DNA of 64,000 nt from Pseudobdellovibrionaceae bacterium (GCA_019637955.1 JAHBUS010000001.1:62001-126000); one strand, 5' to 3'. Counted from the first letter of the stretch, positions 1 to 64,000 are shown. The notes: generated by a model from the sequence alone, not told the origin. Translations and numbers: made by a program.

Positions 1-88
1 TGGTGAGTTTACAAAGATACCTCGGAGTCATGCTCGCAGCGAGCTGCCTTCAGATTTTGATGAGCGCGGCGGCGCTCTATATCTGGAG

Positions 89-964
89 ATGAAACGCGCA
101 AAGCAAACGAGCATTTTGGACTACTGCGAAAAGCACAAGATCAAAACCAAAACGGACGACAAAGGTCGAACCGTTTTGGCAGGCCGCGAGTTTGTTGTAC
201 TCGGCGAACGAGAATGGACCAACACGAAGAACTACACGAAGGGCAACATCATCGACTTCGTTTCGATCCACGACAACGTGTCGTTCTTGCGCGCAGTCGC
301 GAAGCTCAACAACAACCCTCGTCTGCTTCTTCTTGAGCAAATCACTGGCGAAATGCCGAAAGGCTTCAAAGCCTTTCATATTCCTAAGCCGCGAGCTGCG
401 GCGCCGGAGCGAAGCTCCAGGGCGCTTCGCAGCCTTCTCGAAAGTCGTTCTGTTCCCGAGCACGGAAGAAAAGCATTTGCGCTGGGGAAAAATGCCCATG
501 CGGGTGTGGACGGAAGCGTCTGGCTGATGAACGAGAAAGGCGATGCTGCGCTGGAGTTTCGCGACGAACCTGGGGCTGGTTGGCGTGCAAAACGCCACGG
601 CAACCCCGTGAGCGTTTTCCACGAGTCCACGAGCAAATCGAAAAAGCTCGCTGTATTCGCGAATCCTTTCGAGTTTGCGCTGTTTAAGGCGCAAACGAGA
701 GACCATTCGTTGATGAACGCGAATGTCCTCGTATTTTTCAGCGAGACCGACTCGGATCGAAGACTCAATGAGTTTCTGGCACTTCACACGCACGTTACGG
801 AGGTTCATCTGGCGCAATCCTCAAAGGGGGATCGCCGCGAACGAGATCGGCAGACGTTTCACGAAGTGAAGCGTCGCCTAGATCCGTTCAACATCGAGGT
901 CAAGCCGCTCCACCTGGGCGAACTCGGAAAGGAACGCGGGCGCGGACCTGACATAGAAATATAA
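89..964 (+). CDS. Primase/Toprim-like protein of a mobile element (possibly 5'-incomplete)
   Basis: The 291-residue product resembles the primase-like proteins (CHC2-type fold plus DUF3991/Toprim-like region) found beside relaxases in integrative elements. Seen: an N-terminal part with 'GNIIDFVSIHDNVSF', the 'IDFV...S...A...L' pattern of degenerate primase zinc domains but without the zinc cysteines, and a later 'LVFFSETDSDRRLNEF' that looks like the acidic Toprim strand. The start is uncertain. ATG 89 has GGAG directly against it, which is too close for a normal ribosome site, and the same frame stays open back to base 2 (reading GEFTKIPRSHARSELPSDFDER), so the gene may begin outside the window. 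Alternatively an upstream frame stops at TGA 90-92, overlapping this ATG by 4 bases as a coupled pair would. It lies upstream of a small basic protein, an excisionase and an integrase, so a role in element replication or transfer is inferred. Confidence 0.55.
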   Translation: MKRAKQTSILDYCEKHKIKTKTDDKGRTVLAGREFVVLGEREWTNTKNYTKGNIIDFVSIHDNVSFLRAVAKLNNNPRLLLLEQITGEMPKGFKAFHIPKPRAAAPERSSRALRSLLESRSVPEHGRKAFALGKNAHAGVDGSVWLMNEKGDAALEFRDEPGAGWRAKRHGNPVSVFHESTSKSKKLAVFANPFEFALFKAQTRDHSLMNANVLVFFSETDSDRRLNEFLALHTHVTEVHLAQSSKGDRRERDRQTFHEVKRRLDPFNIEVKPLHLGELGKERGRGPDIEI

Positions 965-978
965 GTAGAAAACGCCAT

Positions 979-993
979 CCGACCTCTGGTCGG
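979..993 (+). other. Short hairpin after the primase-like gene
   Basis: CCGACC, a three-base loop TCT, then GGTCGG form a perfect six-base-pair stem 15 bases after the stop codon, followed a few bases later by an A-rich stretch rather than a T tract. It could attenuate or protect the 3' end of the upstream message; it is not a convincing intrinsic terminator. Confidence 0.3.
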
Positions 994-1070
994 CGCGACA
1001 AAAAATAAATCAGACCTCTTCCTACCACCACAAAGGCGAGGAGGTTTTTCAGAAAAAGGAGGACCTTTTT

Positions 1071-1448
1071 ATGGAAAACCAAAACGCACAGAAATCTGCA
1101 AAGAAAGCTGCGACCGCTTCGAGTCTCCGGGTGAAACCCGAGACCAGAAAGCGGTTCTTGAACGAACTTGCGAAAGTGAACAAGAAATCCTACGGCCGCA
1201 AGGTGCGGGCCGATCAGCTCCTGTCGCTTTTGCTGACGTTCGTTCGTCCCGAACACATTCAGCAGTTGCAGCAAGGATCGCTCTCGAATTCGGATCGCTT
1301 AGAGATGCGATACCGCGAGCACGTCAAGAAATTCGGCCCCACTTCCAAAGACGAATTCTTGGGCCTTTTGCTGACCGAAAAAAGCAGCAAATCCGAATCC
1401 GAAAATGCAGCAGTTTCAGAGGGGAAATCGGAGCGTAGCGCACCTTAG
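1071..1448 (+). CDS. Small basic protein of the mobile element, possible DNA-binding accessory protein
   Basis: A 125-residue lysine- and arginine-rich protein with no signal peptide. The segment 'SLRVKPETRKRFLNELAK' followed by 'VRADQLLSLLLTFV' looks like a strand-helix-helix (ribbon-helix-helix-like) DNA-binding fold, as in relaxosome accessory proteins; this is a pattern judgement only. The C-terminal 25 residues are Ser/Glu/Lys-rich and probably disordered. The start is well supported: AAAGGAGG lies about nine bases before ATG 1071. The gene sits between a primase-like gene and an excisionase-like gene in the same direction, so a role in transfer, copy control or regulation of the element is inferred. 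An alternative is a transcriptional regulator of the integrase cassette. Confidence 0.6.
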   Translation: MENQNAQKSAKKAATASSLRVKPETRKRFLNELAKVNKKSYGRKVRADQLLSLLLTFVRPEHIQQLQQGSLSNSDRLEMRYREHVKKFGPTSKDEFLGLLLTEKSSKSESENAAVSEGKSERSAP

Positions 1449-1504
1449 CGCGCACGCAGATTTTTCCATTTTTCTTTGCAAATTTCACTCGGAGGAAATA
1501 GAGT

Positions 1505-1756
1505 ATGAAGTACGAAAAAAGTTTGTCGCCGAAGTCGGAAGACATCGGCGACAAACAAAAGTTCTTTGACAAGTTAATATGGCTAACAGTCAAGCAAGCC
1601 GCGATTTACCTTAGTCGCACAGAAAATGCGATCCGGCTCCTCATCCATAAAGGAACGCTTCAGCGTCACCGTTTGGATGGGAGAATCTATCTGAAACGCG
1701 CCGAAATCGACGCCCTCTTGGAAAAATCTATTCTGGGAGGTGCCTATGGCAGTTAG
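1505..1756 (+). CDS. Excisionase-family helix-turn-helix protein
   Basis: An 83-residue protein whose residues 26-75 form a MerR/excisionase-type winged helix-turn-helix: 'WLTVKQAAIYLSRTENAIR', then 'GTLQRHRLDGRIYLKRAEID'. This is the common HTH_17 pattern in which an A-x-x-L-x-x-S turn is followed by a 'G.IYL...EID' wing. Such proteins bend DNA at attachment sites and bias tyrosine recombinases towards excision, or repress the cassette. GGAGGAAA lies eight bases before ATG 1505. The stop codon overlaps the beginning of the integrase gene by 11 bases (1746-1756), so the two are almost certainly translated together. The tight coupling supports a recombination directionality factor, but a plain regulator cannot be excluded. 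Confidence 0.75.
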   Translation: MKYEKSLSPKSEDIGDKQKFFDKLIWLTVKQAAIYLSRTENAIRLLIHKGTLQRHRLDGRIYLKRAEIDALLEKSILGGAYGS

Positions 1757-2969
1757 AAAGAAGATAGACAGAAAGACAGGTCTCCCCAAGATCGACAAGG
1801 CCACCGGCCTTGAAGTCTGGGAGGCTTATTGGAACGCAAGAAGTAATCGGTTCGCACACATTCGCATTCAAAAAGTAAGCGATGAATGTGCAACCGAAGA
1901 AGAAGCTAAGAAGGCTGAAAAGCAAGTTATCAAGGCGGCTCTACAGGCTGTCGCGCTCAAGGAAGCACTTGGAACTTGCTGGAAGGCGATCATTAGCGCA
2001 TGGGAAGCTGAGTGCAAACGCGCCGACGGTGATTTCGTTAATCCCGTCACGGGCAAAAGAATGACTGAACAAACTGTGCGAGACACAGTGAGTACGCTCA
2101 AAAACTGGACGAAGCGTTGGCTCGATACGCCTGCGGGCGAATTGAACCGAAGCGACGGTAAGGCGGTCATCAAGGCCGCCGAAGACGCGGAACTGAGCAA
2201 GAGTCACTTGAACCGAATCAAAGGCTGCATCAACACGGTCTTTGAATACGGAGTTCAGGAAAGAGTCATCTTGGGAGCGAAAGAGAGTCCTGTTTTCGGG
2301 GTTCCGATTTCGATTCCCGATGAAGATAAGTTGCCCGAGATTTTAACGGTGGAAGAGGTTCAAAAACTGCTTTCATTGGCAAAACGGCACAATCACACTT
2401 GGTATCCGGTATGGGCATTGGCTTTAACGACGGGAATGCGATCCTCTGAGCTTTATGCTCTGAGGAAAACAAACGTCCTTCTGGGCGAGGGCCTGATTCG
2501 CGTGTGCGAATCATGGAACTGGCTCACGGGCGAGGCAAAGAGCACGAAGGCGAAGTATTGGAGAAATGCTCCGATCCCGCCCGCGCTGATGCCTCTGATC
2601 GAGTCGTTGATGAAGACGGAAGGCCCTTATCTCCTGCCTCGGATCTCCGAGTGGGAGCAAGGACTTCAGGCGATGGTGCTCCGCGGATTCTGCGAGCAGC
2701 ACGGCCTACCGTCGGTCAAGTTCCATACGCTTCGAGCGTGTTTTGCAACCCACTTACTCGCAAGTGGTGTTGAGGATGCGAAGGTCATGCGGATTGGCGG
2801 CTGGAGGGATTTTAAGACCTTCCAGATATATGTCCGCCTCTCTGGTGTTCGGGAAAAAGGCGTGTCCGACAAGTTCGGCGCGGTGATCCTCCCGCCCACT
2901 GAAGAATCCGCTGACCGAGGGATTGCCGAGCGCATCTCGGCAATCTATGAAACGACAAGTGCGGCATGA
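1746..2969 (+). CDS. Tyrosine recombinase (phage-type integrase)
   Basis: A 407-residue integrase that would catalyse site-specific insertion and excision of the element. The C-terminal catalytic domain shows all expected residues: Arg232 in 'TTGMRSSEL', a Lys near 268 in 'STKAKYWRNAP', His327 and Arg330 in 'FHTLRACFATHLL', Trp353 in 'IGGWRDFKT' (replacing the second His, as is common) and the nucleophile Tyr362 in 'FQIYVRLSG'. Residues about 80-180 look like the core-binding (SAM-like) domain and the first 60 a basic arm-binding part. I place the start at ATG 1746 because GGGAGG (1735-1740) lies five bases upstream; GTG 1740 in the same frame is less likely. The gene overlaps the excisionase gene and lies at the element's end, next to a repeat-rich non-coding stretch, as integrases usually do. 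Confidence 0.92.
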   Translation: MAVRKKIDRKTGLPKIDKATGLEVWEAYWNARSNRFAHIRIQKVSDECATEEEAKKAEKQVIKAALQAVALKEALGTCWKAIISAWEAECKRADGDFVNPVTGKRMTEQTVRDTVSTLKNWTKRWLDTPAGELNRSDGKAVIKAAEDAELSKSHLNRIKGCINTVFEYGVQERVILGAKESPVFGVPISIPDEDKLPEILTVEEVQKLLSLAKRHNHTWYPVWALALTTGMRSSELYALRKTNVLLGEGLIRVCESWNWLTGEAKSTKAKYWRNAPIPPALMPLIESLMKTEGPYLLPRISEWEQGLQAMVLRGFCEQHGLPSVKFHTLRACFATHLLASGVEDAKVMRIGGWRDFKTFQIYVRLSGVREKGVSDKFGAVILPPTEESADRGIAERISAIYETTSAA

Positions 2970-3009
2970 CGACACTGACTGTAATAGCCATTATTAGCGT
3001 AGAAATTGG

Positions 3010-3035
3010 CGGGCAAGCCTTGGGCTTGCCGCCCT
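3010..3035 (+). terminator. Hairpin after integrase gene (terminator-like, no T tract)
   Basis: GGCAAGCC (3014-3021) pairs perfectly with GGCTTGCC across a three-base loop, and an outer GGC/GCC extends the stem after a single bulged G. The stem is strong, but no run of T follows, so it may be a Rho-assisted end, a protective 3' structure, or a recombinase-related site rather than a classic intrinsic terminator. Confidence 0.4.
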
Positions 3036-3121
3036 TGAAGCCAAGCCTGGAAATATCCAGAAAGGTTTTCGAGTGGGCCGAGTCAAAAAAGACTTGGCTA
3101 GAAGTGGCTAACCGGAATACT

Positions 3122-3169
3122 GTAACCGAGTCTAATCAATCGGTTACGGTGGATACCGGCGAATCCACC
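3122..3169. repeat. Two adjacent inverted repeats near the element end
   Basis: GTAACCGA (3122-3129) is mirrored by TCGGTTAC (3140-3147), a perfect 8-base inverted repeat. It is immediately followed by GGTGGAT (3148-3154) mirrored by ATCCACC (3163-3169), a perfect 7-base inverted repeat. Tandem dyads next to an integrase gene suggest recombinase or excisionase binding sites; this is an inference. Confidence 0.45.
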
Positions 3170-3205
3170 AATTTCTTCCCACCGCACTGAGCCCTGCAGA
3201 CTTTT

Positions 3206-3904
3206 TTATTTTGAATGGCAGTAAGACCGAAGCGCGACGAATTTGCGGGCGTCTTCGACCAAAGATTCGTTGCTGGTATGAAGGTCCGACCAAAGGCGAT
3301 CCACTTCATCGGTGACGATGCGCGTGGCATTCAAAGGCGAACGTCCCGGCGACGAAAACGTGTTGGAATCACCGACATACGACAAAAGCGAAACCGCAAT
3401 CAAATCCGGGTACGAACGCGACCGCAGGCAGGACCAGGCTTGAACGTAATCGACCTTGGCGCTGTCGATGAGCTCCCCGGCCTGTTTTCGGGAGAGCTGC
3501 TCCATCTGTTCATTGCGAGCACGCAGAGTCGCGATTGCCTCCGAGTAAAATCGCAGACGCTGCGCGATCAGCGCGTGCACACGCTCACTCTTTTCGGAAC
3601 ACACTTCACCCAAATCCGAACCCGGAAGTTGGATCGCGGGCTGCGCGTTGTAAAGGGCTTGGATTTGCGCCACGTCGCCGCGGATTTGAAGGCCCAACTC
3701 GTTGATCGCATCCATGGCGGTGAGCAATGCCGTCGCATGTTTTTCGGGATTTTGCAGGCACGCGTGCGCGTTCTTGACGATCTCGGGCTGCAAGCGATCC
3801 TTCTGCATTTGCAAGTCCGCTTTGGCGAGGGCGGCGTCGAAGCCGAAACTGAGCGCGGGGATCGACGTTAAAACCAGGGACAAAACCAGCTTGGTGAACC
3901 TCAC
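3206..3904 (-). CDS. Exported protein of unknown function
   Basis: A 232-residue protein that I do not recognise. Residues 1-21 are a clear signal peptide ending in 'IPALSFGF'. The mature part is mostly helical, with long amphipathic stretches ('LIAQRLRFYSEAIATLRAR') and four cysteines spread along the chain, which fits a periplasmic protein. The start codon is GTG at 3904: GGAGG lies about seven bases upstream, and no ATG gives a signal peptide. It is transcribed towards the mobile element and its stop lies just beyond the element's repeat region. It is divergent from the glutathione transferase gene at 4058. No function can be assigned. Confidence 0.75.
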   Translation of the reverse strand: MRFTKLVLSLVLTSIPALSFGFDAALAKADLQMQKDRLQPEIVKNAHACLQNPEKHATALLTAMDAINELGLQIRGDVAQIQALYNAQPAIQLPGSDLGEVCSEKSERVHALIAQRLRFYSEAIATLRARNEQMEQLSRKQAGELIDSAKVDYVQAWSCLRSRSYPDLIAVSLLSYVGDSNTFSSPGRSPLNATRIVTDEVDRLWSDLHTSNESLVEDARKFVALRSYCHSK

Positions 3905-4005
3905 AAAAACCTCCGTGTGTGACGTGTCGGAGTTGTTTAGCAGAGCTCGTGCCAGGCCCGCCTTCGCGCTTAAAGGAACCCGCCAGCTTTAAAATGCTCA
4001 ACATT

Positions 4006-4034
4006 TTGACAAGGGCGCTTCTGGGGCGTCAAAT
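4006..4034 (+). promoter_or_regulatory. Sigma70-like promoter for the first glutathione transferase gene
   Basis: A perfect -35 box TTGACA (4006-4011), a 17-base spacer and a -10 box TCAAAT (4029-4034; four of six consensus bases) precede ATG 4058 by 23 bases. A purine-rich ribosome site (AAGAGGGGG) follows, so the leader would be short. Confidence 0.55.
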
Positions 4035-4057
4035 AGCTCCCAAGAGGGGGCCCCGCG

Positions 4058-4720
4058 ATGAAACTTTACGTCTTCAAATCACTTCCGCCGTTTTTGTGGG
4101 GCTACACCCGCGACCTGCGTGCCTTGTGGACGCTGGAGGAATGCGGTCTGCCTTACGAAACGATCGGCTTGGACTGCGGACCGCAGGGGCTCGCCGACAA
4201 CACCGAATTGGCCCGCGTGAACCCGTTCAAACAAATCCCGACCATTGACGACGACGGCTATATCCTCACCGAATCGGGCGCCGTGCTCTTTTATCTCGCC
4301 GAAAAATCCGGAAAACTGATTCCGCGCGATCTGCAAGGCCGGGCCCAGGTGTACCGCTGGGGCATCACTTCTCTGAGCAACATCGAGCCGTTCGCGCTTC
4401 CCGTGCTTTTTTCAGATCTGCAAGGCGACGCCAATCCCCACCTGAAAGCGCTCCGTCCGTGGAATGCCGGGATCGTCGAGAAGTTCTTAGATGTCATCGA
4501 CAAGCGTTTGCAGACGCAAAGCCACATCGTCGGTGATGAGTTCACCGTGGCGGACATCTTGTTCGTTTGCGTTTTGCGCGAACTGCGCAAGAACGAAATC
4601 CTTCCCAAGTTTCCGAACATCGTCAAATACCGGGCGCGCTGCGAGGAGCGCCCGGCGTTTCTTCGGGTGCTCGACGCCTACGAAGACCGGCTGGGCATCC
4701 CGCGCGGAAGCGCGCGCTGA
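4058..4720 (+). CDS. Glutathione S-transferase family protein
   Basis: A 220-residue cytosolic GST-fold protein. The N-terminal thioredoxin-like domain (about residues 1-80) has the family signature: 'ALWTLEECGLPYETI', the cis-proline in 'NPFKQIPTI' and 'LTESGAVLFYLAE', which contacts the gamma-glutamyl part of glutathione. The helical C-terminal domain has 'DEFTVADILFVCVLREL', with the N-capping box and hydrophobic staple region of GSTs. The substrate is not predictable; detoxification or glutathionylation chemistry is likely. The promoter and ribosome site upstream are good. It ends exactly where a second, related GST gene on the opposite strand ends, with no base between the two stop codons. 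Confidence 0.88.
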   Translation: MKLYVFKSLPPFLWGYTRDLRALWTLEECGLPYETIGLDCGPQGLADNTELARVNPFKQIPTIDDDGYILTESGAVLFYLAEKSGKLIPRDLQGRAQVYRWGITSLSNIEPFALPVLFSDLQGDANPHLKALRPWNAGIVEKFLDVIDKRLQTQSHIVGDEFTVADILFVCVLRELRKNEILPKFPNIVKYRARCEERPAFLRVLDAYEDRLGIPRGSAR

Positions 4721-5392
4721 TTACGCCTTGTTCTTTTGCGACTCGGTGAAAACGTCCAGTTGCGCGGCGAAAGCTCGGCGGTACGCGGGCCTGGCCTCGG
4801 CGCGTTTGATGTACGATCTTAAGTTTTCGTAAGGCTCCAGCAGATTGAAGGCGGCAGGCCTTCTGAGCACGGTCACCATCAAAAGATCACCCGCACTGAA
4901 CTCCCCATCGAGCCACTCACCGCCTCCGAGCTGAAGCGAGAGCTGCCGCAAACGTGCGTTCACGCGCGCATCCAAAATGGGGAGGCGCTCTTGGAAGTAA
5001 GGCTTGTCTTTTTCGAGCAAGAGAAAAGCCTCGCGCTCCACCGTTGGCTGTTCGATCGTGTTGAGCGCCGAAAACATCCAAGAAATCGCGCGCGCCCGGG
5101 CCTCGGCATTCGGCGGCAGAAGACCCGCGTGGTTCTCGGCGATGTGAAGCACGATCGCACCCGATTCAAAAAGAATGAGGTCGCCTTGATGATACGCCGG
5201 AATCTGATGAAAGGGTTGAAGCCGGGCGTAGCCCTGCGTCTTCATATCGTCGAACGAGACGAGCCTCACGTCGTACGCCTGCCCGACCTCCTCGAAGGCC
5301 CAGCGCACCCGCATGTCTCGGGCAAGCCCTCGGCCTCGATCGGGTGAATCTCGAAAAGCCGTGATCAACGGACGCGATGGGGACTGTGGCAT
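4721..5392 (-). CDS. Glutathione S-transferase family protein (second copy)
   Basis: A 223-residue GST-fold protein related to the neighbour on the other strand. Seen: 'VRWAFEEVGQAYDV', the cis-proline motif 'LQPFHQIPAY' and 'LFESGAIVLHIAE' in the thioredoxin-like domain, and 'GEFSAGDLLMVTVLR' in the helical domain. I use ATG 5392 because GGAGG lies six bases upstream; the frame is open ten codons further but without a ribosome site. The two GST genes are arranged tail to tail. Although similar in layout, their sequences have diverged well beyond a recent duplication. Cytosolic detoxification is the likely role; the substrate is unknown. Confidence 0.87.
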   Translation of the reverse strand: MPQSPSRPLITAFRDSPDRGRGLARDMRVRWAFEEVGQAYDVRLVSFDDMKTQGYARLQPFHQIPAYHQGDLILFESGAIVLHIAENHAGLLPPNAEARARAISWMFSALNTIEQPTVEREAFLLLEKDKPYFQERLPILDARVNARLRQLSLQLGGGEWLDGEFSAGDLLMVTVLRRPAAFNLLEPYENLRSYIKRAEARPAYRRAFAAQLDVFTESQKNKA

Positions 5393-5495
5393 CGTCAACC
5401 TCCACCGCGATGTTAGGGGCACAAGGCCGTTTTTGTCGAGTTAACTTCACAATTGCCGCCTTGATCCTCGCCGCCAAGCGCCCTAAAACCACCCC

Positions 5496-5927
5496 ATGAA
5501 ACTGGCCCTGACTCTGCTGATTCTGCTGTTGATCGCCAAACCCGCTTGGGCTCATGACAACTGTCTCCAATACGTGCAGTTGAACGACGAACTGGGTTGC
5601 TCCGACCAGGGCTACCTGATCAATTTTGGTTACCGGTACTGCCGCCGCTTCAAGGACACCACCCAACGCTTCAGCCCCGAGGGCCAAGCGTTTTTGGCGG
5701 ACGTGCGCACCTGCCTTCTCCACAGCCTCAGAACCGAACGCCGCGAGCTTCGCTGCGATTCCATCGAGGGCATTGCCATGGACCATCATATCGACTGCTA
5801 CGATCAAGCGGGATTCTGCTCGTTGAGCTCCCAGGACCGCTGGGCCCTGTTCACCGTGGTTTGGCGGGACCTCGTGAGCCCCCGAACCGTCCAGATGGCG
5901 GCCCGCCTGAACCAGGCCTGCCAGTAG
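5496..5927 (+). CDS. Small Cys-rich exported protein
   Basis: A 143-residue protein with a signal peptide (residues 1-19, 'LLLIAKPAWAHD'). The mature part contains nine cysteines, an arrangement that suggests several disulfide bonds in the periplasm or outside the cell. Conserved-looking features are 'YVQLNDELGCSDQGYLINFG' and 'CYDQAGFCSLSSQDRWALF'. I do not recognise the family with confidence. It is followed after 90 bases by another small exported protein and then a beta-helix protein in the same direction, so the three may form an envelope-related cluster. Confidence 0.78.
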   Translation: MKLALTLLILLLIAKPAWAHDNCLQYVQLNDELGCSDQGYLINFGYRYCRRFKDTTQRFSPEGQAFLADVRTCLLHSLRTERRELRCDSIEGIAMDHHIDCYDQAGFCSLSSQDRWALFTVVWRDLVSPRTVQMAARLNQACQ

Positions 5928-6017
5928 GCATCCAAAAAATCCATGGTCCGCTCGAAAACACGGCTCCTCTTTGTCGGGCGGCTGCTTTTTTTGGACGCTC
6001 GTGGTACAAACCATTCC

Positions 6018-6359
6018 ATGAAAAATCTCTTGGCCCTGCTCATCACCTTCTCGTCGGCGGCTGCGCTTTCGGCTCCCCGCTTTTACGACTGCAACAACTT
6101 CGAAGACGCCAAGGTCGGGATCGACCTGCACCGCGGGGCTGCGGCCTATCACAACCCCGACGGAACCACGATGCTTCGCTTGAAGCGCACCGATGTCCTG
6201 AGGACGTTCCCACCGCAAACGGTCCTGGTGTTTGAAGACAGCCACCAGGAACTCCGTCTGCGCTTTAATGTTTCGACCATGACCGCCTCGGTCACCGCCA
6301 ACGGACCTCAAGACATCTTGATGGATCTGGGCGAATCGAGCTGCCAAGAATCTCGCTAA
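6018..6359 (+). CDS. Small exported protein of unknown function
   Basis: A 113-residue protein beginning at ATG 6018, where a signal peptide starts ('LLALLITFSSAAALSAP'). The frame is open 25 codons further upstream, but that part would hide the signal peptide. The mature part has two cysteines ('FYDCNNFEDAK' near its beginning and 'GESSCQESR' at its end) that could bridge, and alternates like a small beta-sandwich ('TVLVFEDSHQELRLRFNVS'). No family is recognised. It lies between two other exported-protein genes on the same strand, 27 bases before the beta-helix gene. Confidence 0.7.
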   Translation: MKNLLALLITFSSAAALSAPRFYDCNNFEDAKVGIDLHRGAAAYHNPDGTTMLRLKRTDVLRTFPPQTVLVFEDSHQELRLRFNVSTMTASVTANGPQDILMDLGESSCQESR

Positions 6360-6386
6360 TCATTTCTCAGCCTAAAGAGGTCCAGG

Positions 6387-7469
6387 ATGAACCTTTACGC
6401 CCGTTGTGCTCTTCTCGCGCTCGCCCTCACCGGCGCTTCGGCCCACGCTTACGACGCCCGCTGCGGCCGGACCGTCCGTCAAAGCGTCACCCTCATGGGT
6501 GATTTGGACTGCGAGGGATTCACCGGCGCCGCAGTCGTCATGGAAGGGGACCACCTCACCTTCGACGGCAACGGTTTCAAAATCATCGGCCGCACGCTCA
6601 AGGGCGCGATCGTCGGGAGCGGCCGCAACATGACCATTAAAAACACGGTCATGGAAAACTACAAGGACGGCACGGCGATTTTCTTGACCGACGCCCCCGG
6701 ACTGCGCATCCAGAACAATTTCATCGAGAATAACCGCATCGGCATCACTCTTTATGCCGGCATGAAAGAGATGACGGACGTTCAAGTCACGAACAACGTG
6801 ATCACCAATTCGGGAGAATATGGCTTGATCTTGCGCCGCTACCGCTCCTACACGGTTCTGGATCCCCGCATTGAGGGCAACGATTTCTCAGGATCGAAAA
6901 GCGCGGCCATCGAAGCGGCCACCGAAGCGCTGTCGATCTCGGGATCGCAAAACAACATCTTCAATGATTGCCGTAACGGCATTGTCTTTTACGGAGGAAT
7001 GTTGGTGGTTGAAGGCTTAGATCTCAGCCAGAGCCGCATCCCGAGCACTCCTCTCACGGTGGCCGAAGCCCGCAACGTGCAGATCTTCAATTCAAATTTT
7101 TCATCCACGCCTGGCACCGTTCAGCCGCCCACCTTCCGCGGCACCACGACCGGCATTTCCTCCAGTGGCGTCGACAATCTCACAATTCAAAACACCGTGA
7201 TCTCCGGAAGAGAAATCGCGATCATCCTGACTCAGCACGGCCCTCAATCGGGAGCCGCCCGGATCGAAAACAATGTCTTCGCCGGCAACGTCGCGGGCCT
7301 CCACGTGCGCTCCGAAGACGGTACCAGCTGGGGTGTCTTGAAAGTCACCGGGAACGATCTGCGCGTGCGCGAAGCCCAACAGGCTCTTTGGTTTCTTCCC
7401 GGTGTGACCTACGCCGCCGGCTCGGACTTCTCGAACAACCTCTTGACGGGCGCCCCTCGCCTCCATTAG
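6387..7469 (+). CDS. Secreted right-handed beta-helix protein (NosD-like fold)
   Basis: A 360-residue protein with a signal peptide (residues 1-22). The mature part consists of repeated short strands of the parallel beta-helix type, rich in N-N-x-[IVF] and G-I turns: 'LRIQNNFIENNRIGITLY', 'VQVTNNVITNSGEYGLIL', 'ARIENNVFAGNVAGLHV'. Such folds are used by polysaccharide-binding or -cleaving proteins and by the copper-site maturation protein NosD. I see no catalytic motif that would choose between them. AAAGAGG precedes ATG 6387 by about eight bases. There is no nos or polysaccharide-lyase neighbour, so binding or degradation of an extracellular carbohydrate is only a suggestion. Confidence 0.8.
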   Translation: MNLYARCALLALALTGASAHAYDARCGRTVRQSVTLMGDLDCEGFTGAAVVMEGDHLTFDGNGFKIIGRTLKGAIVGSGRNMTIKNTVMENYKDGTAIFLTDAPGLRIQNNFIENNRIGITLYAGMKEMTDVQVTNNVITNSGEYGLILRRYRSYTVLDPRIEGNDFSGSKSAAIEAATEALSISGSQNNIFNDCRNGIVFYGGMLVVEGLDLSQSRIPSTPLTVAEARNVQIFNSNFSSTPGTVQPPTFRGTTTGISSSGVDNLTIQNTVISGREIAIILTQHGPQSGAARIENNVFAGNVAGLHVRSEDGTSWGVLKVTGNDLRVREAQQALWFLPGVTYAAGSDFSNNLLTGAPRLH

Positions 7470-7553
7470 CTTGCGGCGCATGGACGACGACCCTGACGGG
7501 GCCAATTCACATTTTTCTCTCTTCTTAAATCACGACTCACACAGGACCAATCC

Positions 7554-8597
7554 GTGGATGAATTGATCATCATTGCGGTCTGTTTGTTTTTAAACGCCAT
7601 CTTTGCTGCGTACGAAATGGCTTTCGTTTCGGTGACCCGCCCCGATCTTCGCGGCATGGCCAAAAACGGAGACAAATCGGCCCGCCGCCTCCTGCTTATG
7701 CGCGACAACCCTGAGCGCACGCTCTCGATCATTCAGATCGGGATCACGCTGGTGGGGGCGATCGCGGCCGCCGTCGGCGGCTCGGGCGCTTCCGAGACTT
7801 TGGAACCCTACCTGATCGAGCGCTTTAAAATGGGCGAACTTCCGGCCGAAGTTCTTTCGGTGATCTTGGTCGTTCTTCCGATCACTTACTTGAGCGTGGT
7901 CATCGGTGAATTGGTTCCGAAGTCGCTGGCCCTGCGCGCCCCGCGCACGATCGCGCTTCAGGGGGCGCCCGCGCTCTTTGTCGCCGACCGGGTGCTGTCG
8001 CCGGTCATCACGGTGCTCGAATGGTCCACCAAAAAAATACTCTCGACGTTCTTTCGAAAATCCAACTCTCGAACCGAGACGTCAGCGCATACCACCGTCG
8101 AAATCGATGACCTTTCTCCGCTGCACCAAAAGTTCGTCTTGAACATGGTCGCGATCGAGAAACGCAAGATCAAAGACATCATGGTGCAATGGCCGCAGGT
8201 CAACCACATCAAGCTCACGGACTCGATCGAGACCGTCACGCAGGCCGTTTTGTCGTCGGGACACACGCGTCTGCCGGTGATCGATCATGATCATGTCGTG
8301 GGGGTCTTGCACACGAAAGAGTTCGTCGCGCTCAAAGAGTCGGGAGAGCCAAGCTGGGTCACGATCCTCAGACCCGTGATTAAAGTGCTGACCACCGACT
8401 CCAGCCTCGGCGTTTTGCGCCTGATGCAAGAGAAGCGAAGCCACTTGGCCGTGGTTTACGCCCCACCGCACGAACGCGTGGGAATCGTGACCATGGAAGA
8501 CATTCTCGAGGAGGTCGTCGGTGAGATTTACGACGAAGACGACGACGGGAAGATCCGCCGCATTTTCGCGTCCAAGGTCAAATCGAGGGGATCCTAA
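7554..8597 (+). CDS. CNNM/CorC-type transporter: DUF21 membrane domain plus CBS pair
   Basis: A 347-residue inner-membrane protein of the HlyC/CorC/CNNM family (divalent-cation, usually Mg2+, transport or homeostasis). Residues 1-170 are the DUF21 domain with several membrane segments and the family motifs 'AAYEMAFVSVTR' and 'ERTLSIIQIGITLVGAIAAA'. Residues about 190-330 are a CBS pair ('IKDIMVQWPQVNHI', 'GHTRLPVIDHDHVVGVLHTK', 'IVTMEDILEEVVGEIYDE') that binds adenine nucleotides. It ends soon after the CBS pair, so the C-terminal CorC_HlyC domain of longer members is absent. The start is GTG 7554; the only nearby ATG is in another frame. Name-based toxin annotations of this family (hemolysin) are misleading. 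Confidence 0.87.
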   Translation: MDELIIIAVCLFLNAIFAAYEMAFVSVTRPDLRGMAKNGDKSARRLLLMRDNPERTLSIIQIGITLVGAIAAAVGGSGASETLEPYLIERFKMGELPAEVLSVILVVLPITYLSVVIGELVPKSLALRAPRTIALQGAPALFVADRVLSPVITVLEWSTKKILSTFFRKSNSRTETSAHTTVEIDDLSPLHQKFVLNMVAIEKRKIKDIMVQWPQVNHIKLTDSIETVTQAVLSSGHTRLPVIDHDHVVGVLHTKEFVALKESGEPSWVTILRPVIKVLTTDSSLGVLRLMQEKRSHLAVVYAPPHERVGIVTMEDILEEVVGEIYDEDDDGKIRRIFASKVKSRGS

Positions 8598-8600
8598 TCG

Positions 8601-10937
8601 TCAACTTGCCTGCCGGCGAATCACGTCTTGCAGGCTTCCCAGGGCCAAAGGCTTGGCGACGTAGTCGTCCATGCCGGCCTCGAGGCAGCGTTCGCGATCG
8701 CCTTTCATCGCGTTGGCCGTGAGGGCGATCACTTTGGTCTTTTGCGAAGGGCCTGCCAGCGACCGGATCATCCTGGTCGCTTCGAATCCGTCCATCTCGG
8801 GCATTTGGCAATCCATCAGAATCAAATCGTACTCGCCGCGCTTGACCGCCTCAACGGCGGCGCTGCCATTCGAAACGACATCGGCCGTGTAACCGAGTCT
8901 GGCCAGCATCGACAGCGCGACTTTTTGATTCACCGAATTGTCTTCGGCCAGAAGAATGCGCAAGTTTTTGCGAGCCTCTCGAGGCTCGCACGCGGCGTGG
9001 TCGACGCGCTTGATTTTGCGTTTGTCGTGCTCGAGCTGAATCTCAAACCAAAAGGTGGACCCGCTCCCGACTTGGCTCTCAACGCCGATCTGGCCTTTCA
9101 TCAAATCCACGAGGCGCTTACAAATCGACAAACCCAAACCGGTGCCGCCGAAACGGCGCGTGGTCGACGAGTCGGCCTGCGAAAAGGCTTGAAAGAGCCG
9201 CGGGAGCACGTCGGTGGGGATTCCGACGCCGTAGTCCCGAACTTCGAACCGCACCAGCGACATTCCGGAGTGCTCCTCGCCCACCGTGACGTTGATTTCG
9301 ATCTCGGCGTTGTCGCTAAACTTGATGGCATTGCTCATCAAATTGATCAGCACTTGGCGGATGCGCACCGGGTCTCCCATGACTTCGGAAATGGGAGCTC
9401 CCTTGAAATGGCTGATCAATTTTAAATTTTTATGTTTCGCCGAGAGAGCCAACCCCTCCTTCACCTCGGTGATCATGCGCGGAAGGTCGAAGTCCGTTTT
9501 TTCAATTTCGAGTTTGCCGGCTTCGATTTTTGAGAAGTCCAAGATATCGCTGATGATCGCAAGCAGGCTGTTCGCCGACGCATGGGAGATCTGAAGCTGA
9601 TCGCGCTGCTCCTCGGTCAACTCACTGGCCAGAACCATTTCGGTCATGCCGATCACGCCATTGAGCGGCGTGCGGATTTCATGCGACATGTTGGCCAAGA
9701 ATTCGGACTTGGCCACCGAGGCCGCTTTCAGCGCACGGTTGGCCTCGAGAAGCTTGGCCTCCCGCTCCTTCTGGTCGGTGATATCGATCACGACGTCCAT
9801 GAACCCGCAAATTTCGTTGCGGTCATCAAAAAGCGGAAGCATCGACAAGTTCACGTCGATCACCTTGCCGTCGCGGGTGGTGCGTTTTCCTTGCCCGACC
9901 ACCTTGGACTTCGTCTGCAAAACTTTCGCGATGAACCACAGAACCTCTTCGCGCTGCCGGGGGTCGCGGTGCGGGAGCGGGCCCCCGAGAACTTCTTCTT
10001 TGCTCCAGCCAAACGTTTTTTCTTTCCAAGGATTCCACATGCGCACGCGCGCATCGAGATCATACATGGCGATCCCCACGGGACAGGTGTCGATCAAAGC
10101 TTGCAACATTTTCAGCGAAGACTCGCTTTCGGCTCGAGCTTTGTGAATTTCGGTCATGTCTTTCATGGTGACAACGGCCCCGGCCTTCTGGCCGTCACGG
10201 TCGTAAATGGCCCGGCCACCGCAGTTGACCGTTCGCTTCTCGCCCGCCACCGACTCAATGACGAGATACATATCTTTGACCGACCCCTCAACGAAGGCCC
10301 GGCGCAAAGGGATGTCGCTTGGGTTCAGCGGCGTCTTGCCGTCTTCGTCAAACAATCTGTAATAGCTGGCCCATTGCTCAGGAGGAATGTCCGAGCGGGA
10401 GTCCAAGCCGTGAAGCTCACGGGTGGCCCGGTTGAACACAGTCAATTCACCGCGTTCGTTGCAAGCAACAACCCCGTCGCTCAGGTTTTCGAGAACGGCG
10501 TTCAGAAAGTCGTTTTGCTTTTCGTTCTGCAGTTGCACCTGGAGTTCCCGGCGGGCCTCGTCGACCCGCATCTCGATGCGATCGACCGTCAGGCGCACGA
10601 TGGCCTCCAGGCCGAGCCGAATTTCCGAAGTCACCCAATGACCGCAAGTATTCATGAAATGCAGGTGACCGTAGATAAATCCGTGTGCGCCCTTGAGCGG
10701 GAAATCCAAATAAAAACTCATGGCCGGATCGCGCAGGGTCGTGTGGCCGTCATAGTCTTCGACCGAAATGCCCACCGGCGTGCGCCGCCACAGGCGCGGC
10801 TCCCCGAAAAGCGTCACGACCACCGACTCGCACCCGCTGAGCATGGAGGCCAACGAAATGAGACCGTCAAACTCCGTCGCGGTCAAAGAGCCGAAGACTT
10901 TGCGAATGATGTTGAGATCAGAAACAGCGCCGTCCAT
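8601..10937 (-). CDS. Hybrid sensor histidine kinase with PAS domains and receiver
   Basis: A 778-residue signalling protein without clear membrane segments, so probably cytoplasmic. The order of domains is a GAF-like N-terminal part (1-125), a linker helix, two PAS domains (about 140-260 and 270-390; '[18 protein letters not shown]', '[18 protein letters not shown]'), the phosphoacceptor helix with H box '[18 protein letters not shown]', the ATPase with '[20 protein letters not shown]' and '[14 protein letters not shown]', and a C-terminal receiver '[17 protein letters not shown]' with phospho-Asp in '[13 protein letters not shown]' and Lys in 'DYVAKPL'. It would autophosphorylate and pass the phosphate to its own receiver, then to an Hpt protein not present here. 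ATG 10937 is preferred over TTG 10943. Its stop is four bases from the convergent transporter gene. Confidence 0.92.
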
Positions 10938-11065
10938 AAACAACTGATCGGCGATTTGCGCTGGGGGAATCAGACTTGGGGTCTAGTATGGAGAGAACTT
11001 GATAGGCTTGAATCAAACTTGGACCGCCCGTCTCAAAACGAGCGGCCCAATAAGGTTCTGGACAC

Positions 11066-12088
11066 TTATTCGACGGTGGAGAGGATCTCTTTGGCCTTCT
11101 GGCTGTCTTTGACGTCTTTCAAGATGATTTTCACTCGGCGGCTTCGATCGTAGTCGACCTGCCCGCCACGGATCACGGGCTGCGATTCGCCCAGGGCCTG
11201 GGTCCCGATCGTGGAATCCGAAACGCCATCGCTGGCGAGCGCACGTTTCACGCTTTCGGCGCGGCGCTGGGACAGCTCTTCATTGTACGATTCCGTCCCG
11301 GTGGGATCCGCGAAACCCTGCACTTCAATTCCCGAAGCGACGTCGGGATTGTCTTTCAAGGCCGACGACAGTTTTTCGAGATCTTGGCGGGCACCCGAAG
11401 AGATCTCGGCTTTATCGACTTCAAAGTAGATGCGCTTCGGAACGACCATTTCACTCACGCCCGTGGGCGCGGCCTCATTGGCCGCGGGAACCGGGCGCGA
11501 AGCCTGTTCGCTGCGAACGCGGGTCGCGCCGGGCGATCCACCGATCTGCAATTCAAGTGCGGCATTGGTCACGGTCTGCGCCGGGATATTGAGATCCGCC
11601 ATGCCTTTGAGGCCCAATCGCATCAGTGTCGAATCGCCGAGAGCCCAGTCTTTATAAACGCCCACCCCGGCAAATGCCGCGAGCGTGTCGTCCGAAGCGC
11701 CGAGTTCGCGGGCTTTTCCAAGCGTGGTGTTGATCACGGGACCCGCGTGCCAAGTTTGCGCCAGACGGTAACCCGCAACGCCTTCGAGAATCGCGGTGTC
11801 GATCTTTTGATCCGCATCGCGGTTGTCGAAACGAAACGCACCCAAACTCAGATCGTTGATCCAGTTTTCGGTGTACTGCGAGCCGATGATCTTCAGACCG
11901 GCTTGATCGATATTGATCGAATCTTCGTTTTGAATGTTGTCCAAGGCGCCGCCCACCGCGGAACCGAACAACCAAAACCCTTGGGGATTTTTGGCCGAAT
12001 TTGGCTGCGTGTAATCGAGGCGCGACGTGTTTTGCGCCATGGCGGCGACGGAAGCGAACATCGTGAAGGTCAAAGCTGCGAATTTCAT
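11066..12088 (-). CDS. OmpA-family outer-membrane protein with peptidoglycan-binding domain
   Basis: A 340-residue exported protein. ATG 12088 starts a signal peptide ('FTMFASVAAMAQN') and has GGAG eight bases upstream; a longer frame to 12136 would mask it. Residues about 20-200 look like a beta-rich barrel or periplasmic domain. Residues about 220-335 are the OmpA-type C-terminal domain: 'KRIYFEVDKAEISSGARQDL', 'IEVQGFADPTGTESYNEELS', 'RRAESVKRAL' and 'SRRVKIIL', which include the Asp and Arg that hold diaminopimelate in peptidoglycan. It probably tethers the outer membrane to the wall. The N-terminal domain does not match classical OmpA closely, so any pore function is open. Confidence 0.88.
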   Translation of the reverse strand: MKFAALTFTMFASVAAMAQNTSRLDYTQPNSAKNPQGFWLFGSAVGGALDNIQNEDSINIDQAGLKIIGSQYTENWINDLSLGAFRFDNRDADQKIDTAILEGVAGYRLAQTWHAGPVINTTLGKARELGASDDTLAAFAGVGVYKDWALGDSTLMRLGLKGMADLNIPAQTVTNAALELQIGGSPGATRVRSEQASRPVPAANEAAPTGVSEMVVPKRIYFEVDKAEISSGARQDLEKLSSALKDNPDVASGIEVQGFADPTGTESYNEELSQRRAESVKRALASDGVSDSTIGTQALGESQPVIRGGQVDYDRSRRVKIILKDVKDSQKAKEILSTVE

Positions 12089-12202
12089 GGGTGCATCTCC
12101 TTGAGGGGTTGGAATGCACCCATGATGGATCAACATGTGACGGCTGTCACCCGGGAGCGTGTTTAGAGTTCTTCACGCCTCCTCAGAAAATCCCGACACT
12201 GC

Positions 12203-12937
12203 TCAATGCTTGAGCTTCACTTGAACCTGCACGGCCCCCGCCGGCGAAAGACTGAGCGTCTGGACATCGGCCGCGCCGTACTTGTTCTCTAAGAGCATCG
12301 ACACGCTCGAGAGGTAAGGCGAAAAGAATCGAATGCGCGGGGTTTGCCGCGCCATGGGCGAGAGCGTTCGCAAACAGGAGACCGCGTCCTTCTCGTTCGC
12401 GCACACCGACGTGTCGAGGTAGTTGCGCCCCATCGGAAGCGCGGGGTCCTCAAAGGCACCGCTCTGAACGGCCTGATCGCGCAGCACCACGTCCGATGTC
12501 ACATGCTGCTTGAGCGCGTACAGTTGATGGCTGGAAATCGACGCGACCGAGCAGGTGTCTTTGGTTTTTCCGTACATGAATTCGACGTGAACGCTTTGCT
12601 GAAGCGGATCGTTCACTGTGACCTCGACCTCGCGGGTTTCGCCGGGCAGGATGGGGGCCGACGTCGCCGTCGAGAACGTGACTTGTGAATCACGCATCAA
12701 CTCCTGTTGGCGCGTCATCGTCATTCCTGACCGGCAGATCTCGGCGAAACCGCCCGTCGGCGCTTGACCCACTCTGGAGAGGGCCAACTGTCCGTTCGTG
12801 ACGTAGATCACGCCCGGTGATAAAGGCATCAAGCCGCCGTTGGTGACCGCGACTTTGTAGACGTCGGCGTGCGCATGTAGGCCCGCCAGCATCAGAGCCG
12901 CCAAGGCTCCGCAAATTTTTAAGGATGCTGTTTTCAT
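12203..12937 (-). CDS. Secreted protein with spondin-like domain
   Basis: A 244-residue protein with a signal peptide (residues 1-24, 'LAALMLAGLHAHADV') and ATG 12937 preceded by AAGGAGG. The mature protein begins 'YKVAVTNGGLMPLSPGVIYV', has 'LSRVGQAPTGGFAEICRSG' and then 'ILPGETREVEVTV', the same order of blocks as bacterial spondin_N domains (a beta-sandwich binding surfaces or metal in animal spondins). The match is by eye. After it, a helical part and 'FFSPYLSSVSMLLENKYG' are unassigned. It is transcribed in the same direction as the OmpA-type gene 114 bases downstream, suggesting a surface role. It could also be an unrelated beta-sandwich. Confidence 0.65.
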   Translation of the reverse strand: MKTASLKICGALAALMLAGLHAHADVYKVAVTNGGLMPLSPGVIYVTNGQLALSRVGQAPTGGFAEICRSGMTMTRQQELMRDSQVTFSTATSAPILPGETREVEVTVNDPLQQSVHVEFMYGKTKDTCSVASISSHQLYALKQHVTSDVVLRDQAVQSGAFEDPALPMGRNYLDTSVCANEKDAVSCLRTLSPMARQTPRIRFFSPYLSSVSMLLENKYGAADVQTLSLSPAGAVQVQVKLKH

Positions 12938-13092
12938 GATTCCTCCTTGGAGGTCTTTGCGCAGAGCGGATTGATTTCCGTGCGCTCGAAGACACTCTCC
13001 GGTTGGAACCACGATTTGTCGCGAATAGAGATGCTAAAGCGGGAGATTAGCTTTTCTAAACTCCCCAGTTCTCTTCACACTTCGGCGAAAAT

Positions 13093-13902
13093 TCAGAGAA
13101 CGGGCTCGACCACCGGCAGCTCGGGATTGACACCGCGAACCTCGCGGCCGCTCATCGACGCCTCTTCAAGGCCCGGATGATAATGGTAGACCAGCGCCCC
13201 GTCTTTCAAGAGCGGGAAGATTTTCTTTGCGAGCGAAAGAGAAATCGCCGGGCAACCCCAGCTCACGCCGAGACGGTTGTACGGGAGCTTGGTCAAAGGA
13301 TTTGTGGTCTTTGCAAAAGACGAGTCCGCATACCAAGCTCCGTGCATCACGATGTCGCGGTTGTAAGCTTGATCATTGGAACTCATCAAGCCGTACATGC
13401 GCAAAGTCGCGCCGTAACTGCCGCTGTAAGTTTCGCCCGTCACGTAGATGCCGAGGGACGTTTGGCGCGAATCTTTGACATTGCTAAACTTGTAAGCGTA
13501 GAGCTCGCCGGTGTTTTTGCCGTGGGTGACCAGGGTTTTGCTCACCACGCCCGTCTTCCAATTGATCAGGAAGTAGCGCGTCTCCATCGAGGGCTTCGTG
13601 TAATCGATGATCACACCGTACTCGTGCCCTTTCAGCGTGACGGTGCGCTCGGCCTTTTTGCGCTTTTTCTCTTCGCACGGTTTCACGCTCGCCGGGTCTT
13701 GACCATCGCAGGTGTAAACGTCCTGTTTGAACTCGCGCCCGTTGTTTTGATCGAAGAATCGAACCAACCGGTCAAGCGCCTCACGGGGAACGCCCTGTTC
13801 CACGATCTTGGTTTGCAACTCGGGCGTCACCAGTTCCGAGGCCGAGGCCCCCAGGCTTGCGATCAGGAGCGAGACGCTCATCATCAACTTAACGGCTTTC
13901 AT
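13093..13902 (-). CDS. Murein L,D-transpeptidase catalytic-domain protein
   Basis: A 269-residue exported enzyme (signal peptide 1-22) of the L,D-transpeptidase catalytic domain 2 family, which forms or exchanges cross-links in peptidoglycan using a cysteine nucleophile. The catalytic motif is seen as 'RLGVSWGCPAISLSLAKKI', with the nucleophilic Cys, and the His in 'IVMHGAWYADSS'. Upstream, 'LINWKTGVVSKTLVTHGKNT' forms the YkuD-like beta core. GGAGG precedes ATG 13902. Its first 14 bases overlap the end of the protease gene upstream, so the two are co-transcribed. In predatory relatives such enzymes strengthen or modify prey or own wall; which applies here is not decided by sequence. Confidence 0.88.
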   Translation of the reverse strand: MKAVKLMMSVSLLIASLGASASELVTPELQTKIVEQGVPREALDRLVRFFDQNNGREFKQDVYTCDGQDPASVKPCEEKKRKKAERTVTLKGHEYGVIIDYTKPSMETRYFLINWKTGVVSKTLVTHGKNTGELYAYKFSNVKDSRQTSLGIYVTGETYSGSYGATLRMYGLMSSNDQAYNRDIVMHGAWYADSSFAKTTNPLTKLPYNRLGVSWGCPAISLSLAKKIFPLLKDGALVYHYHPGLEEASMSGREVRGVNPELPVVEPVL

Positions 13903-14662
13903 TCAAAACCTCCGCGCGCGAATGGGCTTTGAGGGCGGCCTGGACCCGTTTCGAGAAAACGGAAACCGGGATCGCCCCATTGCTAAAATTGACATGGTAG
14001 TACTTCACAACTTCGTCGAAGCGGGCCCGCTCGGTCACGTTGAGCGCGACCACGCGGTAATCGTTTCCGCGCTTGGCGAGAAGCGGTCCGCCCGAGCTCC
14101 CTGCGCGGCTGGCGCAGTCATGCCGCCAACCGCCCCGGTCCGGAATCGTTTCCGGATGCACCAGGCACTGGGGGTCGAGGGTCAGGCTGTCGGTCATGCG
14201 ATCGCCCGGATAGCCAGCGAGCACCAAGTTTTCGTTCATCACATTTTCGTGGGTCAAGGTTTCGAGTTCAAACCACCCGTACACCTCGCCCAGACAGACC
14301 GAAAGCTTCATCAAAGCCCAATCCTCTTCGTTTGCACCGACGCGCGCTTGGGGATTGTAGCGTCCCGCCGCGACGATCACGGCCTCGACCGGCGTCTCGC
14401 TTAAGAGCGTGAAGTGCGAAGGCGCTTCACCTTGAGCCACGTGAAAGTTCGTGAGGATGTGACAGCGGCCCACCAGAAAAGCCGTTCCACGTCCGTCACG
14501 GTCGGGGTGCGAGAGCACGCCCACGCGGGCCAGAGGCTCGCCCATTTTGGGCTGAAGCGACTCGCGGTCATCGCGGTAGAAAATCCCGGCCTTCGACGGC
14601 AAAGCCCCCAGCACGAGGGCCAAGGCCAAAAACGGTCGCAGGCCTGTCAAAAAGTATGACAT
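13889..14662 (-). CDS. Exported trypsin-like serine protease
   Basis: A 257-residue chymotrypsin-fold protease. ATG 14662 starts a signal peptide ('FLALALVLGALPSKAG') with GAGAGGAT just upstream; the longer frame to 14737 is less likely. The catalytic triad is visible: His in 'CHILTNFHVAQG', Asp in 'NEEDWALMKLSV' and Ser in 'RAGSSGGPLLA'. There is no PDZ domain, so this is not a DegP-type protease. Several cysteines, including 'GRCHILT' and 'KLSVCLGEV', could form disulfides. It overlaps the L,D-transpeptidase gene downstream by 14 bases. Likely roles are extracellular protein digestion or processing of envelope proteins. Confidence 0.87.
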   Translation of the reverse strand: MSYFLTGLRPFLALALVLGALPSKAGIFYRDDRESLQPKMGEPLARVGVLSHPDRDGRGTAFLVGRCHILTNFHVAQGEAPSHFTLLSETPVEAVIVAAGRYNPQARVGANEEDWALMKLSVCLGEVYGWFELETLTHENVMNENLVLAGYPGDRMTDSLTLDPQCLVHPETIPDRGGWRHDCASRAGSSGGPLLAKRGNDYRVVALNVTERARFDEVVKYYHVNFSNGAIPVSVFSKRVQAALKAHSRAEVLNESR

Positions 14663-14733
14663 CCAGATCCTCTCTCCGAGTCCGCCGCGGCATTTTTGCC
14701 GGGCTCCATCGAAGAGATCCAAGATGGATGCCA

Positions 14734-15747
14734 TCAAGAAACGGGTTTGAGTCCTGCCACCTCGGCGAGGATTTGGTAAGAACGAAGTTTGTTCTCGAGC
14801 GAATACGTTTCGGAGGTGATGATCAGCTCATCGGCCTGAGTCTCGTGCAAAAGATTTTCGAAACCCTGTTTGATTTTGAGCGGTCCGCCCACCACCAAGA
14901 GCGCCATCGAAGAGCGAACCGCCATCTCCTCTTGCGGCGTCCAGAGGCCTTCCATGGTGGGGACCGGCGGCTGCGCCTGCGCGGAGCCCCGACGGACCAG
15001 ATTCAAAAAGCGAAGATACAAACTGGTGGCCAAGAATTCGGCCTCTTCATCCGAGGGCGCCGCGATCATCGGCGCGCCCACCATCACCCGAGGTTTTTCG
15101 AGCCCGCGCGAGGGCTGAAATTCAGACCGATAAATCTGCAGCGCCTGCATCATGTAGCCGGGAGCAAAGTGACCGGCAAACGCGTAAGGACGACCGAGCC
15201 TTGCGGCCAAATGCGCGCTGTACAGACTCGATCCCAAAATCCAGATCGGCACGTCAATTCCCGCCCCCGGGATGGCCTTGAGACGTTGTCCAGGCTCCGC
15301 CGGAGCAAAGTACGCCTCGAGCTCTTCGATCTGTTCGCCAAAATCGGACTCCACCCGTGCGCCCGCCCCTCGCAGCGCCCGCATCGTGGCCTGATCGCTC
15401 CCGGGCGCGCGGCCCAAACCCAAATCGATGCGGCCGGGGTACAGCGTCTCGAGCGTGCCGAACTGTTCGGCGATCACCATGGGCGAATGGTTCGGGAGCA
15501 TGATGCCGCCCGACCCGACGCGGATCTTCGACGTGTGCCCCGCAACGAAGCCGATCAAAACCGAGGTCGCGGCGCTCGCGATGCCTTCCAGATTGTGATG
15601 TTCGGCCAACCAGTAGCGCGAGTAGCCCCAAGCCTCGGCCTTTTGCGCGAGCGTCTTCGTGGCGACGTAAGCGTCATGGATGGTTTTGCCTTGAGGATAG
15701 GTGGCAAGATCGAGAACGGAGATGGGCGTACCGGCCAGGGTTTTCAT
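14734..15747 (-). CDS. Luciferase-like (LLM class) flavin-dependent oxidoreductase
   Basis: A 337-residue cytosolic flavoprotein of the bacterial-luciferase-like monooxygenase superfamily. Seen are '[19 protein letters not shown]', '[20 protein letters not shown]' and '[19 protein letters not shown]', the hallmark blocks of the single-enzyme LLM group (the 'MsnO8'-like subfamily). It would use reduced FMN and oxygen to oxidise an unknown small molecule. ATG 15747 gives the usual N-terminus '[19 protein letters not shown]'. It stands alone, convergent to none of its neighbours and 71 bases upstream of the protease gene. The substrate cannot be read from sequence. Confidence 0.88.
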
Positions 15748-15818
15748 GACAAGGAGCCTACCCCAGCCCGGCCGCGGCCGCAAAGAATGGCCGCGGGGTT
15801 ACCCGCGGACCAGTGAAT

Positions 15819-16355
15819 TTAGGGATACTGACAATGGGCTTGCGACGTGATCTGCATTTTGCCCAGATCGATGCCGTTGTCGACCGCGATCTTTTTGGCT
15901 TCGTCGAACAAATCAGGCGCCAGCTCGGGAGTTCGCGACAAGATCCACAGGCTCGAGCCGTCGCGATTCGAAACCACCGCGTAACGGTAGTCTTTGTCCA
16001 AACCGATGATCCAATAATCGCCTTTGAACGGAAGGAAGAAGACGACCTCCAGCTTGGCGTTGGTGGCGCGGTCCGCAACGGTCGCGGTGCCTTTGGCCTC
16101 GTTCAGCTTACCGTCGGCAGAGCCTTTGTTGCAGGTGTTATAAACCGAAATTTTCCCATCGGGCAGCTCGGCGTACTGAGCGCGCGAGCAGACGCAGCCT
16201 TGGCTGAAGACCTGCGGGATTGAGCCGATCTCGTACCAATCGCCCAAGTAACGTTTCAGATCAACGTAGTCCACCGTTCGGGGTGCCGCCACGGCAACGG
16301 CCGAGAGCAGCGTGAGCGCGAAACCCGTGATCAACACTTTCATTTTGGCTTTCAT
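15819..16355 (-). CDS. Lipocalin family protein (Blc-like), exported
   Basis: A 178-residue lipocalin with signal peptide (1-24, 'LLSAVAVAAPRTV'). The lipocalin signature is clear: 'YLGDWYEIGSIPQVFSQGC', then 'LPDGKISVYNTC' and 'DYRYAVVSNRDGSSLWILSR'. Bacterial lipocalins bind lysophospholipids or fatty acids at the envelope. Unlike Blc it has no lipobox, so it should be soluble in the periplasm. The pair of Cys in 'QGCVCSRAQYAEL' plus later Cys residues suggest disulfides. GGAGG precedes ATG 16355. The gene is divergent from the photolyase gene, with about 80 bases between the starts. Confidence 0.9.
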   Translation of the reverse strand: MKAKMKVLITGFALTLLSAVAVAAPRTVDYVDLKRYLGDWYEIGSIPQVFSQGCVCSRAQYAELPDGKISVYNTCNKGSADGKLNEAKGTATVADRATNAKLEVVFFLPFKGDYWIIGLDKDYRYAVVSNRDGSSLWILSRTPELAPDLFDEAKKIAVDNGIDLGKMQITSQAHCQYP

Positions 16356-16434
16356 ATTGCCTCCTCATCAGGCGAATGCTAACCCAGTCGGCGCTGGCGT
16401 CAAAGAACACCCGAACTGGTTAAGGAAACTAAAC

Positions 16435-17913
16435 ATGACCTCAAGAAGTCCCGCGCCTTATGGCCTGCATTGGTTCCGCCGCGACCTGCGCGTGGCAGGC
16501 AATCCGGCGCTGCAACACCATTGGGAGCGCCATTCGGGGCGCGTCGTGGGCGTGTTTTTCTTTGACTCCAAATTTCTAGCCCGCAAGGACTTCTCGTTCA
16601 ACCGCTTTGGTCTTTTTCTGGAAACCCTGCGCGAGCTGCGCGAAGAGATGCAAGAGCGTGGCGGCGAGCTCCTCGTCATCGATGGCGATGCCGCCACCAC
16701 CTGGCCACGCCTGCTCGCGAATTTGAAAACCAAGCCCTCGTCCATCAGCTTTAACCGCGACTATGAACCCTACGCCCGCGCCCGCGACGAACGCGTCCGC
16801 CAATGGGCCCAGAATGAAGGTCTGCAAATCCTCGAAGATCGCGACCATCTTTTGATCGAGCCGCATGAACTCACCAAGGACGACGGCGGTTACTATCAAG
16901 TCTTCACGCCTTTTGCCCGGCGCTGGTACGAGCGTTTTCACACGCCCGAAATCCAAGCCCGGATCGAATTTGAAAAGCAGGGCCTGGCGTCGCTGAAAGC
17001 CCGTGACAAGGGCAAACCCCTCGACAAGATTTTCCACCTCTCCTGGAAAGAACTCAAAGCTCCCGGCTTTGAGTTTAAAGACGCGCTCGAAGAATTCATT
17101 CGCGAAAATCAAAAGCACGTCACCGTCCCTCTTCCCGACGCCGGCTCGCGCGCCGCTTTTGCGCGCTTGAACGGATTTAAAAAAGAGCTGGACGAGTACG
17201 CCTCCGCCCGCGACATCCCCTCGGTGGACGGAACATCGAAGATGTCGCTGTATCTCAAAAACGGCTCCATCACCACGTCGTTGATCATCCCCCATTTGAA
17301 CCTGGGCCACGGGGCTTTTCGGGCCGAAACCGGCGAGAACCGCTTTTTGAAGGAGCTGGTCTGGCGCGAGTTTTACTACTCGATTTTGTGGCACGTCCCG
17401 CGCGTGGAGCACGAGGCCTTTAACGAGAAGTACAAGGACCTCCGCTGGGCCAACAAACGTGAGTGGTTCGAGCGTTGGTGCGAAGGCACCACCGGCTACC
17501 CGATCGTGGACGCCGGCATGAGACAGCTGAACACCACGGGCTGGATGCACAACCGCGTGCGCATGATCGTGGCGTCGTTTCTCTGCAAAGACCTGCTGAT
17601 CGATTGGCGCTGGGGCGAGAACTACTTCATGCAGAAACTGCTGGATGGAGACCTGGCGCCCAACAATGGGGGTTGGCAATGGGCGGCGTCGACGGGCTGC
17701 GACCCTCAGCCCTACTTCCGCATTTTCAATCCCGAGCTGCAAAGCCGCAAGTTTGATCCCGATGGCGAGTACATCCGAACCTACGTTAAGGAATTGCGAG
17801 GAGTGCAAGGCAAGGCCATCCACGCGCCGGAGGGCGCCAAAGGCTACCCCAAACCCATTGTGGAGCATTCGACCCAGCGCTCAAAAGCCTTGGCGCTTTA
17901 CAAAAGCGACTGA
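16435..17913 (+). CDS. phrB: Deoxyribodipyrimidine photolyase
   Basis: A 492-residue FAD enzyme that repairs cyclobutane pyrimidine dimers with blue light. The N-terminal antenna-binding Rossmann domain begins 'LHWFRRDLRVAGNPAL'. The FAD-binding domain carries 'TSKMSLYLKNGSITTSLI', 'WREFYYSILWHVPRVEHEAF', 'GYPIVDAGMRQLNTTGWMHN' and 'NNGGWQWAASTGCDPQPYF', including the Trp chain used for photoreduction. This combination is typical of class I CPD photolyases rather than cryptochromes. ATG 16435 matches the normal family N-terminus; an open extension to 16312 overlaps the lipocalin gene and is rejected. Light-driven repair implies the organism lives in surface habitats. Confidence 0.93.
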   Translation: MTSRSPAPYGLHWFRRDLRVAGNPALQHHWERHSGRVVGVFFFDSKFLARKDFSFNRFGLFLETLRELREEMQERGGELLVIDGDAATTWPRLLANLKTKPSSISFNRDYEPYARARDERVRQWAQNEGLQILEDRDHLLIEPHELTKDDGGYYQVFTPFARRWYERFHTPEIQARIEFEKQGLASLKARDKGKPLDKIFHLSWKELKAPGFEFKDALEEFIRENQKHVTVPLPDAGSRAAFARLNGFKKELDEYASARDIPSVDGTSKMSLYLKNGSITTSLIIPHLNLGHGAFRAETGENRFLKELVWREFYYSILWHVPRVEHEAFNEKYKDLRWANKREWFERWCEGTTGYPIVDAGMRQLNTTGWMHNRVRMIVASFLCKDLLIDWRWGENYFMQKLLDGDLAPNNGGWQWAASTGCDPQPYFRIFNPELQSRKFDPDGEYIRTYVKELRGVQGKAIHAPEGAKGYPKPIVEHSTQRSKALALYKSD

Positions 17914-17949
17914 GGGTTGCAAAAATAGCGTCAGTCCATCGGGAGCGCT

Positions 17950-18594
17950 ATGCACAAACTCTACCGTCACTATAAAAACAAACTTTACCGCGTCAAAGGT
18001 TTCACCAAACACAGTGAGACCCTTGAAGGCATGGTTCACTACGAGGCGCTGTACGAAAATCCGACCGCACGCTTCTGGTCGCGCCCCAAGAAAATGTTCT
18101 TCGGCACTGTGAAAATGGAGGATGGCCGCGAGGTGCCCCGTTTCGCGCCCGTTGAGGCCGACGTCCGCACGGTCACCTCGCCCACCGAAAACGACCTCAA
18201 GATCTGCGAAGATTTGATGGCTTCGTTCTTCGGCTTTGTCGACGCGCAAGACTTTCGCGAGACCTTGAAGCTGAAAACCAAAGTCTGCCTGCTCATCGCC
18301 TCGTTCGAGGGCAAGCCCGTCGGCTTTAAGCTGGGGTACGCGCAAGACGCGGGCGAGTTCTACAGCTGGCTCGGCGGCACGCACCCCGACTACCAACGCC
18401 TGGGTATCGCGGGACGCTTGATGAAAACGCAGTACGATTGGTGCAAAGCCCAAGGATTCAAGAAAATCCGCACCAAAACGGAGAACCGCCACCGGGCGAT
18501 GCTCCGATTGAACTTGCGCCAAGGCTTTCAAATCATCGGCACTCAGCAGAGTTCCGAGCACTTGAAAGTGATTCTCGAAAAAGCCGTCATTTAA
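17950..18594 (+). CDS. DUF1653-GNAT fusion protein
   Basis: A 214-residue protein with two parts. Residues 2-68 ('LYRHYKNKLYRVKG', 'HSETLEGMVHYEALYEN', 'FWSRPKKMFFGTV', 'REVPRFAPV') match the small stand-alone DUF1653 protein, a compact barrel of unknown function. Residues about 78-212 are a GNAT acetyltransferase with the acetyl-CoA loop in 'HPDYQRLGIAGRLMKTQYDW' and the following 'RTKTENRHRAMLRLNLRQGF'. GGGAG lies five bases before ATG 17950. The GNAT part probably transfers acetyl groups to an unknown amine; DUF1653 may recognise the substrate. The gene follows the photolyase by 36 bases. Confidence 0.82.
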   Translation: MHKLYRHYKNKLYRVKGFTKHSETLEGMVHYEALYENPTARFWSRPKKMFFGTVKMEDGREVPRFAPVEADVRTVTSPTENDLKICEDLMASFFGFVDAQDFRETLKLKTKVCLLIASFEGKPVGFKLGYAQDAGEFYSWLGGTHPDYQRLGIAGRLMKTQYDWCKAQGFKKIRTKTENRHRAMLRLNLRQGFQIIGTQQSSEHLKVILEKAVI

Positions 18595-18625
18595 ATTTTT
18601 TTCGCCTTCGCCTGGAGCCACCGCC

Positions 18626-19354
18626 ATGGATTTGAACCTGCTCGCGACGTTCGCCCTTTTGGTCGGACTTGAAGTCGTTCTCGGAATTGACAACATCCTT
18701 TTGATTTCGATTCTCACCGACCGCCTTCCGGTGGCTTTGCGAAAAAAAGCGCGGATCATCGGCTTAAGCCTCGCGCTGGTGGGCCGCTGCGCGCTGCTGC
18801 TCGGCGCTTCGGCGCTCGTCAAATTGAGCGAGCCCGTGATTTGGACGCTCAGTTGGAAAAGCCTGATCCTGATCGCCGGGGGCGGCTTCTTGCTCTTTAA
18901 AGCCGTCAAAGAAATCCACCACGTGGTCGAATCGGTGCCTGAGGGCTCGGAACTAAAAACCAAGCACCTGTCGTTCTCGTCGGTCATCATGCAGATGATC
19001 GTGCTCGATTTGGTGTTCTCGATCGACTCGGTGATCACCGCCGTGGGTTTGACCGACAATTTGATCGTGATTTACTCCGCGGTCATCGCGTCCTTCGCGC
19101 TGGTGCTGGCGTTCTCGGGGCCGATCGCCAACTTCGTGCAAAGCACACCCACCCTCAAGATCCTGGCTCTTTCGTTCTTGGTCACGATCGGGGTCACCCT
19201 AGGGATCGAAGGCTTTGGCGGTCACGTCCCGAAAGGCTATATCTACTTACCGATGGGCTTTGCCCTCGCGGTCGAGGTTCTGCAGCTCCGCTTTATGCAC
19301 AATCAAAGTCGCACCGTCGGTGCAAATCAGAGTCGCAAAACAAAACGGTCGTGA
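18626..19354 (+). CDS. TerC family integral membrane protein
   Basis: A 242-residue polytopic inner-membrane protein with about seven hydrophobic segments. The two internally related acidic motifs of the TerC superfamily are visible: 'EVVLGIDNILLISILTDRL' near the N-terminus and 'VLDLVFSIDSVITAVGLTD' at about residue 125. Members such as Alx and MeeY/MeeF export manganese or help load exported metalloproteins; the tellurite label is historical. 'MGFALAVEVLQLRF' is the usual last segment, followed by a short basic tail. GGAG lies eight bases before ATG 18626. It stands between the fusion acetyltransferase and the Tat-exported amine oxidase. Confidence 0.9.
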   Translation: MDLNLLATFALLVGLEVVLGIDNILLISILTDRLPVALRKKARIIGLSLALVGRCALLLGASALVKLSEPVIWTLSWKSLILIAGGGFLLFKAVKEIHHVVESVPEGSELKTKHLSFSSVIMQMIVLDLVFSIDSVITAVGLTDNLIVIYSAVIASFALVLAFSGPIANFVQSTPTLKILALSFLVTIGVTLGIEGFGGHVPKGYIYLPMGFALAVEVLQLRFMHNQSRTVGANQSRKTKRS

Positions 19355-19386
19355 CTTTTCAAGAGAAACGCGGAACAGTGAGCTGA

Positions 19387-20967
19387 ATGGCCCGCAGCTC
19401 TTTGCTCCGTCATCTTCAAGTTCTTTTGCGCGAGACTGATCGCGAACTCCACCCCGAGGCTTACAGCCGCCGGGATTTTCTCAAAACAGGTGCCGTGGTC
19501 GGCGGCGCGCTCGCCCTAACCCCCCTTGAAGCTCTTGCAAAAATCGAAAAAGACGCCCGCAAGCTTCAACCCGTCGCCATTGTCGGCATGGGCGCGGCGG
19601 GGCTGATGGCCGCCTATGAACTTCAGAAAGCCGGCATCCCGTTTCAGATGTTCGAGGCCAGCTCGCGCGTGGGTGGTCGCATTTTCACCGACGACCGCAC
19701 CTTCGCGGACCAGGGTCAGTTCTGCGAGCTCGGTGCCGAGCTCGTCAACTCGGATCACGAAACTCTGCACGCGCTGGCCAAGGAGTTGGGGCTGACACTC
19801 GAGGACTTTGCTCCCGGCGATAAAGACTTGGTGACCGACCTCTACGTTTACGAGGGAATCCGCTACTCGTCGAACGAGATCAAGGCCGCCGGCCTTCCGC
19901 TCGTCAAAGCCGTCCGCGCCGATTTCAAACGCATCTTCGGCAAGGCCGAGCCCGAAGTCATCACCGCGACCAGCCCGTTCCGCTTCAATGCGCAAAAATA
20001 CGACGAGATGAGCCTGGCCCAGTATCTGGACGGTCAAACGTCGCTGCCGGCCTGGTTCCGCGAATTGATGAAAATCGGCTACGAGACCGAAAGCGGCGTT
20101 CCGGCCGACAAACAGTCGGTGCTCACGCTCTTCTCGATGTTCATGGGCTTTGAAGGCGATTGGTCCACTTACGGGACCTCGGACGAGACGTGCCGGATCA
20201 AGGGCGGAAGTTCGCGCTTGATCGAAGCCGTTCATAAAAAAATCAAGACCGCGATCAACTTCAAGCATCAGCTCATCAAGGTGGCCGAGAAGAACGGAAA
20301 GATCGACCTCACCTTTCAAACCAGCGACGAGCAAAAGAAACTCAGCTTCCAACAAGTTTTGATCACGGTGCCTCTGCCCGTTCTGCGCAAAATCGATGGC
20401 TTCTCGGACCAATCGCTGAAACTTCCGAGCAATGTTCACAAAGCCATTCAAGAATTGCAGTACGGCTTTAACAGCAAAACCATGCTCGGCTTCTCGCAGC
20501 GGGTTTGGCGCAAGTCGAAAAAATTCGACCCCTGCAACGGCGCCGTGCTGTCGGATCTTTACACCTCCGTCCTTTGGGAGTCGAGCCGCCTGCAAAAGGA
20601 GCCGGCCGGCATCTTGACCGCCTACTCGGGCTCGCAGAAAGCTTTCGATGTCAGCCTCTCCAAAGTGTCGACCATCTTAAGCGACATCCAGACGCTGTTT
20701 CCCGGAACCAAAGAGGCCTTCAACCAAAAGTCCGCGCAGTTCAACTGGCCCAAATACCCTTGGGCCTTGGGATCTTACAGCTCACCCGCGCCCGGGCAGT
20801 ACACGACGCTCAATGGTTTGCTGCACAAGCCTTTCTTGGGCCGTAAACTCTACTTCGCCGGCGAACACGTCTCGCTCAACTTTTCGAGTTACATGGAAGG
20901 CGGGCTCGAGACCGGCGCCCGCGCCGCCAAGCTGATCGCAGCCTCGGCCAAAGAATTCGCGGTTTAA
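19387..20967 (+). CDS. Tat-exported flavin amine oxidase
   Basis: A 526-residue flavoenzyme of the monoamine/polyamine oxidase family. The twin-arginine signal 'YSRRDFLKTGAVVGGALAL' (residues 26-45) predicts export in folded, FAD-loaded form. The dinucleotide-binding motif is 'VAIVGMGAAGLMAAYELQKA', followed by 'FEASSRVGGRIFTD', and near the C-terminus 'LYFAGEHVSLNFSSYMEGGL' closes the FAD site. It would oxidise a primary or secondary amine, giving an imine and hydrogen peroxide in the periplasm. The next gene starts three bases after the stop, so it heads a three-gene operon whose other products are a small membrane protein and a small exported protein. Confidence 0.9.
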   Translation: MARSSLLRHLQVLLRETDRELHPEAYSRRDFLKTGAVVGGALALTPLEALAKIEKDARKLQPVAIVGMGAAGLMAAYELQKAGIPFQMFEASSRVGGRIFTDDRTFADQGQFCELGAELVNSDHETLHALAKELGLTLEDFAPGDKDLVTDLYVYEGIRYSSNEIKAAGLPLVKAVRADFKRIFGKAEPEVITATSPFRFNAQKYDEMSLAQYLDGQTSLPAWFRELMKIGYETESGVPADKQSVLTLFSMFMGFEGDWSTYGTSDETCRIKGGSSRLIEAVHKKIKTAINFKHQLIKVAEKNGKIDLTFQTSDEQKKLSFQQVLITVPLPVLRKIDGFSDQSLKLPSNVHKAIQELQYGFNSKTMLGFSQRVWRKSKKFDPCNGAVLSDLYTSVLWESSRLQKEPAGILTAYSGSQKAFDVSLSKVSTILSDIQTLFPGTKEAFNQKSAQFNWPKYPWALGSYSSPAPGQYTTLNGLLHKPFLGRKLYFAGEHVSLNFSSYMEGGLETGARAAKLIAASAKEFAV

Positions 20968-20970
20968 GGC

Positions 20971-21495
20971 ATGGCTCTCGACCGAAAAGCCCTGTTCTTG
21001 AAGATCCTCGCCGAAAAGGGCCTCGGCCCACGCGAAGAACTGACCCGCATTGCGGCCGAGCACGTCAAGGATCTCGCTCCCCTCTCGGGCCGTCACTTCA
21101 CCGAAGAGACCGAAAAAAATATCACGCTGAAGGCCGCGCATCAGCTCGCGCAGAGCCGCTTGAACTCGCCCGAAACTCCCATCCTCGACACTTGGCGCGA
21201 GATCGTGACCGATTACCACCGCTCGCGGCAGTGGGGTTTTCCGTCCTCAAGCCAAAAAGAAAACCGTCCCAAAGACATCACGCCGACGCGCGAGGTGGCT
21301 TCTTACTTCTGGACGATGTTTCAAGCCCTGTTCCTCATGAAATGCGTGATCTTGTTTTTCGGGATCAAATCGGCCGAAGAGCCCTCGCCCTGGATGACTG
21401 CAGGCCTCATCCTCGCGATCGCCTTCTCGTTCGGTTCGCTGATTTGGTTCGCCATTCGCAAAAGCCGCAAAGAACCCAAGGAGAAAGAAAGATGA
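20971..21495 (+). CDS. Small membrane protein of unknown function, in operon with amine oxidase
   Basis: A 174-residue protein with a soluble, helical N-terminal part (about 1-105) and two hydrophobic segments ('VASYFWTMFQALFLMKCVIL' and 'WMTAGLILAIAFSFGSLIWF') before a very basic tail rich in Lys, Arg and Glu. This suggests an inner-membrane anchor with the N-terminal domain in the cytoplasm. It starts three bases after the amine oxidase stop and its own stop overlaps the next start (ATGA at 21492-21495). I do not recognise the family. The tight coupling suggests it serves the same process as the oxidase. Confidence 0.75.
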   Translation: MALDRKALFLKILAEKGLGPREELTRIAAEHVKDLAPLSGRHFTEETEKNITLKAAHQLAQSRLNSPETPILDTWREIVTDYHRSRQWGFPSSSQKENRPKDITPTREVASYFWTMFQALFLMKCVILFFGIKSAEEPSPWMTAGLILAIAFSFGSLIWFAIRKSRKEPKEKER

Positions 21496-21890
21496 AAACC
21501 GTTTTCGGAGCGCTCGTGTCTTTAGCCCTGCTCGCCCCGCTCGTGGCCCTCGCGGCTCCCAATGAACTGGGTCCTCATAAAGGCGTGATCCGCAAGCTCG
21601 GCGATTTTTACACCGAAGTCGTGATCGGCTCGAACAACGAGATCCGCGTTTTTCTTCTCGATGAATCAAAGAAGAAGACGGTCAAACCAACCGGAGGCGT
21701 GGTGGCAACGCTCACGATGAAAGACAAAACGCTGGCCACCATCCGCTGCCCCGCCAGTGGCGACTTCTTCCTCTGCGCCTTCGAAGAAATGTACCCCGTG
21801 CGCGCGGCCCATTCGCTGACCCTGGAAACCCGCCGCAAAGGCGCCAAGGGCCACCAGGCGCTTTACCCCCTCGTCCAAAAAAAGCGCTGA
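21492..21890 (+). CDS. Small exported protein of unknown function
   Basis: A 132-residue protein with a signal peptide (1-22, 'LALLAPLVALAAPNEL'). The mature part is beta-rich ('HKGVIRKLGDFYTEVVIG', 'NEIRVFLLDESKKKTVKP', 'VVATLTMKDKTLATIRC') and resembles the small periplasmic beta-sandwich proteins often found with metal-handling systems, but no metal ligands are obvious. Two Cys ('IRCPASGDFFLCAF') may pair. The ATG overlaps the previous stop by four bases, so it is translationally coupled. Last gene of the amine oxidase operon. Confidence 0.75.
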   Translation: MKTVFGALVSLALLAPLVALAAPNELGPHKGVIRKLGDFYTEVVIGSNNEIRVFLLDESKKKTVKPTGGVVATLTMKDKTLATIRCPASGDFFLCAFEEMYPVRAAHSLTLETRRKGAKGHQALYPLVQKKR

Positions 21891-21995
21891 TTCCGGGCGT
21901 ATTTGGTCACTGTTTAAAGTTTTGACGCCCTTCGGGCTTGCACGGCCAGCTAAAGCCTCTGCAAACAGGCCCCGGGCTTGCTCTCACTGTTCTTC

Positions 21996-23666
21996 ATGAG
22001 AACAATCGTCTTTTTGATTCTGGCCGTCTTTTTGTCGAACGCTCTCGTTTCGGTCGCCTTCGGCGCCGAGACTCCGTACTGCCTCGCTCTGCGCGGCAAC
22101 GGCGAAGCCCAGCCGGCTCATTGGGGCGCCCTGGCCCGGACGGTTGAACTTGCCGGTCTTCCCAAGATGATGGCGGGCGGAAGCTCGGCCACCATTTCGA
22201 TGTTCGTTCTTGAATCGATGGCGGCCAACCCCTTCGTTCTCAATCAAAACAAGACGCTGCAAAAAGAGCGCGTCTCATTGATGCTAAAAAGTCTTCTGGG
22301 CTTTGTCGGCATGGTTCAGAACTCCGAAGAATTCCGCGACTTCATGGCCCTTTACGGAAAAATTCAGGCCGCCAAAAAAACCGACCTGTCCCAAACTCTT
22401 CAAGATCTGATTGAGAAAAAAAACTGGTCAACCGCGCAAGGCACCATCCAGCGCGCCTACAAACTCGGATTGATCGACACCGAGTACGCCACTCTTTTGC
22501 TGAAAGCCACCGCCGAACAGGATCTCAAGAAGAGCCGGTTCTACCTCTCGGAGCTTCAAGAGACGATCCGCGTCTTCGGCTCGTTCAATGCGGCCTCGGA
22601 CCAAAACCTTTTCTTCCGTCCCGGCGTGATCAGCTTCGAAAAATTAGCGGCCAGCTTCGGGCGCGTGGCGCATTTTTACTCGACGCTGGGTTCGGACGAC
22701 GCCCTCAAAGGCGAATGGCAGGCCTTCTTCGAGACCTGCGCACCGGACTCGGTCGGCAAGTCGTGGATCGAGCTGGTCACCGACAAACCCGTTTGCGGAC
22801 AGATGTTCGCTCAGCTTTACACCTCGCACTTCACCAACAACCAGCCCGACATCCCGATGGAAGAGATGCAAGTGGGCTACGTGATCCCCACGCTCCCGAC
22901 CACGTCGGTTCTGGTCAAAAGCGCCGCGGCTCAAGCTCTTGAGGCCATGAAGCAGTACCACACCAAGCTCGACCCCGCCTTCGGCGCGAGCTTTCAATTG
23001 AAAAATACCGATGACGTGCGCTTTGGCTACTGGGGCAATCCCGAGACCCTGGAGCGCATCGAAAAAAATCTCAGCGCGCGCGACGAGAAAAGCCGCCGGT
23101 TCTACAAACTCGGCACCGCCCAATGGAAAGAGGTGCTTTCGCTCTCGCCCGCCGAACCCGGACTCTCGCGAATGAAGGCTTTCAAGAATCAGGGCGAAAC
23201 CTTGGTTTCAGCCGGTGGCTGGTCGGATCTGCACCCCGTGCTGGTTCTCAAAGCCGCGGGATGTGAAAACGTGATTTACGTCAGCCGCCAAGGCGGCGAC
23301 AGCATCTTCGGCCAAGGGGTGGCCAAGCGCCTGTTGAACTTGGACCGCGATTGGAGCGTGCTTGAAACCTCGACGCCCGAAGCCAGCAAGCGCAACGGAC
23401 TGTTGAACAATCAAGGCGACCGCTCGGATCAAACGTCGTTGTGGTCGCGTCTCTACAACCTGGGCAACACGTCGAGCTCCTACAACGAATCACTCCGTCA
23501 AGCGTCGGCCATCCTCTGCACCAACTGGAACGACTTCGATGTGAAAACTCAGCTCGTGCAACTGATCGAAGATTCTTACCGCGCTTCATTCCGCGTTCAA
23601 TCTAGCGTCATGAACCATCTTTCACCCGTACTCACCGAGGAGCGACCCGGATGTCAGGCACCTTGA
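21996..23666 (+). CDS. Exported patatin-like protein (candidate phospholipase)
   Basis: A 556-residue protein with a signal peptide ('FLILAVFLSNALVSVAFG'). Right after it, 'CLALRGNGEAQPAHWGALAR' and 'MMAGGSSATISMFVLESMAA' resemble the patatin oxyanion loop and the G-x-S-x-[GA] nucleophile elbow. Much later 'SAGGWSDLHPVLVLKAAG' could stand for the D-G-G/A loop that holds the catalytic Asp. The long insertion between them (over 300 residues) is unusual, and the oxyanion and Asp motifs are not canonical, so activity is uncertain. The start is ATG 21996, chosen for the signal peptide; TTG 21978 is possible and neither has a good ribosome site. It overlaps the next gene by 16 bases. Confidence 0.65.
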   Translation: MRTIVFLILAVFLSNALVSVAFGAETPYCLALRGNGEAQPAHWGALARTVELAGLPKMMAGGSSATISMFVLESMAANPFVLNQNKTLQKERVSLMLKSLLGFVGMVQNSEEFRDFMALYGKIQAAKKTDLSQTLQDLIEKKNWSTAQGTIQRAYKLGLIDTEYATLLLKATAEQDLKKSRFYLSELQETIRVFGSFNAASDQNLFFRPGVISFEKLAASFGRVAHFYSTLGSDDALKGEWQAFFETCAPDSVGKSWIELVTDKPVCGQMFAQLYTSHFTNNQPDIPMEEMQVGYVIPTLPTTSVLVKSAAAQALEAMKQYHTKLDPAFGASFQLKNTDDVRFGYWGNPETLERIEKNLSARDEKSRRFYKLGTAQWKEVLSLSPAEPGLSRMKAFKNQGETLVSAGGWSDLHPVLVLKAAGCENVIYVSRQGGDSIFGQGVAKRLLNLDRDWSVLETSTPEASKRNGLLNNQGDRSDQTSLWSRLYNLGNTSSSYNESLRQASAILCTNWNDFDVKTQLVQLIEDSYRASFRVQSSVMNHLSPVLTEERPGCQAP

Positions 23667-24451
23667 TCCGCGCCGCCGCTCTTTTTGCCGGACTGCTACT
23701 TTCGGCCCAATTGGGTTGGGCCCAGGCTTACATGCAGCCCACCACCCGCGAGGGGCTGAATGAACTGCGGCAAAGCCTATTCCAAGGCGGCTACAAGTCC
23801 TGGTCCTGGATGCAAAGCGACTGCATGGATTGCAACATCGTCTTTTTGTCTGAGCGGCCCGAGCTTCACACCCCCAAGGTGCAGGCCTTCATCCGCGCGC
23901 TTGAGAACTCCAAATCCGAAATCGTGGCGATGTACCACTCGGATCCTCAGGAGTACAACTTGCTGGCGCAAATGGCGATCGGCATCCTGGGCCGCGAAAG
24001 CAAGTTCTTCGAAAGCCGCCGCTACCGGATCAAAGAAGACTACCCCACGCTCGTGAGCGTCGTGAAGGCGGTGCAGGCGTACCTGAACGGGCGCAGCGCC
24101 TCTGCCAGCAGCCGCGGTCCCACGCAGATCAAAGTCGTTCCGGAGCGGATTGAAAACCGTTACGGCATCACGCCCGACAACCTTTGGATGCCCGAGAACG
24201 CGGCCCGCGCGACGATGGGTTTTTTGATCGAAGCCTTGGCCGAACTCAAGCAGCGCGCGCGTAACAACAAATGGGACTTCGTGACTCCTGAGACCTATGC
24301 GGATTATTTGCCGTACATCTACTTTGGAGCGGTCGGCCAACTGCGAAACCGCACCGCCACGCCCGCGACCAATCTCTACGTTCGCGAGATGAAAGGCTAC
24401 ATGGGCTGGCTCGAGATGTACGAGCGTCAGGCCCTCCAACAGGCTCCTTGA
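23651..24451 (+). CDS. Exported lytic-transglycosylase-like protein
   Basis: A 266-residue protein with signal peptide (1-25, 'LLLSAQLGWAQAYM'). The segment 'LAQMAIGILGRESKFFESRR' carries a Glu in the position of the SLT catalytic acid, followed by 'SSRGPTQIKVVPERIENRYG', the S-x-G-x-x-Q-I pattern, and 'LWMPENAARATMGFLIEAL', the usual downstream helix. It would cleave the glycan strands of peptidoglycan. The start overlaps the end of the patatin-like gene by 16 bases, so the two proteins are made together, a lipase-like and a wall-cutting enzyme. The gene ends with TGA at 24449-24451, directly touching the stop codon of the convergent arfB gene. Confidence 0.8.
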   Translation: MSGTLIRAAALFAGLLLSAQLGWAQAYMQPTTREGLNELRQSLFQGGYKSWSWMQSDCMDCNIVFLSERPELHTPKVQAFIRALENSKSEIVAMYHSDPQEYNLLAQMAIGILGRESKFFESRRYRIKEDYPTLVSVVKAVQAYLNGRSASASSRGPTQIKVVPERIENRYGITPDNLWMPENAARATMGFLIEALAELKQRARNNKWDFVTPETYADYLPYIYFGAVGQLRNRTATPATNLYVREMKGYMGWLEMYERQALQQAP

Positions 24452-24862
24452 TCAATCGTCCCAAGACGACGAGCGCCGTCCCGATTTGATTTCGCCGCGA
24501 TGGCGTTTGGTCTCCACGCGCTTGCGCTTGGACGACTTGGTCGGCTTGGTGGCTTTGCGTTTTTTTTGCACGAAAAACGCGGTGGTCAGGATCTTTTCGA
24601 GTTTCTCGAGGCAACTCTTGCGGTTCTGATCTTGATCGCGCGACTCTTCGCTGCGGATCAAGAGGTCTCCGGCGGTGGTGAGTTTGGTCGCCAGCTTCCG
24701 GAGCAGAACTTCTTTTTCAAGTTCGCTAAAGGCCGCGCTTAAGGCCGGGTTCCAACGAAGAATCACCGCCGAGTTCGTGCGGTTGACGTTTTGCCCCCCA
24801 GGCCCCCGGCTTCGCGTGGTTTCAAAATCAAATTCGCCCCAGGCGATGCGCTCAAGATACAT
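24452..24862 (-). CDS. arfB: Alternative ribosome-rescue factor ArfB (peptidyl-tRNA hydrolase)
   Basis: A 136-residue protein of the class I release-factor family, lacking codon-recognition domains. The catalytic GGQ loop is in 'RSRGPGGQNVNRTNSAVILR', preceded by the typical 'GEFDFETT'. The C-terminal tail ('KKRKATKPTKSSKRKRVE', 'TKRHRGEIKSGRR') is strongly basic, as required to enter the empty mRNA channel of stalled ribosomes. It frees peptides from ribosomes stuck on broken messages. The start codon overlaps the end of the hydroxylase gene upstream by 11 bases. Its stop abuts the stop of the convergent gene without any spacer. Confidence 0.92.
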   Translation of the reverse strand: MYLERIAWGEFDFETTRSRGPGGQNVNRTNSAVILRWNPALSAAFSELEKEVLLRKLATKLTTAGDLLIRSEESRDQDQNRKSCLEKLEKILTTAFFVQKKRKATKPTKSSKRKRVETKRHRGEIKSGRRSSSWDD

Positions 24863-25679
24863 TCGTCTTTGAGTTCAGCTTTTGGGTGAACTCCGCCCAA
24901 AAAGAAGGATGCTCGGTCTTCATCATCCGGTCCCAGACCGAAAAGAACAAGCCATAATTCCATCTGAAAAAACGGTGGTGCTGGGCGTGGTGCAAACCGC
25001 TGATCACCCAATTACCCCACCCGTGCACGGCCGCCGAGCGCGGTAAAACTTCAAAGCCCAAATGGTTCGTGATCGCAGAAACCGTCATCAACGTGAGATG
25101 CACCAAAATGTGCACGGGATGCAAAGGCAGAATCAACACGATGAGCGGGATCGCGGCGGCATTGATCGCGGACTCAACGGGGTGAAACGAAAACGACGCC
25201 CACGGCGAGGGGTGCAGCGATTCGTGGTGCACGCGGTGAAAACGCCGGTACACCGACGGCAGATGCAGCCAGCGGTGCGTCCAATAAAAATAAGTGTCGT
25301 GCAAAACCAGAAGCAACACCGGTCCGATCACGAAAAAATAAAACCAGCCAAACTCATCGAACCGCAAGTAGATCCGGGTCCAACCGAGCTGCCACAGCAC
25401 CCCGAGCCCCACACCAAAGACCGCGAAGACCAAACCCGAGACGAGACTCCATTTGATTTCGAACAGCTGCTCCGCGCGTCCCGGCAGGCGCGCGTAGATC
25501 CGGCGCGAGGGGGCCACTCCCCGCCGATAAAAAGCCCACCAGAAGGGCGCCACCATCAAAAAATAACGAAACAGCACGAAGAACAGAACAACGCCCGCCG
25601 CCGCCAGCAAAGCCTCGGGCGAGCGCAAATCAACGGGGATGTAGCTTTCAAAAGATTCAAAGTGCGACGGGCCCGTCAT
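24852..25679 (-). CDS. Membrane fatty-acid hydroxylase / sterol-desaturase family protein
   Basis: A 275-residue integral membrane di-iron enzyme. The three His boxes are complete: 'HDTYFYWTHRWLH', 'RRFHRVHHESLH' and 'SGLHHAQHHRFFRWNYG'. Four or five hydrophobic segments surround them. Family members hydroxylate or desaturate fatty acids, sterols or carotenoids; the bacterial short forms are often linked to lipid or carotenoid modification. No substrate genes lie nearby. The ATG overlaps the stop of the upstream gene by four bases (25676-25679), and its 3' end overlaps arfB by 11 bases, so this is a tight three-gene operon. Confidence 0.9.
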   Translation of the reverse strand: MTGPSHFESFESYIPVDLRSPEALLAAAGVVLFFVLFRYFLMVAPFWWAFYRRGVAPSRRIYARLPGRAEQLFEIKWSLVSGLVFAVFGVGLGVLWQLGWTRIYLRFDEFGWFYFFVIGPVLLLVLHDTYFYWTHRWLHLPSVYRRFHRVHHESLHPSPWASFSFHPVESAINAAAIPLIVLILPLHPVHILVHLTLMTVSAITNHLGFEVLPRSAAVHGWGNWVISGLHHAQHHRFFRWNYGLFFSVWDRMMKTEHPSFWAEFTQKLNSKTNVS

Positions 25680-26251
25680 GGCGACTTGGGTTTGGGACTG
25701 GCCGTGGGCTTGGATTTCGAAGCGCCCGGAGTGGGCGTCGGCGTCGACGTCTGCAGCTCATGCGCGGGGTTCATCTTGCAAAGGGCGATGACCGCGTTCG
25801 CGTGCGCGACGTAGTCTTCGCGTTCATCCAAGATGTCGTTGACCGTGGGCTCATCTTCCAGGACCGAGGGCGGAAAGGGCGCCCGGCGAAAGTAAGCATC
25901 GATCACTCGCAATTCATGAATGTCTTTGGCCGGCGCGATATTGCGGTAATAGCAGTCGCAGGTTTTCGCGGGATTTTCACCAGGCCCCGCATCGTCGGGA
26001 TAGATCTTGATGGCCTGCTCGCGAAAACGAACGCAGCCGATTTTGGTTTTGTTGGCAAAATCGTCGTACTCTTTTTGCGTCGATTTCGGGTACAAACCGC
26101 GAAGGTCCAAGACCTCGGGCTCCTCGACTTTTTTGGAGGGTTTGGCCCCTTGGTTTTGTAAGATCACCTGCGCGCGCGCGGGCCCCACGCTCAAGCTCCA
26201 AGCGCAAAGAACAAAGCCTAAAATTAAGCGCGGCGGCAGTCGCACGGTCAC
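25676..26251 (-). CDS. Exported protein with Pro/Thr/Lys-rich tail, unknown function
   Basis: A 191-residue protein with a signal peptide (1-28, 'VLCAWSLSVGPARAQV'). The central part (about 45-150) is helical, with a C-x-C pair in 'NPAKTCDCYYRNIA' and further Cys in 'IGCVRFRE' and 'ALCKMNP'. The last 28 residues are a disordered Pro/Thr/Ser/Lys stretch ('TPTPTPGASKSKPTASPKP'). I do not recognise a family. It is the first gene of the operon with the fatty-acid hydroxylase and arfB, overlapping the former by four bases. Periplasmic location is likely. Confidence 0.72.
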   Translation of the reverse strand: MTVRLPPRLILGFVLCAWSLSVGPARAQVILQNQGAKPSKKVEEPEVLDLRGLYPKSTQKEYDDFANKTKIGCVRFREQAIKIYPDDAGPGENPAKTCDCYYRNIAPAKDIHELRVIDAYFRRAPFPPSVLEDEPTVNDILDEREDYVAHANAVIALCKMNPAHELQTSTPTPTPGASKSKPTASPKPKSP

Positions 26252-26310
26252 CTCGAAAATAGGCTAGTCAAGATTCTGGGCGGGGTCAACAACCCGAACC
26301 CGTCAACGGC

Positions 26311-27402
26311 TTAGCGCCGGCCGCTGGTGGGCGTGCGGCCGCCGCCGGTGCTGCGGATATCTCCGTACGCTTGCAGGGTGCGCGCATTTCGCGAGCATTT
26401 GCCGGCGGTCGGGACGATTTCGGCGAAGGTCGCGGGGTTGTGAGCGACACCGCCGATGGCGATGTCAATGTGCAAGTGAGGAGCGTAACCGCTGTTGGGA
26501 CTGATGTTGGCCATGCCGGTGCCTTTCGACACGCACGAGCCGGTGGAAGGCAGCGGACTGCGGTCCAAGTGCCGGTAGGCCGAAACGCAATTGCGAGCCG
26601 ACCCCATCGCCTTGGGACACTGCTTGTGATCCATGATGATCGTAAAGTTGGTGCGGCCGCCCGCATTCACCACGCGGCGGATTTTTCCGTCGGCCACGGC
26701 TTTGACCTGACCTCCACGTGTGCGGCGGATGCCGGCGGTGGGATTCATGTCCAAACCCGCGTGCACGCCGCCGCGGCGGTACCTCGCGCGGCTCGAACCA
26801 AAACAAGAGGTGACGCGAGGATTGTCGAGCGGAGGACCGAAACCCGAGTCGCTGCCGCAGCTCCCCGCCATCGGCGTTCCGCTCGCGGGCGTCGACGTGA
26901 CGTCTCGCGATGCGCCCGGCGTTCGTGAGTCTGCTGAAGGGTTCGGCGCGCGCGAGGCCAAAACCGTGGTCCCGGCGTTGGCGGGAGCGGGCTCATTGGC
27001 CGCCGCCGCGGGCGTGCTGGCCGCCGGCGTTTGCGTGGCCGCACTCGGCGACGTGGCCGTACCGGTCGCGGGCGTGTTTTTCTTTCCCATCATGCCCAAG
27101 ACGGCCGGGAGCATGGCGCCCGCCATTTGCAGCATCATTTGATTTTGCGTGTTGGGCGTGGGGCTTGGGGTCGCCACGCTTACTGCGGGCGGAACATAAA
27201 GAGTGGGATGGTATTGGTTCACACCGGGTTGAGCATTGCCGTAAAGAGCGGTGGGCTGACCCGTGGCGGGGTCCACGGCGGCGCCGGTTCCCGCAACGGG
27301 AGCGTACGACCAAGAGCCGGCGTTGACCACGGGGCCAAACATCAGAACCGACACGATCACCATCGACATCGATCCTTTAAAAGCCTTTGTCTGTGTTTCC
27401 AT
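26311..27402 (-). CDS. Secreted M23 peptidase with shared N-terminal module
   Basis: A 363-residue exported zinc endopeptidase. After a signal peptide (1-27) comes a module of about 80 residues ('GSWSYAPVAGTG', 'VDPATGQP', 'YGNAQPGVNQYHP', 'QMMLQMAGAMLPAV') that recurs almost unchanged in the hydrolase at 28015-29067. A disordered Ala/Pro/Thr/Ser linker follows. The C-terminal catalytic domain is M23 (LytM type): zinc ligands in 'HAGLDMNPTAG' and 'PHLHIDIAIGG', plus 'AYRHLDRS'. It would cut peptide cross-links in peptidoglycan. Several Cys ('AGSCGSDSG', 'VTSCFGSS') fit an extracytoplasmic protein. AGGGGGAC precedes ATG 27402. Confidence 0.88.
   Translation of the reverse strand: METQTKAFKGSMSMVIVSVLMFGPVVNAGSWSYAPVAGTGAAVDPATGQPTALYGNAQPGVNQYHPTLYVPPAVSVATPSPTPNTQNQMMLQMAGAMLPAVLGMMGKKNTPATGTATSPSAATQTPAASTPAAAANEPAPANAGTTVLASRAPNPSADSRTPGASRDVTSTPASGTPMAGSCGSDSGFGPPLDNPRVTSCFGSSRARYRRGGVHAGLDMNPTAGIRRTRGGQVKAVADGKIRRVVNAGGRTNFTIIMDHKQCPKAMGSARNCVSAYRHLDRSPLPSTGSCVSKGTGMANISPNSGYAPHLHIDIAIGGVAHNPATFAEIVPTAGKCSRNARTLQAYGDIRSTGGGRTPTSGRR
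27107..27156. repeat. 50-bp exact repeat, copy 1 (inside M23 peptidase gene)
   Basis: This 50-base stretch is identical, base for base, to 28766-28815 and lies at the same place in the two paralogous genes (coding for the 'QNQMMLQMAGAMLPAV' part). The flanking few hundred bases are also very similar. Exact identity including third codon positions points to recent duplication or gene conversion. Confidence 0.9.
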
Positions 27403-27550
27403 GATGTCCCCCTAGAACGAACCCCGGTCAGTTGCTCGTTCTATTGGTTATACAAGACCCCTGCCAATTTTTGTCGCTTCTGGTTGCAGAAGGGCTCGGT
27501 TTCTTGTCGACAAATTGCCCAGGTGTGTAAATGGATCGACAGTGATTTTC

Positions 27551-27577
27551 AAAAAATCACGTCTTGAAATGAGACGT
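27551..27577 (-). terminator. Intrinsic terminator of the 27583-29067 operon
   Basis: Read on the minus strand, ACGTCT, a seven-base loop and AGACGT form a perfect six-base stem followed by GATTTTTT, immediately after the last gene. An alternative hairpin, GTGATTTT paired with AAAATCAC (27543-27560), overlaps it. Confidence 0.65.
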
Positions 27578-27582
27578 TTCGA

Positions 27583-28011
27583 TCAGAGTTCGGTTTTGCC
27601 GTCGTACTGTTTGCGCATTTTCTTTTCCATGTCGTCCAATTCTTTGGCCTGGCTTGGCGACATCTCGCGCAGAATCTCCCCGTAGAGCTTCGCATCGCGG
27701 TCCTTCATGTCGGGAAGGTGCACCGAGATCTCTCCCGACTTATCAAAACTCAAGAGTCGGCCCGCGAGATGGAGAACTTTTTTATACTCCAACCGGCGCA
27801 CCTTTGCATCGGCGGAGTATTTGTAGCTGGCCACTTCGCGGCCCCACTCCGAACCCGCGAGCTCCTCGCTCTTGTCGGCCATCCGCTCGAACTGATCCAC
27901 GCGGTCGCAGAGTTTACAGACCGAGACTTTCTTTTCGGTTTGCTGAAGAATGGGATTCTTCGACCAAGCCGGCGCCGACACCATCAACAAGAGAGAAAAC
28001 ACAAACTTCAT
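27583..28011 (-). CDS. Small exported protein downstream of the CHAP-like hydrolase
   Basis: A 142-residue protein with a signal peptide (1-17, 'LLLMVSAPAWSKNP'). The mature part is charged and helical, with one C-x-x-C pair ('VSVCKLCDRVDQFERMAD') shortly after the cleavage site, and a terminal 'LDDMEKKMRKQYDG'. The C-x-x-C could bind metal or form a redox disulfide, but there is no thioredoxin fold. Its ATG lies three bases after the stop of the CHAP-like hydrolase gene, so it is co-transcribed and could be a partner or immunity/chaperone protein for it; that is an inference. A terminator follows directly. Confidence 0.72.
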   Translation of the reverse strand: MKFVFSLLLMVSAPAWSKNPILQQTEKKVSVCKLCDRVDQFERMADKSEELAGSEWGREVASYKYSADAKVRRLEYKKVLHLAGRLLSFDKSGEISVHLPDMKDRDAKLYGEILREMSPSQAKELDDMEKKMRKQYDGKTEL

Positions 28012-28014
28012 GGC

Positions 28015-29067
28015 TTACCTGCTATTTCTTTTTGCTCGGGGCCGTGCGGCCGAGCCGCCGCCGATCATCGAGCCCGTGAAAGGTCCGCATTTTGCCAGAG
28101 GTCCCGCCGCGATCTTGGCGGGATCGGGAACGTAGCATCCCTCCAACTTTCGAGCACCCCGCGTGTACTCATCGATCGGACGGTAGTCAGAAAAGAACGA
28201 CCAGTACTTGTTATCACTGCCTAAGACTTCGATGTGGCCGTGCTTGGCATTTCGCCCTCCACCATGACCACTGTAGACACGGATGACTCCTTGAGTTTTG
28301 CATTTGCTTCGATCGTCAACAAATCCCGCGCGCTTGAGGCTCCCATTGCGGTGGGCGTCGATCGCGGAGCCGCCAGTGATGATCCCGCGCAGGCAACCCT
28401 CGTTCTTATTGAGCGCCTTGGCAATGAAGGCCTTGACGGCTCGGTAACACATCCCGGACCCCGCATTGAGGCCCATTCCGGACGCGGCGGTTTTGGCCAA
28501 AGCTTCCATGATATCGCCGCTCGGCGGGGAACTCTGCCCAGGCCCTGTCGGCGTTCCGGGGTCGCGCTCCTCGTCTTGAGTTCCCCGGTAAGGGCGGTTG
28601 GCGGAAGATGCGGGCGCGTCTGCCGCCGTTGAACTCGAAGGGCCTCCACTGGGGGACGAAGGCGCCGAGGCCGGCGTTTGCGATCCTGGATTGGAGGCCG
28701 TGATGGGGTTCGTGCTCGCGCCGGTCGCAGGCGTGTTTTTCTTTCCCAGCATTCCCATGACCGCGGGGAGCATGGCGCCCGCCATTTGCAGCATCATTTG
28801 ATTTTGCGTGTTGGGTGTCGGGCTGGGAGTGGTGGCCGTGACCGGCGGCGGAACGTAGATGGTCGGATGGTATTGATTCACGCCGGGCTGGGCATTGCCA
28901 TAGAGCACCCGGGGCTGACCGGTCGCGGGATCCACCGCACTGGTTCCGGAGCTGGCCACGGGCGTATAAGACCAGGAACCTGCGTTCGTCATCGACGGCT
29001 CAAGAATCAAGAGCGATGCGAAGAGCATCGACAAGATTCGTTTTTGACTGAGCGCACGGCGACCCAT
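28015..29067 (-). CDS. Secreted CHAP/NlpC-like hydrolase with shared N-terminal module
   Basis: A 350-residue exported protein whose residues about 28-110 are nearly identical to those of the M23 peptidase at 26311-27402. After a Ser/Pro/Ala-rich linker the C-terminal 150 residues are different: 'GSGMCYRAVKAFIAKALN' provides a Cys at the head of a helix and 'NAKHGHIEVLGSDNKYWSFF' a His on a strand, the order of catalytic Cys and His in CHAP and NlpC/P60 amidases or endopeptidases. 'GSAIDAHRNGSLKRAG' between them is also typical of CHAP folds. It should cleave peptidoglycan. GGGGGAA precedes ATG 29067. It heads an operon with the small protein at 27583. Confidence 0.78.
   Translation of the reverse strand: MGRRALSQKRILSMLFASLLILEPSMTNAGSWSYTPVASSGTSAVDPATGQPRVLYGNAQPGVNQYHPTIYVPPPVTATTPSPTPNTQNQMMLQMAGAMLPAVMGMLGKKNTPATGASTNPITASNPGSQTPASAPSSPSGGPSSSTAADAPASSANRPYRGTQDEERDPGTPTGPGQSSPPSGDIMEALAKTAASGMGLNAGSGMCYRAVKAFIAKALNKNEGCLRGIITGGSAIDAHRNGSLKRAGFVDDRSKCKTQGVIRVYSGHGGGRNAKHGHIEVLGSDNKYWSFFSDYRPIDEYTRGARKLEGCYVPDPAKIAAGPLAKCGPFTGSMIGGGSAARPRAKRNSR
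28766..28815. repeat. 50-bp exact repeat, copy 2 (inside CHAP-like hydrolase gene)
   Basis: Identical over 50 bases to 27107-27156, at the matching position of the paralogous gene. The two copies are in direct orientation about 1.66 kb apart, so recombination between them could delete or swap the catalytic ends of the two hydrolases. Confidence 0.9.
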
Positions 29068-29197
29068 TTGTCATTCCCCCAAAGGCAGACCCTTTTCTTT
29101 TCGACAGGTTGTCCTTTTGTCCAAAGGGGGGACGCGCCGATTTTCATGCAAATGTCTCGGCTTGAGACGCGCGCGCTTCTGATTTACGCTTAAACCC

Positions 29198-29812
29198 ATG
29201 AGCACGCTTGGATTTTTGTCCCAAATCAAATGGATCGAATCGAATTTTACCGAAATCCTGCCCAGTTCCGAGGTGGCGCTCGATCTTCGTTACGCCACCG
29301 CCGAGAACTTCATGCACGCCGATCTCTATGCGGGATTTGACCGCTGTTTTCTGCATCCCGAAGCGGCGGCCCGCTTTGCCCGCGCCTGCGCCACGCTCAA
29401 GGCGCGTCATCCTGACTTGCAGTTTCGCATTTGGGATGCGCTGAGACCGCAGTCGGTGCAGGCACGGATGTTCGAACACTTGCAAGGCACTCCCTTCGAA
29501 ACTTACGTCGCCGCTCCCCTTCCGGGATCAATGCACAACTTCGGGATCGCGCTGGATCTCACGCTGCAAACCAAAGACGGCCGGAAGCTCGACATGGGCA
29601 CCGACTTCGACGACTTCGCCGACCTGGCGCAGCCCCAAAAGGAAGAGCATTTCTTGGCGACCGGCGAACTTTCGCGGGAAGCGTTTGCCAATCGCCTGCT
29701 CTTACGCAGGCTTCTCGAGGAGCAGGGTTTTCGCGTGCTGCCGCACGAGTGGTGGCACTTCAACGCGCTCCCTTCGGATCAAGTCTACGGACGATTCCCG
29801 ATGCTCCGCTGA
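29198..29812 (+). CDS. D-alanyl-D-alanine dipeptidase (VanX/DdpX family)
   Basis: A 204-residue zinc peptidase of family M15D that splits the dipeptide D-Ala-D-Ala. The zinc site is complete: 'GSMHNFGIALDLTLQ' (S-x-H-x-x-G-x-A-x-D) and 'VLPHEWWHFNAL' (E-x-x-H). 'RIWDALRPQSVQARMF' carries the Arg that stabilises the transition state. No signal peptide is seen, so it acts in the cytoplasm, probably recycling D-Ala-D-Ala taken up from degraded peptidoglycan rather than giving vancomycin resistance, since no vanHA genes are near. A weak -35/-10 pair (TTGAGA 29162-29167, TACGCT 29185-29190) would place transcription start close to the ATG, and no ribosome site is visible. Confidence 0.9.
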   Translation: MSTLGFLSQIKWIESNFTEILPSSEVALDLRYATAENFMHADLYAGFDRCFLHPEAAARFARACATLKARHPDLQFRIWDALRPQSVQARMFEHLQGTPFETYVAAPLPGSMHNFGIALDLTLQTKDGRKLDMGTDFDDFADLAQPQKEEHFLATGELSREAFANRLLLRRLLEEQGFRVLPHEWWHFNALPSDQVYGRFPMLR

Positions 29813-29864
29813 TCCATTCTGAGACAAGACTTCAGTCTTGCGCCGTTCTGCCGAAAAGAAACCC

Positions 29865-30989
29865 ATGGGGAAGAGAACTCAGTTTTCTTTTTTGCTTTCG
29901 CTTTTGGCTCTCGCCATCCTTCCCCTATTCCAGAACTGCTCCGAAGTGAAGCTGGCCGAAAAAGCCGAAGTCAAAAGCATCGAGCTTCCGTCAGGCGTGC
30001 CGACCATCGCGAGTTTTGGCGGCTGGGCGCGCGCCACGCCGATGACGACGGTTTGCGAGAACAATCAGGCCAAGTGTGATCACTGGCGCACCGATCCCGA
30101 CACCGTGGGGCTCACCTACGAATGCAGCACCGCTTCGTCAACCGGCGCGCACAACGGCGTGTGGACGACGATCTCGAGCGCGAACGGCGCCGTCCCGACC
30201 AACTATCCCGATGCCTTGGGCGCCTGCGTGCGCAACTGCAATGCGGCCTTTCAGGACAGCTCGCTCGAAGATCTCGAAAGCAAAGGACTGGCTTGTCGAT
30301 TTGCCGTTCGCGGAACGCTCTCGGACTTTCCGTTCGAGCATCGCAACACGTTCTTGGATGTGGGCAGTCTCTCCTACCATGTCGATGCCGAACTCTTGCC
30401 TTGGAATGAAATTTGGAGTTGGACGCTCTCCCGCTTCAATGCCTGGGCCAAAAAGAGCTCACTCACGACCGAGAACCTGATGCGCATCAAAAAGTACAAC
30501 TACCATATCGCCTATCCCGAATCGAACTGGCTCTCGACCGAAGAGGTCTTTCACGAAAACTTTCCGGCGAAGCTCGCGGACAATGATCCGACGCTCAAGG
30601 GCCGCCTGATCAATTACGACGCCAGCACGGGGCGCGGGACGGGCTGGGCCTGCTTGATCAATACCAATAAGCGTTTGAAGGTGCGCGTGTGGGCCGCTTC
30701 GGCGGACGACGAACACGCCCTGCTCACCGAGACCGAAACCAACATGGCCGCCGAACAGGCGATCAATGACGAGTGTCAGAGCATTCCGGGCGCGAAGTAC
30801 AAGTTTGAGTTCCAGCTTTCACCGTCAACGCTGGCGAGTCTCAATGCGGGACTCGGCTTCTGCCGCAACAAACTCGAAGTCACCGTGACCTATTTCGATG
30901 CCGGCGGTGTCGAAAAGATCTTCACGATCCAAGACCGGCTCTCGCTGTCTGGCGCGATCGAGCTGCCGAACAAATGTCCAACCTTCTAA
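29865..30989 (+). CDS. F-Q-N-C lipoprotein of unknown function
   Basis: A 374-residue exported protein. The signal sequence ends 'ALAILPLFQNCSEVKL', with Cys as the presumed lipid-modified residue but an F-Q-N-C lipobox in place of the usual L-A-G-C. The mature protein starts with a segment containing paired Cys ('TVCENNQAKCDHW', 'YECSTASSTGAHNGVW') and continues with mixed strands and helices; the last third looks like a beta-sandwich. No family is recognised. The start is ATG 29865; an upstream TTG is less likely. Two further lipoproteins with the same lipobox follow in the next operon, 84 bases away, suggesting a shared machine on the cell surface or in the periplasm. Confidence 0.78.
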   Translation: MGKRTQFSFLLSLLALAILPLFQNCSEVKLAEKAEVKSIELPSGVPTIASFGGWARATPMTTVCENNQAKCDHWRTDPDTVGLTYECSTASSTGAHNGVWTTISSANGAVPTNYPDALGACVRNCNAAFQDSSLEDLESKGLACRFAVRGTLSDFPFEHRNTFLDVGSLSYHVDAELLPWNEIWSWTLSRFNAWAKKSSLTTENLMRIKKYNYHIAYPESNWLSTEEVFHENFPAKLADNDPTLKGRLINYDASTGRGTGWACLINTNKRLKVRVWAASADDEHALLTETETNMAAEQAINDECQSIPGAKYKFEFQLSPSTLASLNAGLGFCRNKLEVTVTYFDAGGVEKIFTIQDRLSLSGAIELPNKCPTF

Positions 30990-31073
30990 ACTCTGAACCA
31001 GAGTGAGAATCTCGCGCGTAACGCCTTAAGTCTAGTCAGGAATTTCCGAAAAGAAGGTATGGGGAATCAAGCC

Positions 31074-32780
31074 ATGCGCTTCGCTATTTTCTTTTTGTTC
31101 GCCGCTGTCATCGGGCTGCCGTCGCTCACGCTCGCCGCACCCGCGGAAGAGCTGCGGCTGTTTCAGCGTTGCTACGTGCACTTGACCGGCAAACCGATTC
31201 CGCTGGGCGATGCCCGTATCAACAAGCTCAAGACCGCGCAGACCACCGCGCTCAAAGAGTGCTACGCGCTTTTGGACAACGCCAAGCTGCAAGCGAATGG
31301 CCGCCCCAAACTTGACACCGAAGAGAGCCGCCAGGTTTTGCGCCAGTTCTTTCACTTCACCCGCTCCTGGCTTCCCAACACCGCGCAAGAACAGATTGCG
31401 GGCTTCTCGGTGGAATATCTCTGGGGCACGGTCGACACGTTTGACATGAATGCCCCCGCCTACGCGATGACTTACTACGCTTTACGCGAAGGCGCCAAGT
31501 ACTCGGACCTTCTGCGCGGGAACCGGGGTTTCGAATCGATCCGCGAATACGACAATGAGACGCGCATGCGCCACGGTGTGAATCAAACCAACGTCACCCG
31601 CTACCTTCAAGGCGACAATTCGGACTACGCGCGACGTTTTCAACCGAATGTCTTCGCCTTTCGTTACTCGGGTCCCTTGCTCGAGGGCAACTACGACACT
31701 TTCCGCTACACCGACGTGAACAACACCATGGAAGTTCCGAACTACCATTCAACCTTGGTGACGCTCCCGCGCACGCCGATGGGAGAACTGGCCGGCATTG
31801 TTCCCGACACCCGTAACTTCGCGGCCCCGAACTTCACCCTCGATCCTTTCAACAACGCGTTCGTGAACGAACGGCGTGGCGATCTTCTTCCGGACGTGGA
31901 CCGAACCCGCAACATGTACCAGGGTTTCGGCGGAGGCGTGATCGGTGATCCCGTGTTCTTCATGTTGAACTCGGGTCACCCGGTCGGCACCCTCTTCAAT
32001 GGCTCGTTTAAACTGCCACGCCGCTGGTCGCAGACGGTTCAAAACATATTCCTTTGCATCGACCCCACTTTGCGCAAACCCGTTCGCAGCAAAGACGTCA
32101 CGTCCATGGTGATCACGACCTCCAACCGCGCGGCCGACGAGGCCGCCAACTGGGAGAGCATCCCGGGCTTCCGCAAACAGTCCAGCTGCATGCAGTGTCA
32201 TGCCTCCCTCGATCCGATGGCCAGCACCGCGCGCAACCTGATCATCGCTTCGAGCGATTGGGGCTCGCACTTGGACAACACAACCGCCTCCGCCGGCGAC
32301 GGAACCAAGAACACGATTTTCATTTCAAGTTTCACCCCGAACTCGTCGGTGACTTTGATTCGCGATTGGCCCAGCTACGCCGCCGAGACGAACGCCCTCA
32401 CCAAAATGCCGATCTACGCGCGCACGGCGCCCACCGGCGCCCTTCGCTACCGCACCTCCGAAGGTGAGCTGGTGAGCACGCCGGTCGCCAACATGGAAGA
32501 GCTTGGCAACGCGATCGCCAGCCAGGATGATTTCTACCGCTGCACCGCCAAGCGCTACTTCTACATGTTCACCGGCGTCGACGTGAACCTCTTCGACCGC
32601 CGCGATCCCGTGAATGAAGCTTTGAATTTGCAGATGGATGAGCGCGCCGTTCAACGCCGCGACCTGATCCAAAGCATGGCCGACGAGCTTCGCAAGACGC
32701 AGTCCATTCCGAACATGCTGAAGGTCATCTTGCGCTCGCCGACTTATTTGGACTTGAATTACAAACAGGGGGCCCAATAA
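31074..32780 (+). CDS. Exported haem-motif protein (DUF1588/DUF1592-like)
   Basis: A 568-residue protein with a signal peptide ('LFAAVIGLPSLTLAAPAE'). At residues about 372-376 lies C-x-x-C-H in 'SSCMQCHASLDPMASTARN', the haem-attachment motif in the context C..CH..[IL]DP that is typical of the DUF1588/DUF1592 group paired with DUF1501/DUF1552 proteins in Planctomycetes and other bacteria. Whether haem is really bound is not shown by sequence. Large parts are rich in Asn, Tyr and Arg, as in big periplasmic proteins. ATG 31074 fits a normal signal peptide; ATG 31059 is an alternative. Its stop overlaps the next ATG (TAATG), so it is translationally coupled to the Tat-exported protein. Confidence 0.78.
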   Translation: MRFAIFFLFAAVIGLPSLTLAAPAEELRLFQRCYVHLTGKPIPLGDARINKLKTAQTTALKECYALLDNAKLQANGRPKLDTEESRQVLRQFFHFTRSWLPNTAQEQIAGFSVEYLWGTVDTFDMNAPAYAMTYYALREGAKYSDLLRGNRGFESIREYDNETRMRHGVNQTNVTRYLQGDNSDYARRFQPNVFAFRYSGPLLEGNYDTFRYTDVNNTMEVPNYHSTLVTLPRTPMGELAGIVPDTRNFAAPNFTLDPFNNAFVNERRGDLLPDVDRTRNMYQGFGGGVIGDPVFFMLNSGHPVGTLFNGSFKLPRRWSQTVQNIFLCIDPTLRKPVRSKDVTSMVITTSNRAADEAANWESIPGFRKQSSCMQCHASLDPMASTARNLIIASSDWGSHLDNTTASAGDGTKNTIFISSFTPNSSVTLIRDWPSYAAETNALTKMPIYARTAPTGALRYRTSEGELVSTPVANMEELGNAIASQDDFYRCTAKRYFYMFTGVDVNLFDRRDPVNEALNLQMDERAVQRRDLIQSMADELRKTQSIPNMLKVILRSPTYLDLNYKQGAQ

Positions 32781-34516
32781 TGAAACGCCGGGACTTTTTG
32801 AAATACGGCGCGGGCGCAGGCGCGGCGATGGCCGCCAGTCCCTTCGTCGCCCACTTTTACCAGGCCCTTCTCGACGGCGTGATTTCAAAAGCCTACGCGG
32901 TCGAGGCCGGCTCGAACGCGCGCCGCTACGTTTCGTTCAACTTTATCGGGGCGCCGTCGCGCTTCACCTTCGATCATTGGCTCAAGACAAATGCGAACGA
33001 TCCGTTCACGTACCAGAAAGACAATGATGCCAACCGCACGCAGCAAGTGGCCACCACGCTGCAAACTTCGGGCGGGATGACCAATGCGGTTTACCGCGTC
33101 GAAGCGACGCCGTCGTCACGAGGCGTACTGGTGCCGATCTTATGGCAAAACACGGTGCAACTCTCCTCGAGAACCGCGCGTTTGGATGAGCTTCTTCCGA
33201 ACATGGCGGTGATCCGCGGTTACGGACACACCGCCGACGGCCATACGGGCAACAACACCCTTCAACAGGCCCCCATCGCCGGAAAACCGTCGATCGCCGG
33301 CGCCGTCGCGGACGCTTCGCGCCGCCGCCTGGAGGCCGTGCAGTGCCCGAATGCTTCGGGCTGGAGCGCGTACGCCAGCGATCGCAAGATCTCGCCAAAC
33401 GTTTTGGCCAACTACATGGACCCGGTGAGCGAACTCACGGCGCCGATGCGCCCCGAAGGCCCCGCGACGGGCCGCCACCTGACCCAAGAACTCAAAGACA
33501 ACCATAAAACCGCGATGGAACTGGCGCGAGACCGGCTCAAAATGCACATCAATTCGGACCGCACGGGCACCGAGGCGCTGCGACGCGCGCGCGACAATGC
33601 CGAAGAGCTGATGAAGACCGCCGGCGAGAACGCGATCGACGCGTGGAACGAATCCGTCGTGCGCTACGAAACCATCGTGATGCAGGCCTTCCGCGATCAG
33701 AACGCGATCGGCTTCACGCAAAACGTGAACCTCACCGTGGACGCGCGGACCAACGTGGACGACTCTTCACCCTGGTCCATCCAAAGCGGCGGGATCGCCT
33801 CGCTTCAGGAGGGCCAGAACCTGTTGCAAATCGTGCGCACCGGAGTTCCCTTTATCGTCGCGGAGATGTTCGCGCTGGTGGAGTTCCTGCTCTTGAACAA
33901 CCTGGCCTCGTCGATTGAGGTTCAGCCCGGCGTGGGGACCAACACGATCAACATCAATGGACTCACGATGCGCGATGGAACCACGCCGACCAACATCAAC
34001 ATCCCTCACGACATGCACGCCAGCGGCGCCATCACCACGGCTCTGCACACGGGCGCGTACTGGCGCGGTGTGGGAGCTTGCATCTTGGAGCTGCGCGACC
34101 GCTTGATGGCGTCGAACGATGAAAACGGCAACAACCAATGGGAGAACACGGTCCTGCAATTGATGTCGGATTTCGGTCGGGCGCCCCGATCGAGCGGCAC
34201 GGGATCGGATCATGGCTTCTACATGATGGCGACGAGCCTCTTCACGGGAGCCTTCACCAATGGCCCTCATGTCATGGGCAACGTTCGCGCGAGCGGAAAA
34301 GATGCCGGCTACGAAGGCACCGTGGGATACCACGCACCCGTCCCGGGCTACACCAACGATCCGGCCGCGCCGTCCTTCATGGGAAGCCAGGTCATGCACA
34401 TTGTGGGGCTGACCGGCGAAGCGAACCCCTACAAAAACTTCGTGGCCGCGGGGATCAACATCCACGCCGGGGTCGCCACGCTGGATGACGCCATCAAAGG
34501 GAAGGTGGTCGCATGA
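32780..34516 (+). CDS. Tat-exported DUF1501-like protein
   Basis: A 578-residue protein starting with a twin-arginine signal 'KRRDFLKYGAGAGAAMAAS'. The mature part shows 'MSDFGRAPRSSGTGSDHGFY', matching the 'S[ED]FGR[TA]PR...G.DHG' motif of DUF1501 proteins, which belong to the alkaline-phosphatase/sulfatase-like fold, and 'INIPHDMHASG' could add a metal ligand. Whether it is a hydrolase is unknown. Such proteins are usually encoded next to a C-x-x-C-H protein, as here. It shares one base with the gene before and overlaps the lipoprotein gene after it by four bases (ATGA at 34513-34516). Export in folded form suggests a cofactor or metal. Confidence 0.82.
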   Translation: MKRRDFLKYGAGAGAAMAASPFVAHFYQALLDGVISKAYAVEAGSNARRYVSFNFIGAPSRFTFDHWLKTNANDPFTYQKDNDANRTQQVATTLQTSGGMTNAVYRVEATPSSRGVLVPILWQNTVQLSSRTARLDELLPNMAVIRGYGHTADGHTGNNTLQQAPIAGKPSIAGAVADASRRRLEAVQCPNASGWSAYASDRKISPNVLANYMDPVSELTAPMRPEGPATGRHLTQELKDNHKTAMELARDRLKMHINSDRTGTEALRRARDNAEELMKTAGENAIDAWNESVVRYETIVMQAFRDQNAIGFTQNVNLTVDARTNVDDSSPWSIQSGGIASLQEGQNLLQIVRTGVPFIVAEMFALVEFLLLNNLASSIEVQPGVGTNTININGLTMRDGTTPTNINIPHDMHASGAITTALHTGAYWRGVGACILELRDRLMASNDENGNNQWENTVLQLMSDFGRAPRSSGTGSDHGFYMMATSLFTGAFTNGPHVMGNVRASGKDAGYEGTVGYHAPVPGYTNDPAAPSFMGSQVMHIVGLTGEANPYKNFVAAGINIHAGVATLDDAIKGKVVA

Positions 34517-35193
34517 AATCGCGCTCCCTGCTCCCCCTTCTTTTTGGCGTCATCACGCTCAGCAGTTTTCAGAACTGCGCGCAAAATGGTTTTGCGACCG
34601 GGTCCGACGAGGTCCTTTCATTCACGGAGTCTTCGTCGCAATCCGACACCAACCATCCGGGCGAACCCGTTCCCAAGTTCGATTCGTTTCAAGAACCGAT
34701 CATCAACAAACTCTACATCTCGGAAGTCATGCGGAGCATTTTCAAATCCGGCGACGGCGGGGTTGAATACCTGCTCGATCGTTGGGTGATGAGCAACGGG
34801 CCCAATTTCGGTGTGGGCTGCGACCTTTATTCGAGCTCCTCGAATGCCTATTGCTACGGAGGACCTTCGAACGCCAATGCCGCGACCCGCACCAACGCGA
34901 CGGTGATGCGCGAGTTGTACCGCTTGAAAATTTGCAACACCATCATCGGCGCGGGCGGATCGGTCGCCTCCGCGATGACGAAGGTGGGCCTCACGCCCGC
35001 GAGCGCGGTCACGCCGGAAAATCTCACGAAGGTGTACAATCTCTTTTACCGCACCCAAGATCCCAGCAGCTTCGAGATCGAGACCTTCACGCAACTGACC
35101 ACGTCGCTCGAATCCGAGGGCGTGAACCGCACCGAGCAGTGGCGCGCCGTTTTGATCACGATTTGCGAAACCACCGGCTGGCAACAATTCTAG
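34513..35193 (+). CDS. F-Q-N-C lipoprotein, second in cluster
   Basis: A 226-residue lipoprotein: the signal sequence ends 'FGVITLSSFQNCAQNGFATG', the lipobox F-Q-N-C again. The mature part has a short Ser/Asp-rich linker, then a helical domain with four Cys ('NFGVGCDLYSSSSNAYCYGG', 'RLKICNTIIG', 'ICETTGWQQF'). No family is recognised, although the size and helical pattern would fit an accessory subunit. The ATG overlaps the stop of the DUF1501-like gene and the next gene starts seven bases after its end, so co-expression is certain in practice. Confidence 0.78.
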   Translation: MKSRSLLPLLFGVITLSSFQNCAQNGFATGSDEVLSFTESSSQSDTNHPGEPVPKFDSFQEPIINKLYISEVMRSIFKSGDGGVEYLLDRWVMSNGPNFGVGCDLYSSSSNAYCYGGPSNANAATRTNATVMRELYRLKICNTIIGAGGSVASAMTKVGLTPASAVTPENLTKVYNLFYRTQDPSSFEIETFTQLTTSLESEGVNRTEQWRAVLITICETTGWQQF

Positions 35194-35200
35194 GAGACCT

Positions 35201-36607
35201 TTGAGCACGAAACGTCAGGGCGCTCTATTTTTAGTTCTGAACATGGCGATGATCCTCATCGCCTTTCAGAATTGCAGCGAGATGGCCCCCAGCGAGGCGC
35301 TGGTGGAAGAGACCGCCATTCTCGAGCAAGAGCGCTCGATCACGATGTCTTTGCAAAACGATGACAGCTTGCTGTTCTGGAAAAATCCGAACAGCACCTC
35401 GTCGCTCTCGCAGGTCCTGCGCCGCGAGACTCAGTGGTCGGCCGTGTTCTACCTCCGTCCGGGTGGAGACGACACCCTGATTTCGATCACGCCGGGCGAT
35501 GACTACGAGTTTTTCGAACTCAAACGCGTCGGCGCCACCCTCGTCCTCAAATACGTGAACGACGATGAGGCCTCTTATAGCTACACGCTCCCGCTTTCGA
35601 GCCATGAGCCCCACATCGTCGGCTTCTCGTTTGGCCCGACTCCCGACATGCAGATGTTTTACGTGGATGGACGCTACGTCAAGCTCACCCGGGCCGATGT
35701 CGGCGATCCCCGCGACGTGATGAGCCTGGACCGTGACATGACCGTGTCCAATCAGTTGGAAGAATTCATCATGTTCTCGCGCGCACTGACGGGAATCGAG
35801 ACAAACTCGCTCAGCCGGAGCATGGGACGCGCCTGGGGGATGGGCGAACTGCCGTTCGATATCGGACCCGATGTTCCCAAGGTCGAAGTCTACACGCCTT
35901 CGCTGCGTTTCTTGGCGGCCAAGCAGGTCATCGCGACCCGATGCCTGGAGTGCCATGGCGAGTGGTCGGGTTACAACAACGAAAATCAGTTCGTCCGCAA
36001 CTTGGCTTCGGGATCCAAACTCGTGAAACCAAAGGATCTGGCCGCATCGGAGCTCTACCACCGCGTGACCTTGCCTTCGAACGATGCCAAGCGGATGCCC
36101 GAAGCGCCTTCGGCCGAATTGACCAGCGCCGAAAAAGCCAAGCTCGCCGACTGGATCGAGCACTTCGGCGAACCCGACCCCGAAGCGACGCCCACGCCCA
36201 CCCCGGGGCCTTCGGCGACACCGACGCCGGTGATGACGCCGACGCCCACCCCCACACCCGTGGACCCGGCCGTGCTCCGCTTCCAGCAAGCGAAGCTGGT
36301 CCTGATGCGCCAGTCTTGTTTTAGCTGCCACTCGGCCTGGGCGGGACAAAATGAAGCCTTCTTCAAGGCCACGCTCACCACGCAGACCACTTTGCCGGTC
36401 AATGGCCAAGGTGAAAACATTGTCGGCGCACCGCCGCTGTTCGTTCCCGGCGTCGCCCTGGTCGTCCAGGGAAATCCCGACGCGTCCGCCATCATCATGA
36501 GGGTCCAGAGCACCGTGCCGGTCGGCGCACGCATGCCCAAAAATCTCCCCGCCATCAGCACGGGAGACCTTGCCACGCTCCGCAACTGGATTCAGAATAT
36601 GCCATAA
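35201..36607 (+). CDS. F-Q-N-C lipoprotein with LamG-like domain and two haem c motifs
   Basis: A 468-residue lipoprotein. The start is TTG 35201, with AGGAG six bases upstream; the signal ends 'MILIAFQNCSEM'. Residues about 45-215 are a beta-sandwich of the LamG/concanavalin type ('WSAVFYLRPGGDDTLISI', 'MQMFYVDGRYVKLTRAD'). A first C-x-x-C-H follows in 'TRCLECHGEWSGY' with a distal Met candidate, then a Pro/Thr linker ('TPTPTPGPSATPTPVM') and a second C-x-x-C-H in 'QSCFSCHSAWAGQ'. This would be a membrane-anchored di-haem cytochrome c with a binding domain. It lies in the operon with the C-x-x-C-H and DUF1501-like proteins, consistent with an electron-transfer or surface complex. Confidence 0.82.
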   Translation: MSTKRQGALFLVLNMAMILIAFQNCSEMAPSEALVEETAILEQERSITMSLQNDDSLLFWKNPNSTSSLSQVLRRETQWSAVFYLRPGGDDTLISITPGDDYEFFELKRVGATLVLKYVNDDEASYSYTLPLSSHEPHIVGFSFGPTPDMQMFYVDGRYVKLTRADVGDPRDVMSLDRDMTVSNQLEEFIMFSRALTGIETNSLSRSMGRAWGMGELPFDIGPDVPKVEVYTPSLRFLAAKQVIATRCLECHGEWSGYNNENQFVRNLASGSKLVKPKDLAASELYHRVTLPSNDAKRMPEAPSAELTSAEKAKLADWIEHFGEPDPEATPTPTPGPSATPTPVMTPTPTPTPVDPAVLRFQQAKLVLMRQSCFSCHSAWAGQNEAFFKATLTTQTTLPVNGQGENIVGAPPLFVPGVALVVQGNPDASAIIMRVQSTVPVGARMPKNLPAISTGDLATLRNWIQNMP

Positions 36608-36653
36608 TCAACAGGCCCGAGCCTTCAAGTGCCGGCGCCAAAGGAGTCCATCT

Positions 36654-37142
36654 ATGAAAGCGCTGCTTTCCAGCTTCGTTGTTTTGTTCTCTCTCTCCGC
36701 GATCGCCGAGACCGGCGTTGTTGCCCTCGTGAACCTTTCGCCCGCGGGCAATTTTCAAGCAAAGAGTTCGACCGTTCAAGGCACGGCCAAAATGACCGGC
36801 GACGAAGTCAAAGCTTCGAACGTCAAAATCCCTCTGAACACCTTGAAAACCGGCATCGAACTCCGGGACAAACACATGAAAGAAAAATATCTCGAGACCC
36901 AAACCCACCCCGACGCCGAGCTGATCGAGGCGAGCGGCAAGGGCGGCAAAGGCCGCGGTAAACTCAAACTCCACGGCATCGAAAAAGAAGTCAGCGGGAC
37001 TTACAAAATCTTGGGCGGCAAAGAGCTTGAAGCTGAATTCCCCATCAAATTGTCGGACTACGGCATCACCGGAATCAAGTACATGGGCGTGGGCGTGAAA
37101 GACGAAGTCAAAATCACCGTCACTCTCCCCGTGACCAAGTAA
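36654..37142 (+). CDS. YceI family periplasmic protein
   Basis: A 162-residue exported protein (signal peptide 1-18, 'LFSLSAIAETG') of the YceI family, a lipocalin-like barrel that binds polyisoprenoids or similar lipids. Seen are 'NVKIPLNTLKTGIELRDKHM', 'YLETQTHPDAELI' (the '[FY]L.....P.A.F' motif), 'GKLKLHGIEKEVSGTYKI' and 'LSDYGITGIKYMGVGVKDEV'. AAAGGAG precedes ATG 36654. It is 46 bases after the di-haem lipoprotein gene and ahead of a strong terminator, so it is the last gene of that operon. YceI proteins are often neighbours of cytochromes b561, which supports an electron-transfer theme. Confidence 0.9.
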   Translation: MKALLSSFVVLFSLSAIAETGVVALVNLSPAGNFQAKSSTVQGTAKMTGDEVKASNVKIPLNTLKTGIELRDKHMKEKYLETQTHPDAELIEASGKGGKGRGKLKLHGIEKEVSGTYKILGGKELEAEFPIKLSDYGITGIKYMGVGVKDEVKITVTLPVTK

Positions 37143-37157
37143 TTTTCAAAGAACGAC

Positions 37158-37187
37158 GCCCGTCTCCGCGAGGAGGCGGGCTTTTTT
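37158..37187 (+). terminator. Intrinsic terminator after the yceI-family gene
   Basis: GCCCGTCTCC (37158-37167), loop GCGA, GGAGGCGGGC (37172-37181) form a ten-base-pair stem with one G-T pair, followed by six T. It ends the operon running from 31074 and shields the convergent outer-membrane genes. Confidence 0.88.
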
Positions 37188-37205
37188 ATTTGAAGCGCCA
37201 AAGAG

Positions 37206-37796
37206 CTAGAACAAGAGCGAAGCTTGAAAGTTCCAGATCGTCTGCGAGGGAACGCCCGCGGGCCCGAAACCCTGCTCGATCAAAAAGTTTTTCGTGGGAC
37301 GAAGACGCCATGTCGCCATCATGGTGATGAGCGGATTTGAACCCGAACGGACCTTCAGGTTGGGATTGATCGTGTCCCATTGAACATTGCGAAAAATAAC
37401 CGGAAGCGAAACGCCAAGCTCGATGAACCGCTCGGTGCGATAATAGATCGCCGCTTTTCCGCCGTACCCGTCGAAATTGAAGTTGCTCTGTTTGTAGGTG
37501 ATCTCGTTCGAGTTGCCGCCGCCCACGGCTTTTCCGGCCAGCGCGAGGGCCTCCAGATCGTAGCCCCAGTTTTGGTAAACCCCGCGGTAGCCCGCACCGA
37601 ACGAGTTGGCCTGAAAGTTGGCCCAATCCGTGGACTGCACGACTCCTTGGGTGAGCGTCATGCGCTCGGTCCAATTCCAAAATCCAAACGTCAAAAAGAA
37701 CTGGTTGCGGTCCTGACTTCCTCGAATCGTCCCCTGGGCGCCCGCCAAAGAACCCAGAAGAAGTCCGAAGGTGAAAATCCAAATTTGTTTTTTCAT
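37206..37796 (-). CDS. Small outer-membrane beta-barrel-like protein
   Basis: A 196-residue protein with a signal peptide (1-20, 'FTFGLLLGSLAGAQG'). The mature part alternates polar and aromatic residues in about eight strands ('QFFLTFGFWNWTERMTL', 'IYYRTERFIELGVSLPVI') and ends in 'WNFQASLLF', the terminal Phe recognised by the barrel-assembly machinery. No enzyme motif is visible. It is the last gene of a three-gene outer-membrane operon, 12 bases behind the haem-motif barrel gene. It could be a porin or a structural barrel. Confidence 0.75.
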   Translation of the reverse strand: MKKQIWIFTFGLLLGSLAGAQGTIRGSQDRNQFFLTFGFWNWTERMTLTQGVVQSTDWANFQANSFGAGYRGVYQNWGYDLEALALAGKAVGGGNSNEITYKQSNFNFDGYGGKAAIYYRTERFIELGVSLPVIFRNVQWDTINPNLKVRSGSNPLITMMATWRLRPTKNFLIEQGFGPAGVPSQTIWNFQASLLF

Positions 37797-37808
37797 CGAC
37801 GCTCCTTC

Positions 37809-38990
37809 CTACAAAGACCAGTGAAGCTGCGCCTGCAGCGTCCAGAACTCTTCGGTCCCATTGGCCTGTGAGAACACGCGGCTATTGACCGCCGCCGCCC
37901 GAACCTCGGTGCGCGGAAGCGGAAAGGTCAAGAATCCCAAGTTCCAGCGCCAGTTGTGAAGTCCGCCCACGCTCGTGTCGGGGCGGTACCATTCGAGTTC
38001 GCCCAAAAAATTATAGCCGCGCGTGATGCGAATAAAACTTTGAAACAAACCGTAAGCGCCCAAAATCGAGTCCGCATTCGTGGCCAAGTTTTTATCGCGC
38101 ACGAGGCCCATCTCGGCCGAGAAGGCGGAGCCCGTTCCGATCCCGAAACGACCCGTCAAGGCCACGGCGTCCTTGCTGAGCTTTTCGCTCTTTTCGGTGA
38201 GCCCCGAAAATCCCACCCGCATTTTTTCGGCGGGTTCATACTCGGCCAAGAAACTGGCGCCCTTGTAACGGTCTTCGGGTTTTTCGGCGGTGTTGCCTTC
38301 AAAGGCCCCGATAAAAATCTCGGTGGGCAAAACGCTGCGCTGGTAGATCACGCCCAGACTCTGATCGTACTGGGTCATCCCGACCACGCGCCGCTGATAG
38401 CCGGCATGATTGATCTCACGCGTGCCGTACACCTTGTCGAGTTGACCCGCGTAGATCCACGACGTTTCGCCGAGCTGAAGCCGGAAGTACGCCTCTTTCA
38501 TCGCCCAGCCGGGGGCTTTGTCCTCGACGCTGGTCGAAAAGCGTCGCGGCTCTTCGTTGTTGGTCATGCTGCCGACAAAAATATATTTGTTTTCTTCATC
38601 CGCCGCGAGGGTGAGGTACACCTCTCGCTGCATGGGAATCCAGCGCTCGGTTTTGTTGGGGGAACCCGGGTTGGTTTGAAGGCCGATCGTGCGGCCCTTG
38701 ATGGCCGGACGGATCCAGTACGGGAGGTCCACGGCGGCCAAAAATTTGGAGTGCTCCCCGAGCTTTTCATCGCTGATGGTGACCGGAAAAATCGCACGGC
38801 TCGTGATCTCGGCGGCGAAAAGCGCGCGGCCGTAATCGTTCAGCGCCCCTCCGCCCGCCCCGTTGTAATGGCAAGTCATGCAGGACGAGTAGCCGTAACC
38901 GATAAAGTGGTGATACGCCTGGACCGGGAGCGAAACTCCCAGGACCAAACCAACGACGACGATCAGCGCTTTCAGCGAATCAAATTTCAA
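37809..38990 (-). CDS. Outer-membrane beta-barrel with N-terminal haem c motif
   Basis: A 393-residue exported protein (signal peptide 1-25). Directly after the cleavage site lies 'GYGYSSCMTCHYNGAGGGAL', a C-x-x-C-H haem-attachment motif followed by 'NDYGRALFAAEI'. The remaining 330 residues look like a 16- to 18-strand barrel with alternating aromatic residues ('EVYLTLAADEENKYIFVGSM', 'TSWIYAGQLDKVYG', 'FLGELEWYRPDTS') and a C-terminal 'LQAQLHWSL'. A haem or other covalent group at the mouth of a barrel suggests electron transfer across the outer membrane. The start overlaps the end of the upstream gene by 11 bases. Confidence 0.78.
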   Translation of the reverse strand: MKFDSLKALIVVVGLVLGVSLPVQAYHHFIGYGYSSCMTCHYNGAGGGALNDYGRALFAAEITSRAIFPVTISDEKLGEHSKFLAAVDLPYWIRPAIKGRTIGLQTNPGSPNKTERWIPMQREVYLTLAADEENKYIFVGSMTNNEEPRRFSTSVEDKAPGWAMKEAYFRLQLGETSWIYAGQLDKVYGTREINHAGYQRRVVGMTQYDQSLGVIYQRSVLPTEIFIGAFEGNTAEKPEDRYKGASFLAEYEPAEKMRVGFSGLTEKSEKLSKDAVALTGRFGIGTGSAFSAEMGLVRDKNLATNADSILGAYGLFQSFIRITRGYNFLGELEWYRPDTSVGGLHNWRWNLGFLTFPLPRTEVRAAAVNSRVFSQANGTEEFWTLQAQLHWSL

Positions 38991-39726
38991 ACGACACTCC
39001 TAGCGCGGCCCGCGAGGCCTCCATGTTGACCGCATCCGAACGCGGGAATCTCAGCATTTGGTACTGAGCCCAAACCCAATAACCTTCGGTCAGTCGAAGC
39101 TCGAAAAAGCCGCCGCCACTCAGGCCCGCGGTCCCGGCCATGTTCGTGGTCTCGATGGCGTCGCTCTCTTTGGTGAGCGGCAAAAATCCCGCAACGCCGC
39201 CCGTGACCCCGAAGTTCACGCCCGAACGCTCGTAATCGAAAAGCCCCACCCACACCTCGCCTTGCGCGTGCAGCAGCGTGAGTTTCACCATGCAGGTCTT
39301 GGTGCCCGAGCAGCCCGGAGGCATCGCGATCTCGCCTTTGTTGTCGACGCGCTCGATGGCCGCCGAAAAACGCGCCTTGAAATGGCCACGGAGGTAACGG
39401 TCCCAAAAACCCATGAACCCGATTTGCGAACCCTTCATCAAGGTTTCAACATCGCGGACTTTAACCGTGTACGAACTGTCAAACGAGGTCGCGCCCAGGC
39501 CCCAAAGGTTCTCGACCCGTTTGGGCTTCAAAACCACGCGGCGCACTTTCTTTTGTGGGAGGCGAGGTCCCGCTGGGCGGGCTTCGCTGCCCGTGGTTTT
39601 GGGCTCGGGCGTGGGGCGCGGGATCACGGGTACCGCTTCGGCGGCTGGCTCGGCCGCGCCGTCTTGGGCCCAGGCCGACCCGCTGAAAAGGCCTAATATA
39701 AGGAGAACGCTCAGAACCCGTGTCAT
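38980..39726 (-). CDS. Outer-membrane protein, first gene of the barrel operon
   Basis: A 248-residue exported protein (ATG 39726; signal peptide 'LLILGLFSGSAWAQDG'). After a Pro/Ala/Thr-rich linker and a basic stretch ('RLPQKKVRRVVLKPKRVE') it has about eight amphipathic strands ('HFKARFSAAIERVDNKGEI', 'EVWVGLFDYERSGVNFGVTG', 'EGYWVWAQYQMLRF') and ends in 'AALGVSFEI'. Two Cys ('MPPGCSGTKTCMVKL') probably form a loop disulfide. The basic linker may touch peptidoglycan or lipopolysaccharide. It overlaps the haem-motif barrel gene by 11 bases. No specific family is recognised. Confidence 0.75.
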   Translation of the reverse strand: MTRVLSVLLILGLFSGSAWAQDGAAEPAAEAVPVIPRPTPEPKTTGSEARPAGPRLPQKKVRRVVLKPKRVENLWGLGATSFDSSYTVKVRDVETLMKGSQIGFMGFWDRYLRGHFKARFSAAIERVDNKGEIAMPPGCSGTKTCMVKLTLLHAQGEVWVGLFDYERSGVNFGVTGGVAGFLPLTKESDAIETTNMAGTAGLSGGGFFELRLTEGYWVWAQYQMLRFPRSDAVNMEASRAALGVSFEI

Positions 39727-39914
39727 CCCCCGAAGCGTGGCATGCTCCCAAGCCCCTGTCATGATCCGATGCGGAATCAAAAAGTGCCTCTTTTGCGCCC
39801 CTGTCTAAGGAATCGACAGCGAATCTTATGCTTTTTTCATTTTCGTTCGTTCTGGGGTGGCACCCTTTTCGAAGGGGAAGTTCCCAAGAGTCCATCACTC
39901 GAAAGGATCGCGCT

Positions 39915-40826
39915 ATGAACTTTCGCTCGCTTTTGACCATTTCGCTGCTGCTTGCTTCGGCATCGGCCTTCGCTCAGAACCTGTCGACCCCCACCGTTCA
40001 AAACGGTGACTGGTTCACGGCAGAAAAAGAATTCGTGCTCAAACCCTCGGACGCCATGGGCACCGACGGCCGCACGATGGGCGATTTGATCGGCCGCGAT
40101 TACAAGATCCTGCGCGGAACGGACATCAATATCGTCAATATCGACGAAGCGAACAAAAAAGCGGAGATCGCGTTCAACAACGAGGGACAAGACCCCTTGA
40201 ACACCGAAAAACTTCCGTTCTCTTTGACCGTTGATCTGCGCGACATCAACCCCGCGCTCCTGAGCAAAATCCAATTCGACGAATCCGACGAATTCCCCGA
40301 TGACGACGACGAGCAAATCACCGGCGTCGATCAAATCCTCGAAGTGGCCCGTGGCAAACGCCGCGCGGTGCGCTCACGCAGCGGCGTCACTCGCCCCCGC
40401 GTGGCTCGCGGTGGTTCGACGGCAGGCCGCGTGATCCGTGTTTACGGCCGCGGTGGAATGACCATGTGCTTGGCCGAAGTTCGCGTGAACGCCAAATCAA
40501 TCTGTGGCCAAACAATGCCGACGATCGGCCGCGCCGCTCAAGGTTACGAAGTTTACAAAGCTGCGGGCTGGCGCCCGGTTGAGTACAGCCCCAACTCGAA
40601 TCCTGTTTGTACCGCCTGCTTCTGGGGTGGTGGACGCACGGACTGCGGCGGTCAAGCCTGCGGTCACGCGGCCCTCAAAATCCGCGCGGGTGCATGGATC
40701 GGCGCGGGAATCCGCACGCCTCCCGAACTCCCGAATCAAAACGGCTGTAAACGCAGCGTCCGCGGTAAAAAAGTCTGCCGCGTCCCCTACGTCCGCCACG
40801 GCTGCCTCGTCGCCCCCGGCCACTAA
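39915..40826 (+). CDS. Secreted CHAP-like protein
   Basis: A 303-residue exported protein (ATG 39915; signal peptide 'LLLASASAFAQN'). Residues about 30-135 are acidic; a basic linker ('RGKRRAVRSRSGVTRPRVAR') leads to the C-terminal domain. There 'GGMTMCLAEVRVNAKSICGQ' supplies a Cys at a helix start and 'GGQACGHAALKIRAGAWIGA' a His on a strand, the Cys/His order of CHAP amidase domains, with 'GRAAQGYEVYKAAGWRPVEY' between. It probably cleaves peptidoglycan. Many Cys suggest disulfides outside the cell. The long 5' open frame to 39828 has no ribosome site. A palindrome covers its stop codon. Confidence 0.72.
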   Translation: MNFRSLLTISLLLASASAFAQNLSTPTVQNGDWFTAEKEFVLKPSDAMGTDGRTMGDLIGRDYKILRGTDINIVNIDEANKKAEIAFNNEGQDPLNTEKLPFSLTVDLRDINPALLSKIQFDESDEFPDDDDEQITGVDQILEVARGKRRAVRSRSGVTRPRVARGGSTAGRVIRVYGRGGMTMCLAEVRVNAKSICGQTMPTIGRAAQGYEVYKAAGWRPVEYSPNSNPVCTACFWGGGRTDCGGQACGHAALKIRAGAWIGAGIRTPPELPNQNGCKRSVRGKKVCRVPYVRHGCLVAPGH

Positions 40827-40847
40827 AAGGTGCCTGGCACCTTTTAG
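40823..40847. repeat. Near-perfect palindrome over the stop codon
   Basis: CTAAAAGGTGCC, one base (T), then GGCACCTTTTAG: twelve-base arms with a one-base centre. The TAA stop of the CHAP-like gene lies in the left arm. The core GGTGCCTGGCACC resembles dispersed palindromic elements of REP type, but I see only this copy here. Confidence 0.75.
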
Positions 40848-40870
40848 GGACTCGGTGCTTCATTCTGAAT

Positions 40871-40909
40871 AAAAAAAAGCGCTCTCGAAAGAGCGCTTTT
40901 TCTTTTTTT
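40871..40909. terminator. Bidirectional intrinsic terminator between convergent genes
   Basis: GCGCTCT (40879-40885), loop CGAA, AGAGCGC (40890-40896), with A8 before and T5CT7 after. The flanking A and T tracts lengthen the stem and provide a U tract on both strands, so it can stop transcripts from both the CHAP-like gene and the HNH gene. Confidence 0.92.
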
Positions 40910-40927
40910 GAACTGTGGAGTGTGGGC

Positions 40928-41410
40928 TTACATCTCTTGCAGTTGTTCGATGATTTCGGGAGCTTTGGAGAGATCGAGTTTGGCCGCGAAGATCATGTCG
41001 ACGGCTTTTTTCTGGGTGAGTTTACCTTCGGCCATGCGCTGACAAGCCAGGCCTTCGATCGGATCGGTCACGCGGTAAACCGACATGTGCTGGGGCCAGA
41101 GATTGGTGATCTCGTTGCTGCCACCCGCGCAGAGCGGAATCAAGTGATCGATTTTGAACTGCGCGCGCTGACCGCGTTCGATGCGGTAGCCGAGCTTCTC
41201 GTTGTACTGACGGATGATGTCCATCTTTTCAGAGGTGCTCACGTCCCGGTTGCAGTACGGAATGCGCTCGGGATAACGGTAGTTATCGGGATGCGTGCAG
41301 TAAGAACCCGGTGTGAGGTTGTGATCAGGTCCCTTGGGATAGGCATCGCCGGCAAGAGCCTGGACCGAAACAAGAACGATGGCCGTGGCCATCACGAACA
41401 GTGCTTTCAT
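40928..41410 (-). CDS. Secreted HNH endonuclease
   Basis: A 160-residue protein with a signal peptide (1-20, 'MATAIVLVSVQALAGDAYP'). The HNH nuclease motif is clear: 'KIDHLIPLCAGGSNEITNLW' followed by 'PQHM', giving the His general base (D-H-L-I-P), the Asn and the metal-binding His. Four Cys ('SYCTHPDNY', 'IPYCNRDV', 'PLCAGG', 'GLACQRM') fit an exported, disulfide-bonded enzyme. As a secreted non-specific nuclease it would digest DNA outside the cytoplasm, useful to a predator feeding on prey nucleic acid. No immunity protein is encoded beside it; export itself may protect the cell. It converges on the CHAP-like gene across a bidirectional terminator. Confidence 0.87.
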   Translation of the reverse strand: MKALFVMATAIVLVSVQALAGDAYPKGPDHNLTPGSYCTHPDNYRYPERIPYCNRDVSTSEKMDIIRQYNEKLGYRIERGQRAQFKIDHLIPLCAGGSNEITNLWPQHMSVYRVTDPIEGLACQRMAEGKLTQKKAVDMIFAAKLDLSKAPEIIEQLQEM

Positions 41411-41602
41411 TTTTCCCCCGAATTAGTCACCCATTTACGGCGGGTGGTAGAAACGCCAGACCTTATTACCGGCTTATAACACTGGAGCACAGCTCAAGTG
41501 AATACGAAGGCCGTCCCCGGTTCGGCAAGAAAATTCGTCTTTGCCTGGAGGGTCGAAACTTCCTGGCTTGTGCTCAAAAGCGTTTGAGCCTACCGTAAGC
41601 CG

Positions 41603-43636
41603 ATGACTAAACACTTGATTCGGCTTCTGTATTTGGTCTTTTTGCTGCCCTCCCTGGCCACCGCCAAAGACAAGATCGAAGATCTTACGCGGCTTGAGAT
41701 TCTGCAAGAGTCCATGGCCTTAGAACCGGGGCAGACCACCCACTTGGGTCTCAAAGTGCACCTTTTAAAGCCCGGGTGGCACACTTACTGGAAGAACCCC
41801 GGAGATTCCGGCGCCGCCCCCAAGGCGAAGATCAAGGCCAACCAGCCTCTGGAAATGGGCTCTCTGTTGTACCCGGTGCCGGAGAGAATTGAGACCAAAA
41901 CGCTCATCTCCTTTGCCTACGAAAATGAAGTTCTTTACTTGCAGCCGCTGCGACTGGGGCCGCAGGTTCCCACGAGCGGGAAGCTGCACGTGACGATCGA
42001 GTTCGAGTGGCTCGTTTGCCAAGAGATCTGCATCCCCGCGCAAGCCACGCGCGAACTCGAATGGACGCTCACCGCTCCGGGAACCGTCGTGCCGTCCGAT
42101 CAAGCTGGCAACATCGAAAAGGCGCTCTCGGCGCTCCCGCTTCGCCGTGGAGTTCAAGGACATCTCGGTGGCGATTACAAAGCGGACTTTGAGGGGCTTC
42201 CAGCCCAGGCCACCTATCTCGATTTCTTCGCCGCGCCCGAGGCCGGCGTCTCGCTCAAAAAACCGGCGGGCTCGATTCAAAATTCAAAAGCCCTGCTTCA
42301 GCTGACCAAGGCCGATTTCGCCGACGGCGCGCCGAAAGCCGCGGGACTTCTGTTGATGAAAAACGCGCGCGGCGAGACCCTCGCGTACGAATGGTCGCCC
42401 GAGCCCGAATGGCGCGCGGCCGATGTGGTGAAAGAGCCGGCCGGTTTTCAGCCGTGGATGCTCGCGCTCGCCTTTGTCGGCGGCTTGATTTTAAATCTCA
42501 TGCCGTGCGTGCTGCCGGTCCTTTCTCTCAAGCTGCTCTCGCTGGCGAAGCAGTCCCACCTCGGACGCGCGCAAGTGCGCCTTGAAAATCTCGCGTACAC
42601 GGCGGGCGTGCTGGTCAGCTTTGTCGGCATGGGTCTGACGCTTTTACTTTTGCGCGCGGCGGGCGAAAAACTGGGCTGGGGCTTTCAACTGCAGTCGCCT
42701 CTGTTCTTGGCCTTCATGGCCCTCTTGTTCTTCGTCATCGCGCTGAACTTGATCGGCGTTTATGAGTTTGATTTGGTCAATCCCAACTGGGGTTCAAAAC
42801 ATCTCAAGCACCCGGCGCTCTCCTCGTTTTTCACCGGCGTGCTCGCCGTGGTGGTGGCCTCGCCCTGCACGGCGCCTTTCATGGGCGCCGCTCTCGGGTA
42901 CGCGCTTTCGCAGCCGGGACCGGTGTTGATTTTAATTTTCGTGTGTTTGGGTTTGGGGCTGGCGTTTCCGTATCTGATCTTCGCCGTTCAACCCTCGCTG
43001 ATTCGCTTTTTGCCCAAACCCGGGGCGTGGATGAAAACCCTCAAAGAGGTCATGGCGTTCCCCATGCTGCTCACCGCGCTGTGGGTGCTCTGGGTGCTGG
43101 CGCAAGTCGCCGGCGCGAATGCGGTGACCATGACCCTGGCGGTGATGGTCGGTCTGGCCTTCTGCTTTTGGCTCCCGCGAAAAGGTCTCGCTTGGGTGTT
43201 GGCCTTCTTGCAGATTCTGGCCTTTGTCGCGTTCTTTGACGGCGGCGGCGCGAAAGCCGCGGACGCCCAAACGTCAGCCCACGCGCAAGGACCTTGGGCG
43301 CCGTTTGATCCGAAGGTGCTCGACGGCGATCGCGCGCACGTTTATTTCGTCAATTTCACGGCCGATTGGTGTTTGAGCTGCAAAGTGAATGAGCGCACGG
43401 TCTTTGCGAGCGAGAGCCTGCAAACCTACTTCCGCGAAAAAAATGTCGTGCTGATGAAAGCCGATTGGACCCAGCGCAATCCCGAGATCAGCGATTTTCT
43501 GGCGCGCTATGATCGCATCGGCGTGCCGCTGTACTTGGTCTTTCCCAAGGGCCGCGGACCGGCCCAAGTGCTCCCTGAACTGGTGACCGAAAATCTGATC
43601 CGCGAACGTATCGATTCATTACCAACAGCGCCGTAA
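41603..43636 (+). CDS. ScsB/DsbD-type thiol-disulfide reductant transporter
   Basis: A 677-residue inner-membrane protein. After a signal peptide, residues about 25-265 are the periplasmic DsbD-alpha/ScsB domain with 'HLLKPGWHTYWKNPGDSG' and the Cys pair of 'EWLVCQEICIPAQATRELEW'. Residues about 280-540 hold eight membrane helices with one Cys each in 'LNLMPCVLPVLSLKLLSLAK' and 'VASPCTAPFMGAALG', which carry electrons across the membrane. Residues 555-677 are a thioredoxin domain with active site 'FTADWCLSCKVNERTVF'. It passes electrons from cytoplasmic thioredoxin to periplasmic partners. The longer N-terminal part and the 'NPGDSG' motif favour ScsB over DsbD. The redoxin gene follows after 18 bases. 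Confidence 0.92.
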   Translation: MTKHLIRLLYLVFLLPSLATAKDKIEDLTRLEILQESMALEPGQTTHLGLKVHLLKPGWHTYWKNPGDSGAAPKAKIKANQPLEMGSLLYPVPERIETKTLISFAYENEVLYLQPLRLGPQVPTSGKLHVTIEFEWLVCQEICIPAQATRELEWTLTAPGTVVPSDQAGNIEKALSALPLRRGVQGHLGGDYKADFEGLPAQATYLDFFAAPEAGVSLKKPAGSIQNSKALLQLTKADFADGAPKAAGLLLMKNARGETLAYEWSPEPEWRAADVVKEPAGFQPWMLALAFVGGLILNLMPCVLPVLSLKLLSLAKQSHLGRAQVRLENLAYTAGVLVSFVGMGLTLLLLRAAGEKLGWGFQLQSPLFLAFMALLFFVIALNLIGVYEFDLVNPNWGSKHLKHPALSSFFTGVLAVVVASPCTAPFMGAALGYALSQPGPVLILIFVCLGLGLAFPYLIFAVQPSLIRFLPKPGAWMKTLKEVMAFPMLLTALWVLWVLAQVAGANAVTMTLAVMVGLAFCFWLPRKGLAWVLAFLQILAFVAFFDGGGAKAADAQTSAHAQGPWAPFDPKVLDGDRAHVYFVNFTADWCLSCKVNERTVFASESLQTYFREKNVVLMKADWTQRNPEISDFLARYDRIGVPLYLVFPKGRGPAQVLPELVTENLIRERIDSLPTAP

Positions 43637-43654
43637 GCGCAAGGAGGATTTCTG

Positions 43655-44269
43655 ATGAAACGTCTGACAAAATCTTGGATGGTCCTGATGAGCGTGGTGC
43701 TCTTCACCGGCGGCGCCCTGGCCGCGACCGCCGAAATCGGCAAACCCGCGCCCGATTTTAAAATCAAAGGCACGGATGGCAAGGATTACTCCCTCGCCCA
43801 GTTCAAAGGAAAGACCGTCGTCCTTGAGTGGTTCAACGACGATTGCCCGTACGTGAAAAAACATTACGGCAGCGACAACATGCAAAAGCTGCAGAGCGAA
43901 GCCACCAACAAGGGCACCGTTTGGCTCACGATCAACTCGTCGGCCCCCGGCAAGCAAGGCCACTTGACGCCCGAGACCGGAACCAAGCTGCGCACGGAGC
44001 GCAAGATGAACAGCACCGCTCTCTTGCTCGACCCGAAAGGCACCGTGGGCGGCATGTACGGCGCGAAAACCACGCCTCACATGTACGTGATTGATCCCAA
44101 AGGAATCTTGGTTTACGCGGGCGCGATCGACAGCGATTCGTCGGCGGACCCGAAAGCCATCAGCGGTGCGACCAATTACGTGAATGAAGCCTTGAAAGCC
44201 GTGGCCGAAAAAAAGGCCGTCGCGACGGCGGCGACCAAACCTTATGGCTGCTCGGTGAAGTACGAATAA
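43655..44269 (+). CDS. Exported redoxin with a single active-site Cys
   Basis: A 204-residue periplasmic thioredoxin-fold protein (signal peptide 1-23). The fold is shown by 'IGKPAPDFKIKGTDGKDYSL', 'GKTVVLEWFNDDCPYVKKHY' and 'YGAKTTPHMYVIDPKGILVY'. In place of C-x-x-C there is only one Cys (D-D-C-P-Y-V), as in peroxiredoxin-like redoxins; a second conserved-looking Cys sits in the C-terminal 'KPYGCSVKYE' and may resolve it. It probably reduces peroxides or envelope thiols with electrons from the ScsB-type protein encoded 18 bases upstream. AGGAGG precedes ATG 43655. Its terminator lies inside the next, convergent gene. Confidence 0.88.
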   Translation: MKRLTKSWMVLMSVVLFTGGALAATAEIGKPAPDFKIKGTDGKDYSLAQFKGKTVVLEWFNDDCPYVKKHYGSDNMQKLQSEATNKGTVWLTINSSAPGKQGHLTPETGTKLRTERKMNSTALLLDPKGTVGGMYGAKTTPHMYVIDPKGILVYAGAIDSDSSADPKAISGATNYVNEALKAVAEKKAVATAATKPYGCSVKYE

Positions 44270-44284
44270 TCCGTTCGTTTCTTT

Positions 44285-45172
44285 TTAGAACGCACGCTCA
44301 AAGACGGTTCCCAGAACCGTCTTTATTTTTTCCCAAGACTCAATCTCGGTGCGCTTGTCCGAACGGTTGAAGCCATCAACCTGTGAGTCCATGGCGCCGT
44401 AGCGCATCGACACGACGTTCACCGATGGGTTGTTCTGGTACGCGAGCAAGACGCGGTCGACGTGTTTCTCGGTGTCGTCGACGAACACGATATTTTTATA
44501 AGTCTTGCCGGTTTTGCAAAGAATCGAGCGCAGCATCGCGCCTTTGTGCTGCCCGCTCGTGAAGAACACCCCGTTTTGGTAGACCGACAGCTTGGCCTCT
44601 TTGAGGCCCCACTGCGTGAGCTCCTCGGCCGTGAGGCAGGCCGCTTCGGGATGTTTCACATCGTAAGGCAAAAACTTGGGCGCGTAGCCGCCTTGAGGGC
44701 CCGGCGCGGTCAATGACGAATCGTAACCGTTGCGGGTCAGTTCTTGTTCGGTGATGTTCTCGTAGTTCCAACCGCGCGAGGTGAGCAAAAAAACCGGGTG
44801 TCCCGCGGCTTGAAACGCGCGCACCATCGGGGGCGTCATCTGTTCGGGAGGGCGCATCTGCGTGAGGCTGAACAGGTAGCCTTGCACGCGCAGGAGCCCG
44901 TCAAAATCGGGCGCCACCAAATCCGCGGTCTCGCGGTTTTTCAGTTTGCTCTCTTGCCAGTTGAACCAAGCATCGCCGCCCAGGCTCTTTTCGGTGGTGA
45001 GCAAGGTGTTGTCGATATCGAAAACGAGCAGAATGTCTTTGGGGGCATCCACGAGCCTGAGCTCTTGGACTTTGCTGATCACCGATTGCATGCTGGTGAT
45101 TTGGACTTTCTCGGACGCCAGCGCCGAAACCGCGAGCAATGAGATGAACAGAACTGCTGAAACTGCTTTCAT
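44285..45172 (-). CDS. Exported DUF2608 protein, HAD-type phosphatase fold
   Basis: A 295-residue protein with signal peptide (1-19, 'LLAVSALASEKV'). HAD motifs are visible: motif I 'LLVFDIDNTLLTTEK' (nucleophile and acid Asp), motif II 'PVFLLTSRGWNYEN', and motif IV 'NIVFVDDTEKHVDR'. DUF2608 proteins are mostly found in Legionella and related bacteria and are presumed phosphatases. Being exported, it would act on periplasmic phosphate esters. GGAGG lies five bases before ATG 45172. Its last 16 codons contain the terminator of the convergent redoxin gene, so the end of the gene serves two purposes. Confidence 0.85.
   Translation of the reverse strand: MKAVSAVLFISLLAVSALASEKVQITSMQSVISKVQELRLVDAPKDILLVFDIDNTLLTTEKSLGGDAWFNWQESKLKNRETADLVAPDFDGLLRVQGYLFSLTQMRPPEQMTPPMVRAFQAAGHPVFLLTSRGWNYENITEQELTRNGYDSSLTAPGPQGGYAPKFLPYDVKHPEAACLTAEELTQWGLKEAKLSVYQNGVFFTSGQHKGAMLRSILCKTGKTYKNIVFVDDTEKHVDRVLLAYQNNPSVNVVSMRYGAMDSQVDGFNRSDKRTEIESWEKIKTVLGTVFERAF
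44300..44331 (+). terminator. Intrinsic terminator of the redoxin operon, inside the opposing gene
   Basis: AAAGACGGTTC (44300-44310), loop CCA, GAACCGTCTTT (44314-44324): a perfect eleven-base stem followed by ATTTTTT. It is oriented to end transcripts of the redoxin gene but lies in the coding part of the DUF2608 gene on the other strand. Confidence 0.88.
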
Positions 45173-45207
45173 GGGCCCTCCCGCCGAGAGAGCCTTTAAG
45201 TCAGGGA

Positions 45208-48200
45208 TCAGGGGCTGTCAATTTTGAGTTTAAATTCGGCCGTCTCGCCCTCGTCAGTTTCAACGTGGAAGACCTGAGTGCTGGGCCCCTGTCCGGCTTG
45301 GAACGAATAGGTCTGCGGCTTTTGAAAATAGCCGAGGCAATCGAAAGAGGCGCCCGCGCCGGTCTTGAGCACGCAAGACTTGATCTTCTTGGGCATGAAT
45401 CCGTTGAGTTTGACGGTCAAGGCGTACTTCTCGCCCTGAGCCAAGCGGATCACGCTTTCGGGCTCGCCCGAAATCAAAGTCAAATCTTGGTTCGCCCCGA
45501 AAATTTTGATTTGCGGCGCGAAGGCTTTTTTCAGCACCTCGATGGTGAGCGCGAACTCAAGCACCTGCCCATCGCGGCTTTGAACGGCAAATCGATGCTC
45601 GGTCTTTCCGGCTTGACCGGCCACCGAAGGCACACGCTTATCGCCTTCAAAATAATGGCGGCAGTCCTGTGCCTTGGCACCGTTGATGCGCCACTGGCAC
45701 GAGGCCACGTGCGCGGCGGGATAACCCCGCATCTGCGTGGTGAGCGTGTAGGACTCCCCTTCACTCAAGGTCAAAACGGCCGTGCCGTGCCCCGGGCCCA
45801 TTTCGATTTTCTGGCGTTTGCTCTCAATGACCAGGCCCATCGTCAAAGGCTTGGCTTTCACCTCAAGCGTGTACTTGAACTCCACTTTTTGACCTTCACT
45901 GGTGGCCATTGAAATCTCGTAGGCCTGGCTCGACGGCGATTCGGGACGGAATCGATGCACCTGAGAATTCGCGAAATCCGCGCGGCAATCACGGGCCGTC
46001 TTCAAAGTCAGATTGCGCTCTTCGCACAAAACCAAACGCGCGGCGGGGTAGCCGCCCAGGCTGTAAGCGACCTCGTAAGGCCGGGCTTCACGCACTAGAG
46101 CGGTCACGCCGGGGGTCCGCGGAGTCACCACGGTCTCGGTGCCGCCCTCAACAAACTTCAGGCTCGGCTCCAGGGTCATCACGCGCGATTGCACGTCCCA
46201 TTCAAATCGCGCCTCCTTGCCATCCACCGTGCTGAGAATGAGCGCCTGTTTGGACGCTCCCGGTTCGGGCCGCGTCAGCGTCATCTCTTGCGAGTTCACC
46301 AAGGTCTGACAATCCTCACCGAGCCCGGGCCGCACGGGCCAGAACCGGCACGACTTGATCCGCCCGGCGGGATAACCTTGAAGCTGCAGACTCAACTGGT
46401 AGGGACGGGTTTCGACGACGCTGACCGGGGCCATTGCGGGTTGGACCCGGCGGCGCCCTTCACCCGAAACAATCTCCAGAACGGGAGCGAACTGATCGCG
46501 AATCTTTTCGATGATTTTTTCGTGCGTGAGTGCGGGCGCCTCGACACTTTCGGTGGCGATCAGCTGAAACCCGGCGCCCCACGCCGGCGTTTGCACCTGC
46601 GAGAAGATCTCGCCGCCTTCAAGCGCCGTCGCGTAGGTGCGCTGCACGGCCTCGAAGTTGTCGATCTGCATCTCATCTCCGCTCCAGGGAACGATGAAGG
46701 TTTGTAGAGGCGCACCATTGGACGTGTTGGTGCCATCCACCCGCAGCGTTTTCCACGGCTGCAGAAGCTCCTTGGTCCGCAAGGAGTAAAGCTTCAAATG
46801 GCCGCCGTCCATCTCTTCGGGAACAAAATCGATTTTGGCCGTGCCGTAGTCATTGAACTTGCCGGTCCAAACGCGAAACCAGTTTTCGGGCGCCAACGTC
46901 ACGTCCCCGCGTTTGAACACGACTTCGAACTCCGTGCCGCTCGGCCCGGTCAACAAAAATTGGGTCGACCAACCTTGCACCGCACGCACCGGTGCGAGCA
47001 CCGTCACCGGGAGCCGTTCGGAGTAGGGCTTGTTTTCGGTGGGCGCCGTGCCCGGCGCCGAAACTTCGAAAACTTTCATCTCGCCATTTTCGAGAAACTT
47101 GCGGGGGCGGTTCTCGGCAATCACGAGCATCGCCTCGCGCAGTCGCGCGCCGCCCGAATCCGAGCCGTGGTGGCCCTGGCGCAAGGTCGCTTTCACTTCG
47201 ACCGGCACGCGCAAAGCCTTGAGCTTGCGGAAGTACTCGTAAGCGTGCGCGAACGGCGCGTAGCCGTCGGCGGTGCCGACATCCAAGAACACGTTCACGC
47301 CCTGATTCTTCACCGCGTGCACGAGCCGCTCGGCCGTCAGCGAGTAGTGCTCATCGATGCGCGCGCTTTCGTCTTGATTGAGCAGAATTTTTCTCAAAGC
47401 CGCCGACGCGTTCAGCCCGTACAGCTCGCTGCGCTCGGAACAGGTTTCGTCTTTGGGGTACGTCCATCCTGGCGCCCACGACCGGCTAAAGCCCGTTTCC
47501 AAAAGAGCGTAGGGTCCCATCGGAAGCGCATTCTGTGAAAGGTCGATCCAGGACCCGAACTTGAGGATGGGCGCGACCGCATGCACGTAGCGGATTCGGT
47601 AGTCGAAATTTTCGGGGTTCGCGGCCATCATCAACGCCGTGGTCGCGCTTGCCGACGCGCCGAAGGCGATCACGTTTTGACGGTCACCGCCCCAGTCCTC
47701 TTCGGCCATCGCCAAGATGCGCGAGAATTGGTAGCGGGTGTGGGCTTGAGCGCTGAGCGTTCCGGCCGAACCGCCGCCATTCCAGATCAGACCCATGAAA
47801 CTTTTGCGTTTGGAGCCTTGCGCCGATTCGGCGATCAGACGCAACAAGAAGTCGCCATCCTTGGATAAAATCTCGAGCGCATCCCCGCCCCCCGTGGTCA
47901 GGATCGGATGCTTGCCCGCGCCGTCCGACGGTTTCCAGTCCGGAGGCAAAATCAAAATCGAATAGCTGCCCTCGATCACGCTGCCGAGAATGACGTGGAT
48001 CGTGCCGGGATTTTTTTTGACCTCGTCGCGCACCGATTTCACGTTTCCGGCCTTCAGGTATCGAACCTTGAACCCCGATTCGCGGCACAACTCTTCACCC
48101 ATCCGCGCGAGCCAGGTTTCGACATTCTTTCCGTCGGCCAAAAGACCCGGCAGAACCGAAAAGCTGGCGCCCGTCGGCGCTTCGACTCCGGGCATTTCGC

Positions 48201-48573
48201 GGGCGCCGAAACGCGCGCCGCGATCCGCGCAGGCCGAAACTTCGCGGTAAGGATCTTGCGCGCCGAACTCAAAACCCGTCCCGTTTTTCCAGTTGGTGAC
48301 CGGCGGAAACTGATTCCACGCGGTCGGGGTCTCACAACTCTTCGCCGCCGCCTGCAACTTCACCGGGTACAAAAATGCTTTTTGCTCGAACTCGGGACGC
48401 AGACTTTCGGGCTTCAAAGAATTCGCCGCGGGCACCTTCGGTCCCAGGGCCCCGCGCGCGCCGTTCAAAGAGCGCGGCCCGACAAACCAGAGGATTGAAC
48501 CCACCGCCAAGGCCACCAGCATCGCCAACGCGCCGGCCCTCATCCAAAAAGCTTTTTTATCGGTGGTGTTCAT
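45208..48573 (-). CDS. Large exported alpha/beta-hydrolase with four C-terminal repeats
   Basis: An 1121-residue protein. Residues 12-31 are a hydrophobic signal anchor. Residues about 60-480 are an alpha/beta-hydrolase of the PHB-depolymerase/esterase type: nucleophile Ser307 in 'NVIAFGASASATTALMM' (G-x-S-x-S instead of G-x-S-x-G), Asp near 436 in 'FLDVGTADGYAPFAHAYEYF' and His468/469 in 'LRQGHHGSDSGG'. Residues 695-1121 are four repeats of about 105 residues, each with Y-x-[LV] strands, G-[YF]-x-x-x-x-[IVL]-x-x-C and a D-C step. They look like Ig-type modules with one disulfide each, perhaps binding a polymer. ATG 48573 is preferred to TTG 48630; neither has a good ribosome site. The substrate is unknown; secreted ester or polymer hydrolysis is likely. 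Confidence 0.72.
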   Translation of the reverse strand: MNTTDKKAFWMRAGALAMLVALAVGSILWFVGPRSLNGARGALGPKVPAANSLKPESLRPEFEQKAFLYPVKLQAAAKSCETPTAWNQFPPVTNWKNGTGFEFGAQDPYREVSACADRGARFGAREMPGVEAPTGASFSVLPGLLADGKNVETWLARMGEELCRESGFKVRYLKAGNVKSVRDEVKKNPGTIHVILGSVIEGSYSILILPPDWKPSDGAGKHPILTTGGGDALEILSKDGDFLLRLIAESAQGSKRKSFMGLIWNGGGSAGTLSAQAHTRYQFSRILAMAEEDWGGDRQNVIAFGASASATTALMMAANPENFDYRIRYVHAVAPILKFGSWIDLSQNALPMGPYALLETGFSRSWAPGWTYPKDETCSERSELYGLNASAALRKILLNQDESARIDEHYSLTAERLVHAVKNQGVNVFLDVGTADGYAPFAHAYEYFRKLKALRVPVEVKATLRQGHHGSDSGGARLREAMLVIAENRPRKFLENGEMKVFEVSAPGTAPTENKPYSERLPVTVLAPVRAVQGWSTQFLLTGPSGTEFEVVFKRGDVTLAPENWFRVWTGKFNDYGTAKIDFVPEEMDGGHLKLYSLRTKELLQPWKTLRVDGTNTSNGAPLQTFIVPWSGDEMQIDNFEAVQRTYATALEGGEIFSQVQTPAWGAGFQLIATESVEAPALTHEKIIEKIRDQFAPVLEIVSGEGRRRVQPAMAPVSVVETRPYQLSLQLQGYPAGRIKSCRFWPVRPGLGEDCQTLVNSQEMTLTRPEPGASKQALILSTVDGKEARFEWDVQSRVMTLEPSLKFVEGGTETVVTPRTPGVTALVREARPYEVAYSLGGYPAARLVLCEERNLTLKTARDCRADFANSQVHRFRPESPSSQAYEISMATSEGQKVEFKYTLEVKAKPLTMGLVIESKRQKIEMGPGHGTAVLTLSEGESYTLTTQMRGYPAAHVASCQWRINGAKAQDCRHYFEGDKRVPSVAGQAGKTEHRFAVQSRDGQVLEFALTIEVLKKAFAPQIKIFGANQDLTLISGEPESVIRLAQGEKYALTVKLNGFMPKKIKSCVLKTGAGASFDCLGYFQKPQTYSFQAGQGPSTQVFHVETDEGETAEFKLKIDSP
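45211..46491 (-). repeat. Four tandem protein-coding repeats of about 105 codons
   Basis: Units run 46491-46180, 46179-45847, 45846-45523 and 45522-45211. Shared positions are G-Y-P-A-[GAH]-[RHV] (G-F-M-P-K-K in the last), a Cys six to seven residues later and D-C about 11-14 residues after that. DNA identity between units is low, so the duplication is old. Confidence 0.75.
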
Positions 48574-48864
48574 ACTTGAGATATCGGCTTGATCGGCCAA
48601 AATCCTGAGCTTTTTCAATAACTTGCGCAAGATCCAAAAACCTTATGTCACACGGTTTTCATGTCAACGACGCTCACAGTGCCGAGATCTGAGACAGCCT
48701 TTGCGTAAGTCTTCGAAAACACCGCGAGTTCCCGCCCGCGGGCGCGGTCTCAAAATGAAATTGATCAAAGCTTCTGCACCCGCCTTCGGGCCAGCGCGCA
48801 TTCGTTGGCGGTGAACGCTTGGCCCCCCACTTGCTCTTCAGTTGAGTCCGGGGGAGGTCGATTC

Positions 48865-49977
48865 ATGATTGTGCGGGCCCATCTGTTCATGCTGATTCAA
48901 GACAACCGGTTGTTGGAACGCTCGCGCTCTTTTTTAATGGGACGCGGGTACGACATGTTCGACTTTCGCGATCCGAAAAAACTTCTGGAGGCCGTGATGT
49001 CACGGCCGCAGGCCACGGTTTTCTTGAGCGCTTCTTATACGCCGGCGGAGCTGGAGTTTCTGGCCCGCACGCTCACCGATCTTTACCGCTGCACGGTCGT
49101 CTACTTTTCCGAAGAAGACTCGGTCCAAGGCTCGGCCAAACTCTACGGTGTGAAATCGGGGCACAAGCTGTTTGGCCGCCTTTCGGGTCCGGCGATTGAG
49201 CGCACGCTCCGCCAGATCAACGGGCCCGCTCCGCATCCCGCCGTTCAGCATCTGAACGCCCAGAAGACCCCTGCGCCCCGCGCGCTGCGCGCCAAGATCG
49301 AAGCCAAGGTTGTGCTCGATCAGATTCAGAACCGTCTGCGCCACTTCATGGACTCCAAACCCGACGCCTGGATGAAGCGCACCGAGAACGTGCGCCGCGT
49401 GGAGTGCTACAAATTCTACTTCGAAAAATCCAGCCAAGTCTTTTTGATCGCCTCGGGGCACGAGACCAGCGCCAGCGAGGCGATGTCGCGGCGGGTGTGC
49501 GACGCCATCAAAGAGGTCCTGCTCGAGCAAGGACTGCAGGTTTTGGATGAGTCGCGCTTCACCGTGACGACCGAGCCCTTCGACTTCACCCAGTGGGCGC
49601 TCGAATCCAAATCGCCGTTCTTCACCACCGCCGATCGCGGCAATGAATGGTCCATCGCTTTGTGCGACACGGCCGAACAGTTTGGCACCGAACGCGACGG
49701 CGGCGATCAAGAGATGTTCCGCCTCCCGATCGACAATCTGGTTTCGGGGGAAACCGTCGATTTCGATCTCTACGTGTACTTTCCGGCCTCACGCAAAATG
49801 GTGCTCTTGGTTCCGCGCGGCGCGAGCCTCACGCCCGGAACCTTCGCGGCCCTGAAGAAGAACCTCATCGCGCATTTGAATGTGTACAAGGACGATCGGC
49901 ACCGCATGCGGCGCTACGTCTTTGAGAAAGAGCTTCGCCACCGCCTCCTGGCGGGCGCGGCTCAAAACTCGGCGTAA
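48865..49977 (+). CDS. Pseudo-receiver protein, possible signalling role
   Basis: A 370-residue cytosolic protein. Residues about 1-115 look like a receiver-type fold ('VRAHLFMLIQDNRLLERSRS', 'LMGRGYDMFDFRDPKKLLE', 'ATVFLSASYTPAELEFLART'), but the phospho-acceptor Asp is not evident, so it is probably a pseudo-receiver. A middle part has strands and helices around 'SRRVCDAIKEVLLEQGLQVL'. Near residues 285-345, 'FRLPIDNLVSGETVDFDLYV' and 'KMVLLVPRGASLTPGTF' resemble the small domain that precedes HD-GYP phosphodiesterase domains in Bdellovibrio-type proteins, but no HD-GYP domain follows. GGGGGAGG precedes ATG 48865. Function unknown; c-di-GMP-related signalling is a guess. Confidence 0.65.
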   Translation: MIVRAHLFMLIQDNRLLERSRSFLMGRGYDMFDFRDPKKLLEAVMSRPQATVFLSASYTPAELEFLARTLTDLYRCTVVYFSEEDSVQGSAKLYGVKSGHKLFGRLSGPAIERTLRQINGPAPHPAVQHLNAQKTPAPRALRAKIEAKVVLDQIQNRLRHFMDSKPDAWMKRTENVRRVECYKFYFEKSSQVFLIASGHETSASEAMSRRVCDAIKEVLLEQGLQVLDESRFTVTTEPFDFTQWALESKSPFFTTADRGNEWSIALCDTAEQFGTERDGGDQEMFRLPIDNLVSGETVDFDLYVYFPASRKMVLLVPRGASLTPGTFAALKKNLIAHLNVYKDDRHRMRRYVFEKELRHRLLAGAAQNSA

Positions 49978-50954
49978 ACGTTGAAATTGTAAGTGGTGTT
50001 GTCGTGCGCGAAGACGCGCGCATCGCCGGTGAAGACCGAGTTTTGATGGTCTTCGTGGCCCACCCGGCTCACGATCGAAGGATTGAACAACACCGGCCCC
50101 CAGCCGATGTACAGGCCGACATCGTGCCAAGACACGTCTCCGCCTTCATCGACCCGCCAGTCCCCGCGCTGCGCCTCGCTCGAGTGCAAATTGAGAGTGT
50201 AGGCGTAGTAGGCGCTGAACAGATCGTTCCAATAATAGTTGATCGAAGGCGAGAGATTGAGGCGGTAGTCCTCGGCGTCCGAGCCTTTCTCTTGATTGGG
50301 ATTGTCGGCCGAATTGAGCTGAACGCGCGCGGACAACAGTCCCCCGATGGCCCAACGAGGCGTCAAGCTCCACTCCGTGAAGGTGTCGCTGCGCAAGAGG
50401 CCGGCCTGATGCGCTTCGCGCGACAAGCGGTCGGTCGGTGCATAATAGCGAAGATCGGTGTGAATCGGTTTTGAGCCCCAGAGCGAGGCGCCCGTGTCGG
50501 CATCGACGATCAACACCAGCGAATCCCATTCAAATTGATTTTGATGCTTCGCTTGATCCTCTTCGCCCATGTGCCGGACATTGCTGGCGTATTCGGCGTA
50601 CTGTCGCAGCTCCACCGACCAGATCTCGTTGACGTTGTACACAAGACCAATCGCATTGAGGGACGTGAGCGGCGCCTCAGAACCGAGTTCTTTCTCGTCG
50701 CGAATCGACATCCAATTTTCGGAGTGAAGGTTGAGGCCCCACGTTTTACGGCCCGGGCCGTGAAGCTCCATCGAGCTTTGCATCTGCACCCCGGCCGGGT
50801 TCATGTTTTGCGCGAGCTGCGCGGCCGGTTCGATCTTATCCAGACCCAAAGTCTCCGCCGTGGCGCCCGTTGAAGATTTGGACTCCTCTTGCTGGCCCCA
50901 TGCGGGGACCGCCAAACAAAGAGTGACGACAAGGCAAACGGCATGACGTTTCAA
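49962..50954 (-). CDS. Outer-membrane beta-barrel protein
   Basis: A 330-residue exported protein. I place the start at TTG 50954, because GGAG (50961-50964) lies six bases upstream and the product then begins with a normal signal peptide ('KRHAVCLVVTLCLAVPAWGQ'); ATG 50981 would put nine polar residues before it and has no spacer to a ribosome site. The mature part alternates aromatic and polar residues in many strands ('SVELRQYAEYASNVRH', 'FSAYYAYTLNLHSSEAQRGD') and ends 'NTTYNFNVYAEF' with the terminal Phe of barrel proteins. It overlaps the end of the convergent pseudo-receiver gene by 16 bases. Porin or channel role is inferred. Confidence 0.78.
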   Translation of the reverse strand: MKRHAVCLVVTLCLAVPAWGQQEESKSSTGATAETLGLDKIEPAAQLAQNMNPAGVQMQSSMELHGPGRKTWGLNLHSENWMSIRDEKELGSEAPLTSLNAIGLVYNVNEIWSVELRQYAEYASNVRHMGEEDQAKHQNQFEWDSLVLIVDADTGASLWGSKPIHTDLRYYAPTDRLSREAHQAGLLRSDTFTEWSLTPRWAIGGLLSARVQLNSADNPNQEKGSDAEDYRLNLSPSINYYWNDLFSAYYAYTLNLHSSEAQRGDWRVDEGGDVSWHDVGLYIGWGPVLFNPSIVSRVGHEDHQNSVFTGDARVFAHDNTTYNFNVYAEF

Positions 50955-50960
50955 ATCCAG

Positions 50961-50964
50961 CTCC
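50961..50964 (-). promoter_or_regulatory. Ribosome site deciding a TTG start
   Basis: GGAG on the minus strand lies six bases before TTG 50954 and is the only good ribosome site near the beginning of the barrel gene. It supports the TTG start over the in-frame ATG at 50981. Confidence 0.55.
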
Positions 50965-51041
50965 GTGGTCGAAAAAGTCATCCTTTCGCCCACGAAAGCT
51001 GGAGTCAATAAAAATGGACCCTTTGCAATTTTTTAACGTGA

Positions 51042-51410
51042 TCAGTGGTTATGGTCTTTGAGCTTCTCGATCATCAAACGCGACAGCTCGTCTTGCTGAG
51101 TGCCGTAAGCTTCCACGAAAAGACCTTTCAGTTTGAGTGACGGCGCACTCACCAAATAAAGCACCGATTGATCATCCGGGTCCGAGGTGTTCTCGAAGCG
51201 AACCATTTTGTCGACGACGAAGTCTTCCGGGTTCAAGCGGATTTCACCCGAGCGCGCTTCGAAGTGATCGTAGCGGGGAACGAGATTTTCGGTGTACCCG
51301 CGCTCTTCGTATTTGCGGATCGTCTCGGCCAGGCCGATCATGAAGCCGGTTCCGGCCTTGAGTTCGTTGAGATCTTTCAGGTCTTGGCGTTCCATTTCTG
51401 TATTGCTCAT
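51042..51410 (-). CDS. Small protein of the misnamed 'phosphoribosylpyrophosphate synthetase' family
   Basis: A 122-residue cytosolic protein. Its block order 'IRKYEERGYTENLVPRYDHF', 'NPEDFVVDKMVRFENTSDPD', 'SVLYLVSAPSLKLKGLFVEA' and 'YGTQQDELSRLMIEKL' matches a family of about 100 residues, common in Bacteroidetes, which databases often label phosphoribosylpyrophosphate synthetase. None of the PRPP synthetase motifs is present, so that name should not be taken as function. The role is unknown. Its start is 25 bases from the end of the FAN1-like gene on the same strand, so it may be co-transcribed with it. Confidence 0.72.
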   Translation of the reverse strand: MSNTEMERQDLKDLNELKAGTGFMIGLAETIRKYEERGYTENLVPRYDHFEARSGEIRLNPEDFVVDKMVRFENTSDPDDQSVLYLVSAPSLKLKGLFVEAYGTQQDELSRLMIEKLKDHNH

Positions 51411-51434
51411 GTCAGGCCTCCTTTTCCTCTTTGA

Positions 51435-53606
51435 TTATACGGCGGAAGCTGAGGAACGACAATTTTCCAAGGGTGGGTTTTTCTTCACGGAAGGGTCCAT
51501 TAAAAGAAACAACTCCGCCGCCGCGCGGGCATCGCAAAGCGCACGGTGGTGCGAGTCGAGCGAAATCGAAAAATGCCGGCACAGATTCTTGAGACTGTAG
51601 GACTCAAGACCCGGGTAGGCCCGGCGCATGCCGGTGACGGTGCAAGCTTTGGGCTTGACGAAGTTTCGGCCCGTGCGCTCGAACTCGGCCTTGATAAAAC
51701 CGTAGTCGAAGGCCGCGTTGTGCGCGACGAAGATCGCCCCCTGCATGAACGCTTCGAACTCATCGACGATGTCCTGAAATAGCGGCGCGTCCTTGACCAT
51801 GTCATTGGTGATCCCGGTGAGGTGCTGAATCGAGCGCGGAATCGGGCGTTCGGGATTGAGCAGCGTCTGAAACTCCCCCACCACGCGCCCCCCGCGGATT
51901 TTGACGGCGCCAATCTCGGTCACCCGGTGCAGGCCCGCGCGGCCGCCGGTGGTCTCGACGTCCACAACCACGTAACTCTGCTCCGTGCTTCGTCGCCATT
52001 CGACCCGGCAGACTTCGGCTTTAAATCCCGCCTCTTTTAAAACTTCCAGGGCCGCGAGCTGCTTGGCGTGCAGCTTGTCGCCCTCGGCTTTGACCTCGAC
52101 AAAACGGACCTCGCCGTTTTGCACGACCAACAGATCCGGGTAGCCCGAACTGCGCTCATCGAATCCCTGAGCGAGCGTGCGCAACATTTTGACCACGCTC
52201 GAAATTTCGGCGTGCTTCAAAAAGTCGGTCAAGAGAGCCGCGATGCTCGGGTGCCACATGAAAATTTCGTTTTTGGTCCCGTACTTTTGCGCCAGCGTGT
52301 GCAGAACCAGCTTTAAAACCTGCGCGCTCGACGTGAGCGGCGACAGCTTGGCTTCGATTTCGGCCCGGTGGTTCGCCAAGAACTCCCCGCCGATCAAGTC
52401 GGAGGGGCGGCGTTCGAAGCGGTTGAAAATCTGCGTTTTTTCGCTCTCGAAAAGCTCGTGCCAAAAAAACAGACCGAAGAGCGCGGCCCAGAGAAAATTT
52501 TCGGCATAATGAGCGGTGTGCCCCTGCGCGCGGTACCAGTCGCGAACCCCGCGTTCGGGCTTGCGAAAATACGCGTCTTCCAGCGCCAGGACCGGCGCTT
52601 CTTTGAGCAGATCGGTCGCGAGCGAGGTTTTCTTTTTGCCGTTTTTGCGGTCGAGAAAATCCCGCGCGAAGAGACGCTCGGACTCGGAGCCGGGACGGAT
52701 CAAAAGCTCCTGCGACATTTTGAGGGCCCGCTCTTTTTCACCATTTTTAAAAAGCAAACGCACGCGCCGTTCGGTGTTGCTCGTCCCCACCGATCTCTCC
52801 AAAATCTGAAGCGCGCCTTGCCAGTCGCCCGCCTTTTCGAGCGCCCCCGCCCAGAGCAAAAGAGCGTCGTCATGCAAAGCCCGCGCGCTTGCTGACGAGG
52901 GTGGGGGCCACGTGGACAAGTGCGCCAGCGGCGGAAGCTCGCTCCCGTCACGAACGGCGCGTTTGATCCGCTGATGCTCGCGGGCTTGAAAGAACTCGGC
53001 CTGGGCTTGAACGAAGCTCTCGAAGCGCGGTTTAAACCCGCGGTCCTCCTTGGCCTTGCGGATCCCCAGATCCGACAGCGTGTAAAGAACCAGATCGCTC
53101 TGCATTTGACCGAAGTAAAGGAAGTACAGGTACTCGATCAAATCGGCCTTTTCTTGCACCACCAGGTCGTCGCGAAACCGGCCCGGATCGACCAACTCCG
53201 CGTCGCGCTCGAGCCACGCTTTGAGATCGGCTTTTTTGAGCGACTTGGCAGGCTCGCGCCCGCCTTCGATCAAAAGTTGACGGAGCTGCGAGGTGTTCAT
53301 GAAATCCAAAAGGGCCGCGCGGTCGCGTGCATCGGGTTCACGCGCCCACCCGAGCTGCCGGAGACGGTCGAGAGCCCCTTCGAAGTTTTCAATTTCCTTG
53401 TAACGCAGATCTTCGATTCTAAAGATCAGCCCCTTGCGGTTGATCATGCGAACAAATAGGCCCTGCGCAGGCTTTGGCAAAGCCCAAAACTCGCGCAAAA
53501 ATTCGGCGTGCTCGGGCGCGAGCAAAGACTGGCAGTGGCCGTCCAGCGCGCGCGCCAGGTCCGTAAAATGATCCAAGTAGTAGAATTCAGGGAGGACGAC
53601 CGACAT
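51435..53606 (-). CDS. FAN1-like structure-specific nuclease fused to a DnaQ-type 3'-5' exonuclease
   Basis: A 723-residue DNA-repair enzyme. Residues 1-95 are a winged-helix region, about 105-135 a SAP-like DNA-binding motif ('TSQLRQLLIEGGREPAKSLK'), and 140-380 a helical TPR-like region, the order of FAN1. Residues 480-520 are the VRR-NUC core: Asp491 in 'SSGYPDLLVVQNG', Glu504 and Lys506 in 'RFVEVKAEGDKLHAKQ'. Residues 544-705 are a complete DEDDh exonuclease: 'VVVDVETTGG' (Asp549, Glu551), Asp634 in 'AHNAAFDYGF', His687 and Asp692 in 'SHHRALCDARAA'. FAN1 cuts flaps and interstrand cross-links; the added exonuclease could trim the product. ATG 53606 has no ribosome site. Direct repeats and a promoter-like pair precede it. 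Confidence 0.88.
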   Translation of the reverse strand: MSVVLPEFYYLDHFTDLARALDGHCQSLLAPEHAEFLREFWALPKPAQGLFVRMINRKGLIFRIEDLRYKEIENFEGALDRLRQLGWAREPDARDRAALLDFMNTSQLRQLLIEGGREPAKSLKKADLKAWLERDAELVDPGRFRDDLVVQEKADLIEYLYFLYFGQMQSDLVLYTLSDLGIRKAKEDRGFKPRFESFVQAQAEFFQAREHQRIKRAVRDGSELPPLAHLSTWPPPSSASARALHDDALLLWAGALEKAGDWQGALQILERSVGTSNTERRVRLLFKNGEKERALKMSQELLIRPGSESERLFARDFLDRKNGKKKTSLATDLLKEAPVLALEDAYFRKPERGVRDWYRAQGHTAHYAENFLWAALFGLFFWHELFESEKTQIFNRFERRPSDLIGGEFLANHRAEIEAKLSPLTSSAQVLKLVLHTLAQKYGTKNEIFMWHPSIAALLTDFLKHAEISSVVKMLRTLAQGFDERSSGYPDLLVVQNGEVRFVEVKAEGDKLHAKQLAALEVLKEAGFKAEVCRVEWRRSTEQSYVVVDVETTGGRAGLHRVTEIGAVKIRGGRVVGEFQTLLNPERPIPRSIQHLTGITNDMVKDAPLFQDIVDEFEAFMQGAIFVAHNAAFDYGFIKAEFERTGRNFVKPKACTVTGMRRAYPGLESYSLKNLCRHFSISLDSHHRALCDARAAAELFLLMDPSVKKNPPLENCRSSASAV

Positions 53607-53613
53607 TCGGACA

Positions 53614-53640
53614 TCTTATGTAAATTCACTGTAAATTCAA
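53614..53640 (-). promoter_or_regulatory. Direct-repeat operator and promoter-like boxes for the FAN1-DnaQ gene
   Basis: TGTAAATTCA occurs at 53619-53628 and again at 53630-53639, an exact ten-base direct repeat with eleven-base period, one helical turn. On the minus strand TTGAAT (53635-53640), sixteen bases and TAAGAT (53613-53618) form a promoter-like pair that ends only six bases before the ATG, which suggests a leaderless message. Confidence 0.5.
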
Positions 53641-53735
53641 AGCCAATTCCGATCGCCTTGGCGAACCTTGGCAACTGACACCCCTTTCTGCATTGCTTCT
53701 TGTCCCCGCCGGGATTTCGTTTAGGCTTAAGCCCC

Positions 53736-54200
53736 ATGAACCGCCTCTTTTTGACGATCATGATGACCGTTCTTCTCGCGAGCTGCGCCAGCACTCAGCG
53801 TGGTCCCCAGGACTTGAATGCCGATCAGCAGGCGTTTGCCGACGCTTTCGACCATATCAATGCTCAGGCCTTTAAAGACCTCAGCCGCGAAAAGGATTTG
53901 GAGCAGACCAACATCGCCACTTACATGTTCGTGGTCGGCCGCTTTAAGTCCAAAGCTTCGAATGATTTCCAAATCGCCTTTGAAGATTTCGAGTACAAAG
54001 ACCTGACCCGCACCAAAGACTCCTTCATTGTCTGCGCGGCCTCGTCCAAACGTGACCTCGCTTTGTGCGACGACGTGGCCTGTGACGGCATCGAGCGCGC
54101 GGCCCCCGTGGCCGGCGAGCGGGCCCTCAGCCTGATCAACGAATGGCGATCGGAGATCAAACCCGAGAACTGCCCGGCCTCCAAGCGCCGCCAGCGTTGA
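53736..54200 (+). CDS. Small lipoprotein heading an envelope operon
   Basis: A 154-residue lipoprotein with a canonical lipobox in 'IMMTVLLASCASTQRG'. The mature part is helical at first ('QQAFADAFDHINAQAFKDLS'), then has strands ('SNDFQIAFEDFEYKDLTR', 'SFIVCAASSKRDLALCDDV') with four Cys. No family is recognised. ATG 53736 is the start; the open frame before it has no ribosome site. It is divergent from the FAN1-DnaQ gene and is followed by a second lipoprotein, an outer-membrane protein, a small exported protein and a hydrolase in the same direction. Confidence 0.72.
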   Translation: MNRLFLTIMMTVLLASCASTQRGPQDLNADQQAFADAFDHINAQAFKDLSREKDLEQTNIATYMFVVGRFKSKASNDFQIAFEDFEYKDLTRTKDSFIVCAASSKRDLALCDDVACDGIERAAPVAGERALSLINEWRSEIKPENCPASKRRQR

Positions 54201-54269
54201 ACTTCTAGACACTCCTGCATTGATTTTAGCCCGGGTCCCGCGACCCCGGTCGGCGTGATAAAACGTCCC

Positions 54270-55079
54270 ATGCTCAAAGCCCTGCTCCCTTCTCTTTTGG
54301 CCTGCGTTCTTCTCGCGTCTTGCGCGAAAAGCGAAAAGGACTCGCGTCCCGAGGATCAAACCTCACAGGCCACCACGCACATGGAGCGCGGCGAGTACAC
54401 CGAGGCGATCTCGATCCTCGTGAACCTCCAGACGAGCCACCCCGAAGACCCCAAAATCTCGCTGCACCTGGCTTCGGCCTATGCGGGCCGCGCGGGCCTG
54501 CGGGTGGAGAACTATTGGGGCTTCACCGTCGGCTACAAGGGCCTTTTCCGTAAAGCCCCCGAACCACAGGCCGGTCCATTGATTGATCTCAAAGGTTTCG
54601 AGAGCCAAGCGCCCAAAGAACTTCGCGACGCCGTCACGCACTTGAACGGCAACCTCAAAGAATTTTATAAGATCCGCCGCCGCCTGGAACAAATCCCCTA
54701 CGTCAACGCGGACAAACGCCAAGACCTTTACCGCGCGCTCGACGCGATCAAAGGGCACCCAACCGCCGGTGGCCGTTTGTACCGCTCGGTCTTGGGCCTG
54801 GTCGTCGCCCGTTCGACGATTGAAGACACCGCGAGTGTTTTTAACAGTTGGTCCAAACGAAATTATCCGCTCTGCGATGCCGAGTTCCGACTTTTGGTGG
54901 ACTGGATCGCCTTCTCGGCCGGCGTTTTGGAAGAACTCGCCGATGATTTGAGCGTCGCGTTTCCGAAAGACCGTGCCGAGTTTAAACGCGCCGAAGGCGA
55001 GCTCAAAAAAGTGAGCGGACTGACGCGCGAAGTGAACCGTCACGTCAAAGAAGGAGCCGCCCTGTGCGCGCGTCCTTGA
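54270..55079 (+). CDS. TPR-like lipoprotein
   Basis: A 269-residue lipoprotein (lipobox in 'LLACVLLASCAKSEKD'). Residues about 35-75 form a TPR-like helix pair: 'TTHMERGEYTEAISILVNLQ', 'SHPEDPKISLHLASAYAGRA'. The rest is all-helical ('YWGFTVGYKGLFRK', 'LNGNLKEFYKIRRRLEQI'), reminiscent of TatT-like accessory lipoproteins that hold soluble substrate-binding proteins. Its 3' end overlaps the next gene by 16 bases, a firm sign of joint expression. It may serve as a periplasmic scaffold for the outer-membrane protein encoded next. Confidence 0.75.
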   Translation: MLKALLPSLLACVLLASCAKSEKDSRPEDQTSQATTHMERGEYTEAISILVNLQTSHPEDPKISLHLASAYAGRAGLRVENYWGFTVGYKGLFRKAPEPQAGPLIDLKGFESQAPKELRDAVTHLNGNLKEFYKIRRRLEQIPYVNADKRQDLYRALDAIKGHPTAGGRLYRSVLGLVVARSTIEDTASVFNSWSKRNYPLCDAEFRLLVDWIAFSAGVLEELADDLSVAFPKDRAEFKRAEGELKKVSGLTREVNRHVKEGAALCARP

Positions 55080-56104
55080 TCGCTCTTTTTTTGATTTTCA
55101 CCGCCGCCGCGCACGCCTTCGAGGCGCCGCGCTCGATGGCCACGGGCACCTCGGGCCTGCTCACGCGCGCCCTGGGGCGCATGTGCCACGGCTTTGACTT
55201 GGCGAGCGACACGCTTCCGTGCAACCCCGCCTTCATCGCCTTTAAGCGCGAAGGCACGCTGCGCGCGAATCTTTTTTTCGGCAACAACGTCTCGTACACC
55301 AAAGAAGCGTCCGATCTTTTGAACGAGCGCGCCGATGAAGACACGATCCGCACCCTTTTCGGCAAGCAAGACCGCTCCGAGTTCGAAACCAATCTTGAAG
55401 CCGGCTACTGGGGCGAGACCTGGGGCGTTTCGGTGTCGCCGCTGCGTGTGAACTACGGGACCACCTTTCGCAACCCCTCGCTTCCCGAGATCTCGCTCTT
55501 CGCGAGCCAAGAAGAGTCCTTGCGCGGCCAGATCGGCACTTACCTCGGCAACGATCTCTTCATCGGTTTGCAACTGCGCGCCTTGCACCGCAAGTTCATT
55601 GCGAAGCAGTTTTTCTTGACTGACGCCTTGGCGAATGAAGGCACCGGCTTTTTTGAACCCGAGAACCAGAACGTCCTCTACGTCGAGCCGGGCCTTTTGT
55701 ACGCCCCCGAGGACAGCGACTGGAATCCGAAAGCCTACATGAGCCTGATGAACGCTGGCATCGCCAGCCGCGCGAGCCCCGCGTTTCCGTCGCGCCCGCA
55801 GTTTCATCTCGGCACCTCGGTGGCCGCCGACATCGGTTTGGGCACGTGGGGCCTTGGCGTGGACGTCGCTTGGGACAATGGCATGGAAACGGATCTGGAG
55901 CCCGTCACGGTCGGCAGCTACTACGAGTTCGGCATTCTGCGCCTGCTCGCTCACGTCAACGAGCGCTCGAATGGCCTGGGCTTTCAAGTCTCGTCGGGAT
56001 TTTTCAACTTGGGTCTGGCGAGCCAATCGACCACGTTCAACGACGGCTGGGGCGAGAAAGTCACCGACCGCCGTCTGTACCTCTTGCTGGGAGCCGAGAT
56101 ATGA
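55064..56104 (+). CDS. Outer-membrane beta-barrel-like protein
   Basis: A 346-residue exported protein starting at GTG 55064 (signal peptide 'LIALFLIFTAAAHAFEAP'). The mature part has an early Cys pair ('GRMCHGFDLASDTLPCNPAF') and then amphipathic strands of transmembrane-barrel type ('FETNLEAGYWGETWGVSVSP', 'LGTWGLGVDVAWDNGMETDL', 'GLGFQVSSGFFNLGLA'), ending 'RRLYLLLGAEI'. No enzyme motif is seen. The conserved 'LPCNPAFIAFKREG' near the front resembles the 'P....' entry region of FadL-like barrels only loosely. It overlaps the gene before by 16 bases and the gene after by four (ATGA). Confidence 0.75.
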   Translation: MRASLIALFLIFTAAAHAFEAPRSMATGTSGLLTRALGRMCHGFDLASDTLPCNPAFIAFKREGTLRANLFFGNNVSYTKEASDLLNERADEDTIRTLFGKQDRSEFETNLEAGYWGETWGVSVSPLRVNYGTTFRNPSLPEISLFASQEESLRGQIGTYLGNDLFIGLQLRALHRKFIAKQFFLTDALANEGTGFFEPENQNVLYVEPGLLYAPEDSDWNPKAYMSLMNAGIASRASPAFPSRPQFHLGTSVAADIGLGTWGLGVDVAWDNGMETDLEPVTVGSYYEFGILRLLAHVNERSNGLGFQVSSGFFNLGLASQSTTFNDGWGEKVTDRRLYLLLGAEI

Positions 56105-56655
56105 AAACGATCTTCGTGATGATGCTCACGCTCTTGATGGGCGTGACGGCCTTGGGCAAGACCAAAAAAGAACTGCAAGCGACCGACTGGAATTCATTCG
56201 AGGCCGCCATGCAAGAGGCCGAGCGCGAAGACCGCAAGACCGGATGGAGTTACATCGCTTCGGGCGCCTTGGTCACGATCGGCGGATTGGTGGGAGCAAG
56301 CTCCAGCGCTGATTCGCAGAGCAAGCTGATCTACGGCCTGTCGCAGGGATTTGGGGTCGCGGCCATTGGCTACGGCACCGCCAAGCTCTCGTACGGCAAC
56401 GAGTACAACTCGTTCTACGATTCGATCCAGGGCACCGAACTCAGCCTCGAACAAAAAAATTCGCTCGTGAGCCTGTACATGGAAAATGAACGCGCCAAGC
56501 GCGAGATGATCCGCAAAATCAATATCGCCACGCACGCCGCGATCGGGGTGCTCAATCTGTACTCGGCCTCACGCGAGCCCGACAAAGATGCCAAGACGGC
56601 CTTGCAGTTTTTGGCGGCGGTGAATTTTGCATTTGCTTTGAGTTACACGTTTTAA
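56101..56655 (+). CDS. Small exported membrane-associated protein
   Basis: A 184-residue protein beginning at ATG 56101, which overlaps the previous stop by four bases. It has a signal peptide ('MMLTLLMGVTALGKTK'), a short charged helix, then three hydrophobic stretches ('SYIASGALVTIGGLVGASSS', 'LSQGFGVAAIGYGTAKL', 'TALQFLAAVNFAFALSYTF'). It looks like a small membrane protein with glycine-zipper-like segments. No family is recognised. Gene order with the barrel protein suggests a common complex in the envelope. Confidence 0.7.
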   Translation: MKTIFVMMLTLLMGVTALGKTKKELQATDWNSFEAAMQEAEREDRKTGWSYIASGALVTIGGLVGASSSADSQSKLIYGLSQGFGVAAIGYGTAKLSYGNEYNSFYDSIQGTELSLEQKNSLVSLYMENERAKREMIRKINIATHAAIGVLNLYSASREPDKDAKTALQFLAAVNFAFALSYTF

Positions 56656-56671
56656 GGGAGAAGGGGTTTTC

Positions 56672-57610
56672 ATGAAAACGATTTTATTTTTGGCCGCCGT
56701 CGCTTTTGCCGCCGCGGCCTTGCCATCTTCGGCGCCCGCGCAAACGAGCGAGCGCGATCTCAAATCGCAATTGGCGACGATGCTGCTCCTGCGCGACATG
56801 GGTCTGAATGAGCCCGCACGCGCCGTTCGCATCGAGACCGTGAGCCAAGATCTGCTCGAAGATTACGTCAGCGTCGAGCTCAAGCACGAACGCGCGGGCG
56901 ACATCCGCTTGCTGATAAAAGGCCCCCGCGGCTTTTTAAGCAGCGGCGCCCGTTCGCTGCGCGCGATGCTGCTGGTTTCGGGCTTCTTCACGGGCCAAGA
57001 GAGCGTTCGCCTTTTGGGAGAGATTCCCGGCGCGGTGATCGTGGGCTTTCAGTACCCCTATGGCGCCGACGACTTTGGCCGCGACCCGAGTAAGATCGCG
57101 CAGTTCCTGCGCCAGAGCCCCGCGCAAATCGCGCTGGCTCTGCAATGGCTCGCATCTCAACCCTGGGCCGCGCCCAAAGGTTTGATCGCAACGGGCGTGA
57201 GCCTGGGTGGCCTCATTCTCCCCTCGGCCCTGCACCTGGCGCAGGAGATGGGCGTGAACGTTCCTCGCGGCGTGTTCGTCTGCACGGGCGCGCACCTCAC
57301 CCCGATCATCGAGTCCAATCTCCGCCCTTACTTGGGTGAAGACAACGCGCGCACGGCCGCGCTGGGCCTCGCCAACTTGACGACCTTGCACGATCCCAAG
57401 ATCCACCTTCCATATTTGAAAGGGTCGTTCTTGAGCCTGCGCACGGACAAAGACGAGGTGATTCCCGCAAGCTCCACGCTTTTGCTCGAAGAGCTTTTGC
57501 CGGTTGTCACGAGCGTCGTTCTCGAAGGCCCGCACATCAACCCCGATCAAACCCGCGTGATCGAACAAACACGCCGCACCATTTTGCGCTGGCTCAATCC
57601 CGCACTCTAA
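56672..57610 (+). CDS. Exported alpha/beta-hydrolase
   Basis: A 312-residue protein with a signal peptide (1-23, 'FAAAALPSSAPAQTS'). The hydrolase fold is shown by 'RAMLLVSGFFTGQES' (oxyanion strand), the nucleophile elbow 'LIATGVSLGGLILPSALHL' (G-x-S-x-G), the acid in 'SLRTDKDEVIPASSTLLL' and the His in 'VVLEGPHINPDQTRVIEQ'. It is a secreted esterase, lipase or thioesterase; the substrate is open. It is the last gene of the five-gene operon from 53736, 16 bases after the preceding stop. A hairpin covers its stop codon. Confidence 0.82.
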   Translation: MKTILFLAAVAFAAAALPSSAPAQTSERDLKSQLATMLLLRDMGLNEPARAVRIETVSQDLLEDYVSVELKHERAGDIRLLIKGPRGFLSSGARSLRAMLLVSGFFTGQESVRLLGEIPGAVIVGFQYPYGADDFGRDPSKIAQFLRQSPAQIALALQWLASQPWAAPKGLIATGVSLGGLILPSALHLAQEMGVNVPRGVFVCTGAHLTPIIESNLRPYLGEDNARTAALGLANLTTLHDPKIHLPYLKGSFLSLRTDKDEVIPASSTLLLEELLPVVTSVVLEGPHINPDQTRVIEQTRRTILRWLNPAL

Positions 57611-57622
57611 TCCGAGTGCGGG
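57599..57622 (+). terminator. Hairpin around the stop codon of the hydrolase gene
   Basis: CCCGCACTC (57599-57607), loop TAATCC, GAGTGCGGG (57614-57622): a perfect nine-base stem whose loop begins with the TAA stop. No T tract follows, so it is a possible Rho-dependent or 3'-protecting structure. Confidence 0.45.
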
Positions 57623-57695
57623 TCCGCGCCCTCAACCGGTCTTGATCTTGCACGTCCCCCTTTCGAATCTATTTTCCAAATGAAAAGCGGGAAAA

Positions 57696-58304
57696 ATGTC
57701 CGATTCAAAGCAAAAACTCACCCACAAGAAAGTGGCGATTCTCGCCACGAACGGCTTTGAGCAGTCCGAATTGTTCAAACCCAAAGAGGCCCTCGAAGAC
57801 GCGGGCGCTGAAGTCACCATCGTGTCGCTGAAGTCCGGAAAGATCAAAGCGTGGAACAAAGACGACTGGGGAAAATCGATCGACGTGGACACCACCGTCG
57901 CCGACACCTCCGCGGCGGAGTTCGACGCCTTGATGCTCCCGGGCGGCGTGATGAATCCCGATGCGCTTCGCAATGATGAAAAGGCCGTCCAATTCGTGAA
58001 AGACTTCGCGGCCGATGGCAAACCCATCGCGGCGATCTGCCACGGACCGTGGACGCTCGTGGAGGCGGGACTTGTCGAAGGTAAGACTTTAACGTCTTAT
58101 GCCTCCATCAAAACCGACATCATCAATGCCGGCGGCCAATGGGTCGACGAAGAGGTGCAGATTGACGGCAATCTGGTGACGAGCCGAAAACCCGACGATC
58201 TTCCCGCTTTCAATGAGGCCATGGTCAAAACTTTCGCGGCCGGACGTCAAGCACCGACGGCCTCGAAAAACGCCAAGACCACCGAACACCGCACGCTTCA
58301 ATAG
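57696..58304 (+). CDS. DJ-1/PfpI family protein
   Basis: A 202-residue cytosolic protein of the PfpI subgroup of the DJ-1 superfamily. The nucleophile elbow 'PIAAICHGPWTLVEAGLVEG' carries the conserved Cys with the following His, and the Glu partner is in 'ATNGFEQSELFKPKEAL'. 'DALMLPGGVMNPDALRND' is the typical central loop. Members act as glyoxalase-III-type enzymes, deglycases (disputed) or stress chaperones. A methylglyoxal synthase gene lies 1.1 kb away, so a link to methylglyoxal control is possible but unproven. The tail after residue 185 is longer than usual and probably disordered. Confidence 0.9.
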   Translation: MSDSKQKLTHKKVAILATNGFEQSELFKPKEALEDAGAEVTIVSLKSGKIKAWNKDDWGKSIDVDTTVADTSAAEFDALMLPGGVMNPDALRNDEKAVQFVKDFAADGKPIAAICHGPWTLVEAGLVEGKTLTSYASIKTDIINAGGQWVDEEVQIDGNLVTSRKPDDLPAFNEAMVKTFAAGRQAPTASKNAKTTEHRTLQ

Positions 58305-58469
58305 TGACGTGCTCCTGGACCCCAATTCTCCTCGGGACCTGCTGGACTTCGAGGCGAATTGGGCGTCCCGTCCAGTCTCATCTTCTTCCTATCAGGTTTG
58401 GGCTCCGGCCCCTTGAGGCTCCGCCTTTGCAATTCTAAGAAGTGAGAAGCAAGACGAATGGAGGTCCCC

Positions 58470-58658
58470 ATGAGCGCCGTCACCAAAATCGCACGCTACG
58501 AACGCACCTCTTACATGCTCAATTCCCGAGACTCCTCTTCACGCCACATGCTCGACAAGTACGACACCGATCGCAAGACGTCGGAGCGCAAACGCGGCGA
58601 AACGAAACAAAACGGAAAATCTTTCGGCGAAATCTTAGCGCAGCTCTCAAAATCTTGA
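58470..58658 (+). CDS. Small basic protein of unknown function
   Basis: A 62-residue protein with a strong ribosome site: GGAGG lies five bases before ATG 58470. It is very hydrophilic and basic ('MLNSRDSSSRHMLDKYDTDR', 'SERKRGETKQNGKSFGE') and ends in a short helix 'FGEILAQLSKS'. No domain is recognised. A nucleic-acid-associated or regulatory role would fit the composition. It is followed by another small gene 36 bases downstream in the same direction. Confidence 0.55.
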   Translation: MSAVTKIARYERTSYMLNSRDSSSRHMLDKYDTDRKTSERKRGETKQNGKSFGEILAQLSKS

Positions 58659-58694
58659 CTTGAGGGCCGAGCTCGAGAACATTGCAAGCCACAC

Positions 58695-58958
58695 ATGAAC
58701 AATCCGCACTTCGATGAGCAAATTCTCGCGCTCCTGCGCGAGACCCCCATGGCCAAGCGCCTGACACCCGTCTTACAAGGTCACTTGGTGCCGGATCTCG
58801 TGATCGAAGCGCTTCTGCAGGCCCCGTCGCGCGTTCCGCTTTACTGGCTGTCGCAAATTGCCGAAATTCTCGGGATCCAAGCCGAGGTGCAGGCCGCCCT
58901 CGCCCGCACCGAACCCCCGATCCAGACGCAAAAATCCGAAAAGCTGTCGGCGCGCTAG
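58695..58958 (+). CDS. Small helical protein of unknown function
   Basis: An 87-residue protein made of helices: 'FDEQILALLRETPMAKRLTP', 'LQGHLVPDLVIEALLQAPSR' and 'LSQIAEILGIQAEVQAALAR', with a polar tail. No signal peptide or known domain is seen. The ribosome site is weak, but codon use and the helical pattern support a real gene. It lies 36 bases after the small basic protein gene and may form a pair with it. Not a recognisable toxin-antitoxin couple. Confidence 0.5.
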   Translation: MNNPHFDEQILALLRETPMAKRLTPVLQGHLVPDLVIEALLQAPSRVPLYWLSQIAEILGIQAEVQAALARTEPPIQTQKSEKLSAR

Positions 58959-59115
58959 AAGCGGATCGATCAACCCCAGAGCGGAAAATAAAAAAGCAGA
59001 TTGGTCGACGGTGCTTCGGGCACCGTCTTGGCTTCGCGGCGGGAGGGCCGCGTTTTAGAAACGGGTTTTGTTTTTTTCTTCGGCGTTTTTTTCATGTCAT
59101 GCCCTCCGTGGCAGA

Positions 59116-59331
59116 TCACTTCAATCTCACTCCCCATTCATCCCAGATGGAAAGATCGCTGTCTTGATAAAGTTTCTTATTGTGAACATAAAAGAGCGAC
59201 GCCTCCAAAAACTCATCCGTCTGGTGCGCGACGTAAAGTCCCCGGTCTCGCAAAGGTTCTGGCAACTCGATCTTGTGTTTTCCGCGGCGGATTTCAATGG
59301 GTCTTTTTTTGGTCAAGACGTAGAAAGTCAT
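59116..59331 (-). CDS. Small protein of unknown function with strong ribosome site
   Basis: A 71-residue protein. AAGGAGG lies six bases before ATG 59331, an excellent ribosome site. The sequence suggests a small beta-barrel or sandwich: 'FYVLTKKRPIEIRRGKHKIE', 'LRDRGLYVAHQTDEFLEASL', 'FYVHNKKLYQDSDLSIWDEW'. No family is recognised and there is no signal peptide. It lies between small genes on the other strand and the methylglyoxal synthase gene. Confidence 0.6.
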   Translation of the reverse strand: MTFYVLTKKRPIEIRRGKHKIELPEPLRDRGLYVAHQTDEFLEASLFYVHNKKLYQDSDLSIWDEWGVRLK

Positions 59332-59420
59332 GCGAACCTCCTTGGCGAATCGAAGGTCAACGCCATCGTGGCGAGACTTACATATAATTTACATATTCGC
59401 CTCGAGGAGACAACGCTTTT

Positions 59421-59831
59421 TTAGCGCCGGGCTTTGGGCCTCGAAAAATCTGGACGTGCCGCCAGTCCTTCGAGCACGAGCTGCGCGGTCGACAGGTTGG
59501 TGGCGAGGGGAACGTCGTGCACTTCGCACAAACGCAGGAGCATCGAAATGTCGGGATCGTGCGGGTGCATGCCGAGCGGGTCACGCAAGAAAATCACCGC
59601 CTGGCAGCGTCCCGTAGCCACCAGCGCGCCGATCTGCGCGTCGCCTCCCACGGGACCTGAGAGCATGCGTTTGACCTTCAGGCCGGCCTTGGCAATGTGC
59701 TGACCGGTGGTGCCGGTCGCGACCAAATGAAACGACGAAAAGAACGCGCGGTGATCCTTCACGAAGGCGATCAGATCCGCCTTCTTTCCATCGTGCGCGA
59801 TCAGGGCGATCGTGTTGTGTTTTTTGGCCAT
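59421..59831 (-). CDS. mgsA: Methylglyoxal synthase
   Basis: A 136-residue cytosolic enzyme that converts dihydroxyacetone phosphate to methylglyoxal and phosphate, a bypass of lower glycolysis. Family motifs are present: '[20 protein letters not shown]', the phosphate loop '[11 protein letters not shown]', '[19 protein letters not shown]' and '[20 protein letters not shown]', with the catalytic Asp in D-P-L-G and His in 'PHDPDI'. ATG 59831 gives the normal N-terminus; a longer frame to 59900 overlaps the divergent gene's start. The two genes are divergent with about 70 bases between their starts. Confidence 0.94.
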
Positions 59832-59898
59832 GCCACCCCCTGCTTCCGATCTCAAAGCATTTGCCGTGAATTTGCAAAGTCCTTCTCCTGGAGAGTCC

Positions 59899-60783
59899 AT
59901 GATGAACCCAAGAGTGTCCCAAATTCACCAGATTCGAACCGGCGCCTTTTTCGCGCTGATCTTGACCGTTTTCGTGGCCGTGGGCTGCGCGAAAAACGGC
60001 TTCGCCGAGAAATCTTTTCCTGAATCCGTGGCCTCTCCCCAAACTCAAGGGCCCGCACCGGTGTCGACGCCGACACCGGCGCCCGAAGATGACAACGAAG
60101 GCGAAGGCCGCGAGAACGGAAAACCCGAGGACGAGGCGCCCAACAAGCCCTTGCCTCCCCCGCCGCCGTTCCGCCCGCGCGAACCGGTTCCGAACGCGCC
60201 CTCGAATTACAAGCCGGTTCCGCTCTCGTGGGAATCGCCCAACAAACCCGAGCGCAAACTCTGGTCCGCTTTCGTGCTTCAGCAACTCGAGAAAAACTTT
60301 GAGGTTTTGGATCAAGCCGTTGATATCGAACGCTTTTGCCGCCGCTACGAGCGCCTCAGCAAACCGGAGCGCCTCAACGTTTGGGGGCTGCTCGTGGCGC
60401 AAATGTCCCTCCACGAAAGCAGCTGGAAACCCACCACGCGCATGCAAGAGACCACGATGGGAGTCGATAAGATCACCGGCGCGCGCGTCTTCAGCGAAGG
60501 TCTGTTGCAATTGTCTTATCAAGATATCAGTTGGATGAAGTCCTGCCGCTTCGATTGGAATCAAGACCGCTTTTTGGGCCCTCGCGACCCTAAAAAGACG
60601 ATCCTGGATCCGTACCGAAATTTGGAGTGCGGCATCGACATTCTGGTCCGTCAAATCGCACGCTACAAACGCGTGGTCATGACGAACAACGTCTATTGGG
60701 CCATCCTGCGCGAGGGTGGCAAGTACAGCAAAATCGCCCCCATGTCGTTTTCGATCGGACTCGACATGAAGGCGTGCAATTAA
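59899..60783 (+). CDS. Lytic-transglycosylase-like lipoprotein
   Basis: A 294-residue lipoprotein: lipobox in '[14 protein letters not shown]'. A disordered Pro/Glu/Thr linker (about 40-95, '[19 protein letters not shown]', '[19 protein letters not shown]') spans the periplasm. The C-terminal domain has a transglycosylase-like core: '[17 protein letters not shown]' with a Glu in the catalytic place, then '[20 protein letters not shown]' (G-L-x-Q) and '[19 protein letters not shown]', similar to bacterial SLT/goose-type lysozyme folds. It would cut glycan strands at the inner face of the wall. GGAG precedes ATG 59899 by five bases. Confidence 0.8.
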
Positions 60784-60785
60784 TC

Positions 60786-61313
60786 CTATTTTATTTTGAG
60801 TTGCAGCTGGCGCGCCTCTTCGAGGTGCGCGGTCACGGTCTGGCGCGTGCGCTCCAAGAAGGTGCGGAACTCCGGGTTCGACGCCTGCGGCAGCAGCTCT
60901 TTATTGATCAGCGCGAGCGTCTCTTGATGCGCCTTGATCTGCTCGGCGATATAAGCTTTATCAAAAGCCGTGCGCGACTTTGCTTCGAGTTCTTTCGCGC
61001 GGGCCACCATTCGCGCCTTGAGCGCTTCGCTGCGGTCGGTTTTCTGCGGGTCGATCCCGGTGAGCTGCGAAAGGCCCTCGATCGCGGTTGAATTGGTTTC
61101 GTGTCCGCTGATCATTTTGTCCGCATACGCTTTGACGTCTGAACTCTGTGCCCGGCGCGTCGCCACGCGGCCCGCTTCCATTTCACCCGAATTGACGGTC
61201 ATCAAAAGATTGGCCAATTCGGAGTCGTTCATCTTCGCCGCCAACGCCGAGGCCGGCGCCAACGCCAAGAGCGCTCCAAAAATCCATCCCATCAAAGTTG
61301 CATTTGTTTTCAT
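60786..61313 (-). CDS. Exported DUF4142 protein
   Basis: A 175-residue exported protein (signal peptide 1-26, 'LLALAPASALAAKMND'). The mature part is a ferritin-like four-helix bundle of the DUF4142 family: 'LMTVNSGEMEAGRVATRRAQ', 'KAYADKMISGHETNSTAIEG', 'YIAEQIKAHQETLALINKEL'. The family is common in the periplasm of Proteobacteria; function is unknown, with links to stress. The stop codon lies three bases from the end of the convergent transglycosylase-like gene. Confidence 0.87.
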   Translation of the reverse strand: MKTNATLMGWIFGALLALAPASALAAKMNDSELANLLMTVNSGEMEAGRVATRRAQSSDVKAYADKMISGHETNSTAIEGLSQLTGIDPQKTDRSEALKARMVARAKELEAKSRTAFDKAYIAEQIKAHQETLALINKELLPQASNPEFRTFLERTRQTVTAHLEEARQLQLKIK

Positions 61314-61501
61314 CGGTTCATCCTTTCGCTCAAGTTCTCAGCAATTCTATCCTTTCAATATTTGCAAATCGAGGTCCGCGCCCCCGCGCCCGGAAACCAT
61401 GGCCGGGCGGCAGTCCTGCCCCCTTTTCTGAGTCCGCTCGGGGCATTGAACCCCAATAACAACGTGAGCGGATGGCATTTCGGTTGCACAAGTCACGGCG
61501 T

Positions 61502-61705
61502 ATGAACAACACCATTGAAACCAGCAACAACACCAGCAACAAGCCGTCCACCAACCAACAACCTTTCAACATGATCAAAGGCGCCGAAATCTTGCGCGAA
61601 CTTCAAGATCAAAAAAAGCACCAGGTGGAGCCCGAGCTTCAACCCTTCGAGCTCGAAATGCTGGCCGCGACCAACGACGGCTCCAGCTCGCGCCGCCAAC
61701 ACTAG
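61502..61705 (+). CDS. Small Asn/Gln-rich protein, uncertain
   Basis: A 67-residue hydrophilic frame starting at ATG 61502. The first 23 residues are rich in Asn, Thr and Ser, then comes a helical part ('MIKGAEILRELQDQKKHQVE', 'LQPFELEMLAATND'). No ribosome site is evident. Codon use is reasonable and the helix pattern is plausible, so I keep it at low confidence. It is followed by a hairpin at about 61735-61755 that may act as a weak terminator. Confidence 0.4.
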   Translation: MNNTIETSNNTSNKPSTNQQPFNMIKGAEILRELQDQKKHQVEPELQPFELEMLAATNDGSSSRRQH

Positions 61706-61734
61706 CCTCCCTCTGAAATCACTCCCGTCGAGCG

Positions 61735-61756
61735 GGGGTCTCAAAGTGAGACTCCC
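61735..61756 (+). terminator. Possible weak terminator or attenuator
   Basis: GTCTCA, loop AAG, TGAGAC with G-rich and C-rich flanks that add two or three pairs, followed by CCCTTGTGTT. The stem is sound but the T tract is poor. Confidence 0.35.
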
Positions 61757-61791
61757 TTGTGTTACTGGCAAGTCTTGTCGATACTAGAGGT

Positions 61792-63420
61792 ATGCTGATA
61801 TCGCTCCTGATGCTCGTCGTCCTGCAGGCCGCGCAGGCGAACAACAACCCATTCCTTGCGTGCAAGGAAGAGCACTACCATGGACTCATGGAGCGCTACC
61901 GCGAGTATTTCGCCAGCGATTCTCAGCTCGCCGCGAACATGCAGCAGCGAACGGCCTCGGTCACGGATCAGTTTCAACGGGACTTCGACCGCGCCGCCCA
62001 AGTCTGCGATCAAAGATTTCCCGACCGCAACCGCGCCTCTTTCGAAAATTGTCTGCGCACGCGAACCTTGCAGGCCTGCGACACGGCTTTTCCTCCACGC
62101 AATGCCGAAGGCCATGCCGCCTGCTACGAGGGCGCCATCAATTCGGGCGCGCAAAGATTCAATCAGAGCTTCGCGCAAACCGTCGGCGCGCAAACGCCTC
62201 AGGCTCAAGCCATGGTCCAAAGATTTCAAGACGACTATGCGCGCGAGCTGCAGAAGTGCGCCAATCTTCTCGAGAACTCGCCCGTGAACACGGCCCTGAA
62301 TTCTTGCGAATCGGCCGGGACTCAAGCCACGCAGGCCTGCACCGTCAGCACGCCCACCGCGGCCGCCCCGGCGGCGGCGCCCACCGGAACAACTCCGGGG
62401 AGCAGCCAAGCCACGTCCGTGGCCTGCTCGCAAAGCGCCAACGATTCGGCGAACATCGCCTCGACACTGCAACAACAAAAAAGCAATTGCGCCTCGTCCA
62501 TTTCAAGTTGCGAATCCTCCTGCTCCAGCGCCCAGTCGCAGCTGTCTTCGATTCCGCAGGATCAACGCGCGTCTTTCCAAAGCCGTGCGAGCACGGTGTC
62601 GTCTTCGTGCAATTCGGCGAAGTCCGGACTGAGCAACATCGAAGCGAGCCTGGCCCAGGCCCAAAACGTTCAGACACGGTCCAACTCCTGCCTGCGCGAC
62701 ACCAACGCGGGACAGGTCAGCGAAGCTTGCAAAGCGAACCCCCAAGCTCCGGGCTGCGGTGGGGCCGTTCAAGATTGCAACAACCCCACGTTCGCGTCGC
62801 AAAACCCCACGCAGTGCGCGCGGCCCGCGGCCACGGCCTTGAACCCGGGATCGCCCACGTCCTCCTCGGCCCCTGCCCCCACGACCTCCGCGGACTCGAT
62901 GAGCTCGTTGTTCGGTTCGGGCCACGGGGGCAACGCGGGCACCGCCGCCGACGGCTCCTCGCTCACTGGCAGCGATGCCGGCAACTCCACCGGTCACGAT
63001 GGCAGCCGCGCCGACAACACGTCAGGCTTACAAGGACAGACCGACGCGCAGATGTCATTGAAGGGGGGCGCGAACACGCCCGGTGTAAAGACCACCGGCC
63101 CCTCCGCGGACGCGCCCGCTCCCGCGCCGAGCGCCTTGATTGGAAGTGCTCCCGGCGCTTGGAACCAAGGACCGACGCCCACCGACCCGGCCTTGGCCGG
63201 AAGCTACAGCTCGTCAGGGTCTTGGATTCCGCCCAAGATGGACGATGGCGTGAACCCTGGAGACATGAACCGTTTTCGCCCGAATCTGGTTCCCGCCGTG
63301 CGCGGTCCCGCTTCGGAGGTGCTGCCAAGCGGAATCCTGGCTTCACACGTCAATATTTGGAAGCGGATGAACCAAACGTACTTCCGCCTGACGCCGTCGT
63401 TTTTAGCCTCACAGCCCTAA
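61792..63420 (+). CDS. Exported Cys/Ser/Ala-rich protein of unknown function
   Basis: A 542-residue exported protein (ATG 61792; signal peptide 'LLMLVVLQAAQANN'). Residues about 20-165 are helical with regularly placed Cys ('LACKEEHYHGLMERYREYF', 'QVCDQRFPDRNRASFENCLR', 'LQACDTAFPPRN'), like repeated disulfide-bonded helical hairpins. Residues about 210-310 form Ser/Gln/Cys-rich coiled-coil-like helices. The region 330-480 is disordered (Ser, Gly, Ala, Pro, Thr). A short ordered C-terminus ends 'YFRLTPSFLASQP'. No catalytic motif is seen; a surface or filament-like role is possible. GAGG sits almost against the ATG. Confidence 0.68.
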   Translation: MLISLLMLVVLQAAQANNNPFLACKEEHYHGLMERYREYFASDSQLAANMQQRTASVTDQFQRDFDRAAQVCDQRFPDRNRASFENCLRTRTLQACDTAFPPRNAEGHAACYEGAINSGAQRFNQSFAQTVGAQTPQAQAMVQRFQDDYARELQKCANLLENSPVNTALNSCESAGTQATQACTVSTPTAAAPAAAPTGTTPGSSQATSVACSQSANDSANIASTLQQQKSNCASSISSCESSCSSAQSQLSSIPQDQRASFQSRASTVSSSCNSAKSGLSNIEASLAQAQNVQTRSNSCLRDTNAGQVSEACKANPQAPGCGGAVQDCNNPTFASQNPTQCARPAATALNPGSPTSSSAPAPTTSADSMSSLFGSGHGGNAGTAADGSSLTGSDAGNSTGHDGSRADNTSGLQGQTDAQMSLKGGANTPGVKTTGPSADAPAPAPSALIGSAPGAWNQGPTPTDPALAGSYSSSGSWIPPKMDDGVNPGDMNRFRPNLVPAVRGPASEVLPSGILASHVNIWKRMNQTYFRLTPSFLASQP

Positions 63421-63483
63421 GATCACGCTTGACCCCCGAAGGCCCCCTATCGCAAGACAGTGAGCGTCCAGAAGGGGGAAGCG

Positions 63484-63801
63484 ATGAAGTTTTTAATTGT
63501 CGTTGTTTTGATTTGCGCGCAGTCCGTGGTGTGGGCCGAAAACTCGTCGTGCACCGCCACCGTCCAATGTAAATTCGGATCGGCCAGCTGCTCGGCCAGC
63601 CCCCAAGCGGGAGCCGAGGTCTTTTGCGGCCAGCGCATTCCGGGAGACCGCTTTTTATCTTGCGGTCAGAGCATTGCCGGCGGCCTGGTCAAAATGAAAG
63701 CCGCCATTTGCTGCGACTCCATGGGAACGGCCTTGAGCGCGGTTGAGTCCAAAGACGGCGCGCTCAAAACCTCGTCGTGTGCGGGCCTCGGCGCTGATTA
63801 A
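63484..63801 (+). CDS. Small Cys-rich exported protein
   Basis: A 105-residue protein with a signal peptide (1-18, 'VVLICAQSVVWAEN') and a good ribosome site (AGGGGGA) before ATG 63484. The mature part of about 87 residues has nine Cys ('SSCTATVQCKFGSASCSASP', 'EVFCGQRIPGDRFLSCGQ', 'KAAICCDSMG'), so a small disulfide-stabilised secreted protein. It could be a protease inhibitor, toxin or adhesive; none is proven. Its TAA stop overlaps the TAA stop of the convergent partial gene. Confidence 0.68.
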   Translation: MKFLIVVVLICAQSVVWAENSSCTATVQCKFGSASCSASPQAGAEVFCGQRIPGDRFLSCGQSIAGGLVKMKAAICCDSMGTALSAVESKDGALKTSSCAGLGAD

Positions 63802-64000
63802 CAGCCCGACCCTTCCATGATGATCTGATGCATCTCACCGTTTTCGGTGTCGATGATGAAGAGCGAGGGGAAGGTCACGCCGCACTGAACGGCGCCGGTC
63901 GGCGCCACGCCGTACTTCACGGATTTGAGCGAGCGCAGGATCGTGAAGGCTTTGCTCGAGGCCATCATGCCATCGGCATACTTGATTTTGTCTTGATCGG
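63798..64000 (-). CDS. C-terminal part of an unknown protein (runs off the window)
   Basis: On the minus strand a frame is open from the window edge to the stop at 63800-63798. The visible C-terminus reads ...'KIKYADGMMASSKAFTILRS', 'LKSVKYGVAPTGAVQCGVTF', 'PSLFIIDTENGEMHQMIIME' and ends G-S-G-C. Its protein-like composition, G/C at third positions and tail-to-tail contact with the preceding gene support a real gene. The two Cys near the end may pair, as in exported proteins. The function cannot be told from this fragment. Confidence 0.6.
   Translation of the reverse strand, partial: DQDKIKYADGMMASSKAFTILRSLKSVKYGVAPTGAVQCGVTFPSLFIIDTENGEMHQIIMEGSGC

Follow-up and report, generated by a model that had tools for sequence, protein, structure and literature searches.

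Some phyla are rich in genes for PSCyt and PSD proteins with DUF1501 or DUF1552 neighbours, to which no function has yet been assigned, and in Verrucomicrobia and Planctomycetes PSCyt3-encoding genes adjoin a family without known function, a link to carbohydrates having been suggested (PMC5615132). DUF1501 together with DUF1800 also accompanies some bacterial chitin synthase genes (PMC5122149). No substrate or activity of any DUF1501 protein, and no function for DUF1501 or DUF1588, was found in the literature searched. Here, a cassette resembling these gene pairs was analyzed in a stretch of 64,000 nucleotides from a Pseudobdellovibrionaceae bacterium (the window), for which a preliminary description had proposed an undescribed envelope redox or surface system.

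All six open frames of the proposed cassette, for exported proteins encoded in one direction, were found on the + strand with the boundaries first assigned to them. P0001 (29865-30989) codes for an FQNC lipoprotein and lies outside the conserved unit. The three core genes are P0002 (31074..32780), for an exported protein of 568 aa with one CxxCH motif (CMQCH) and PSD2/PSCyt3-like regions, P0003 (32780..34516), for a Tat-exported, DUF1501-like protein of 578 aa with a predicted alkaline-phosphatase-superfamily fold, and P0004 (34513..35193), for an FQNC lipoprotein of 226 aa that belongs to no known family. They are followed by two accessory genes, P0005 (35201..36607; TTG start), for an FQNC lipoprotein with two CxxCH motifs (CLECH and CFSCH; PSCyt1/cytochrome c), and P0006 (36654..37142), for a YceI-family protein. 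The three FQNC lipoboxes, in P0001, P0004 and P0005, were confirmed, and it also proved correct that the five genes from 31074 to 37142 overlap or nearly touch and end at one strong terminator: P0002 and P0003 overlap by 1 base and P0003 and P0004 by 4 bases, gaps of 7 and 46 bases separate P0004 from P0005 and P0005 from P0006, and the intrinsic terminator that closes the cassette (37158..37181, + strand; 10 pairs, 8 of them G-C, then TTTTTT) is the strongest among 19 candidates.

The conservation of the cassette was analyzed in a set of 60 relatives and in a phylum sample of 192 Bdellovibrionota genomes; 64 loci were read in detail and 57 complete triads of P0002, P0003 and P0004 were compared. 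Homologues of P0003 are present in 20 of the 60 relatives and are flanked, in nearly all neighbourhoods, by a P0002 homologue immediately upstream and one of P0004 immediately downstream. Strong P0003 matches were obtained in 56 of the 192 genomes of the larger sample, in which 84 of 87 strong matches to the P0004 domain are located no more than 6 kb from a P0003 homologue, the remaining 3 lying on a contig without any P0003 match; homologues of this lipoprotein are therefore not found mostly without their haem and DUF1501 partners. In 55 of the 64 loci, the P0003 homologue is immediately preceded, on its own strand and with a median gap of 3 bases, by a P0002 homologue, and the alternative order P0003-P0004-P0002 occurs in 7. 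When patristic distances of the three families were compared as mirror trees over the 57 complete triads, correlations of r = 0.92, 0.85 and 0.89 were obtained, the maximum of 1000 permutations being 0.28. A contig scan with P0003 alone as query detected no relative; with an alignment (A4) in its place, 13 loci were detected, all of them in Bdellovibrionota. The synteny counts place the arrangement far from chance, and these computations show that P0002, P0003 and P0004 are one inherited unit across Bdellovibrionota. They bear out the idea that a CxxCH protein, a DUF1501-like Tat substrate and a lipoprotein are inherited together as a unit directed to the envelope, to which cytochrome c genes are added; the five-gene order that was to be tested is kept for the triad but not for a fixed set of five, P0005 and YceI being frequent accessories. 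As the triad is present in about a third of the genomes, it is dispensable for the phylum's way of life. Co-inheritance alone is no proof of a physical complex, because genes that reside in the same genome have a common history.

P0002 had been assigned a DUF1588/1592 character. Its own Pfam scores for PSD2 (DUF1585; 16.5 bits, cut-off 25.8) and PSCyt3 (DUF1588; 13.9 bits, cut-off 27) are well below the cut-offs, and no DUF1592 was detected by Pfam. At the family level the DUF1585/DUF1588 assignment is clear: PSD2 was matched in 21 of 25 members (best 3.2e-8) and PSCyt3 in 8 of 25 (best 0.0012). The CxxCH motif at residues 372-376 lies within the PSCyt3 region and is followed by a PSD2-like region at 470-510, which is the layout of PSCyt3/PSD2 proteins. 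Residues C372, C375, H376 and D380 are invariant, and C33, C63, C328 and C490 are, together with the CxxCH motif, invariant in 25 of 25 aligned family members. The CxxCH motifs and a cytochrome c (haem-c) assembly gene present in the genome make P0002 and P0005 putative c-type haem proteins. When a model of P0002 (pLDDT 69, pTM 0.75) was used for a fold search against the PDB, no match with E under 2 was obtained, and a PDB sequence search with the P0002 profile returned nothing meaningful. A single row, to a phycobilisome linker (Z 5.7), is not interpretable.

The Tat signal of P0003 exceeds its Pfam cut-off (25.1 bits vs 22.7), whereas the protein's own DUF1501 (PF07394) score of 23.3 bits is below the cut-off of 27. 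Matches to DUF1501 were obtained for 22 of 24 aligned P0003-family members (E up to 0.1; best 9.5e-10), and by these profile matches the assignment, sub-threshold for P0003 itself, is clear at the family level. The protein described as Tat-exported and DUF1501-like is thus both, with the reservation that P0003 is a divergent DUF1501 relative rather than a member by the Pfam cut-off rule. The motifs D411-x-H413, EF-x-R and G-x-DH are common to P0003 and the canonical DUF1501 paralogue of the same genome; D411, H413, D477 and H478 are invariant or nearly so in the P0003 family, and S-D477-H478 is kept. SDHG is a usual metal motif of the alkaline-phosphatase superfamily. When an AlphaFold model of P0003 (pLDDT 69, pTM 0.79) was searched with VIA-align, all of the 50 best rows were enzymes of this superfamily (Z 11.6-14.0), with nucleotide pyrophosphatase, sulfatases and PafA as top matches (Z up to 14.0) and an rmsd of about 4 over 235-308 residues (3.8 over 242 residues at Z 14.0). 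Foldseek gave weak matches (best E 0.01) with phosphoethanolamine transferases and lipoteichoic acid synthases at the top, and a PDB sequence search with the P0003 profile returned nothing meaningful. The prediction for P0003 is thus a fold of the alkaline-phosphatase superfamily in which the metal site is partly retained; the protein resembles these enzymes in this fold and in its SDHG and D-x-H motifs, and differs from them in an identity of about 10% and in that neither the usual nucleophile nor the first metal Asp is recognisable. At the helix start where the superfamily nucleophile usually sits, the P0003 family has an invariant His155, and its alignment contains no conserved Ser/Thr/Cys at the nucleophile position. 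Since P0003 has neither a recognisable nucleophile nor a recognisable first metal Asp, it is possibly no hydrolase at all, and its chemistry may be altered, as judged from its sequence and its predicted secondary structure.

The lipoprotein P0004 possesses four conserved cysteines besides the lipobox Cys. Its domain also constitutes the C-terminal part of larger lipoproteins with a CxxCH segment upstream, an arrangement found in seven proteins (at loci L097, L094 (twice), L043, L119, L048, and L098), with sub-threshold Pfam cytochrome c matches in the fusions from L043 (E 1.5e-4) and L048 (E 5e-4). The L048 fusion also contains about ten Ig-like repeats, suggesting an extended surface protein. 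These fusions are the best evidence, from sequence, that P0004 may work next to a haem protein. An outer-membrane location of the lipoprotein(s) is probable from the residue after the lipid Cys, which is Ala or Ser and not Asp.

Cytochrome c genes are also repeatedly recruited: 25 of the 64 loci have one after P0004 (or P0003), which is of the P0005 type in 13 and of another type in 12. P0005 itself is over the Pfam cut-off for PSCyt1 (31.5 bits vs 22). Its two haem c motifs agree with what had been described, but no LamG family match was obtained by Pfam in P0005 or in four similar proteins; on reading of the sequence alone, its N-terminal half looks LamG-like. The last gene is YceI as described (P0006, 70.6 bits vs a cut-off of 23.7). 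Members of a YceI cluster occur in 14 related loci, and YceI, a 156-aa FQNC protein, and a 209-aa cytochrome are each recurrent in 12-14 loci; YceI is a recurrent accessory outside the fixed core.

As the best explanation of the whole, we tentatively propose, with rather less than an even chance of being right, that the cassette encodes an envelope-anchored, metal-enzyme-like module with c-type haem partners and an envelope or extracellular substrate. P0003 would fold and load metal in the cytoplasm and exit via Tat, and the lipoprotein P0004 would, with the c-type haem protein P0002, hold it at the outer membrane. The substrate could be a polymer or an ester, either of the envelope or outside the cell, and the chemistry could be of the sulfate- or phosphate-ester kind seen in the fold relatives, or altered, an option that arises because no Ser/Thr/Cys nucleophile of the usual kind is conserved. 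P0002 and the P0005 cytochrome would pass electrons to or from the P0003 reaction, in some species perhaps via a neighbouring one-haem porin-like protein, and YceI would carry a lipid or quinone-like ligand. We infer the complex, the electron transfer, the substrate class, and the outer-membrane location; a membrane-anchored complex in which haems would serve the Tat protein, as first proposed, is helped by the fusions of P0004 with cytochrome c.

The same proteins might also modify the cell's own envelope without redox chemistry, P0003 being a metal transferase or hydrolase of the sulfatase/phosphoethanolamine-transferase type, the haem of P0002 structural or regulatory and P0004 a scaffold. 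The alkaline-phosphatase-superfamily fold, the enzymes that lead the weak Foldseek matches, the single haem motif in P0002 and the occurrence, in other bacteria, of DUF1501 genes beside those for chitin synthases (PMC5122149) are all consistent with such a function. However, the repeated recruitment of cytochrome c genes and the P0004/haem-c fusions favour electron transfer, and the P0003-family alignment shows no conserved Ser/Thr/Cys nucleophile; we regard this alternative as a serious but unlikely one.

Downstream of the terminator, two genes lie on the - strand, one for a predicted outer-membrane protein of 196 aa (37206..37796) and, in the same direction, one for an exported, one-haem porin-like protein of 393 aa (37809..38990). 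The latter is a recurrent neighbour that the preliminary description had missed. In its product, the signal peptide is directly followed by a single CxxCH (AYHHFIGYGYSSCMTCH...ALNDYGR), the remainder is porin-like and the C-terminal residue is aromatic or Leu, a feature of outer-membrane proteins; no Pfam family was detected in it or in the 37206-37796 protein, whose homologues adjoin porin-like homologues in some related loci (L035, 9e-17; L033, 1.5e-5). Among close relatives, porin-like homologues lie no more than 8 kb from the triad in 7 cases, the window included, compared with 0.14 expected from random placement within 10 kb, and about 17 of the 64 loci encode a one-haem porin-like protein close to the triad. 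In three Bdellovibrio-type genomes this gene is 1.3 Mb from the triad; it is therefore not obligatory, and at most some species would use it as a partner. The protein resembles the fused cytochrome-porin Cyc2 (PMC8406198) in its signal peptide, in its single N-terminal-proximal CxxCH, in its size of about 390 aa and, in most of its relatives, in an A-x-P-x-F at the same spacing. A 16-strand beta-barrel like that of Cyc2 is putative in this protein. Unlike Cyc2, it does not carry the motif AXPXFAR[QK][TY] upstream of CXXCH, the AR[QK][TY] part being absent: the site reads AYHHFIGYGYSSC in the window protein and AYPxFIGYGY in most relatives. If the porin-like neighbour, the diheme lipoprotein, and P0002 formed an electron route across the outer membrane, either for extracellular donors (Fe(II), for instance) or for outward delivery, the DUF1501-like protein would be structural. 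The recurrence near the triad and the Cyc2-like spacing fit such a conduit, yet the Cyc2-defining residues are absent, a crude amphipathicity test for a beta-barrel was no better than shuffles (z -0.1) and the porin-like family is present in 44 of the 60 relatives, far wider than the triad; we consider this explanation quite improbable.

P0001 and the FQNC lipobox were excluded as a part and as a marker of the system, respectively, against the preliminary description. For P0001, no real homologue was found in the 60 relatives; a single match, at 8.9e-4, extends over 108 residues. A pattern search gave 29 FQNC sites; among the sites outside the cassette that were read, 15 mark the start of lipoproteins and are scattered in the genome, the lipobox being a general habit of this genome. 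That unrelated exported genes came together by happenstance in this genome might be argued from these two observations, but it is extremely improbable given a triad kept across 57-64 loci, with its co-inheritance, its fusions and an order conserved in distant relatives.

The preferred reading of a metal-enzyme-like module can be extended to a hitherto undescribed, phylum-wide surface complex of Bdellovibrionota: an alkaline-phosphatase-fold protein, exported by Tat and remodelled in its active site, would oxidise envelope or prey polymers, and electrons would leave via P0002, lipoprotein cytochromes, and a fused cytochrome-porin; this version we hold to be improbable. Since Bdellovibrio bacteriovorus (strain kdesi, L058), a species in which genes are routinely deleted, has the triad, the long-open question of function is now directly testable.

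In the same genome, a second cassette (L050; contig C7 of G000, - strand, 11093-9576, 9579-8944 and 8947-7712) likewise encodes a CxxCH PSCyt3-like protein near a Tat DUF1501 protein. It differs from the triad in a shorter, canonical DUF1501 protein over the Pfam cut-off (53 bits), in a second CxxCH within the PSCyt3-like protein, in a different middle gene and in having no P0004 lipoprotein. With the DUF1501-DUF1800 pair (PMC5122149), the triad shares a Tat-exported DUF1501 protein and an operon partner without known function; the partner here, however, is PSCyt3/PSD2-like with a haem motif, and no chitin synthase or sugar epimerase was seen beside the triad. As in the PSCyt/PSD pairs (PMC5615132), a CxxCH protein with PSCyt3- and PSD2-like regions, P0002, is encoded beside a neighbour family without known function, and P0005 is a PSCyt1 cytochrome. 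Unlike in those pairs, the scores of the window proteins are below Pfam cut-offs, DUF1587, DUF1592, and DUF1595 were not detected, the core includes a dedicated lipoprotein and the triad occurs, as far as searched, only in Bdellovibrionota. The cassette looks like a local version of the widespread pairing of PSCyt/PSD with DUF1501/DUF1552 genes, and pairs with neighbours that lack a known function had been described in Verrucomicrobia and Planctomycetes (PMC5615132), so that the system is undescribed only in part; what is new is the P0004 lipoprotein family, its haem-c fusions and its fixed place in Bdellovibrionota. It represents a compact three-gene form of the PSCyt/PSD pairing, with a specific new lipoprotein partner that is tied to cytochrome c by fusions.

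Besides the triad, the same genome carries a second cassette (contig C7, locus L050, 7712-12034 in the locus's own coordinates, minus strand), in which genes for a Tat DUF1501 protein (53 bits) and a PSCyt3-like protein with two CxxCH motifs are accompanied by one gene of 211 aa and one for an exported 314-aa protein. In locus L048, homologues of P0002 (the CxxCH protein) and P0003 (the Tat DUF1501-like protein) sit downstream of the gene for a 1378-aa lipoprotein (10323-14459, minus strand), which carries about 10 Ig-like repeats along with a cytochrome c segment and has, at its C-terminal end, the domain of the FQNC lipoprotein P0004.

Within the window, two nearby minus-strand genes (26311-27402 and 28015-29067), adjoined by an M15 D-Ala-D-Ala dipeptidase gene (29198-29812), encode paralogous exported proteins (phmmer, 3e-53), and no Pfam family was found for the 28015-29067 product.

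The exported one-haem protein encoded at 37809-38990 (minus strand) belongs to a family with the motif AYPxFIGYGYxSCxxCH...GGGxLxDYGR, which has matches in 44 of the 60 relatives and whose gene is close to the triad in about one quarter of the loci; its layout resembles that of Cyc2, a fused cytochrome-porin. In the phylum sample, some genomes from a single taxonomic family (G187, G189, G102 and G179) contain 5-8 P0003-family matches each, a multiplicity that recalls the expansion of PSCyt genes in Planctomycetes.
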